IMG/VR virus record: IMGVR_UViG_3300042887_001308
Span: 1-27,636 of that record
DNA length: 27,636 nt
Reading direction: 5' to 3' (one strand)
Source of the DNA: a virus
Of this stretch, positions 1-27,636 are shown piece after piece. The notes beneath the pieces were generated by a model that was not told where the DNA came from, searched no databases, and saw only the letters and a program-made list of their open reading frames with translations. The translations under genes were made by a program, and so were the position numbers. Position 1 is the first letter of the stretch. Every line of letters begins with the position of its first letter.

Positions 1-884
1 GTGTAACTATTGTGATTCTAAAAGAGCATGATGAAAGATTTATGGCTCGTAAGAAATTAGAGGATGCATTTGGCAATAAGATTGATATTGTGGTGCTAGA
101 CAAACCAACGACAGGTCCTGCTGATACAGTTTATCAAGCAATCAAACGAGGCCGTGTCAATGTAAACTCACCATTACTGATTAAAGATTGTGATGGTTTT
201 TATCAGACAGAAGAAAAAGATGGTAATGTAATCTATATTGCTAAACTATCAAATCATCCACGAATCAGAACGGCTGGTGCCAAGAGTTATACACTTACAA
301 ACGAACAAGGCATTATCAACTCTGTTGTAGAAAAAAAGATTGTGAGTGACCATTTCTGTGTAGGTGGTTATCAGTTTGAAACCGCACAAAGTTTTCTGGA
401 TGCATTTGATAACTTAAAAATTTCTGGAGAAATATTTGTATCAAACATTGTAGATTACATGATTCTACAAGGCAGTTTATTCTTTGAGAGTGAAGTAGAA
501 AACTTTATTGATGTTGGTGTTGCTGATGATTGGTTCGATTACAATAACAAACCAACTTATTTCTGCGATATCGATGGCACAATTGTTAAATCAAAGTGGG
601 ACTATTACGAACCAGATGATGTATTGTGGGATAATGTAACTACTCTTTTAAATGAAAAGAAAAGAGGTTGTAAAATTATATTTACAACTGCTCGCAAAGA
701 AAAACATCGTAAAATTACAACGAGCCTTTTAGAAATGCTAGGTTTTGGTGATTGTCAATTAATCATGGAAGTTCATCACGCCAAGAGAATATTAATTAAT
801 GATTATGCGAATTCAAATCCATACCCAAGTGCTATTGCTATCAATCTTAAACGAGATAGTGAAGATTTGGGAGATTTGATTTGA
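1..884 (+). CDS. nucleotidyltransferase-HAD phosphatase fusion, 5' partial
   Basis: The reading frame is open to the left edge (first full codon at 3), so the true start lies upstream; GTG 12 is only the first internal start codon. Counting from GTG 12, residues 1 to about 170 look like the back half of a sugar-phosphate nucleotidyltransferase: an SPLLIKDCDGFY strand with an Asp pair typical of metal binding, then an FCVGGYQF segment. Residues from about 183 form a HAD-type phosphatase, with the nucleophile motif DIDGT at 186-190, a TTAR motif II and an INDYA acidic motif near the end. Such fusions occur in capsule and LPS clusters and would both activate and dephosphorylate sugar phosphates. 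The downstream genes make sugar-nucleotide work likely. Substrate cannot be told, and the catalytic N-terminus is outside the window. Confidence 0.8.
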   Translation, partial: VTIVILKEHDERFMARKKLEDAFGNKIDIVVLDKPTTGPADTVYQAIKRGRVNVNSPLLIKDCDGFYQTEEKDGNVIYIAKLSNHPRIRTAGAKSYTLTNEQGIINSVVEKKIVSDHFCVGGYQFETAQSFLDAFDNLKISGEIFVSNIVDYMILQGSLFFESEVENFIDVGVADDWFDYNNKPTYFCDIDGTIVKSKWDYYEPDDVLWDNVTTLLNEKKRGCKIIFTTARKEKHRKITTSLLEMLGFGDCQLIMEVHHAKRILINDYANSNPYPSAIAINLKRDSEDLGDLI

Positions 885-1897
885 ACATTCTAATTACTGG
901 TGGTGCAGGTGGTATTGGTTCAACACTAGCACTATTACTGACACAAAAAGGCCACAAAGTTGTTGCCTATGATAATCTAAACAATGGTTATTTGGATAAT
1001 TTAAAAGAAAATGGTGTTTTCTTTTGCCGTTTTGAAAGCGGTGATATACGAGATACAGATTTTTTACAAGAAGTAATTGTAAGAGAGAACATCGAAAAAG
1101 TAATTCATCTTGCAGCTATTACTGCTTTGCCTGTTGCAGAATCAGACCCATACGAATGTTTAAGTGTCAATGTTGCAGGCACAGCTTCAGTATTGAAGGC
1201 CGCTAAATTTGTAAATGCACAGGTCATTGTTGCTAGCACATCTGCAATCTATGAAAACAATGAATCTGCTGATGCACCATTTAAAGAACAGATTGAAGTC
1301 AAACCAAGATTGATGTATCCACTTTCAAAGAAGTTGATGGAAGAAGTTGTTCATGCTTTCGATAAGAATTATGGCATTGATTATACAATACTGAGATTCT
1401 TCAATGTATTTGGTCCAAGGCAAGATATACACCGCAAATCACCACCGCTTATTAATTACATTGTGCGTGAGGTAAAGAATGGCCGTGAGCCTGTATTCTA
1501 CTCTGACGGCAAACAACAACGGGATTATGTCCATGTTGATGATGTGGTAACAATGATTGAGAAATGCTTATCACATCCAAATGCATTGGGCCAAACTTTT
1601 AACCTTTGTACCACCACATTAACCTCAGTAAGAGATATTATTGGTTTTGCTGAACAGGCATTTTCCATGGAAATTAAACACTCATTTTTGCCTGCAAAAG
1701 AGTTCTGGTCAGAGTATAATGAGCTTCACTCTGGTGAAAAGCCAATTAAGAAAACAGTATTAGAACATGAGGTAAATAAGTTTGCCTTGGGTTCAAACGA
1801 GTTGGCAAAGCAAGTGATTGGTTGGGAACCAAATAAAAATATTAGTGAATTGATGGTCGATACAATGAGAAAGAATTATGAGCTTTATTCCAAGTAA
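881..1897 (+). CDS. NAD-dependent epimerase/dehydratase (extended SDR)
   Basis: A 338-residue extended short-chain dehydrogenase/reductase acting on a nucleotide sugar. The Rossmann dinucleotide motif GGAGGIG lies at 7-13, an Asp at 31 ends the second strand as in NAD-binding members, and the catalytic pair is Tyr146/Lys150 (YPLSK) with Ser/Thr at 119-121. The active-site strand reads ASTSAIY, without the Asp-Glu pair of 4,6-dehydratases, so a C4 epimerase of the GalE/WbpP type fits better than a dehydratase. The start is a TTG whose last two bases open the TGA stop of the previous gene (TTGA). It is the only start that keeps the Rossmann N-terminus intact. It overlaps the next gene by 20 bases. 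The exact sugar is unknown. Confidence 0.88.
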   Translation: MNILITGGAGGIGSTLALLLTQKGHKVVAYDNLNNGYLDNLKENGVFFCRFESGDIRDTDFLQEVIVRENIEKVIHLAAITALPVAESDPYECLSVNVAGTASVLKAAKFVNAQVIVASTSAIYENNESADAPFKEQIEVKPRLMYPLSKKLMEEVVHAFDKNYGIDYTILRFFNVFGPRQDIHRKSPPLINYIVREVKNGREPVFYSDGKQQRDYVHVDDVVTMIEKCLSHPNALGQTFNLCTTTLTSVRDIIGFAEQAFSMEIKHSFLPAKEFWSEYNELHSGEKPIKKTVLEHEVNKFALGSNELAKQVIGWEPNKNISELMVDTMRKNYELYSK

Positions 1898-2585
1898 AAA
1901 TCTATTTTTAGTTACCTCTGCTTTAGACACAGGCATTGGCATTATTAATCCAAAAGATAGATTAGACCAGACAATTGAAACACTAGAAAATCTAAAACAA
2001 AAACTACCTGATGCTCATATCATATTGGTTGATGGTTCACCAAACAAAGTATCAGAAGAAACTAAACAAAAAATATCAGAGTATTGTCAGGCTATTTTTT
2101 GGAATGACCCCGATATTTTTGCGATGGCTTCTTCTGGTCGCAAAAGTGAAGCAGAAATTATTATGGTGTTTAAAACACTTTTGTTATTTAAACAGAATCA
2201 ACATCTAATGAAATTGTTTCATGGTGTAAAAAGAATATTTAAATACTCTGCTCGTTCTGTGTTGAATGATAACTTTGATATAACAAAGTATGATAATCTT
2301 TATGGCCGTTATGTTTTCAAAACTGCAATACCATCTTGGATGGATGAAAACAGAAAAAGAAATGTTACTGACCATCTTTACATCACAAGGTTTTATTCTT
2401 TGTGTCCGTCATTACTAGATAATTACTTGCAGACATTACAACCAATACTAAACAATGTGATTCAACATGGCATCGATACAGAACACTCACATTATCTGTG
2501 CCTAGATAGAAGATTGGTTACAGAGTTTGATACTCTTGGCGTTGAAGGCATTATGGGTGGCACAGGATTGAAAGAGACATATTAA
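1878..2585 (+). CDS. possible glycosyltransferase-like protein
   Basis: A 235-residue soluble protein that I do not recognise with certainty. The N-terminal half has an alternating strand/helix pattern (LFLVTSALDTG, then RLDQTIETLENL, then HIILVDGS) like the first part of a GT-A-type transferase. The middle segment FKYSARSVLNDNFD resembles the acceptor-side strand of such proteins. No clear DxD metal motif is present. The ATG start lies 20 bases inside the SDR gene and the stop overlaps the next ATG (TAATG), so it is translationally coupled to the sugar genes. It could transfer the sugar made by its neighbours, but this rests on context and faint similarity. Confidence 0.6.
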   Translation: MSFIPSKNLFLVTSALDTGIGIINPKDRLDQTIETLENLKQKLPDAHIILVDGSPNKVSEETKQKISEYCQAIFWNDPDIFAMASSGRKSEAEIIMVFKTLLLFKQNQHLMKLFHGVKRIFKYSARSVLNDNFDITKYDNLYGRYVFKTAIPSWMDENRKRNVTDHLYITRFYSLCPSLLDNYLQTLQPILNNVIQHGIDTEHSHYLCLDRRLVTEFDTLGVEGIMGGTGLKETY

Positions 2586-3865
2586 TGATTGAAGATAAAA
2601 TTTTAGAATTAGTTCGTGAAGCAAAACCAAAGTATTTACAGAACTACGACAACTTTAAACCTGGTGAAGATTATGTCATGTATTCAGGTCAACTTTGGGA
2701 CGAAAACGAATTGGCTGGTGCCGTCAAATCTTTATTGACAGGCAAATGGATTTCTGCTGGCGAAAGAGTTGAACAGTTTCAAATTAAATTCTCAAAGCGT
2801 TACAATGTAAAAGCATCACACATGGTTAACTCCGGTTCATCTGCCAACTTGGTGATGATTGCTGGTGTTAAAAAACATTTAGGTTGGAACGATGGTGATG
2901 AGGTCATTGTTTCACCTGTTGGTTTTCCAACTACAATTGCACCATTGGTTCAGAACAATCTTAAACCAGTATTTGTTGATATTGAATTTGATACATTGAA
3001 CTTTGATGTAAATTTAATTGAACAAAAGATTACACCAAAAACTAAAGCAATCATCGTGTCTCCTGTCATGGCAAATCCACCTGACATGGACAAAATACAC
3101 GATATCTGTTACAGAAATAACATCGTATTGATTGGTGATAACTGTGATACACTAGGCACAAAGTGGAATGGAAAACTAATTACTGATTTGTATTATTGTT
3201 GGTCAACATCATTCTATCCTGCTCATCACATTTCTACTGGTGAAGGCGGTATGGTATCATCTAACGATACGGCTTTAATTGATACGGTCCGTTCGTTTAG
3301 TTGGTGGGGTAGAGATTGTTATTGTGTTGGTTCAAACAATCAATTGCCATGTGGCACCTGTGGTAATCGCTTTGACCGGTGGTTGCCAGGTTATGATGGC
3401 ATTATCGACCACAAGTATGTGTTTGCAACTATGGGTTATAACTTAAAGCCACTAGATTTACAAGGTGCAATTGGTCTAGCACAGTTAGAAAAAGCAGATT
3501 ACATTGATAACAAGCGTAGAGAACATAAAAAGAGATTAGAAAGTATTTTAAAGAAACATCTAATGATTCGTGTTCCTGATACCTTAGCAAAAGCAGACCC
3601 ATCTTGGTTTGGTGTTCCAATTATTTGTGAATCACAAAAACAAAAAGAAAAATTAGTAGCACATTTTGAAGCAAATAAAATTCAAACAAGAAATTATTTT
3701 GCAGGTAACATTCTGTTGCATCCAGGCTACAAACATTTAGACGATGCAATGGATTATCCATTAGCAAACAAAGCACTATCACATGTCTTTATTCTTGGTT
3801 GCCCTCCATTTTGGAATGATAGTGTTTTTGATTATATAGAAAGTGTGGTGAAAAATGTTAATTAA
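2585..3865 (+). CDS. rfbH: RfbH-type NDP-4-keto-6-deoxyhexose 3-dehydratase
   Basis: A 426-residue fold-type I PLP/PMP enzyme of the DegT/DnrJ/EryC1/StrS group. The position normally held by the PLP-binding Lys is His214 (SFYPAHHISTGEGG), as in the dehydratases E1/RfbH and ColD. A Cys187-x57-Cys245-x-Cys247 pattern plus Cys256 and Cys259 matches the [2Fe-2S] ligand arrangement of the E1/RfbH branch, ruling in RfbH over ColD. The DHKYVFATMGYNLKPLDLQ segment is also typical of RfbH. The family removes the C3 hydroxyl of CDP-4-keto-6-deoxyglucose, the committed step to 3,6-dideoxyhexoses of O-antigens. It needs electrons from an E3-type reductase, which is not in this window. Length is normal for the family, with no break. 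Confidence 0.9.
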   Translation: MIEDKILELVREAKPKYLQNYDNFKPGEDYVMYSGQLWDENELAGAVKSLLTGKWISAGERVEQFQIKFSKRYNVKASHMVNSGSSANLVMIAGVKKHLGWNDGDEVIVSPVGFPTTIAPLVQNNLKPVFVDIEFDTLNFDVNLIEQKITPKTKAIIVSPVMANPPDMDKIHDICYRNNIVLIGDNCDTLGTKWNGKLITDLYYCWSTSFYPAHHISTGEGGMVSSNDTALIDTVRSFSWWGRDCYCVGSNNQLPCGTCGNRFDRWLPGYDGIIDHKYVFATMGYNLKPLDLQGAIGLAQLEKADYIDNKRREHKKRLESILKKHLMIRVPDTLAKADPSWFGVPIICESQKQKEKLVAHFEANKIQTRNYFAGNILLHPGYKHLDDAMDYPLANKALSHVFILGCPPFWNDSVFDYIESVVKNVN

Positions 3866-4043
3866 AGAAGAAAACGAATGCCGTTTATCGGTCATTAAAA
3901 CAGAAGTAAAAAATCCAGAAGGTTATACACAGATAACCTTAAATCGTGAAATTTTGAAAGACGGAAAAGTAATATCATATAATAAATTTGATATGTTTCT
4001 AACAACAGAAGAAATTTGTTCTCTCGTCAAAGCAATAGCATGA
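3855..4043 (+). CDS. small hypothetical protein
   Basis: A 62-residue protein with no motif I recognise. It reads as a compact, soluble, mixed beta/alpha sequence rich in Glu and Lys, ending in a helix (TTEEICSLVKAIA). The ATG lies 11 bases before the end of the rfbH-like gene, and its TGA stop overlaps the next ATG (ATGA). That tight coupling on both sides is the main reason to accept it as a gene. Confidence 0.6.
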   Translation: MLIKEENECRLSVIKTEVKNPEGYTQITLNREILKDGKVISYNKFDMFLTTEEICSLVKAIA

Positions 4044-4852
4044 TACAAGTATTTGGTGGTTCTGGCTTCGTTGGTTCTGAATTTGTTAAACAGAATCCTG
4101 GTTGTATAGTAAATGCTCGTGATGATTATAAGGTAAAAACTTATGACATTCTTTACATGATTTCTACTGTAACCAACTATAATGTCAAAACAGACCCATA
4201 TATTGACATTGACACCAATCTAACCACTTTGATGAGGGTGTTAGAACAATGTAGAGATTCACACCTGACATTCAACTTTATTAGTTCGTGGTTTGTTTAT
4301 GGTGAAACTGAAATGCCTGCAACTGAAGAATCGAATTGTTATCCAAATGGATTCTATTCAATTACTAAACGCTGTGCAGAGCAATTACTAATCTCTTATT
4401 GCGAAACATTTAAGATTAAGCATCGTATTCTTAGATTGGCCAATGTTGCAGGTTATGGTGATAAAAAGGCCTCACCACAAAAAAACGCACTTCAACATAT
4501 GATTAATGAATTGAAGGCAGGCCGTGATGTAAATGTATATGATGGTGGCAATCTATATCGTGATTATATTCATGTAAGTGATGCTGCTCGAGCAATCAAA
4601 TTAATCATGGAAAAAGGTGAAATCAACACCATCTATAATGTTGGCAATGGCAAACCTTTATTGTTTAAAGATATGATTGAGTATGCTAAAGAATTAATTG
4701 GTGGCGAAGGCAAATTAAACCCAATTGAAATACCACAGTTTCATAGAACGGTTCAGGTTCGTAGTATGTGGATGCTTAGTGATAAATTAAAATCTCTAGG
4801 TTATGAACCACAATACAATATGGAAGCAATCATTGAAGATATGGTGCGATGA
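4040..4852 (+). CDS. NAD(P)-dependent sugar reductase/epimerase (extended SDR)
   Basis: A 270-residue extended SDR. The start is ATG 4040, which overlaps the previous stop (ATGA) and places the Rossmann motif GGSGFVG at residues 6-12 as usual; an upstream in-frame TTG at 4016 would add eight residues with no role. Tyr106/Lys110 (YSITK) and the SSWFVYG strand (82-88) complete the catalytic set. There is no 4,6-dehydratase Asp-Glu signature. Lying two genes after an RfbH-like dehydratase, it could be the reductase that finishes a dideoxysugar, as abequose/paratose synthases do, but many SDRs look alike and this role is an inference. It overlaps the next gene by ATGA. Confidence 0.85.
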   Translation: MIQVFGGSGFVGSEFVKQNPGCIVNARDDYKVKTYDILYMISTVTNYNVKTDPYIDIDTNLTTLMRVLEQCRDSHLTFNFISSWFVYGETEMPATEESNCYPNGFYSITKRCAEQLLISYCETFKIKHRILRLANVAGYGDKKASPQKNALQHMINELKAGRDVNVYDGGNLYRDYIHVSDAARAIKLIMEKGEINTIYNVGNGKPLLFKDMIEYAKELIGGEGKLNPIEIPQFHRTVQVRSMWMLSDKLKSLGYEPQYNMEAIIEDMVR

Positions 4853-5496
4853 ATCTTTGTGTGTATCAAGCATACTATGATGATGCTCAAGTAAAACATT
4901 TAGATGCCGCTTTTGTACCTTTCGACAATCGAAAGAATGAATCACCACATTTGCGTGAATATCCAATGTGGAAAAAGTTATATGAAAAACATGCTGGCTC
5001 AGATGTGTATTGGGGTCTCATGTCATGGCGCTGGCACGAAAAGACAAACCTAGCAGGTTATCAGTTCACATCTTGGATTGAAAATACTCCTGGCTATGAC
5101 TGTTATCATTTTGACCCATTCAAACATCTAAGTAACGAATACATAAACTTGTGGGTGCAAGGTGACCAATGGCACTCAGGTATGTTAGAGTTTGCTAATC
5201 GTTTATTTCCAAAACTAGGCATTACAGTTCGAGCCGAAGATTTACAATATCGACCAGAAGATTTTGGCACATGCAATTACTATGTTGGTAACAGTAAATA
5301 TTGGACAAGTTTGCTTAGCTTTATGGACGAATGTTTAGCGATTGCAAACCAAGATGAAATCATGCATAAGTATTTGTATGTTGATGGCAGAATGTATAAT
5401 GGCCATGTGATACCAAATTTTTCATTTGTTATGGAAAGATTATTTTCATTACATAACTATTTGAAACCAGAATACAAAGTAAAAAGATATGATTAA
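4849..5496 (+). CDS. unknown protein in sugar cluster, possibly glycosyltransferase-like
   Basis: A 215-residue soluble protein rich in aromatic residues (Trp and Tyr). Visible features are a segment VYWGLMSWRWHEKT (53-66), a later EDFGTCNYYVGNSKYW stretch and a C-terminal VMERLFSLHNYL helix. I recognise no catalytic motif with confidence. The ATG overlaps the previous stop (ATGA) and the end overlaps the oxygenase start by 8 bases, so it belongs to the same translation unit as the sugar genes. A transferase acting on the cluster product is plausible but unproven. Confidence 0.6.
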   Translation: MNLCVYQAYYDDAQVKHLDAAFVPFDNRKNESPHLREYPMWKKLYEKHAGSDVYWGLMSWRWHEKTNLAGYQFTSWIENTPGYDCYHFDPFKHLSNEYINLWVQGDQWHSGMLEFANRLFPKLGITVRAEDLQYRPEDFGTCNYYVGNSKYWTSLLSFMDECLAIANQDEIMHKYLYVDGRMYNGHVIPNFSFVMERLFSLHNYLKPEYKVKRYD

Positions 5497-6268
5497 CCAG
5501 TTTGATTACGATAAATTAAGTAAAGAATTCCAAGAGGCAAAACCATTTCGCCATTGTATTATTGATAACTTCTTTGAAGATATTACTGCATTGGATTTGT
5601 CTAATGAATTTCCCGATTACAATGACCCAAATATCTGGTCAGTTTATCGTAATGCAATTGAGAACAAAAAACTCACACCACATTGGGACTTATTTCCTGC
5701 CAAAACATATCAGGCATTTACTTTGATGAATACACCTGGATTTGTTGAAAGTGTTAGGCTTATCACCGGTATACCTGACCTTGTTGCGGATTATGGTATG
5801 CATGGTGGTGGTTGGCATATGCATGGTCGTGGTGGTAAATTAAACATGCACAAAGATTATTCTATTCATCCAAAACTTGGCATGGAAAGAAGAATTAATA
5901 TCATTATCTACATGACACCAGATTGGAAAGAAGAATGGAATGGTGGCCTCGAATTCTGGTCACACGATTCAGAAAAGAATCTACCAAAAGAATGTGTTAC
6001 CAAAGTTTACAATAAATTCAATCGTGCTGTCTTGTTTGATACCACACAGAATTCGTGGCATGGTCTTCCAACAGAAATTGTATGTCCAGAAGGTGTCTAT
6101 CGTAAATCTTTGGCCATCTATTATATCTCTAAACCAAGACGAGGTGTGGAGACCCATGACCGAGCATATTTTGCACCCACCGCAGAGCAGGCAAATAATG
6201 AGGAAATACTCGATTTGATTAAAAAAAGGTCGAGTTCTAAGACCTCTGGTGAAGTTTACAGAACATAA
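5489..6268 (+). CDS. 2OG-Fe(II) oxygenase (prolyl 4-hydroxylase-like)
   Basis: A 259-residue 2-oxoglutarate/Fe(II)-dependent dioxygenase. The facial triad is visible: His121-x-Asp123 (MHKDYS) and distal His191 (SWHGLP), followed by Arg205 in the segment RKSLAIYYI, which would bind 2-oxoglutarate. INIIIYMTPDW and GGLEFW are the usual double-stranded beta-helix strands before and between the ligands. Such oxygenases are common in T4-like aquatic phages, often in glycan or structural gene clusters. The substrate may be a sugar, a protein side chain or a base, and the sequence does not say which. It closes the sugar block: its stop TAA overlaps a late-promoter motif for the next gene. Confidence 0.88.
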   Translation: MINQFDYDKLSKEFQEAKPFRHCIIDNFFEDITALDLSNEFPDYNDPNIWSVYRNAIENKKLTPHWDLFPAKTYQAFTLMNTPGFVESVRLITGIPDLVADYGMHGGGWHMHGRGGKLNMHKDYSIHPKLGMERRINIIIYMTPDWKEEWNGGLEFWSHDSEKNLPKECVTKVYNKFNRAVLFDTTQNSWHGLPTEIVCPEGVYRKSLAIYYISKPRRGVETHDRAYFAPTAEQANNEEILDLIKKRSSSKTSGEVYRT

Positions 6269-6271
6269 ATA
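6264..6271 (+). promoter_or_regulatory. T4-like late promoter, CATAAATA
   Basis: CATAAATA matches 7 of 8 positions of the T4 late consensus TATAAATA. It lies 35 bases before the start of a late-type gene and overlaps the stop of the oxygenase. There is no -35 box, as expected for gp55-type sigma promoters. Confidence 0.6.
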
Positions 6272-6305
6272 CCAAATCAATAAACTGCTGTAGAGGCGGA
6301 GGAAT

Positions 6306-8837
6306 ATGAGATTTACTGATTTTCTGCAAGAGCAGAAAGAAAAACATGCGGTAATGGCATTTGGGCGTATGAACCCAATTACTGTTGGCCATGAAAAATT
6401 AGTCAATAAGGTCAAAGAAATTGCTGACAAAGTAGGCGGTTCAGCACATATTGTAGTTTCTCATTCACAAGACCCTAAGAAAAATCCTCTCAGTCCTTCG
6501 CAAAAACTTAAGCATGCCAAGCGTGCCTTCTCTGGCGTCAATGTATCAGCCTCAGATTCTTCTGCACCAAACTTTCTAGCACAAGCAGCCAAATTACATA
6601 AAGCCGGTGTAACTCATTTACACATGGTTGGCGGCCAAGACCGTGTAGATGAATACCATAAACTATTACACAAATACAATGGTGTAAAAGGGCCACATGG
6701 TTCTTTTAATTTCAAAAAGATTGAAGTTCATTCTGCTGGTGACCGTGACCCGGATGCCGAAGGTGTAGAAGGTATGTCCGCAAGTAAAATGCGTGAACAT
6801 GCTGCAAATGGTAACTTCAAAGAATTCCGTAAAGGTGTGCCGTCAAAAATGACCGATGCACACGCAAAAGAAATGTATAACCATGTTCGACAAGGCATGG
6901 GTGTCAATGAATCAATTGATGAAGATTTTGAAACCTTGCTGGTTGAAGGTGTGCATGACCAAGCAATTTTCAAAGCGGTGTTTCTTGCTGGTGGTCCAGG
7001 TTCTGGTAAAGATTATGTGCTTGATAACACATTACAAGGTCATGGTCTTACAGAAATCAATTCAGACAAAGCATTAGAGTTTTTGATGGACAAATCAGGT
7101 TTAGATAAAACCATGCCATCATCTGAACAAGAGAAACGAGATGCGGTTCGTGGTCGTGCAAAGAGCATGACAGAGTTACGCCAACGCCTTGCACTTCTTG
7201 GTCGCAATGGTTTAATTATCAATGGCACAGGTGATGACCATGAAAAGATTGGTCGTATTAAAAGCCGCTTAGAAGAAATTGGTTATGATACTTCTATGAT
7301 TATGGTAAACACCGATGATGAAGTATCAAAACAAAGAAACATAGAACGAGGCACTCGTGGTGGTCGCACCGTGCCAGAAGATATTCGTAAGCAAAAATGG
7401 GACGCCGTGCAAGCAGCAAGACCAGAACTTGCTAAGATGTTTGGTAACAAATACATGGAGTTTGACAATTCACAAGATTTGCGCCAAGCACCACCTGATG
7501 TTGTTAAAGCCAAAAAAGATGAGATGCTCGAACTCTTTAAAAATGTTAAAGCGTTTGTTGCAGAACCACCTTCATCAGAAGCAGCCTCAATGTGGGTTGC
7601 ACACGAATTAGATGTATCAGATAAATTGCCTGTACCAAAAGGTGGCGCAGAATTAACACCACACCCAAGTTCAAATGCTGCACAAGAAGCACGCAACATG
7701 GGATTACAATACTATGGGTTTGGTCGTTATGGTAAAAATGGCAAAGTTACACATCGCTCTATCCACGATAAACTTGTTGAGGTGCAGAAAGATGAACCAC
7801 AGCAACCAAATATTCCTGTGTCAGGCAGCTCAATGAAAAAGAAAACAGTCAACGAAGAATTTGAAGAGGTGTTTGCAGAGGACTTGCGTAAATGGTTTAG
7901 TAAGACAGACCCAGCAGGAGATTGGAAACGAATCAACAGTAAAGGTGAAGCAATTGGTCCTTGTGCAAGAGAACCTGGCGAACCAAAACCAAAATGCATG
8001 TCAAGAGCAAAGCGTGAATCTCTGACAAAACAAGAAAGAGCTGCAGCTGTAAGAGCTAAACGCAAACACGACCCAAATCCAGAACGCAAAGGTGCACCAA
8101 TTAATGTATCAAACTTTGGCAAAGGCAAACTATCAGAATCATATTCATTGTCTGATTCTGGTGCTTTAAACCTATTACTACTTGGTACAAACATAGACGA
8201 AATTAATTACGATAATTTTGAAGAAGAAAAACAACCTAAAATCCTTAAAGATAAAACAGGTAAAATAAAAACTTTCATGCTACGCAGAGCCGCAGCAAGA
8301 GAAGCACATACCATGAATGGTACCGTAATGCCATATAAGAATGGATATGTAATTAAATTAAATGAGGAGAATCAAAATGTTTCAAGCACTAATCAACTTA
8401 CTAAAAATCAAACCGAAAGAGCAACCAAAATCGAATCCTTCGGAAGATTCAGCGAAAGTGACCGAAGTTTCAACACCGAAGGTGTCGCAGAACTCACAAC
8501 CGGTCAAGAATACTCAAGCGCCGAAGGCATCACCGGCCCAGCAAACCAAGAAGCCACAGGGTCAACAAAAATCACACTCTCAAAAATCAGGCAACGCCAA
8601 AAAGAAAAAGTAAAAGAATCTATCGATAAAGGTATTGAACCTGGTTTGTCAATGGGCCAAAGTGGTGAAAACTTCTCTCGTAAAGGTTTAAAAGTAAAAC
8701 AAAATGTTAAACCTTTCGAAGAAGCAATTGGTGCTGGCGGTGAAGATGCTACATCAATGAGTGATTTTAATGATAATGTATTGAAACAAAAAGGTATCAA
8801 TATCAAAACATTTAAAGCAAAGAGACCAATAGGATGA
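6306..8837 (+). CDS. capsid-targeted nucleotidyltransferase/P-loop kinase polyprotein
   Basis: An 843-residue modular protein. Residues 1-9, MRFTDFLQE, resemble the T4 capsid-targeting peptide and end in a gp21-like L-x-E cleavage site. Residues about 14-195 are a cytidylyltransferase-like nucleotidyltransferase, with GRMNPITVGHEKL as the HxGH-like loop and SASKMREH as the second signature. A linker at 200-214 (IDE at 204-206, LVE at 212-214) leads to a P-loop kinase with GGPGSGKD (229-236) and an INSDK motif, similar to zeta-toxin or polynucleotide-kinase folds. After FAE at 523-525 comes a small Cys-containing basic module (DLRKWFSK to about 598), then KTFMLRRAAAREAHTMNG and a C-terminal SMGQSGENFSRKG module. 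A perfect GGAGG lies just upstream. Residues 691-769 coincide with an out-of-frame ORF. Confidence 0.85.
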   Translation: MRFTDFLQEQKEKHAVMAFGRMNPITVGHEKLVNKVKEIADKVGGSAHIVVSHSQDPKKNPLSPSQKLKHAKRAFSGVNVSASDSSAPNFLAQAAKLHKAGVTHLHMVGGQDRVDEYHKLLHKYNGVKGPHGSFNFKKIEVHSAGDRDPDAEGVEGMSASKMREHAANGNFKEFRKGVPSKMTDAHAKEMYNHVRQGMGVNESIDEDFETLLVEGVHDQAIFKAVFLAGGPGSGKDYVLDNTLQGHGLTEINSDKALEFLMDKSGLDKTMPSSEQEKRDAVRGRAKSMTELRQRLALLGRNGLIINGTGDDHEKIGRIKSRLEEIGYDTSMIMVNTDDEVSKQRNIERGTRGGRTVPEDIRKQKWDAVQAARPELAKMFGNKYMEFDNSQDLRQAPPDVVKAKKDEMLELFKNVKAFVAEPPSSEAASMWVAHELDVSDKLPVPKGGAELTPHPSSNAAQEARNMGLQYYGFGRYGKNGKVTHRSIHDKLVEVQKDEPQQPNIPVSGSSMKKKTVNEEFEEVFAEDLRKWFSKTDPAGDWKRINSKGEAIGPCAREPGEPKPKCMSRAKRESLTKQERAAAVRAKRKHDPNPERKGAPINVSNFGKGKLSESYSLSDSGALNLLLLGTNIDEINYDNFEEEKQPKILKDKTGKIKTFMLRRAAAREAHTMNGTVMPYKNGYVIKLNEENQNVSSTNQLTKNQTERATKIESFGRFSESDRSFNTEGVAELTTGQEYSSAEGITGPANQEATGSTKITLSKIRQRQKEKVKESIDKGIEPGLSMGQSGENFSRKGLKVKQNVKPFEEAIGAGGEDATSMSDFNDNVLKQKGINIKTFKAKRPIG
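8364..8369 (+). promoter_or_regulatory. internal Shine-Dalgarno GAGGAG
   Basis: GAGGAG lies 7 bases before ATG 8377 inside the 843-residue gene, in another frame. It is stronger than most ribosome binding sites in the window, although in the long frame it also encodes ordinary residues (Asn-Glu-Glu). Confidence 0.4.
8377..8613 (+). CDS. possible out-of-frame nested gene, basic low-complexity protein
   Basis: A 78-residue ORF entirely inside the 843-residue gene, in the +1 frame. It starts at ATG 8377 behind GAGGAG. The product begins with a short amphipathic segment (MFQALINLLKIKPKEQ), continues as a Ser/Pro/Gln/Lys-rich tail and ends in GNAKKKK. Against it: it uses CCG, TCG and GCG codons that are rare elsewhere here, and the long frame remains open throughout. 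In favour: the ribosome site, and the long frame being unusually rich in C-ending codons exactly over this stretch, as expected if both frames are constrained. It could be a true nested gene or an ancestral gene overprinted by read-through. Confidence 0.35.
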   Translation: MFQALINLLKIKPKEQPKSNPSEDSAKVTEVSTPKVSQNSQPVKNTQAPKASPAQQTKKPQGQQKSHSQKSGNAKKKK

Positions 8838-9328
8838 AAACATTTAAATCATTCATAGCGGAAGAAAAACCAAAAGATTATCCTGGTGAAGGTGGTAAAA
8901 CTTTTTCACCTACAGGAAAGACAGGCACTCACCGTGAAACAGGTGAAAAGACCTATGAGTATGCTGAGTATGATAAAGAAGGCAAAGCCACTGGTGCTCG
9001 CCATTATAAAAATATCCAAGGTAAGCACATGGGTGAAGAAGTTGAACTTGATGAAGTGGCCGCATGGCAACGCAAAGAAGGTAAATCTGAATCAGGTGGT
9101 TTAAATCGCAAAGGTATTGAATCGTACCGCCGTGAAAATCCAGGTTCAAAACTTTCTATGGCTGTCACTACAAAGCCAAGCAAACTAAAGCCAGGTTCAA
9201 AGGCAGCCAATCGCCGTAAATCATTCTGTGCTCGCATGGGTGGAATGAAGAAGCGTTTAACTTCTGCAAAGACAGCGAATGACCCGGATAGCCGTATCAA
9301 CAAAGCACTAAGAAAGTGGAATTGCTAA
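8834..9328 (+). CDS. capsid-targeted basic protein with internal cleavage-like site
   Basis: A 164-residue protein. The N-terminus MKTFKSFIAE is almost the T4 internal-protein leader (MKTYQEFIAE) and ends in I8-A9-E10, a good prohead-protease site. At 68-74, EEVELDE gives a second L-x-E site. It is followed directly by a strongly basic module (75-164) with RKEGKSESGGLNRKG, KPSKLKPGSKAANRRKSFCARMGGMKKR and ending RINKALRKWNC. Cleavage at both sites would release a roughly 90-residue, highly positive peptide that could bind packaged DNA. The ATG overlaps the previous stop (ATGA). Similar basic modules are frequent in aquatic T4-like phages; their function is unknown to me. Confidence 0.8.
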   Translation: MKTFKSFIAEEKPKDYPGEGGKTFSPTGKTGTHRETGEKTYEYAEYDKEGKATGARHYKNIQGKHMGEEVELDEVAAWQRKEGKSESGGLNRKGIESYRRENPGSKLSMAVTTKPSKLKPGSKAANRRKSFCARMGGMKKRLTSAKTANDPDSRINKALRKWNC

Positions 9329-9334
9329 TATAAT

Positions 9335-10750
9335 ATGACCCAATTTACGACACAAACAAATCAGTTTTTAAATACCAATAGGCACATCTATGAGGTCATG
9401 TATTTGGCCAATGGTGCCAATGGTGATATTGTGTCGACCGAAAATAGATTACCAGTAGATGCTGTTTATTCTGGTGCTACTGGTGATGCATTTGGGCGTT
9501 TGCGTGTTTCAAATCCATTTACACTTGGTGATTATAAACACCTTTATGGTATTGACCCAAATTTTATAGATTATACTGCAAATGGAGGAACTGTAACATT
9601 TGTTGGTAATACTGCTTCTGCAACATTGTCAACAAACAATAGCACATCATCGGTTGCAGTTCATCAAACTAAATTTTATCACGGTTATCAACCAGGTAAA
9701 TCACAAGTTATTCTTTCATCTGTTTGTTTTGGATATGCACAGCAAAATGTAACAAAACGAACCGGTTACTTTGATGACCGTGATGGAATTTATTTTGAAC
9801 AAGTTGGTTCAAATACATCAACCGGCACAGAAAACGGAACACTAAACTTTGTTATTCGCTCTTTTGTAAGTGGTACCGCATTAGAAACAGATGTTGGTTC
9901 TTATAAGCGTAGAGTACCGCAATCACAATGGAATATTGACCCATGTGACGGTACAGGACCATCAGGTTTTAATATTGATACATCTAAAACACAATTAATA
10001 TACATTGATTTTCAATGGTTAGGTGTTGGTCGTGTTCGTGTTGGATTTGTGCATGATGGTGCAATTATTATAGCACACGAATATTACAACTCAAATGTTT
10101 TAGATACTGTTTATCTTTCAAATCCTAATTTGCCAGTTCGTTGCGAAATAAGAAATACAGGAACAACAACTGGTGGTTCTATGAATCAAATTTGTTGCAC
10201 CGTAATTTCAGAAGGTGGTTATAATGAAGCCGGGATTGATTGGTCAATTGTAAATAATGCAAGAACAACTGCAACACCTGCTGCAACAGAATTACCTCTT
10301 ATTGCATTGAGATTAAAAAACACTTTTCAATCTTATCCAAATAGATTGAGTGTGAGATTGGATACTCTTTCGATGTATGCAGAAACAAACAGTATTCTTT
10401 TTAAAATTGTAAAATTACCAACTGCTGCCAGTTTAGCAAATAATACTGTCCCTCTAGTGTGGACTTCGGCTAATGACGATAGTGGTTGTGAATATTGCGT
10501 TAATGCAGACACATATGTAACCGCAAATGCAGATATATTGTTGTCTGGATTTGTTCCTGCTGGTGCTTCACAAAACTCTTTATCACCAGTAAATACTGGC
10601 GGTATTTCAGAAGCAAAGAAAAATATTATTACACAAAATTACGATTCATCGAATTCAGAAGTTTATGCTGTAATCGTAAGAACAATTACCACAGCTGCAC
10701 AGGCAACCGCAACTGTTGCTGCTGCCTTGCAATGGCGAGAAATTTATTAA
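9335..10750 (+). CDS. virion structural protein, probably tail or fibre associated
   Basis: A 471-residue Thr/Asn/Ser-rich protein with the composition and beta pattern of phage fibre or baseplate-decorating proteins. The segment GDAFGRLRVSNPFTLGDYKH (50-69) is a conserved block I associate with structural proteins of marine T4-like phages. It has no leader peptide or enzyme motif. It lies 6 bases after the capsid-targeted basic protein, between two genes of the internal-protein type, in the late region. Confidence 0.7.
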   Translation: MTQFTTQTNQFLNTNRHIYEVMYLANGANGDIVSTENRLPVDAVYSGATGDAFGRLRVSNPFTLGDYKHLYGIDPNFIDYTANGGTVTFVGNTASATLSTNNSTSSVAVHQTKFYHGYQPGKSQVILSSVCFGYAQQNVTKRTGYFDDRDGIYFEQVGSNTSTGTENGTLNFVIRSFVSGTALETDVGSYKRRVPQSQWNIDPCDGTGPSGFNIDTSKTQLIYIDFQWLGVGRVRVGFVHDGAIIIAHEYYNSNVLDTVYLSNPNLPVRCEIRNTGTTTGGSMNQICCTVISEGGYNEAGIDWSIVNNARTTATPAATELPLIALRLKNTFQSYPNRLSVRLDTLSMYAETNSILFKIVKLPTAASLANNTVPLVWTSANDDSGCEYCVNADTYVTANADILLSGFVPAGASQNSLSPVNTGGISEAKKNIITQNYDSSNSEVYAVIVRTITTAAQATATVAAALQWREIY

Positions 10751-10768
10751 AAAACTAGGAGAACTATA

Positions 10769-11641
10769 ATGAACCTTAAAAAAGACCTGTCAGGTGTTGC
10801 AGAAGCCGCATCCAAAATTATGGATGAACAATTGAAGGGCCAACAACATCAAATTGATAAAAACAAAAACAACAAAATTGATTCTGAAGATTTCAAAATT
10901 CTTCGTGGTGAAAAGAAAACACCAGTAAAAGAAGAAAAGGGTGCTAGCAAACCAGAAGAAGCTAAATTTCATGGTAAGTTAGATAAACTCGTTCATAAAA
11001 CTTTTGGCAAATCAAAAGAAGAAATGAAAAAAGAAGAAGTTGAACAAATTGACGAATACAAATCGGTTGGTGGTGTTTATAAACACAAAGGCACCTACGG
11101 CACAGAGAAATCTACCGAAGCCGGTTATACAGATTACGACAAAGAAAACGAAATGGCTAAAAAGAATTTGAAAGCCAAAGAACCTAAGAAATATGGTGCT
11201 CGTCAAAACTATGTCCGTTCTACCCGTGTTAACGAATCATTTACTGATATGCTCGAAGCATACAAACAAAATGGTTTGTCTGTATTTGTTAAAGAAGAAC
11301 CAGACAATGAGCAATATCATAAAGAAGTGGAAGACCAACTTGCCGTTGCTACAGGTAAAAAGAAGCAACCTAAGTTATCAACAGGCGAAACAGTTGGTGT
11401 AAAATCAATGGCAGAAGAAACACACACCGAAGTTGAAGTGTATGATTTTACCGATGTAAACGGTGTTAAAGTTTCTACAATCGATTTAGAAGAGCGTTCA
11501 CTTACAGAACCAGAAGCAAAGAAAAAAGAAGAAATTGTTAAATCAATGAAAAAGAAAATGCCTGGTTTCAAAGAGCGTTACGGTGAGCGTGCTAAATCAG
11601 TAATGTATGCAACCGCAACCAAGATGGCTAAAAAAGATTAA
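10769..11641 (+). CDS. modular Lys/Glu-rich head protein with EF-hand-like loop
   Basis: A 290-residue, very charged protein. Residues 30-41 fit the 12-residue EF-hand/dockerin loop DxNxNxxIDxxD. EEVEQIDE at 89-96 is the same octapeptide as in the next gene and would be an I-x-E protease site separating the EF-hand part from the rest. The C-terminal module GFKERYGERAKSVMYATATK is a block I associate with proteins of other T4-like aquatic phages. It has no clear capsid-targeting leader; it starts MNLKKDLSGV. A GGAG ribosome site precedes the ATG. An internal core or scaffold-like role is inferred from composition and neighbours. Confidence 0.72.
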   Translation: MNLKKDLSGVAEAASKIMDEQLKGQQHQIDKNKNNKIDSEDFKILRGEKKTPVKEEKGASKPEEAKFHGKLDKLVHKTFGKSKEEMKKEEVEQIDEYKSVGGVYKHKGTYGTEKSTEAGYTDYDKENEMAKKNLKAKEPKKYGARQNYVRSTRVNESFTDMLEAYKQNGLSVFVKEEPDNEQYHKEVEDQLAVATGKKKQPKLSTGETVGVKSMAEETHTEVEVYDFTDVNGVKVSTIDLEERSLTEPEAKKKEEIVKSMKKKMPGFKERYGERAKSVMYATATKMAKKD

Positions 11642-11642
11642 T

Positions 11643-13007
11643 ATGAAAAAATTGTCTGAAATTTTTAGCGAGCAACACAGAGAGAAAGGTAGGTTTAAAC
11701 CTACCACTCCTCGCATGGTGCCAAATAAAGCCGTTGCTTCACCAAGACCAGAGTCCGATAGTGCCAATGTTGCTCTTAAAGAAAGATGTTGGACAGGTTA
11801 TCGCCAAATTGGTCTAAAGAAAAAAGGTGATAAGATGGTGCCAAATTGTGTGCAAGATTCCGTTGAAGTAAAAGAAGGATTGGACAGTAAAGAAGAAATG
11901 CAAGTCCAAGGAACTGCAGCTATGACTTTGACAGACAAACCAAATAAAGAACCAATGAAGAAGTTAAAAGAAGCCTCGGCTGCGGCAATTGCAGCTGCAA
12001 CTGCCATTTCTAAAAAGAAATCTGGTAACTATGATAAAAAAGGTATGAGAGTTAAACCATACAAAAATCCTGATGCACCAAATGTCAAATCAAATGCCGA
12101 GCGGAGAAAAGAAATGAACGAGCAAAAAGATGAAAGAGAGTATGATTACGAAGGTGATATGGCTAAAACACAGCTAAAAACAATTCTTCGTAACGCACAA
12201 AAGATTCACGATATGATTGAAGATGATGAAAATTTACCTGAGTGGGTTCAATCAAAAATTACATTGGCGAAAGATTATATTGTTGTAGCTGCAAATTACT
12301 TAGAGAGTGAAATGGACGAAGAAGTTAAGAAATCCGATATTCCTGCATACTTGCGTAAACAACAAGGTCAATCACCATTGAAATTATCTGATTTAAAACG
12401 CAAAGATACAATCTCTGATAAAGAAAACTTAGCTAAATTGCGTAATGAAGGTGCTGTACCTGCAAAAGAAAAAACAGTTATGGTTCGTCATAAAACATCT
12501 GGTAAAGAATTAGTTGTTACTCAGCAGAAAGCAAAAGAACTTCAGAAACATGACTATCATCCTGTAAAAGAAGAAGTTGAACAGATTGATGAGAAGAATG
12601 TTCCAACTTCACCAGAAAAATGGGCACAAGCAAAAGCACAAGCGAAAGCAAAGTTTGATGTTTACCCATCAGCATACGCAAACGGTTGGGCTGCAAAGAA
12701 ATATAAAGAAATGGGTGGTGGTTGGAAATCTGTATCAGAAGCAAAAGAGCCACCATTTGACAAACCATACACCACAACAAAAGGCACTATAACCGATAAA
12801 TCTGGTGCCAAACATACACCTATGTCCCGTGCCAGAGATATTGCTCGTATGGCGATGAAGAAACAATCAGAAACAATGAAAAAGATGCCTGTAAAAGAAG
12901 AAACACGCAAGGCAGCTATTGTAAAAGAAGTAATGAAAAAGAAGAAGGCTTCTGAAGATGCCTTTCAGAAAGACCCTGAGCTATCAACTACACTAACAAA
13001 AGTATAG
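11643..13007 (+). CDS. capsid-targeted multi-module protein
   Basis: A 454-residue protein. I start it at ATG 11643, one base after the previous stop; an in-frame upstream start at 11607 overlaps the previous gene and would bury the leader. The N-terminus MKKLSEIFSE resembles a capsid-targeting peptide. Modules in order: a CWTGYRQIGLKKKGDKMVPN block (49-68), an Ala-rich segment, a helical module DMAKTQLKTILRNAQKIHDM through EWVQSKITLAKDYI (172-213), a HKTSGKELVVTQQKAKEL block (283-300), the linker EEVEQIDE (310-317), then a KFDVYPSAYANGWAAKKYKE module (337-356) and a basic C-terminal tail. Such bead-like arrangements suggest a cleavable polyprotein of small DNA- or capsid-associated modules. 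Confidence 0.78.
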   Translation: MKKLSEIFSEQHREKGRFKPTTPRMVPNKAVASPRPESDSANVALKERCWTGYRQIGLKKKGDKMVPNCVQDSVEVKEGLDSKEEMQVQGTAAMTLTDKPNKEPMKKLKEASAAAIAAATAISKKKSGNYDKKGMRVKPYKNPDAPNVKSNAERRKEMNEQKDEREYDYEGDMAKTQLKTILRNAQKIHDMIEDDENLPEWVQSKITLAKDYIVVAANYLESEMDEEVKKSDIPAYLRKQQGQSPLKLSDLKRKDTISDKENLAKLRNEGAVPAKEKTVMVRHKTSGKELVVTQQKAKELQKHDYHPVKEEVEQIDEKNVPTSPEKWAQAKAQAKAKFDVYPSAYANGWAAKKYKEMGGGWKSVSEAKEPPFDKPYTTTKGTITDKSGAKHTPMSRARDIARMAMKKQSETMKKMPVKEETRKAAIVKEVMKKKKASEDAFQKDPELSTTLTKV

Positions 13008-13020
13008 ATTTGAGTGCAGG

Positions 13021-13028
13021 CATAAATA
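13021..13028 (+). promoter_or_regulatory. T4-like late promoter, CATAAATA
   Basis: CATAAATA in the 57-base gap before the 187-residue virion-type gene, with no -35 box. It is identical to the motifs at 6264 and 26412. Confidence 0.65.
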
Positions 13029-13064
13029 GATTATCAAATTCCACAATTTTTAGGAGAGAAAACA

Positions 13065-13628
13065 ATGTCACTTTGGGGAAATTTAGACGCAAGTAATAAT
13101 GCGCCAAAACAGACCGACACAACTGGTTACGGTGGTGATACGCCACAAGTAACTGCCAATGGTCAAGTATATTACGCAAATACAGCAATTAATGCTTACA
13201 TTGAAAACGCAGCTATTGGTGTTTTTGGTGTAGATGCTTCTGAGCAGGCAGCTGCAACATCAGCACAAGGTGTTCCACAACACGCAGGTTGGGTTATTCG
13301 CAAAGTTGGTATGGGCCCAATTGCAGCAATCACCGCTAACGCAGGTGCAGTTGGTGTAAACAGCTATATCACATTTGCTGCTGGTAACGGCATCGGTGCA
13401 ACAACAGGTAATACTGCTGCTAATGCACAAATTTCTGTAAACACAGCTGGTTATATCACAAGCATTACAATTAACAATCCAGGTTTATACGCTAACACAC
13501 CTATTGCAACACCAAATACAGGTAATGCTGTGTTTACAATTACAATGGGCGGTCGTGCAAATCGTGTTCAAACTGAAACAGTTGTTGCCATGGGTTCCAT
13601 GTATGGTGACGGTGGTAATGTTTACTAA
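13065..13628 (+). CDS. virion structural protein
   Basis: A 187-residue Ala/Gly/Thr/Asn-rich protein with beta-rich composition, starting MSLWGNLDASNNAPK. The MSLWG start and the later segment AGWVIRKVGMGPIAAITANAG resemble small virion proteins of marine T4-like phages. A GGAGAG ribosome site precedes the ATG, behind a late promoter. The stop overlaps the next ATG (TAATG). Exact location in the particle is unknown. Confidence 0.65.
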   Translation: MSLWGNLDASNNAPKQTDTTGYGGDTPQVTANGQVYYANTAINAYIENAAIGVFGVDASEQAAATSAQGVPQHAGWVIRKVGMGPIAAITANAGAVGVNSYITFAAGNGIGATTGNTAANAQISVNTAGYITSITINNPGLYANTPIATPNTGNAVFTITMGGRANRVQTETVVAMGSMYGDGGNVY

Positions 13629-14056
13629 TGCGATTTAAACAGTTTGTTGAAGAATTGACCAGTATTGAATCTGGTCAAGCAATAGAAGCTCACGAACCTA
13701 CGGGTGAAGGGTCATCAGCAATTGATAACCCAAAAATCCGTATGGAGATAAACTATCGCTTAACAAACGAGTTGTATAGTCCTTTTCTCTCTCCAGAAGG
13801 TGGTATACAGGCAATTCGTAAAGTGCTACATAGGTATGGTTTTGACCTACCAGCACTTTACGATGCTGACCCCGAAGGAGATGAACTCGTTATTGAGTTG
13901 AATCAGTTTGGCCAGGAAGATTTGGCAAGCAACATATACATCCTTTATTATCTTTCCGATGAAGGTCATTATGAGTTTTTTGCGGAAGTTGGTGATGATG
14001 AACGCATGGACGAATTAATGGACGAAGGCGGCGAGGACAACCAAGAAATAGAATAA
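13628..14056 (+). CDS. acidic protein with capsid-targeting-like N-terminus
   Basis: A 142-residue acidic protein. MRFKQFVEE matches the leader pattern of the other internal-protein candidates, with V7-x-E9 as a possible cleavage point. The body holds INYRLTNELYSPFLSPEGGI and IRKVLHRYGFDLP, which look like a small helical fold, and ends in a Glu/Asp-rich tail (DDERMDELMDEGGEDNQE). It is TAATG-coupled to the structural gene before it. Function unknown; the leader suggests a head location. Confidence 0.65.
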   Translation: MRFKQFVEELTSIESGQAIEAHEPTGEGSSAIDNPKIRMEINYRLTNELYSPFLSPEGGIQAIRKVLHRYGFDLPALYDADPEGDELVIELNQFGQEDLASNIYILYYLSDEGHYEFFAEVGDDERMDELMDEGGEDNQEIE

Positions 14057-14058
14057 TA

Positions 14059-14448
14059 ATGTTTGAAAATTTAAATAATGATAATGTGATGTTATATGCA
14101 ACTAAGGCATATGATAAGCCTAACTGCATAATGAGTGAGTTTAAAGAAGATATGAAACGATTCAATTACTTAAAAAGATTGTTTCGTAGATATCGTAAAG
14201 TAAATGAGTTAAGAGAACAATTGGTTTTAAATCATTTGGTGGTTCTTAACAATGTTTTTGGTCCAGAAGTAACGACACGCCTGTTGTTCTTTCAAATGGC
14301 CAAAGAAGATTATTCAGCACTTAAAACATATTTGTTGTTTTTAAGTTGTATGCCAGAAAAAGTGCGTGGCATTAGAGGGCAAGATATTCTTTCTTCAGAG
14401 ATTCCCGTAGATATGACCATTGCACAAGCACTAAGACAAATAAAATGA
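14059..14448 (+). CDS. conserved phage hypothetical protein
   Basis: A 129-residue, mostly helical soluble protein. The pattern EFKEDMKRFNYLKRLFRRYRK followed by LVLNHLVVLNNVFGPEVTTRLLFF resembles a family common in marine T4-like phages, whose function I do not know. It begins 2 bases after the previous stop and overlaps the next start by ATGA, in the virion gene block. Confidence 0.7.
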   Translation: MFENLNNDNVMLYATKAYDKPNCIMSEFKEDMKRFNYLKRLFRRYRKVNELREQLVLNHLVVLNNVFGPEVTTRLLFFQMAKEDYSALKTYLLFLSCMPEKVRGIRGQDILSSEIPVDMTIAQALRQIK

Positions 14449-15152
14449 TAATTGGTCCAGGAATTACAATTGGTTTAGGCACCACCATTAGTCGTGATGC
14501 TGGCACATATACTTTACAAGTAGGCACAAAAGCACCAGTTTTAGGTGCAGGTGCTCAAAGTCCTTTTCCTGCTTCCAACTGGATTTCAATTGTATCTTCA
14601 ACTGGTGACGATGCAAATACAAATGTGTCATTACCTTTTACATGGACATACAACAACACAGGATATACTTCGTTTTTCCCAAATTCAAATTATTATATAA
14701 CATTTGGCTCTGGTTCAAATGTTTTTAATTCGTTGAGTGTTAACAATCCTGCTTTAAATAAGATTTTTTTTGCTGGTGCAGATAATTCTTGGCAAAGAGT
14801 ATCTTCGTTTACTTCAGGTACAGATTACAAAAGGTTGCGTTGGGAAGGCACAGCAGCTACCTCTGGCACGCCAGGAAATCCAAACATGGTTTATGAATTA
14901 ACTTTCTTTAATCCAAGCTTAACAGGTAATGTGCCTTGGTTAGAATTGTTGGTTGGAGTGCAAGCAAGAGGAAATTCAAATCCAGCAATTATTTCTGGTT
15001 TGTATAGCCAAACCGCAAAATTAGCAGGTGGTGATTTAGGACCATCTAATCGTGGTGTTACAGCTAATCAAAGTTATGTAATGGTTGGCAATTCTACTGG
15101 AACTTCGTGGACAGTTTACACTGGCTACAATGTTGGTGGCACTGGATATTAA
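14445..15152 (+). CDS. adhesin or fibre-like virion protein
   Basis: A 235-residue Ser/Thr/Asn/Gly-rich protein of beta-rich composition. The first residues MIIGPGITI closely match the start of the following LamG-like protein (MIIGSGITF), suggesting a common docking tag with different exposed domains. The rest resembles a receptor-binding or decoration domain, with alternating aromatic and small residues. It has no enzyme motif. It is ATGA-coupled to the gene before it. Confidence 0.6.
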   Translation: MIIGPGITIGLGTTISRDAGTYTLQVGTKAPVLGAGAQSPFPASNWISIVSSTGDDANTNVSLPFTWTYNNTGYTSFFPNSNYYITFGSGSNVFNSLSVNNPALNKIFFAGADNSWQRVSSFTSGTDYKRLRWEGTAATSGTPGNPNMVYELTFFNPSLTGNVPWLELLVGVQARGNSNPAIISGLYSQTAKLAGGDLGPSNRGVTANQSYVMVGNSTGTSWTVYTGYNVGGTGY

Positions 15153-15156
15153 ATTT

Positions 15157-15192
15157 ATGAAAAAACATTTTTTCTTTCTAAAAGGTGTATAG
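15157..15192 (+). CDS. possible 11-codon leader peptide
   Basis: ATG 15157 opens MKKHFFFLKGV and ends in TAG, whose last base is the first base of the next gene's GTG start. The short ORF also spans a GAAAAAA/TTTTTTC inverted repeat (15159-15174). It may only re-load ribosomes onto the GTG start. Chance cannot be excluded. Confidence 0.25.
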   Translation: MKKHFFFLKGV

Positions 15193-15944
15193 TGATTATT
15201 GGTTCAGGTATTACTTTTCAATCTGGTATCACAGTTATTGGTGATTCTTCAGCTATAGGTAATACCGCAAGCACAGTAACACCATCAACAAGTGGTACAG
15301 TAGGTGTAGTTGCTACATCACCTTTTGGTAGTGGAAACAGTTATCAGATAACTTATAAGTCAACCGCACCATATAGTTTTTTATCGACAACAGGTAATTC
15401 TGGTTATGCATTTGGAACAGGTGATTATACAATTGAATGGTTTCAATATCAAACGGATAGTGTTACTTTTCCAAGAATATTTTGGTATGGTACCAGTTCA
15501 ATCGCTCAATACGGTGTAAGTATTGAGGGAGGAACTTTTTATTATTGGCCAGGAAATTCACCTACTGCACTAATTTCTTCCGGTAATATTGGAACATATA
15601 AAAATGTTTGGGTTCATTTTGCAATTGTAAGAATTAGTGGTAGATTGTATGCATATAAAGATGGTGTATTAAAAAGTACCGCAGGCGGTGTGGTCAACAC
15701 TACAAACCATACAGATTCATCAAGCACATTCTACATTGGTAGTAAGGCGGGTGGTGGTTTAGCTTCAGAACAATTTGGTGGCAATATTCAAAGTTTCCGT
15801 ATTTTGAAAGGTGTAGGTGTTTATACTGGTAACTTTACAACACCAACTTCGCTATTAGCACAAACGCAAAGTGCAAATCCTTATGGAGGAGCAAATACAA
15901 GTGCAATTACCGCAGGACAATGTAGTTTATTGATAAACGCATAG
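15192..15944 (+). CDS. LamG/ConA-like lectin-domain virion protein
   Basis: A 250-residue protein starting at GTG 15192 with AAAGG upstream. After the MIIGSGITF tag, residues from about 65 form a laminin-G/concanavalin-type jellyroll: FGTGDYTIEWFQYQ, then VWVHFAIVRISGRLYAYKDG, then FYIGSKAGGG and IQSFRILKGVGVYTGNFTTP. This order is typical of LamG-type domains in phage fibres that bind glycans. It is probably a tail-fibre or head-decoration adhesin. The GTG start is supported by the tag it shares with the neighbour. Confidence 0.75.
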   Translation: MIIGSGITFQSGITVIGDSSAIGNTASTVTPSTSGTVGVVATSPFGSGNSYQITYKSTAPYSFLSTTGNSGYAFGTGDYTIEWFQYQTDSVTFPRIFWYGTSSIAQYGVSIEGGTFYYWPGNSPTALISSGNIGTYKNVWVHFAIVRISGRLYAYKDGVLKSTAGGVVNTTNHTDSSSTFYIGSKAGGGLASEQFGGNIQSFRILKGVGVYTGNFTTPTSLLAQTQSANPYGGANTSAITAGQCSLLINA

Positions 15945-15952
15945 AATAAATA
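15945..15952 (+). promoter_or_regulatory. T4-like late promoter variant, AATAAATA
   Basis: AATAAATA keeps the ATAAATA core and lies only 7 bases before ATG 15960, so any transcript from it would be almost leaderless for that gene. It is weaker than the three CATAAATA sites because of this position. Confidence 0.35.
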
Positions 15953-15959
15953 GACAACT

Positions 15960-16283
15960 ATGAAAAAGAAAATCACATCACTAGATAAATTTCGTCAGGC
16001 AGCGGCCGAAAGAGAAAAAAAGCACGCTGAATTAGAAAAACAAATGAAGGCTCGTCATGCAGCCGGAAAAGAAGATTTAAAAGGCGCAATTGACCGCTTA
16101 CAAAAACAGGTTAACAGAGAAGATGTAAGTATGGTTGGTGGTGCACCTGCAAACAATGTTGGAGGCGGTGATGTTGCTGGTCTTGGTGTTGGCCCACAAG
16201 GCGAACCAGGAGTTAAATTACGCAACAAAAAGAAAGTTGTTCCGTTTGCAATTTTTACAAGAAAGCCTGTAATTAAAAAATGA
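15960..16283 (+). CDS. basic hypothetical phage protein
   Basis: A 107-residue protein. The first half is a charged helix (AAEREKKHAELEKQMKARH) and the second half is a Gly-rich block (MVGGAPANNVGGGDVAGLG, then GPQGEPGVK) ending in a basic VPFAIFTRKPVIKK tail. This Gly-rich/basic block resembles modules of multi-module head proteins in related phages. A head-associated role is possible. The end overlaps the next ATG. Confidence 0.6.
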   Translation: MKKKITSLDKFRQAAAEREKKHAELEKQMKARHAAGKEDLKGAIDRLQKQVNREDVSMVGGAPANNVGGGDVAGLGVGPQGEPGVKLRNKKKVVPFAIFTRKPVIKK

Positions 16284-16711
16284 TAATGTGGTTTTTAAGT
16301 TCGTGGATTAGTTACATTGTTCATGCCGCCTTAATTGTCGGTGTGGTTGGAACATTTTTTGGTTCAATACTGAATAAAGTTCCATTCATTAACAATTATG
16401 CTTCTATTCTTAGAGCTATTGCATTACCTTTGTTTATTGCTGCGGTATTTGCAGAAGGTTATTTGTATGCTTCTAAATCTTGGATTGAAGAAGCAAAAAA
16501 ATATGAAGAAAAAGTTAAGGTTGCAGAGCAGCAATCGAAAGATGCCAATACAAAGTTAACAAAGGAATTGGCAAATAAAAATAAAGAAATCAAACAACAA
16601 CAAGTTATTATAAAAGAAAAAATTAAAGAAGTTCAGGTCAAAGTAAATGCTGACTGTAAAGTGGCACCAGAGGCAATTAATATACACAATGAGGCAACAA
16701 AAGTAAAATGA
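16280..16711 (+). CDS. inner-membrane spanin candidate (Rz-like)
   Basis: A 143-residue membrane protein with two hydrophobic segments at about 7-31 and 43-63, then a long charged coiled coil (65-120) rich in Lys, Glu and Gln, and a Cys at 126. An N-terminal membrane anchor plus a periplasmic coiled coil fits an i-spanin. Two segments are more than the usual one, so a different membrane role remains possible. The next gene is a small lipoprotein overlapping it by ATGA, the usual order of an i-spanin/o-spanin pair. ATG 16280 overlaps the previous stop; ATG 16286 is an alternative. Confidence 0.6.
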   Translation: MIMWFLSSWISYIVHAALIVGVVGTFFGSILNKVPFINNYASILRAIALPLFIAAVFAEGYLYASKSWIEEAKKYEEKVKVAEQQSKDANTKLTKELANKNKEIKQQQVIIKEKIKEVQVKVNADCKVAPEAINIHNEATKVK

Positions 16712-16968
16712 AATATATTGCTCTACTATTACCTCTATTTCTAATTGGTTGCCAAGCGGTGCCTGTGAAGATGAGTTTTCCAGAAGCACCAACAGAGATT
16801 ATGCAGGCCTGTCCTGGTTTGAAACAGTTAAAAGAAAATGCAGAAATGAGTGATGTGCTAGAAGTGGTAACTGCCAACTATTCACAATATCACGAATGTA
16901 AAGTAAAAGTTGATGCCTGGATAGAATGGTATAAACAACAGAAACAAATTGCGGATAGTGTAAAATGA
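16708..16968 (+). CDS. outer-membrane spanin candidate (Rz1-like lipoprotein)
   Basis: An 86-residue lipoprotein. The signal peptide MKYIALLLPLFLIGC ends in the lipobox LIGC with Cys15 as the lipidated residue; the next residues are Gln-Ala rather than Asp, which favours outer-membrane sorting. The mature part contains ACPGLKQLKENAEM and a short helix ending WIEWYKQQKQ. Placed directly after a coiled-coil membrane protein in the lysis region, it is likely the o-spanin that completes the envelope-spanning complex. Confidence 0.7.
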   Translation: MKYIALLLPLFLIGCQAVPVKMSFPEAPTEIMQACPGLKQLKENAEMSDVLEVVTANYSQYHECKVKVDAWIEWYKQQKQIADSVK

Positions 16969-17126
16969 AAACACTAAAACAATTTATAAATGAAACCATC
17001 GTAAGAGTTGATGGTAAGTATAGATTGGTTTCCAAGAAAACAGGTCGCAATCTTGGCACTTATAATACAAAAGAAGGTGCGATGAAGCGAGAGCGCCAAG
17101 TTCAATTTTTTAAGAGGCAAGGATGA
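16965..17126 (+). CDS. small capsid-targeted-like basic protein
   Basis: A 53-residue ORF starting ATG 16965 inside the previous stop (ATGA) and ending in a TGA that overlaps the next ATG. The N-terminus MKTLKQFINE is the same leader type as T4 internal proteins, with I8-N9-E10 as cleavage site. The remainder is basic: VDGKYRLVSKKTGRNLGTY, then AMKRERQVQFFKRQG. Removing the leader would leave a 43-residue positively charged peptide. It sits within the lysis genes, away from the other candidates. Confidence 0.65.
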   Translation: MKTLKQFINETIVRVDGKYRLVSKKTGRNLGTYNTKEGAMKRERQVQFFKRQG

Positions 17127-17530
17127 AGAAACTAATTGCTGTTGCTCTTATAACCACAACATTGTCTGGATGTGCATTGTTTGATGCCTATTTCATGGCA
17201 GGCTATGACACCACAGAATACGCATTGGTCAATAAAATTAAAACAAAAGCAGAATTGTCTGTTGATGATTGTAAAGACCAAAAAGTATCAAAACAAAATA
17301 TGAATGATTTGTATTTTATAGCAGTTGAAATGAGAAATTTTTCAGAGAATATTCCTCGTAATGTTGATACCGCCAAATTAGCAGGCAATTTGGTTGAACT
17401 TACTAAACAAGGAAAAGATTTATATGCTAAAGATTCTACTGTATCTGAAACTTTTTGCAAACTCAAGCTACAACAAATTGGTCGCTCTGCTGAAGTGGCC
17501 CAAAAAGTCATAGGAAAGAAACCACGATGA
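17123..17530 (+). CDS. lipoprotein of unknown function
   Basis: A 135-residue exported protein. The signal peptide ends in the lipobox LSGC with Cys17 (residues 14-17). Two more Cys (in DDCKDQ and ETFCKL) could form a disulfide in the mature helical domain. It may act in lysis or in blocking superinfection from the periplasm; the sequence does not decide. It is ATGA-coupled on both sides. Confidence 0.65.
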   Translation: MKKLIAVALITTTLSGCALFDAYFMAGYDTTEYALVNKIKTKAELSVDDCKDQKVSKQNMNDLYFIAVEMRNFSENIPRNVDTAKLAGNLVELTKQGKDLYAKDSTVSETFCKLKLQQIGRSAEVAQKVIGKKPR

Positions 17531-17736
17531 ACCACTTACAACAGATAGCACAATCATACGAAGAATATACCTCTTTGTATAATGCACAACAGATTAGTGC
17601 CACAGAATATAAATCTTTACTCGAAGGATTAGAAGTAGAGAAAGCCGTATCAATGAACGCAGAAGAATTGCAGTTCAAAGAGAATTTAAACATAGCAATC
17701 AATGCAGCTATTACTGCTGTATCTGCACTGGCCTAA
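17527..17736 (+). CDS. small helical hypothetical protein
   Basis: A 69-residue acidic protein. It is helical throughout (QQIAQSYEEYTSLYNAQQIS, then AEELQFKENLNIAINAAITA) with a mildly hydrophobic C-terminus that could touch a membrane. It overlaps the lipoprotein gene by ATGA and precedes the endolysin by 9 bases. No family recognised. Confidence 0.55.
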   Translation: MNHLQQIAQSYEEYTSLYNAQQISATEYKSLLEGLEVEKAVSMNAEELQFKENLNIAINAAITAVSALA

Positions 17737-17745
17737 GGACAAAAA

Positions 17746-18375
17746 ATGACTGAATTGACACTTGACCAATTAAAACAATTACTGCCTAAGAATCCGTATG
17801 TTGAGCATTGGCACCGTGCATTGGCACAGTTATTGCCTGACTATGAGATTAACACACCACAACGAATTGCGGCTTTTATTGCACAATGCGCTCACGAATC
17901 TGGTGGTTTTACGGCATTGAAAGAGAATTTAAACTATCGTGCAGTTACATTACGCAAGATATTTCCAAAGTATTTTCCTGATGATGCCATTGCCAATGAT
18001 TATGCTTCACGACCAAACAAGCAAGAAGCAATTGCAAATCGTGTCTATGCTAATCGTATGGGTAATGGTGATGAGGCATCAGGTGATGGCTTCAGATATT
18101 GTGGCCGTGGTTTGATTCAGTTGACAGGTAAAAACAATTATCAAGCATTTGCTGACAGTTTAGAAATGCGTGTAGAAGATGTGCCTGAGTATCTTGCAAC
18201 ATTTGAAGGTGCAGCTCAATCTGCTTGCTGGTTCTGGGAATCAAACAATCTAAACAAGTGGGCTGATACAGGTGATATCAAAGAATTAACAAGACGAATC
18301 AATGGTGGTTACATTGGTTTGGAAGACCGCATTAAGCACTATGAGCATGCTCTACATGTAATGGGTGGTCATTAA
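17746..18375 (+). CDS. GH19-type endolysin
   Basis: A 209-residue glycoside hydrolase family 19 (chitinase-type) muramidase. The general acid Glu51 lies in CAHESGGF and the second acid is Glu60 in ENLNYR. RYCGRGLIQLTGKNNY is the usual substrate-cleft block, and CWFWESNNLN follows. No signal peptide is present, so release through a holin is expected. The start has GGAC upstream and is 9 bases after the previous gene. The stop overlaps the holin candidate (TAATG). Confidence 0.92.
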   Translation: MTELTLDQLKQLLPKNPYVEHWHRALAQLLPDYEINTPQRIAAFIAQCAHESGGFTALKENLNYRAVTLRKIFPKYFPDDAIANDYASRPNKQEAIANRVYANRMGNGDEASGDGFRYCGRGLIQLTGKNNYQAFADSLEMRVEDVPEYLATFEGAAQSACWFWESNNLNKWADTGDIKELTRRINGGYIGLEDRIKHYEHALHVMGGH

Positions 18376-18596
18376 TGAAGTTTCTTACATTATTTACTGA
18401 CGGCACCGATGACGGCATTAGCAGTAAGCGTGCCGTTACGATTGCTGCCTTTATATTGTGTGCCGCAGGTTTCATCGGTGATTTGGTTTGGGATTACAAA
18501 GTTGACCCAAATGTATATGAAGCGATGATGTATATTGTAGTAGCCGGTTTAGGATTTACGGCAACAGAAAAATTTGCTAAAAAGGAAGAAAAATGA
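18375..18596 (+). CDS. holin candidate
   Basis: A 73-residue protein with two predicted membrane spans (about 20-38 and 47-63), a short polar turn between them (WDYKVDPNVYE) and a charged Lys/Glu tail (KFAKKEEK). Size, two-span topology and location immediately after the endolysin fit a class II holin. Sequence alone does not prove pore formation. Confidence 0.65.
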   Translation: MKFLTLFTDGTDDGISSKRAVTIAAFILCAAGFIGDLVWDYKVDPNVYEAMMYIVVAGLGFTATEKFAKKEEK

Positions 18597-18796
18597 AAAA
18601 ACTAATTATCGCCTCAATGTTGTCTCTTTTTGCAGTATCATCTATGGCTGCAGGTGAAGTAAAAGAAGTTTGTAAAGATAAGGTAGATGCCAAAGGCCAA
18701 GTTGTAAAAGGTAAAGATGGCAAACCTGTGCAAGAATGTAAAAAAATTAAAGTGCATAAGAAACTAGAAGGCACTCCAGTTCCTGAGAAGAAGTAA
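18593..18796 (+). CDS. small exported basic protein in lysis block
   Basis: A 67-residue protein. The first 20 residues are a classic signal peptide (MKKLIIASMLSLFAVSSMAA, cleavage after Ala19 or Ala20). The mature part has Cys27 and Cys49 flanking a KGQVVKGKDGKPV stretch and is rich in Lys. It could be a periplasmic regulator of lysis or of superinfection. It overlaps both neighbours by 4 and 1 bases. Confidence 0.6.
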   Translation: MKKLIIASMLSLFAVSSMAAGEVKEVCKDKVDAKGQVVKGKDGKPVQECKKIKVHKKLEGTPVPEKK

Positions 18797-19266
18797 TGTA
18801 TCCAGAGGAACAAAAGTTGCACGAAGTCGAGTTGAAGGTGGGTCTGTTGGAAAAAGATGTTCAACAGACCGACCGTCTTTGTGAAAAACTCTCTGAATCA
18901 ATTTCAAAAATTCAGGAGTTAAATGTTAACATCATGCAAATGATTAGTTTGCACGAACAAAGACATGAACAACACGAAAAAGCGGAACAAGAATTGAAAG
19001 AAGATATTAAAGAGTTACACTCTCGTATCACTACGGTCAATAGAGAAATCCATGAGCGTATTGATGAAGTCGAGCGTCATATTTCTGGCCGCATTGATGA
19101 ACTGCGTTCTGATTTAATTAAGCATGCTAAAACTGACCCAACACGATTGTCTAATGCTCTTGCTGAGATAGACAAATATAAGTGGATGATTCTTGGTGGC
19201 GCTCTTGCCTTAGGTTGGTTAATTGGTAATGTTGACCTGGCAATGTTAGGTAAACTTTTGAAATAG
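18796..19266 (+). CDS. coiled-coil protein with C-terminal membrane anchor
   Basis: A 156-residue protein: a long heptad-like helix (residues 5-115, with several His/Glu-rich stretches such as HEQRHEQHEKAEQ) followed by a hydrophobic segment at 129-146 (about MILGGALALGWLIGNV). This plan resembles XhlA-type lysis accessory proteins and similar proteins of T4-like aquatic phages. It is the last gene of the late/lysis run before a promoter-bearing gap. Confidence 0.6.
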   Translation: MYPEEQKLHEVELKVGLLEKDVQQTDRLCEKLSESISKIQELNVNIMQMISLHEQRHEQHEKAEQELKEDIKELHSRITTVNREIHERIDEVERHISGRIDELRSDLIKHAKTDPTRLSNALAEIDKYKWMILGGALALGWLIGNVDLAMLGKLLK

Positions 19267-19269
19267 TAG

Positions 19270-19298
19270 TTGATTTTTTCTGTGAAATCTGTTATATT
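19270..19298 (+). promoter_or_regulatory. sigma70-like promoter with extended -10
   Basis: TTGATT at 19270-19275, a 17-base spacer, and TATATT at 19293-19298 with TG at 19290-19291 making an extended -10. The predicted start of transcription, 5 to 9 bases downstream, falls on or next to the primase ATG at 19307. It separates the lysis genes from the DNA-metabolism genes and would be an early or middle promoter. Confidence 0.55.
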
Positions 19299-19306
19299 AT
19301 GGTTGT

Positions 19307-20338
19307 ATGTCTATTCCTGTCGAATCAAAATATGTTAGATTAATCTCTTCCCGCTTGCGTAACTTCAAGCAGAAGAGCACTAATCTGTGGAACTTTTCTT
19401 GCCCATTTTGTGGTGATTCTCAAAAGAACAAAACAAAGGCGAGAGGGTATGTTTTTGCTAAAGGCAACAATCTTTTCTATCGTTGCCATAACTGTGGAGT
19501 TTCTACGAATGTTGCCAATCTCATCAAACATGTTGACGGTGCCTTACACAAAGAATTCGTCCTCGAAAAATACAAATCAGGTGAGACCAATAACGCCTTT
19601 AATGCGAACACAGTCCTCAACATATCACCGCCCAAATTTGATAGAGTTGAAAAATCAAAGATATTCGAACACGCAGAATGGCTCGACAAGTTGCCTAGTG
19701 AACATTTTTGTATAGAATATGCAACAAAAAGACAGTTTTTGTCTATAATGCGAAACAAATTACTGTTCACGCAACACTACAAACAATTTTGTGATGCCTT
19801 AGTCCCGAACCATGGTAAACAAATCGTTGATGATGCTAGGCTTGTAATACCATTCTATAATGAGTATAATGAGTTGATTGCTGTGTCTGGCCGTGCATTG
19901 GAAACAAACGACAAAACACTTCGTTATGTTACAATTCGCACCATTGAAAGTGATAAGAAGTTAATCTATGGTATGGACAGAGTTGACCTAAATCAACCTG
20001 TTAAGATTGTTGAGGGTCCGATTGATAGTTTATTTTTATCGAACTGTATTGCCAGTGGTGATGCCAACTTGGCACTTGTTGCAGATGAAATTTCAGCAGC
20101 TGAAAAAGTTTTAATATTTGACAATGAACCACGCAACAAAGAAATCGTGAAGATGATGCAAAATGCAATCAAATTACATCACAATGTCGTAATTTGGCCG
20201 TCTAGCATACAAGGTAAAGATATCAATGAAATAATTTTATCCGGAAAACCTGTGGATGAGATAGAAAAAATTATAAGTAGTAACACATTCAGAGATATTG
20301 AAGCGCAATTAAAATTTAATATGTGGAAGAAAATATAG
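19307..20338 (+). CDS. 61: DNA primase (T4 gp61-like)
   Basis: A 343-residue DnaG-type primase of the T4 gp61 size. The N-terminal zinc finger has Cys32/Cys35 (SCPFCGDS) and Cys60/Cys63 (CHNC). The RNA-polymerase/TOPRIM core includes LVIPFYNEYNELIAVSGRAL, the Glu in KIVEGPIDSLFL and the acidic FDNEPRNKE. It primes lagging-strand synthesis together with a gp41-type helicase, which is not in the window. No Shine-Dalgarno is visible before ATG 19307, which agrees with a leaderless transcript from the promoter just upstream. It ends 1 base before thyX. Confidence 0.9.
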   Translation: MSIPVESKYVRLISSRLRNFKQKSTNLWNFSCPFCGDSQKNKTKARGYVFAKGNNLFYRCHNCGVSTNVANLIKHVDGALHKEFVLEKYKSGETNNAFNANTVLNISPPKFDRVEKSKIFEHAEWLDKLPSEHFCIEYATKRQFLSIMRNKLLFTQHYKQFCDALVPNHGKQIVDDARLVIPFYNEYNELIAVSGRALETNDKTLRYVTIRTIESDKKLIYGMDRVDLNQPVKIVEGPIDSLFLSNCIASGDANLALVADEISAAEKVLIFDNEPRNKEIVKMMQNAIKLHHNVVIWPSSIQGKDINEIILSGKPVDEIEKIISSNTFRDIEAQLKFNMWKKI

Positions 20339-20339
20339 A

Positions 20340-21008
20340 ATGAGAATTGAATTGATTAGTTATTCACAGCCTGCGGTACAAACCGCAGAAAACATGACAG
20401 AGTTGGTTGCTTTCTGTGCAAGGGTGTCAAATCCTGGTAACCAATCAAACAAAGATACAAGTGAGAAGTTAATTCGTTATCTGATTAACAATCAGCACTG
20501 GTCACCGTTAGAGATGGTGAACATGTGTTTAGAAATAGAAACCACAAGAGATATAGCAAGACAAATGTTGAGGCATCGTAGTTTTTCGTTTCAGGAATTT
20601 TCACAACGCTACGCTGACCCAACAAAGGATTTAAGTTTTGTATTGCGTGAAGCAAGATTGCAAGACCCAAAGAATCGCCAGAATAGTATAGAACTAGATG
20701 GCACACTAGGTCAAGCATTAATTAGTGATGAATGGATGTTCAAACAAAAAGAACTTATTGCACATGCCAAAGCAGTTTATGAATGGGCTGTCGCAAAAGG
20801 TATCGCAAAAGAGCAGGCTAGGGCTGTTCTGCCCGAAGGCAATACTGTCTCTCGTTTGTATATGAATGGAACTTTGCGTAGTTGGATACACTACATACAG
20901 CTTCGTTCAGCAAATGGCACACAGAAAGAACACATGCAAATAGCACAGAAATGTGCAGAAGTAATCGCCACAGTATTTCCTATGGCGAATGAATTTGTAA
21001 CGAAATAA
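20340..21008 (+). CDS. thyX: flavin-dependent thymidylate synthase ThyX
   Basis: A 222-residue ThyX. The family signature RHR-x7-S is present at 78-88 (RHRSFSFQEFS) with Arg90 following. Substrate-side residues appear in ARAVLPEGNTVSRLYMNGTLRSWIHYI. It makes dTMP from dUMP using FAD, NADPH and methylenetetrahydrofolate, needing no separate dihydrofolate reductase. With the reductase genes next door it forms a dNTP-supply set. The start is 1 base after the primase stop. Confidence 0.95.
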   Translation: MRIELISYSQPAVQTAENMTELVAFCARVSNPGNQSNKDTSEKLIRYLINNQHWSPLEMVNMCLEIETTRDIARQMLRHRSFSFQEFSQRYADPTKDLSFVLREARLQDPKNRQNSIELDGTLGQALISDEWMFKQKELIAHAKAVYEWAVAKGIAKEQARAVLPEGNTVSRLYMNGTLRSWIHYIQLRSANGTQKEHMQIAQKCAEVIATVFPMANEFVTK

Positions 21009-21029
21009 TAATAACAACTGGAGTTTTGA

Positions 21030-22826
21030 ATGTCTGATATTGTCCACGGTATTGCCGTTGATTTTTCCCGTGATTCTCTTTTCGATGAACTAGGTATTAA
21101 AAGATTAAAAGAAAGTTATATGAGAGAGGACGAAACCTCTCCTCAGGAAAGGTTTGCATATGTCTCTAAACATTTCGGGTCGAATGAAGCACATTCGCAA
21201 AGGCTATATGAGTATAGCTCTCGACATTGGCTTTCTTATTCTACTCCCATTCTTTCTTTTGGCCGCTCTAAGCGTGGCCTTCCTATATCATGCTTCTTAC
21301 CTTACCTCGATGATAGTGCGGAAGGTTTGGTCGATTGTCTTTCGGAAGTAAATTGGCTCTCAATGTTAGGAGGTGGCGTTGGTATCGGTATTGGTATTCG
21401 TTCAGCTGATGACAAAAGTGTTGGCGTTATGCCTCATTTACGCACTTATGATGCTTCTTCTCTTGCTTATCGACAAGGTAGAACTCGCAGAGGCAGCTAT
21501 GCTGCTTACTTGGATATTTCCCATCCTGATATTCTTATCTTTTTAGAAATGCGTAAACCTACTGGCGACCAAAATATGCGGTGCCAGAATCTACATCATG
21601 GTATCAACATCACCGATGACTTCATGCACTTGATTGAAAAGTGTATGTTAGAACCTGATGCAGACGATACATGGGAACTCAAAGACCCTCATAGTGGTGA
21701 GGTGCGTGATACCATACCTGCAAGAGAATTGTGGCAGCGAATCTTAGAAATTCGTATGCAGACAGGTGAACCATATTTACATTTCATTGATACAAGTAAT
21801 CGTTTGATGCCAGAGTTTCAAAAGAAATTAGGTCTATCAATCAAGCAATCAAACTTGTGTAGTGAAATTATTTTACCAACAGATAAAGAGCGAACAGCCG
21901 TTTGTTGTTTATCATCTTTAAATTTGGAGTATTTTGATGAATGGAAAAACGATACTCTTTTCCTTGCTGATGTTGCAGAAATGCTTGACAATGTTCTTCA
22001 GTATTTTATTTCTAATGCACCTTCCGCCGTTAAGCGTGCCGTTTACTCAGCCAGTCGTGAACGCAGTATTGGGATTGGTGCGCTAGGTTTCCATGCTTAC
22101 TTGCAACGAAACAATATTGCTTGGGAATCTGCTCTTGCTACAAGTGCAAACAATCGGATGTTTAAACATATTAAAGAGGGACTAGATGAAGCGAATCTTA
22201 AATTGGGTAAAGAAAGAGGCGAAGCTCCTGATTGTGTTGGCACTGGTCGTAGGTTTGCACATGTCATGGCTGTGGCACCCAATGCCTCTAGCAGTATTCT
22301 CATGGGCAATACTTCTCCTTCTGTTGAGCCATTTAGAGCTAACGCATACAGACAGGATACGCTAAGTGGTGCATATCTAAACAAAAACAAATATCTGGAC
22401 AAAATCATTAAGGAAAAATGTGATGCAGATAGTAAACTCGACTACAATGAGATTTGGTCAAGTATCATCGCAAATGACGGAAGTGTTCAACATTTGGACA
22501 TACTCGATGACTGGACGAAAGATGTGTATAAGACCTCTATGGAAATCGACCAAAGATGGATTGTGGACCATGCAGCTAACAGACAGAGTTACATTGACCA
22601 AGCACAGTCGCTCAATCTCTTTTTTAGACCAGATGTTAATGTAAAATATTTACACGCAGTTCATTTTCAGGCCTGGAAACAAGGACTGAAAACACTTTAT
22701 TATTGTCGTTCTGAGAAGTTGGCGAAAGCAGATAAAGTAGCAAAGAAAATCGAAAGAGAAGTAATACAAGAAATCGACCTAAAACAATTGGCAACAGAAG
22801 AAGTTTGCCTAGCATGCGAAGGATAA
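21030..22826 (+). CDS. nrdA: ribonucleotide reductase class I, alpha subunit
   Basis: A 598-residue large subunit. Key residues are visible: active-site Cys88 (PISCFLP), the Asn275-Cys277-Glu279 triad (NLCSEI), Cys292/293 (VCCLSSLNLE), Tyr557-Tyr558 for radical transfer and a C-terminal Cys593-x2-Cys596 (CLACEG) for re-reduction. It is much shorter than E. coli NrdA (761), because the N-terminal ATP-cone is missing, so dATP feedback control is probably lost, as in many phage enzymes. A GGAG ribosome site precedes ATG 21030. Confidence 0.95.
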   Translation: MSDIVHGIAVDFSRDSLFDELGIKRLKESYMREDETSPQERFAYVSKHFGSNEAHSQRLYEYSSRHWLSYSTPILSFGRSKRGLPISCFLPYLDDSAEGLVDCLSEVNWLSMLGGGVGIGIGIRSADDKSVGVMPHLRTYDASSLAYRQGRTRRGSYAAYLDISHPDILIFLEMRKPTGDQNMRCQNLHHGINITDDFMHLIEKCMLEPDADDTWELKDPHSGEVRDTIPARELWQRILEIRMQTGEPYLHFIDTSNRLMPEFQKKLGLSIKQSNLCSEIILPTDKERTAVCCLSSLNLEYFDEWKNDTLFLADVAEMLDNVLQYFISNAPSAVKRAVYSASRERSIGIGALGFHAYLQRNNIAWESALATSANNRMFKHIKEGLDEANLKLGKERGEAPDCVGTGRRFAHVMAVAPNASSSILMGNTSPSVEPFRANAYRQDTLSGAYLNKNKYLDKIIKEKCDADSKLDYNEIWSSIIANDGSVQHLDILDDWTKDVYKTSMEIDQRWIVDHAANRQSYIDQAQSLNLFFRPDVNVKYLHAVHFQAWKQGLKTLYYCRSEKLAKADKVAKKIEREVIQEIDLKQLATEEVCLACEG

Positions 22827-22829
22827 TAA

Positions 22830-23819
22830 ATGGTAAAGAAAAAATATAATTTAACAGAAGATAGAACACACTTTAAACCTTTCTCATATCCATGGGCATA
22901 TGAGGCGTGGCTAAAGCACGAACAAGCACATTGGTTACATAGTGAAGTTCCTATGTTAGAGGATGTAAAAGATTGGAAAAATAAACTTACAAAAGAAGAA
23001 AAACAATTTCTTACACATATTTTTAGATTCTTTACACAAGGCGATATCGATGTGGCAGGTGGTTATGTAAAGAATTATCTACCATATTTCCCACAGCCAG
23101 AAGTTCGCATGATGTTATTGGGCTTTGCTGCTCGTGAAGCACTTCATGTAGCTGCATATTCACATTTGATTGAGACACTAGGTCTACCAGAAACCATGTA
23201 TAATCAATTCATGGAATATGATGCTATGAGACAGAAGCATGACTATGTGCTAGATATCTCAAGCAAGAACACCACAAAAGAAAATACAGCAACACATATC
23301 GCTGTATTCTCTGCATTTACCGAAGGTATGCAATTGTTTAGTTCTTTCATTATGTTGCTGAATTTCCCACGCCATGGTAAAATGAAAGGTATGGGTCAAA
23401 TCGTTACATGGTCAATCGTAGATGAAACCATGCATACAGAGTCCATGATTAAATTGTTTAAAACATACATCCATGAAAACCAAGAAATTTGGAATGATGA
23501 TTTAAAATCTAAGATTTACACCATCGCCACACGCATGGTGGAACTAGAGGAGAAGTTTATTGATTTGGCATTTGAAATGGGTAAGATGGAAGACCTGACA
23601 GCCGAAGATGTAAAACAATACATTCGTTATATTGCTGACCGTAGATTGATTTCTATGGGCATGAAAGGTATCTTTAAAGTTAAAAAGAATCCGTTGCCAT
23701 GGGTTGAAGAAATGATTAACGCACCGATTCACGGTAACTTCTTTGAGAATCGTGTAACTGACTATGCAAAAGGCGCCTTGTCTGGTAATTGGGACGATGT
23801 ATGGGGTAAAGCAGCTTGA
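22830..23819 (+). CDS. nrdB: ribonucleotide reductase class I, beta subunit
   Basis: A 329-residue radical-generating small subunit. Diiron ligands and the radical Tyr are visible as Glu103-x2-His106-x3-Tyr110 (REALHVAAY), then Glu in FTEGMQLF and the Glu/His pair in DETMHTES. An early acidic ligand lies in QGDIDVAGG. It pairs with the NrdA encoded 3 bases upstream. The C-terminus ends NWDDVWGKAA. Its TGA stop overlaps the TTG start of the desaturase. Confidence 0.95.
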   Translation: MVKKKYNLTEDRTHFKPFSYPWAYEAWLKHEQAHWLHSEVPMLEDVKDWKNKLTKEEKQFLTHIFRFFTQGDIDVAGGYVKNYLPYFPQPEVRMMLLGFAAREALHVAAYSHLIETLGLPETMYNQFMEYDAMRQKHDYVLDISSKNTTKENTATHIAVFSAFTEGMQLFSSFIMLLNFPRHGKMKGMGQIVTWSIVDETMHTESMIKLFKTYIHENQEIWNDDLKSKIYTIATRMVELEEKFIDLAFEMGKMEDLTAEDVKQYIRYIADRRLISMGMKGIFKVKKNPLPWVEEMINAPIHGNFFENRVTDYAKGALSGNWDDVWGKAA

Positions 23820-24511
23820 TAGAATTAATCTATTTGCTTGTATGCACACACATTACCATTGTGTGTGTTACTCTTTTCCTACACAGAGGTCAAGCACACA
23901 GAGGCATTGAGTTTCATCCTGCCTTGCAACACTTCATGCGGTTTTGGTTATGGATGACCACAGGTATGGTCACTAAAGAATGGGTTGCTGTTCATCGTAA
24001 GCACCACGCAAACACGGACAAAAAGTATGACCCACATTCACCACTCAACGAAGGTCTATTAAAGATGTTAGTTGGTGGTGCATGGTTATATGCCAAGGCC
24101 GCAGAAGATAAGCAAATGGTAAAAATGTATGGTGCAGGAACGCCAGATGATTGGATGGAAAAGAATGTTTACAGTAAACACAGTAAAGTTGGTTTTACTT
24201 TATTGCTCATAATTAATACATTATTGTTTAATGGTTGGGGTATTGTTATATGGCTGATACAGATGGCCTGGATTCCATTTTGGGCTGCAGGCGTTATCAA
24301 TGGTGTTGGTCATTGTATTGGTTATCGTAATTGGAATACAAAAGATGAATCGAGAAACATTTTTCCTTTAGGCATACTCATTGGTGGTGAAGAACTACAT
24401 AATAACCATCATAACTCACCCGCTAGTACCAAACTAAGCGATAAGTGGTGGGAATTTGACATTGGTTGGATGTGGCTCTCATTATTTAAATTTTTAAGGT
24501 TAGCAAAATGA
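23816..24511 (+). CDS. fatty-acid (acyl-CoA type) desaturase
   Basis: A 231-residue integral-membrane desaturase. All three His boxes are present: H23-x4-H28 (HRGQAH), HRKHH at 60-64 and HNNHH at 195-199, plus His166 in INGVGHCIGY, giving the diiron site. Hydrophobic spans flank them. It would introduce a double bond (delta-9 type by similarity) into host acyl chains, altering membrane fluidity. The start is TTG, sharing TTGA with the nrdB stop, and gives a sensible N-terminus (MIELIYLLVC). It is somewhat shorter than typical bacterial enzymes but keeps every box. Host-derived metabolic gene by inference. Confidence 0.88.
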   Translation: MIELIYLLVCTHITIVCVTLFLHRGQAHRGIEFHPALQHFMRFWLWMTTGMVTKEWVAVHRKHHANTDKKYDPHSPLNEGLLKMLVGGAWLYAKAAEDKQMVKMYGAGTPDDWMEKNVYSKHSKVGFTLLLIINTLLFNGWGIVIWLIQMAWIPFWAAGVINGVGHCIGYRNWNTKDESRNIFPLGILIGGEELHNNHHNSPASTKLSDKWWEFDIGWMWLSLFKFLRLAK

Positions 24512-24942
24512 AAAAATTATTACTCATACTACTCGCTGTGCCTACCTTGGCATTAGCACAAAAACAACCACAAGGTGCAACCTATGATGCTCAGATTGTC
24601 CGTGTAAACGATGGCGATACTGTGGTCATAGCGGCACCATTTCTTCCCGCACCACTTAAGCCCGAACTTGCGGTACGAATCTACGGAGTTGATACGCCGG
24701 AAAAAGGATTCAGAGCCCAATGTTCTTCAGAAGATGCCAGAGGAAAAGCCGCTACTGAATTTACAAAATCAGCAGTATCAAATTCCAGTAAGCGTCAAGT
24801 TGTGTTGTATGGCTGGGATAAATTCGGTGGCCGTGTTTTGGGCGATATCTTATTAAACGGCCAATCACTACGCACTATGCTTATTCAAAACGGTTTTGCT
24901 CGTGAATATTACGGTGAGGCCAAACAGTCATGGTGTAATTGA
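24508..24942 (+). CDS. exported thermonuclease (SNase-like)
   Basis: A 144-residue nuclease. Signal peptide MKKLLLILLAVPTLALA (cleavage after about residue 17) followed by a staphylococcal-nuclease fold. By alignment with the Staphylococcus enzyme: Asp37 in NDGDTV is D21, Arg57 in VRIYG is R35, Asp62 and Glu65 in VDTPE are D40 and E43, and Arg109 in GGRVLG is R87. Two Cys (72 and 143) could pair in the periplasm. The role may be scavenging or degrading DNA outside the cytoplasm, or blocking competing phage DNA. It overlaps the desaturase by ATGA. Confidence 0.88.
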   Translation: MKKLLLILLAVPTLALAQKQPQGATYDAQIVRVNDGDTVVIAAPFLPAPLKPELAVRIYGVDTPEKGFRAQCSSEDARGKAATEFTKSAVSNSSKRQVVLYGWDKFGGRVLGDILLNGQSLRTMLIQNGFAREYYGEAKQSWCN

Positions 24943-25091
24943 TGGTTACACTACACCATATTTGTGAAGAATGTTCTTCAGATTTTTCTATAAAGTATGA
25001 TGATTCACAATGCGAAGATGACCCACACTTTTGTCCGTTTTGTGGGGAAATGTTAGTAGAAACCGAAGAATCACAGGAAGATGATGAATAA
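24942..25091 (+). CDS. zinc-ribbon mini-protein
   Basis: A 49-residue ORF starting ATG 24942, which shares its first base with the previous stop (TGATG). Two CxxC pairs, Cys8/Cys11 (ICEEC) and Cys31/Cys34 (FCPFCG), form a zinc ribbon, followed by a Glu/Asp-rich tail. Compact paired knuckles like this occur in small phage regulators and nuclease partners. The target is unknown. Confidence 0.6.
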   Translation: MVTLHHICEECSSDFSIKYDDSQCEDDPHFCPFCGEMLVETEESQEDDE

Positions 25092-25099
25092 GTACCAGT

Positions 25100-25507
25100 A
25101 TGACATGGTACTTTCATAATACAGCAGACGAATTCACCGAAGATATGATAGGCGATGCCTTTGGCATGGTCTATCTTATCACTCACAATAAAACCGGCAA
25201 AAAGTATGTCGGTAAAAAATTCTTTACAAAATCCAAAACAAAGCAAGTTAAAGGTAAGAAGAAACGAACCAGAGTAAAATCTGATTGGGAAACCTATTTT
25301 GGTTCTAATAAGATACTACAAGAGGAAATCAAGGTCAATGGCCCTAGTGAATATACTAGAGAGGTCTTGCACTTATGTAAGACACGGAGTGAGTGCAGCT
25401 ACTGGGAATCCTGGGAGATATTCAGCAGACATGCGCTGATGAGAGATACTTACTACAATGAATGGATTTCTTGTAGAATCCGTAAAGACCATGTAATGAA
25501 GCCTTAG
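25100..25507 (+). CDS. GIY-YIG-like nuclease domain protein
   Basis: A 135-residue protein. GMVYLITHNKTGKKYVGKKFF (21-41) fits the GIY...YIG pair of beta strands, with the second motif as YVG. The Glu in DWETYFGSNK and the helix SYWESWEIFSRHAL resemble the rest of GIY-YIG folds in phage endonucleases. It may be a homing-type or DNA-processing nuclease. The YVG variant and short length make the activity uncertain. Confidence 0.65.
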   Translation: MTWYFHNTADEFTEDMIGDAFGMVYLITHNKTGKKYVGKKFFTKSKTKQVKGKKKRTRVKSDWETYFGSNKILQEEIKVNGPSEYTREVLHLCKTRSECSYWESWEIFSRHALMRDTYYNEWISCRIRKDHVMKP

Positions 25508-25556
25508 CTTTATTATCAAAACCGGACACCGCTACTTATAATATTTTAGAAGCGGC

Positions 25557-25591
25557 TGGCAGGTATATTACCATTATTGCCAATACTTTTT
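25557..25591 (+). terminator. weak possible terminator
   Basis: TGGCA at 25557-25561 can pair with TGCCA at 25578-25582, four bases before a run of five T at 25587-25591. The stem is only 5 bp with a long loop, so termination is doubtful. It lies after the metabolism genes, where a stop would make sense. Confidence 0.25.
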
Positions 25592-25617
25592 CATAATCCG
25601 ATATCGCCTCACTTTTG

Positions 25618-25646
25618 TTGCGTTGCAATATAAAATAGCATATATA
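25618..25646 (+). promoter_or_regulatory. possible sigma70-like promoter
   Basis: TTGCGT at 25618-25623, a 17-base spacer and TATATA at 25641-25646. A second weaker pair (TTGTAG at 25650-25655 with TATATT at 25675-25680, spacer 19) lies just downstream. Together they could drive the phasin-like gene separately from upstream genes. Confidence 0.4.
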
Positions 25647-25706
25647 AGGTTGTAGTGCTTAAAAAGGCTACACTTATATTTTATTAATCGTCTAAAGGAG
25701 ATTTAC

Positions 25707-25916
25707 ATGCTATCATACGCAAATTCATTCATCGACACCATCCAAGGTGCCAAAACTCAATTTTTGAACACAGTCATTACCGACAAATCGGTTCGTGAGC
25801 CATTCCAATCTTTCATTAATGCCGAAACTACTTTCGCTAAAGAAGTTGCAAAGATTTCTGACGCTGTTTACAATCAAACAGTTAGCCAAGTAGAGAAATT
25901 TACGGTTAAAAAATAA
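25707..25916 (+). CDS. phasin-like small protein
   Basis: A 69-residue helical protein. The pattern FIDTIQGAKTQFLN, then REPFQSFINAETTFAKEVAKISD, resembles the helical part of phasins, which coat polyhydroxyalkanoate granules. It is much shorter than bacterial phasins (usually over 100 residues). It could bind granule or membrane surfaces, or simply be an unrelated helical bundle. It has a good AAAGGAG ribosome site and an apparent promoter of its own, so it may be made in quantity. Confidence 0.5.
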   Translation: MLSYANSFIDTIQGAKTQFLNTVITDKSVREPFQSFINAETTFAKEVAKISDAVYNQTVSQVEKFTVKK

Positions 25917-26053
25917 TGAAAAAACTCCTCTGCAAATTTCTATGCGTAATGGATTCTTTTGCTAGAGCTCGTGCAGCCGTTCATTTGACCCGTAGCGGTC
26001 AACCAGAGGTTGCACGAAAAGTGATGGAGGAGACAAGTCCATGCAAGTGTTAA
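25916..26053 (+). CDS. very small conserved-looking protein
   Basis: A 45-residue ORF whose ATG overlaps the previous stop (TAATG). The product has a short hydrophobic start (MKKLLCKFLC) and a helix MDSFARARAAVHLTRSGQPE with a C-terminal CKC. The ARARAA segment followed by RxG resembles tiny proteins seen in other aquatic T4-like phages. Function unknown. It overlaps the next small ORF by 13 bases. Confidence 0.5.
   Translation: MKKLLCKFLCVMDSFARARAAVHLTRSGQPEVARKVMEETSPCKC
26026..26032 (+). promoter_or_regulatory. Shine-Dalgarno GGAGGAG
   Basis: GGAGGAG lies 8 bases before ATG 26041, inside the end of the 45-residue ORF. It is the main evidence that the 26-residue ORF is translated. Confidence 0.5.
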
Positions 26054-26121
26054 ATTGGATACCCATGACCGATGAAGATTGGGAATGGGTCAATGGTAAG
26101 GTGCCTGCACCTACGAAGTAG
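26041..26121 (+). CDS. 26-residue micro-protein candidate
   Basis: ATG 26041 follows an excellent ribosome site and encodes a Trp-rich acidic peptide (WIPMTDEDWEWVNGK) ending in PAPTK. Three Trp in 26 residues is unusual for a chance ORF. Function unknown. Confidence 0.4.
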   Translation: MQVLNWIPMTDEDWEWVNGKVPAPTK

Positions 26122-26131
26122 AGGTTTTAGA

Positions 26132-26156
26132 TTGCATACATAAGAATAGTATGCAA
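26132..26156 (+). promoter_or_regulatory. inverted repeat over a start codon
   Basis: TTGCATAC (26132-26139) and GTATGCAA (26149-26156) are a perfect 8-bp inverted repeat with a 9-base loop. The ATG of the following gene (26151) lies in the right arm. In RNA this hairpin would hide the start codon; in DNA it could be an operator. No Shine-Dalgarno is visible. Confidence 0.45.
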
Positions 26157-26408
26157 AAAAATCACTCAAATCGTGTCCCTTCAAAGCGCTTCTTAGAGTT
26201 CGCTGTGAAAACTAAATCTTGGCATCCCGTAGCGAGAAATGGTTGGATAATTAAGTTCTCCATTTATGAAGAACAAAGTGTATTATTGACCATTATCTCG
26301 CAATTTACAGGCCAGTTCATTATTCGTTACTTTGGTAATGAAGATGATGCTTGTAAATTCATTAACCAAGTAGTATCTTTAGAGCCTGACGAAATACACA
26401 GCCTTTAA
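26151..26408 (+). CDS. conserved-type hypothetical protein
   Basis: An 85-residue basic protein. VKTKSWHPVARNGWIIKFSIYEEQ and SQFTGQFIIRYFGNEDDACKFI suggest a small antiparallel beta-sheet fold seen in hypothetical proteins of marine T4-like phages. Start ATG 26151 is the only ATG that keeps the N-terminal region, though it lies in a hairpin and lacks a ribosome site. It is the last gene before the next late promoter. Confidence 0.6.
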   Translation: MQKNHSNRVPSKRFLEFAVKTKSWHPVARNGWIIKFSIYEEQSVLLTIISQFTGQFIIRYFGNEDDACKFINQVVSLEPDEIHSL

Positions 26409-26411
26409 AAG

Positions 26412-26419
26412 CATAAATA
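26412..26419 (+). promoter_or_regulatory. T4-like late promoter, CATAAATA
   Basis: CATAAATA in the gap before the fibre-like gene, 28 bases before ATG 26447. It is identical to the sites at 6264 and 13021. Confidence 0.65.
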
Positions 26420-26421
26420 CA

Positions 26422-26438
26422 CTATAATTTCATTATAG
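26422..26438 (+). other. small inverted repeat at expected late-transcript 5' end
   Basis: CTATAAT/ATTATAG with a 3-base loop, 7-bp perfect arms. It lies just after the late promoter and touches the AGGA ribosome site, so it could be a 5'-end hairpin that stabilises the mRNA or limits initiation. Confidence 0.35.
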
Positions 26439-26446
26439 GATATCGT

Positions 26447-26713
26447 ATGCCTCTCAGTAAAATTACAGCAGCATCCATATTAGACGGAACAGTAGTTGCC
26501 GCAGATATTGCCGATGGTGCAGTTACAGGCCCAAAACTAGGCGCCACATCAATCAATGCAAATAATATCGTAGCTGGCGCTATTACAGGCGATAAGCTAG
26601 GCCTCACATCAATCAACGCCAATAATGTAGTTGATTCTTCAATTACTAACGCTAAATTGGCAACACCATTTTCGACTGGCAAAGCAATCGCCATGTCTAT
26701 TGTATTCAGTTAA
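26447..26713 (+). CDS. repeat-containing fibre-like protein
   Basis: An 88-residue protein built from about 20-residue repeats: VTGPKLGATSINANNIVAGA is followed directly by ITGDKLGLTSINANNVVDSS, with degenerate copies on both sides (VVAADIADGA and ITNAKLATPF). Such Ile/Ala/Asp/Gly repeats occur in phage tail-fibre shafts, where each repeat forms a beta turn. The small size suggests an accessory fibre or a collar/whisker piece. A late promoter drives it. Confidence 0.65.
   Translation: MPLSKITAASILDGTVVAADIADGAVTGPKLGATSINANNIVAGAITGDKLGLTSINANNVVDSSITNAKLATPFSTGKAIAMSIVFS
26523..26642 (+). repeat. two tandem 60-bp repeats
   Basis: Units 26523-26582 and 26583-26642 both begin TTACAGGC and share CACATCAATCAAYGC at the same offset. 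Each encodes 20 residues of the fibre-like protein. Differences are scattered and often silent, so the duplication is not recent. Confidence 0.7.
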
Positions 26714-26726
26714 TAAGGAAAATTAA

Positions 26727-27092
26727 ATGGCAGCTCCAAATATAGTCAATGTAGCAACAATTAGAGGTAACACCAATGTTGCTGTTCTTGGTGCAACAAG
26801 TGGAAACATTGTAACAAACGCAGCCTCATCTGGCAAAGTATTTAAGATTAATACTGTTTTACTATCTAATTTTGATGGTTCAACCGCTTATGATGCTACT
26901 CTCACATTGTATTCTGCTCGTGCCGGTGTAACTAAAAACCTAGTTAGTACCGTCTCTGTACCAGCAGATGCTTCTTTGGTTGTAATTGATAAGACAACAT
27001 CTTTATACATGGAAGAAGGCGATATTCTCGCTGGTTTGGCCTCTGCAGCTAACAAGATTGATGTTACTGTAAGCTTTGAAGAAATCTCTTAA
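26727..27092 (+). CDS. virion structural protein
   Basis: A 121-residue beta-rich protein. KVFKINTVLLSNFDGSTAYDATLTLYSARA and VSVPADASLVVIDKTTSLYMEEGD are typical of a small virion protein common in marine phages, possibly at the neck or fibre base. No enzyme motif. It is preceded by AAGGA and lies between fibre-type genes. Confidence 0.65.
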   Translation: MAAPNIVNVATIRGNTNVAVLGATSGNIVTNAASSGKVFKINTVLLSNFDGSTAYDATLTLYSARAGVTKNLVSTVSVPADASLVVIDKTTSLYMEEGDILAGLASAANKIDVTVSFEEIS

Positions 27093-27107
27093 TTTACAAT
27101 CTAAGTT

Positions 27108-27636
27108 ATGTCTAAACGATACACCGCAGGTGTAGTATCATCCACTCCGCCAACTGTAAACGCAGCGGGCGCTTCAGGTGTATTCACACTTAATCAGCAA
27201 TCAGCAGCACAATCCACCAATAACTGGCCACCGTATAAGGTAGAGAAATCTTTACGGTTTCGAGCTAGTTCTTCTGCATATTTAAGTAGAACACCAAGTG
27301 CGGCAGGTAATAGGCAAAAATGGACATTTTCGTGTTGGTTCAAAAAATCCGCTAATGGAGTATACCATGAATTGTTGAGTGCTTCTGGTTCTGGCGTAGA
27401 CCAATTTTTCTTTAGTAATTCAGATGCATTAGTATATTATTTGTCTGACGGCTCAATAAGATTTAACTTAACATCGACACAAGTATTTCGTGACCCATCC
27501 GCTTGGTATCACCTTGTTTTAGCGGTCGATACAACACAAGCAACCAGTTCAGATAGAGCAAAATTATATGTAAATGGCACTCAAATTACTTCTTTTACAA
27601 GTCCAACATATTCACCACAAAATCAAAATACATATA
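27108..27636 (+). CDS. LamG-like tail-fibre protein, 3' partial
   Basis: The ORF starts at ATG 27108 and is open to the right edge (176 codons seen). The first 50 residues are Ser/Ala-rich. From about residue 48 a LamG/ConA-like jellyroll appears: KSLRFRASSSAYLSRTPS, KWTFSCWFKKS, then FRDPSAWYHLVLAVDTT and AKLYVNGTQI. This arrangement is typical of large glycan-binding fibre proteins in marine phages. The full length is beyond the window. Confidence 0.72.
   Translation, partial: MSKRYTAGVVSSTPPTVNAAGASGVFTLNQQSAAQSTNNWPPYKVEKSLRFRASSSAYLSRTPSAAGNRQKWTFSCWFKKSANGVYHELLSASGSGVDQFFFSNSDALVYYLSDGSIRFNLTSTQVFRDPSAWYHLVLAVDTTQATSSDRAKLYVNGTQITSFTSPTYSPQNQNTY

Follow-up and report, generated by a model that had tools for sequence, protein, structure and literature searches.

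A tailed-phage gene block pairs an iron–sulfur sugar 3-dehydratase, of a branch separate from ordinary RfbH, with a probable C4-keto-reductase

The Gene Block

The window, by which we mean the whole stretch of DNA analysed here, is the 27,636-base IMG/VR viral record IMGVR_UViG_3300042887_001308. It belongs to a tailed phage, as confirmed by genes for thymidylate synthase, both ribonucleotide reductase subunits, a primase, an endolysin and a virion structural protein. A megablast search of the window against phage genomes gave no match. The ribonucleotide reductase genes are followed by a fatty-acid-desaturase-like protein (23816-24511) with the histidine boxes HRGQAH, HRKHH and HNNHH.

The genes of the block in the initial 6.3 kb are all encoded on the + strand, with overlaps or near-overlaps between neighbours (Table 1). 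The first of these is cut off by the contig start; its counterpart in a relative (L021, 7933-9147) has a weakly IspD-like N-terminus and a HAD C-terminus. The SDR that follows, whose PDB match 4zrm is a UDP-glucose 4-epimerase, was considered as the absent 4,6-dehydratase and ruled out, since it reads STSAIY instead of STDEVY, is without the Asp-Glu motif and resembles epimerases. ORFs similar in size to the 62-aa ORF occupy the equivalent position in many relatives. The SDR two ORFs downstream of the 3-dehydratase, which the earlier note had pointed out, is indeed present (SDR1). Its ORF was listed from a TTG at 4016, but the ATG at 4040 is the better start and overlaps the end of the small ORF, at 4043, as ATGA. 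Oxygenases of the PF13640 type are found near the enzyme gene in 27 loci.

Beyond the block, at 6306-8837, a cytidylyltransferase-like domain is fused to a zeta-toxin/AAA P-loop domain, a protein that lies downstream of the sugar genes in 47 loci. The domain was ruled out as RfbF, as TIGR02623 gives no match.

Table 1. Genes of the sugar block at the start of the window.
Position	Strand	Assignment	Evidence
12..884	+	Probable nucleotidyltransferase-HAD phosphatase fusion, truncated at contig start	Weak HAD match only (window copy)
881..1897	+	SDR, nucleotide-sugar 4-epimerase type	NCBIfam GalE-like, 140 bits; PDB 4zrm, E 3e-34
1878..2585	+	Probable GT-A-fold glycosyltransferase, stops where the 3-dehydratase ORF starts	Predicted structure and Foldseek
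2585..3865	+	Putative [2Fe-2S] NDP-4-keto-6-deoxyhexose 3-dehydratase, E1/SpnQ type, "x11" subfamily sister to RfbH	
3855..4043	+	Small ORF, 62 aa, overlaps 3-dehydratase and SDR1 genes	
4040..4852	+	SDR partner "SDR1", probable C4-keto-reductase	Pfam Epimerase; adjoins 3-dehydratase in relatives
4849..5496	+	Possible glycosyltransferase, GT-A-like	Predicted structure and one Foldseek match
5489..6268	+	2-oxoglutarate/Fe(II) oxygenase, closes the block	Pfam PF13640, E 3e-15

The 3-Dehydratase and Its Key Residues

The 3-dehydratase gene is an open frame of 426 aa that includes C187, H214-H215, C245, C247, C256 and C259, set in the motifs D185-N-C187-D, F210-Y-P-A-H214-H and W241-G-R-D-C245-Y-C247-x8-C256-x2-C259; the full cysteine motif reads C-x57-C-x-C-x11-C. 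In phmmer searches of the PDB, its top match is E1/RfbH (3bcx, E 3e-70, residues 22-420), and ColD (2gms) is found at E 1e-47. The protein also matches Pfam PF01041. Despite this match, it is not a PLP-dependent sugar aminotransferase of the DegT/DnrJ/EryC1/StrS kind, as H214 replaces the catalytic lysine.

The alignment to E1 is gapless across residues 121-223 with an offset of six, which places C187 on E1 C193 and H214 on E1 H220, while C245, C247 and C259 fall on E1 C251, C253 and C261. We take C193, C251, C253 and C261 to be the cluster ligands of E1, a numbering with which the alignment agrees. D185, C187, Y211, H214, E220, C245, C247 and C259 are invariant in all 86 viral rows, which stand for 85 distinct records because L001 repeats the window; this invariance indicates that the motif is not due to chance. 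C256, the other candidate for the fourth ligand, is kept in 81 of the 86 rows and was ruled out because it is not invariant while C259 is. The histidine that replaces the PLP lysine and the C187-x57-C245-x-C247 spacing of the [2Fe-2S] branch, both noticed earlier, are thus borne out, and C259 can be added as the fourth cysteine. Taken together, the sequence supports a [2Fe-2S]-type, PMP-dependent sugar 3-dehydratase that is paired with an SDR.

A Branch Separate from Ordinary RfbH

The window enzyme scores 365.4 bits with the NCBIfam RfbH model (NF011936), under the equivalog cut-off of 423, and the enzyme of a bacterial relative (L098) scores 354 bits. Identity to Salmonella RfbH is 35%. All 90 rows from viruses and the close bacterial loci have x11 between the third and fourth cysteines. 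None of 73 ordinary RfbH sequences does; the spacing there is x7 (68), x9 (4) or x10 (1). Further group-specific positions split the two sets beyond the length of this loop: the groups of the E1 family also differ by HT to PV at 160-161 and by D to W at 240.

A quick IQ-TREE tree with SH-aLRT support, which did not include SpnQ, was rooted with two cyanophage homologues that lack the cluster. In it, a single clade (97%; 100% without L100) unites the viral rows and five bacterial loci (L098-L102). The 37 ordinary RfbH sequences, Salmonella's among them, form the opposite side at 89%, and the x11 enzymes group with E1/RfbH on a 100% branch against the two outgroup homologues. The x11 clade is made up mostly of phages, the five bacterial loci being the remainder.

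It is well supported by these comparisons that the window enzyme lies outside the RfbF/RfbG-linked RfbH clade, in a distinct x11 subfamily that appears to be sister to RfbH. The earlier note had called the enzyme "RfbH-type", which is apt for a [2Fe-2S] 3-dehydratase that has an SDR and leads to a 3,6-dideoxyhexose, but not for RfbH proper, from which cut-off, clade and gene neighbours separate it. The phylogeny, a check of the kind that it proposed, keeps the enzyme in the 3-dehydratase branch with E1/RfbH, but outside the ordinary RfbH clade.

The SDR1 Partner and the Electron Donor

Of the 85 viral records, 83 have SDR1 or an orthologue of it, always on the strand of the enzyme gene and usually overlapping it, by a median of 13 bases. 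A gap separates it from the enzyme gene in L049 (0.7 kb) and in S-H68/RB11-B (3.7 kb). The two records that lack it are L016, which stops soon past the enzyme gene, and L084, a 642-kb phage that is the single clear case. SDR1 also adjoins the enzyme gene in four bacterial loci (L098, L099, L101 and L102). The protein keeps the GxxGFxG (GGSGFVG) and YxxxK (YSITK) motifs and lacks the dehydratase Asp-Glu motif, for which a 4-ketoreductase is the natural reading. SDR1 is thus a probable C4-keto-reductase, but it may be an epimerase instead.

Among 40 viral records, which may be fragments, no E3 (PF00175) was found over cut-off, and the only Fer2 proteins were ferredoxins in the two cyanophage records. 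Since no E3 is encoded, the electrons probably come from host ferredoxin or flavodoxin reductases; in the cyanophages, the phage-encoded ferredoxin is perhaps the donor.

Upstream Genes and the Nucleotide

The earlier note had recognised no E3 reductase, glucose-1-phosphate cytidylyltransferase or 4,6-dehydratase in the window, and profile searches agree for E3, RfbF and RfbG. It had also suggested looking upstream in the genome for rfbF, rfbG and E3 homologues. In the 40 viral records, as with E3, neither RfbF nor RfbG was found over cut-off; these records include possible fragments, but also a complete 210-kb cyanophage and contigs as long as 136 and 162 kb. Ordinary RfbH genes in the bacterial loci examined most often have RfbF (37 loci) and RfbG (32 loci) as neighbours, and 11 loci have a reductase-like gene there, which has no NCBIfam match but resembles E3 at the start of its sequence. 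None of these three was seen beside an x11 enzyme in the records examined.

The x11 enzymes keep different company. RmlB is found above the curated cut-off in 7 of the 40 viral records and just under it in a single-cell marine virus. Many phages encode a divergent dehydratase that scores about 235 bits with the RmlB model (cut-off 365), far above its score with the RfbG model. In four records an RmlB-type gene runs into the 3-dehydratase gene, sharing 4 bases with it in L051, L073 and L074 and 14 in L059; the gene order in all four is RmlB type, 3-dehydratase, SDR1. Viral record L071 has both RmlB and RmlA. In two Bacteriovoracaceae loci (L098 and L102), RmlA and RmlB are divergent from the SDR1-enzyme pair, and L098 carries RfbF/RfbG as well, some 20 kb off. 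A Nitrosomonadaceae genome (L099) holds both paralogues on different contigs: an ordinary RfbH, 71% identical to that of Salmonella, which adjoins RfbF-RfbG, and an x11 enzyme, which adjoins SDR1. RfbF/RfbG were not found over cut-off in the assemblies of L100, L101 and L102, which may be incomplete.

The RmlB/RmlA neighbourhoods of the x11 enzymes and the absence of RfbF/RfbG beside them point, as indirect evidence, to dTDP-4-keto-6-deoxyglucose as the substrate. No dehydratase is seen in the window or in the two records closest to it in gene order, which have the same upstream genes (L023 and L024), so this assignment draws on other relatives and presupposes a host pathway. dTDP-4-keto-6-deoxyglucose is a common bacterial intermediate of rhamnose synthesis, and the dehydratase-less window and its look-alikes fit a supply by host rhamnose enzymes. 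The earlier expectation that the upstream steps are supplied from outside the window is retained, but the score under the RfbH cut-off, the separate clade and the RmlB/RmlA neighbours make the host's common rmlA and rmlB more likely as the missing genes than rfbF and rfbG.

The enzyme could instead be an ordinary RfbH, a CDP-4-keto-6-deoxyglucose 3-dehydratase that relies on host RfbF/RfbG and E3. RfbH is its nearest named family and E1 its nearest solved structure, the S-H68 copy is annotated that way (as CDP-4-dehydro-6-deoxy-D-glucose 3-dehydratase), and some genomes with x11 enzymes also carry RfbF/RfbG. We nevertheless consider this unlikely, given the score under the equivalog cut-off, a clade and a loop of its own, and neighbourhoods in which RfbF/RfbG never adjoin the x11 gene and RmlB/RmlA are found instead; the three assemblies with no RfbF/RfbG over cut-off point the same way.

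Glycosyltransferases and Other Sugar Genes

The proteins on either side of the enzyme-SDR1 pair have predicted structures of pLDDT 90.3 (upstream) and 92.9 (downstream). Foldseek matched the former best to glycogenin (1zct, E 3e-7) and then to other GT-A glycosyltransferases; the latter had a single match under E 0.001, the WbbM glycosyltransferase (6u4b, E 6e-4). Cyanophage orthologues of the enzyme are surrounded by many annotated glycosyltransferases. These glycosyltransferases and the predicted folds next door support transfer of the sugar onto a glycan, which may be that of the host surface, changed to exclude rivals as the earlier note suggested, or that of the virion.

Other sugar genes accompany the enzyme in relatives. 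In 28 viral loci within L037-L079 (e.g., L079:11459-12715), a TylC3-type sugar C-methyltransferase (Methyltransf_13/23/14) is found, usually directly upstream, which suggests a C-methylated dideoxy sugar in these phages. In 18 loci within L002-L028 (e.g., L028:7449-8612), a 3-dehydroquinate-synthase-like gene is found upstream, often with a sugar nucleotidyltransferase.

A Proposed Two-Enzyme Pathway

In the pathway that we propose, dTDP-4-keto-6-deoxyglucose would be provided by host RmlA/RmlB, or by the phage's own RmlB in relatives. The 3-dehydratase would bind PMP and a [2Fe-2S] cluster, and His214, rather than a lysine, would initiate C3 dehydration of the NDP-4-keto-6-deoxy-glucose. Electrons relayed by the cluster would then reduce the 3,4-glucoseen to NDP-4-keto-3,6-dideoxyhexose, by the mechanism of E1 and SpnQ, and SDR1 would reduce the C4 ketone to yield an NDP-3,6-dideoxyhexose, the nucleotide being most likely dTDP. 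The adjoining glycosyltransferase-fold proteins would move the sugar onto its glycan. We think it reasonably likely that the phage encodes such a two-enzyme module, using a host electron donor and serving the adjoining glycosyltransferases; its activity, nucleotide and product stereochemistry are what we infer from family, residues and neighbourhoods.

A different 4-keto nucleotide sugar (UDP-linked, GDP-linked or 2-deoxygenated) might be the substrate, with SDR1 acting as an epimerase or a reductase. Many relatives have only the divergent 4,6-dehydratase, together with further sugar genes (C-methyltransferase, DHQ-synthase-like, hexapeptide transferase). This reading is improbable, however, as the dTDP-glucose model gives the divergent dehydratase by far its best score and none of the annotated neighbours was noticed to be a 2,3-dehydratase. 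It is hard to credit that the protein has the PLP fold but has decayed or taken another role and lost 3-dehydratase activity: that activity is a prediction from sequence, but the catalytic and cluster residues are invariant over the 26 clusters (at 90% identity) of the viral homologue set, the reading frames are intact and the gene is coupled to SDR1.

Returning to the dTDP pathway, we hold it somewhat more probable than otherwise that the x11 enzymes are an apparently undescribed branch of iron–sulfur 3-dehydratases acting on dTDP-4-keto-6-deoxyglucose, and that two genes make up a route to dTDP-3,6-dideoxyhexose by which phages siphon off a host intermediate and host ferredoxin for a rare sugar. 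To our knowledge, the 3,6-dideoxyhexoses of O-antigens are otherwise only CDP- or GDP-linked. Paulomycin was considered as a precedent for a dTDP-3,6-dideoxyhexose and ruled out, as its sugar is 2,6-dideoxy. In a partial literature search, neither the x11 branch nor such a route turned up in any paper.

Hundreds of aquatic viral contigs carry this 3-dehydratase gene. Annotation pipelines name it RfbH, which implies a CDP pathway; if the dTDP branch is real, lists of viral "auxiliary metabolic genes" give the wrong pathway, and two genes would be enough to turn a metabolite very common in bacteria into a surface sugar. The E1 family would also offer a testable comparison of a substrate switch, in the loop length and at positions 160-161 and 240, for which the Nitrosomonadaceae paralogue pair is a natural control.

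Comparison with Known Systems

With E1/RfbH/DdhC/AscC (NF011936; PDB 3bcx, 3bb8), the window enzyme shares the fold family, the histidine for lysine, the four cluster cysteines and an alignment over the whole length. It differs in having x11 instead of x7 and in its context of SDR1 and RmlB instead of RfbF, RfbG and E3.

ColD, a GDP-4-keto-6-deoxymannose 3-dehydratase (PDB 2gms), has the same histidine for lysine and a related fold, but lacks the iron–sulfur cysteines that the window enzyme has. It has no iron–sulfur cluster and acts on a GDP sugar by a hydrolytic mechanism. Homologues also occur in the cyanophages S-CAM7 (L096, 6022-7155) and ACG-2014f (L097, 2926-4119). The former, named "CDP-4-keto-6-deoxy-D-glucose-3-dehydrase", has the HH motif and no cluster cysteine motif, and lies beside a GDP-mannose 4,6-dehydratase and a GDP-fucose synthase; it looks ColD-like (GDP-colitose type), and its annotated name is therefore probably wrong.

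SpnQ of spinosyn synthesis, a TDP-4-keto-2,6-dideoxyglucose 3-dehydratase, is E1-like by description rather than by a sequence comparison made here, and its substrate is already 2-deoxygenated. E1 and SpnQ both have the four-cysteine [2Fe-2S] motif and a histidine that replaces the lysine; E1 is re-reduced by E3 and SpnQ, whose substrate is TDP-linked, by ferredoxin or flavodoxin reductase pairs (PMC8987622).

Viral rfbH has been named among auxiliary metabolic genes (PMC10653327, PMC11295528); the gene name is the same, and the passages that list it discuss no subfamily, partner or nucleotide. A 2.6-kb unverified, unannotated fragment with an rfbH gene that is labelled as a Salmonella phage (L095, OR851175.1) is probably host DNA contamination.

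The window block was also compared with cyanophage sugar clusters (S-H68, S-B05, S-B43 and RB11-B; P-SSM2-type LPS clusters). These come from different phages and have no DNA-level match to the window, but S-H68/RB11-B hold a 56%-identical orthologue together with SDR1, an RmlB and glycosyltransferases.

Follow-up and report, generated by a model that had tools for sequence, protein, structure and literature searches.

The question that this locus raises is why five proteins of one phage begin with a similar leader of nine or ten residues, and where that leader would take them. The window, by which we mean the whole 27.6-kb stretch of DNA analyzed, is a fragment of a T4-like phage with 41 called genes. 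The five N-termini are those originally predicted to carry a capsid-targeting leader:

6306 to 6332, + strand: leader MRFTDFLQE, predicted cut after Glu9; hydrophobic-x-E kept in 13 of 13 close orthologs
8834 to 8863, + strand: leader MKTFKSFIAE, predicted cut after Glu10; rank 1 of 41, E = 0.0003
11643 to 11672, + strand: leader MKKLSEIFSE; rank 3 of 41, E = 0.0029
13628 to 13654, + strand: leader MRFKQFVEE; orthologs have MRFREYLQE and MKFKEFLTE
16965 to 17126, + strand: 53-aa protein consisting of leader MKTLKQFINE (16965 to 16994) and an SKKTG module; rank 2 of 41, E = 0.0019

The ranks come from a scoring matrix whose training set comprised only leaders of T4, S-CREM2 and S-SCSM1 proteins that are packaged or processed by a head protease. 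With this external matrix, ranks 1 to 5 among the 41 window genes were exactly the five leader proteins (E = 0.0003 to 0.018), and the sixth gene had E = 0.13. Four of the 41 called genes matched a leader regular expression, compared to 0.07 expected from shuffled N-termini. The fifth is missed in the called genes and counted only with the start at 11643; the longest frame begins at 11607, the ATG at 11643 lies directly 3' of the upstream gene's stop, and the ortholog in genome G012 likewise begins MKKLSEIFS. Hydrophobic or aromatic residues occupy positions 4 and 7 in all five leaders (3 and 6 in the two 9-mers). Three leaders end in L/I-x-E, namely those at 6306 (LQE), 8834 (IAE) and 16965 (INE). 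The leaders at 11643 (F-S-E) and 13628 (V-E-E) deviate from the strict L/I-x-E of T4 gp21, with F or V at P3; orthologs of the 13628 protein end their leader in L-Q-E or L-T-E. More distant orthologs of the 6306 protein (45-52% over the module) have the leaders MKSFKNLIQE and MKAYTQFLKE.

In T4, the expression selects ipII, ipIII, alt, gp24, gp2 and the uncharacterized 61.1 among 263 genes; these are mostly known internal or gp21-processed proteins. Leader genes are few in P-SSM4, Syn9 and S-SCSM1, and the regular expression finds none in genome G001. The motif is imperfectly specific, since a UvsY-like gene adjoining gp23 in G011 and G012 (MKNLDEVLEE) also scores. The original prediction attributed a shared leader to T4 IPI, IPII and IPIII; this holds for IPII and IPIII, which have MKTYQEFIAE, and fails for IPI, which begins MKTFKEFTSTTTPVSTITE. 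It also described the bodies behind the window's leaders as unrelated. The best BLAST match between bodies is only 7e-4, in a basic linker, but the 6306, 8834 and 11643 proteins each match a different part of the PHROG family phrog_727, so these three are partly shuffled modules of one family. Pfam and PHROG searches of the window proteins matched no family of T4 IPI, IPII or IPIII mature bodies, and no late promoters (TATAAATA or CTAAATA) were found within the window.

Published proteomics of related cyanophages place leader-bearing homologs in phage particles. Five of the six S-CREM2 genes with the strict leader were detected in virions by mass spectrometry, compared to 47 of 210 others (p = 0.0034), and the detected proteins include a SAM hydrolase, a kinase and an NMNAT homolog. 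A relaxed expression lost this specificity in S-CREM2 (5 of 10 detected, p = 0.06), and we kept the strict form. The sole strict-leader gene among 259 in S-SCSM1 encodes the virion-detected NMNAT. Most genes in the syntenic S-SCSM1 cluster are annotated as virion proteins, an annotation absent from gp030 (MKTFKQFMSE). The S-CRM01 kinase was detected in virions (PMC10665884); its leader is MISFDQFLSE, and the NMNAT homolog of that phage has MKLFNQFFKE. The accessible parts of the S-SCSM1, S-CREM2 and S-CRM01 papers propose no targeting signal.

These data bear on the possibility that the proteins are ordinary metabolic enzymes used during infection, with the leader likeness due to coincidence or shared translation-start bias and virion detection due to contamination. 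The authors of the S-CREM2 and S-SCSM1 studies do name contamination as a possible source of enzymes in virion preparations. However, this explanation is very hard to reconcile with the leader statistics in the window (against shuffled N-termini and by the external matrix), the enrichment of leaders among S-CREM2 virion proteins, and the retention of the Glu in distant orthologs. Packaging of the leader proteins is well supported by the published virion proteomics of homologs.

A leader of this type would be removed by a head protease. In T4, residues 4 and 7 target the protein, residues 8 and 10 govern processing, and the motif is L/I-x-E (PMC9026906). The window's 27.6 kb contains no prohead protease. 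A gp21-type protease (PF03420) occurs in 14 of 15 related genomes and in each of the three close relatives with contigs that extend to gp23 and the head genes, and the gp23 (major capsid protein) sites in 12 genomes are all hydrophobic-L-x-E. With the protease in relatives and leader-bearing homologs in cyanophage particles, the reading of the leader as a capsid address is supported. On the basis of T4 and the published virion data, the leader should route the five proteins into the head, where the head protease should remove it.

The original prediction stopped at the N-termini. We find that the leader-type site also recurs inside the proteins, at module borders, and some window proteins look like chains of modules with further cut sites between them:

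6306 to 8837, + strand: 843-aa leader-bearing modular polyprotein (predicted); phrog_3041 5.8e-68, AAA_33 9.1e-9, Zeta_toxin 1.4e-9, phrog_727
6945 to 6947, + strand: Glu214, predicted internal cut ETLLVE/GVHDQ between NMNAT and kinase; kept in 13 of 13 close orthologs
7878 to 7880, + strand: Glu525, predicted internal cut EEVFAE/DLRKWF; kept in 13 of 13 close orthologs
8834 to 9328, + strand: 164-aa leader-bearing protein with C-terminal DUF6321 (PF19846, 1.6e-17)
9053 to 9055, + strand: Glu74, predicted internal cut EVELDE/VAAWQ before DUF6321; the border recurs
11643 to 13007, + strand: 454-aa leader-bearing polyprotein (predicted) with CW..NCV and YPSAYANGW modules; borders LKE/RCW and QIDE/KNVPTSP recur in homologs
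12591 to 12593, + strand: Glu of VEQIDE/KNVPTSP, predicted internal cut; hydrophobic-x-E in 8 of 8 distinct borders

The 843-aa protein comprises a predicted NMNAT/cytidyltransferase (residues 9-210; phrog_3041 5.8e-68, with motifs NPITVGHE and SASKMRE), a P-loop kinase of AAA_33/zeta-like type (about 218-414; PDB match to adenylate kinase 1, 2e-4), a Cys-rich basic DLRKWF module (526-600) and a basic tail. Glu occupies P1 of module borders in 93 of 131 distinct occurrences compared to a 6.5% background, a count from alignments anchored on the window and made of related sequences that is not to be read as a probability. Gene fission or fusion has occurred at the same border for the kinase and DLRKWF modules. 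The NMNAT-kinase border is the start of a leader-bearing gene in HTVC008M and Melnitz; in HTVC008M the kinase is its own gene, starting MIPFILKE/GLYDP, compared to ETLLVE/GVHDQ inside the 843-aa protein. Likewise, the DLRKWF border is a gene start in L065 (MLKFKSFAVE/DLRKWF) and the DUF6321 border in L066 (MLKFKDFILE/VAAWQ). In orthologs of the 8834 protein, the segment between leader and DUF6321 is swapped. The E525 site is F-x-E, off the strict L/I-x-E.

These borders would be expected to be cut if the proteins are polyproteins. It is possible, though we think unlikely, that only the leader is removed and the internal hydrophobic-x-E sites stay uncut, leaving whole multidomain proteins like the terminally processed T4 Alt. 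T4 internal proteins are trimmed mainly at their ends (PMC9026906), and similar conserved motifs occur within the folded kinase (E250, E290, E324, E358); because the motif lies inside folded domains too, not every hydrophobic-x-E match is a cut. Against this, the sites fall exactly at module borders, the same borders are leader-bearing gene starts in other phages, and the 196-aa NMNAT domain contains no L/I-x-E. A more improbable alternative is that these are prohead core or scaffold proteins like T4 gp22, gp67 and gp68: gp21 would degrade them after their targeting to the core, and the fragments would leave the head. The multiple L/I-x-E sites and low-complexity basic or acidic stretches of the window proteins do resemble those of core proteins, and T4 gp22 and gp67 are cleaved to many fragments (PMC9026906). 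Yet enzyme folds are conserved between the sites, and homologs of the NMNAT and Cys-rich modules were detected in purified mature virions of S-SCSM1 and S-CREM2 (published data), which already suggest that the mature NMNAT and the modules are intact in heads filled with DNA.

Three other proteins of the region are of note:

10769 to 11641, + strand: 290-aa neighbor with an EF-hand-like repeat and RYGERAKSVMY module; site IDLEE/RSL in 13 of 13 homologs
13628 to 14056, + strand: 142-aa leader-bearing protein; leader E = 0.0083
15960 to 16283, + strand: possible gp61.1-like protein (EDVSMVGGAPANNVGGGDVAGLGVGPQGEPGV), by its position upstream of gp61

The 290-aa protein has no canonical leader. 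Its orthologs start MNPFRKVYLE/QLKGDQHK and MKSFLTFAE/ALKGKQHK, and it is likely a sixth member of the set. An AlphaFold model of the 13628 protein, of moderate quality (pLDDT 75, pTM 0.66), has two helices, a three-strand sheet, a helix and an acidic tail. It matched no PDB entry at E <= 0.001, and its good BFVD matches were only to uncharacterized phage proteins (best E 2e-8), alongside a weak Acb1-annotated match (7e-4, low TM); we therefore assign it no function. Weak homologs in HTVC008M and Melnitz begin MKSFKDFQNVNE and MKNFKNHIAE. A likeness of the 15960 ORF to the major capsid protein arm of close relatives was too weak to claim in this lineage.

We propose, with a probability of roughly three in four, that the leaders act as T4-type propeptides for capsid targeting and that the cargo consists partly of polyproteins, cut in the prohead and delivered with the DNA. 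The leaders would direct cargo proteins unrelated to one another to the core of the prohead, and the phage's gp21-type protease would then cleave after the leader Glu (hydrophobic-x-E). Because the same sites would divide NMNAT, P-loop kinase and small Cys-rich basic modules, prohead maturation would release these as separate parts within the head. The parts would reach the next host with the DNA, a plausible prediction, and NMNAT (and the kinase) may act early in infection, most likely on host NAD or nucleotide metabolism or against an NAD-depleting defense. Cleavage at the leader and at the internal sites, retention, ejection and function are inferred. Whether a large group of aquatic T4-like phages has true capsid polyproteins of this kind, with a 9-10-residue address, protease-cut hydrophobic-x-E linkers and a kit injected with the genome, is evenly balanced. 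The linkers predicted to be cut include a recurring VEQIDE/VELDE, and the kit would comprise enzymes and Cys-rich basic proteins.

A short leader of this kind would permit prediction, from genomes only, of many proteins that a T4-like phage brings to the cell it infects. For the NMNAT, SAM hydrolase and kinase reported in cyanophage virions, it makes true packaging a better account than contamination. It also suggests that linkers in several functionally uncharacterized DUF and PHROG families serve as protease sites, and it adds naturally occurring variants to the toolkit for packaging proteins in T4. If internal cutting is true, the head would serve the phage as a chamber in which polyproteins are processed, a strategy most familiar from RNA viruses. 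The principle is already known from the T4 capsid-targeting sequence (CTS); the polyprotein form is new. The openly accessible literature that we searched contains no description of a capsid-targeting sequence in marine phages or of phage polyproteins cut by the prohead protease.

Several known systems resemble this one. In the giant phages SPN3US and phiKZ, the accessible parts of the reports describe a prohead protease that removes N-terminal propeptides of ejection proteins after a short Glu-ending motif, but with mostly much longer propeptides, a diverged protease and no reported module-by-module cutting of cargo. Polyvalent proteins are also multidomain and are believed to enter the particle and to be delivered along with the DNA, and their proteolytic processing has been proposed (Iyer et al. 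2017, PMC5512222); by contrast, processing of the window proteins is predicted in trans, by the head protease. A Pfam scan found no resident peptidase domain (zincin or assemblin-like) in the window proteins, and some polyvalent proteins lack one too. The virion enzymes of S-SCSM1, S-CREM2 and S-CRM01 include homologous NMNAT-type enzymes with the same leader, reported in virions, and the cluster lies upstream of gp61 in S-SCSM1 and S-CRM01 as in the window; however, the cyanophage kinase is APH-like, whereas the window's is a P-loop kinase fused to NMNAT. The T4 CTS of IPI, IPII and IPIII (gp21 also processes Alt and gp24 at their N-termini) shares with the window an N-terminal leader of 10 residues that has hydrophobic positions at 4, 7 and 8 and a Glu10, the unrelated cargo behind it, a gp21-type protease (here in the window's relatives) and a matching capsid-protein site. 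The window differs in its cargo of NMNAT, kinase and Cys-rich modules, its two 9-mer leaders and its sites that recur between modules.

All five N-termini that the original prediction had assigned to a shared leader of the T4 internal-protein type, acting as a portable capsid address, were confirmed in the window sequence (starts at 6306, 8834, 11643, 13628 and 16965). A regular expression built to cover T4 IPIII and these five leaders matches 4 of the 41 called window genes, compared to 0.07 expected when N-terminal residues are shuffled; the fifth leader is matched only with a start at 11643, not 11607. A scoring matrix trained on other phages only (T4 internal proteins, Alt and gp24; virion proteins of the cyanophages S-CREM2 and S-SCSM1) places the five at ranks 1-5 of 41 genes with E < 0.02 each, and the next gene at E 0.13. 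In T4, used as a positive control, the expression selects 6 of 263 genes: ipII, ipIII and alt, which encode internal proteins, gp24, a gp21-cleaved protein, gp2, the DNA-end protector, and the uncharacterised 61.1. IPI has a longer leader, MKTFKEFTSTTTPVSTITE, so the T4 leader originally quoted for all three internal proteins holds for IPII and IPIII but not for IPI. In the T4 capsid targeting sequence (CTS), residues 4 and 7 direct targeting, whereas processing by the prohead protease gp21, which cuts after L/I-x-E, depends on residues 8 and 10 (PMC9026906).

All 13 close orthologs of the 843-residue protein starting at 6306 keep hydrophobic-x-E at residue 9 (close relatives are IMG/VR contigs, mostly 69-80% identical across this protein), and distant orthologs (44-52% over the NMNAT module) still begin MKSFKNLIQE, MKAYTQFLKE or MKRYSQFLKE. 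In orthologs of the 8834 protein, the leader is followed by widely differing sequences ahead of a shared DUF6321, and the break falls at or close to the Glu (MKSFKSYITE/EQPKDY, MKSFKSFITE/ESNGGT, MKSFKSYIAE/RCWDGH; slashes mark predicted cuts). Such swapping of the sequence behind it is what a portable leader would show, in agreement with that part of the prediction. A UvsY-looking gene adjoining gp23 in two close relatives (G011 48038, G012 20906) starts leader-like, MKNLDEVLEE, probably a spurious match to the motif.

Neither a prohead protease nor a tRNA was found in this 27,636-base virus record. The search for a gp21-type protease succeeded in relatives: PF03420 (prohead protease) is present in 14 of 15 related genomes, and among the ten records behind the close-relative loci, the three that contain gp23 all contain the protease; the others apparently stop short of the head genes. 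The gp23 of 12 genomes, G011 and G012 included, has hydrophobic-L-x-E at the T4 maturation position (T4, FLTE; closest genomes, ILQE and ILME), so one consensus is common to the end of the leader and the site in the capsid protein. Window ORFs run from the leader cluster to a gp61-like primase, a thyX-like gene and ribonucleotide reductase, and a stretch of similar order occurs in the Kyanoviridae HTVC008M, Methylophilales phage Melnitz, P-SSM4, Syn9, S-SCSM1 and S-CRM01. Immediately upstream of the cluster lies a block not seen at the corresponding place in the isolates compared:

Window 12-6268, sugar/surface-polysaccharide-type block: two epimerase-like proteins, an aminotransferase-like protein and a 2OG-oxygenase-like protein

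Table 3 of PMC10665884 gives the S-CREM2 virion proteome as 52 proteins. Based on deposited gene starts, five of the six S-CREM2 strict-leader genes are in that list, compared to 47 of 210 others (Fisher p=0.0034):

SAM hydrolase, MKDFDSFLEE
ORF13, MKDLHSFLTE
Kinase, MKRFDAFLTE
Cytidylyltransferase, MKNFSSFLTE
ORF136, MQTFSMFFSE

The sole strict-leader gene among 259 called in S-SCSM1 encodes a virion-detected NMNAT, and the S-SCSM1 cluster syntenic with the window is mostly annotated as virion protein. When S-CREM2 and S-SCSM1 are pooled, virions contain 6 of the 7 leader proteins (p ~0.0003, using ~282 S-SCSM1 genes); leaders of both phages are also in the matrix training set, but the expression used for enrichment was fixed before the two genomes were looked at. 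According to PMC10665884, the kinase of S-CRM01 is reported in virions; it starts MISFDQFLSE, and the S-CRM01 NMNAT homologue starts MKLFNQFFKE. The authors of the S-CREM2 (PMC10665884) and S-SCSM1 papers do not exclude contamination. Presence of the leader favours real packaging of the virion-detected cyanophage proteins over contamination, and coincidence combined with contamination is very improbable. A leader-like LRFASFMAE also lies ~16 residues into a virion-detected Cas9-like S-CREM2 protein, and a leader displaced in this way is seen in S-B68, S-N03 and S-CRM01 proteins of similar appearance. This Cas9/Csn1-annotated protein (ORF12, L227:4705-7314) and similar-looking L245:3702-4253 and L247:4638-6389 start with a conserved SRW..W, behind which stand LRFASFMAE, LSLDSFIKE and LGFSSFIAE.

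The 843-residue protein comprises, in order, an NMNAT/cytidyltransferase, a P-loop kinase and a DLRKWF Cys-rich basic module. Its NMNAT-kinase border reads ETLLVE/GVHDQAIFK, and the kinase is a separate gene in HTVC008M (MIPFILKE/GLYDPGIFK) and Melnitz (MKTFAELQE/GVYDPNIFK). The internal borders EEVFAE/DLRKWF and, at DUF6321 of the 8834 protein, EVELDE/VAAWQ appear elsewhere as gene starts (MLKFKSFAVE/DLRKWF in L065, MLKFKDFILE/VAAWQ in L066). Across seven modules, Glu precedes the predicted cut in 93 of 131 distinct borders compared to a 6.5% background, a descriptive count because related sequences are non-independent and the alignment is anchored on the window. In cyanophages, several of these modules follow one another in single chains, among them S-SCSM1 gp029, an annotated virion protein, and S-CREM2 ORF160, detected by mass spectrometry (MS). 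We infer that linkers of the VEQIDE/VELDE type serve as prohead protease sites. Several hydrophobic-x-E matches fall within the kinase fold, so a match does not always mark a cut. Trimming at the leader only, without internal cutting, is a rather unlikely alternative; it accepts packaging and differs solely on internal cutting, so its probability overlaps with that of our preferred explanation. A degraded core protein is an improbable alternative.

What has been observed is the leader and its conservation, capsid-protein sites that match it, the protease of relatives and, in published work, homologues in virions. In that preferred explanation, packaging would be followed by leader removal, internal cutting and injection into the host. 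NMNAT and kinase would be delivered ahead of phage transcription, with the likely benefit of holding up NAD or nucleotide pools, and could possibly counter an NAD-depleting defence. For the Cys-rich basic modules, composition prompts the guess that they may bind packaged DNA.

Close to the gp61 primase gene lies a small gene whose product is similar to the N-terminal arm of its own phage's major capsid protein, just past the gp21 site:

T4 NC_000866 18966-19130, gp61.1
Syn9 154444
P-SSM4 157936-158475
S-CREM2 128342-129235
S-CRM01 L245:133-327
Window 15960-16283, included by position

T4 gp61.1 has KE/DMVAGDSGGNPENISIGTTSGAVVNKGP compared to TE/AEIGGDHGYNATNIAAGQTSGAVTQIGP in gp23; the Syn9 protein has TTGYTGGDAATGPTAGYDPV compared to TTGYTGGDTVTGPVAGFDPV in the capsid-protein arm. 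This gene is by far the best arm match in T4, Syn9, P-SSM4 and S-CREM2, with the arm of its own phage ranking first or second of 12. T4 gp61.1 also carries a CTS leader, the S-CREM2 protein is MS-detected in virions, and some records label gp61.1 'putative major capsid protein'. In the window's lineage the likeness is too weak to support a claim. Relatives also encode a further leader protein, beginning MNFTEFLTE/GKEGKNVHLEHIEDE:

G012 61193-62419
G011 11251
HTVC008M 104818
S-CRM01 L245:7462-8655

It belongs to a family whose KWDGAPA motif recalls the one in ATP-dependent nucleic acid ligases, and is possibly a packaged ligase; the P-SSM4 and Syn9 homologues are without the leader.

The CTS and its portability are already known, and a review already suggests that T4-like phages load various proteins by CTS (PMC9026906). 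As far as the literature searched shows, CTS use in aquatic-phage NMNAT clusters, the link of a CTS-type leader to virion enzymes already published, and the layout as polyproteins are new.
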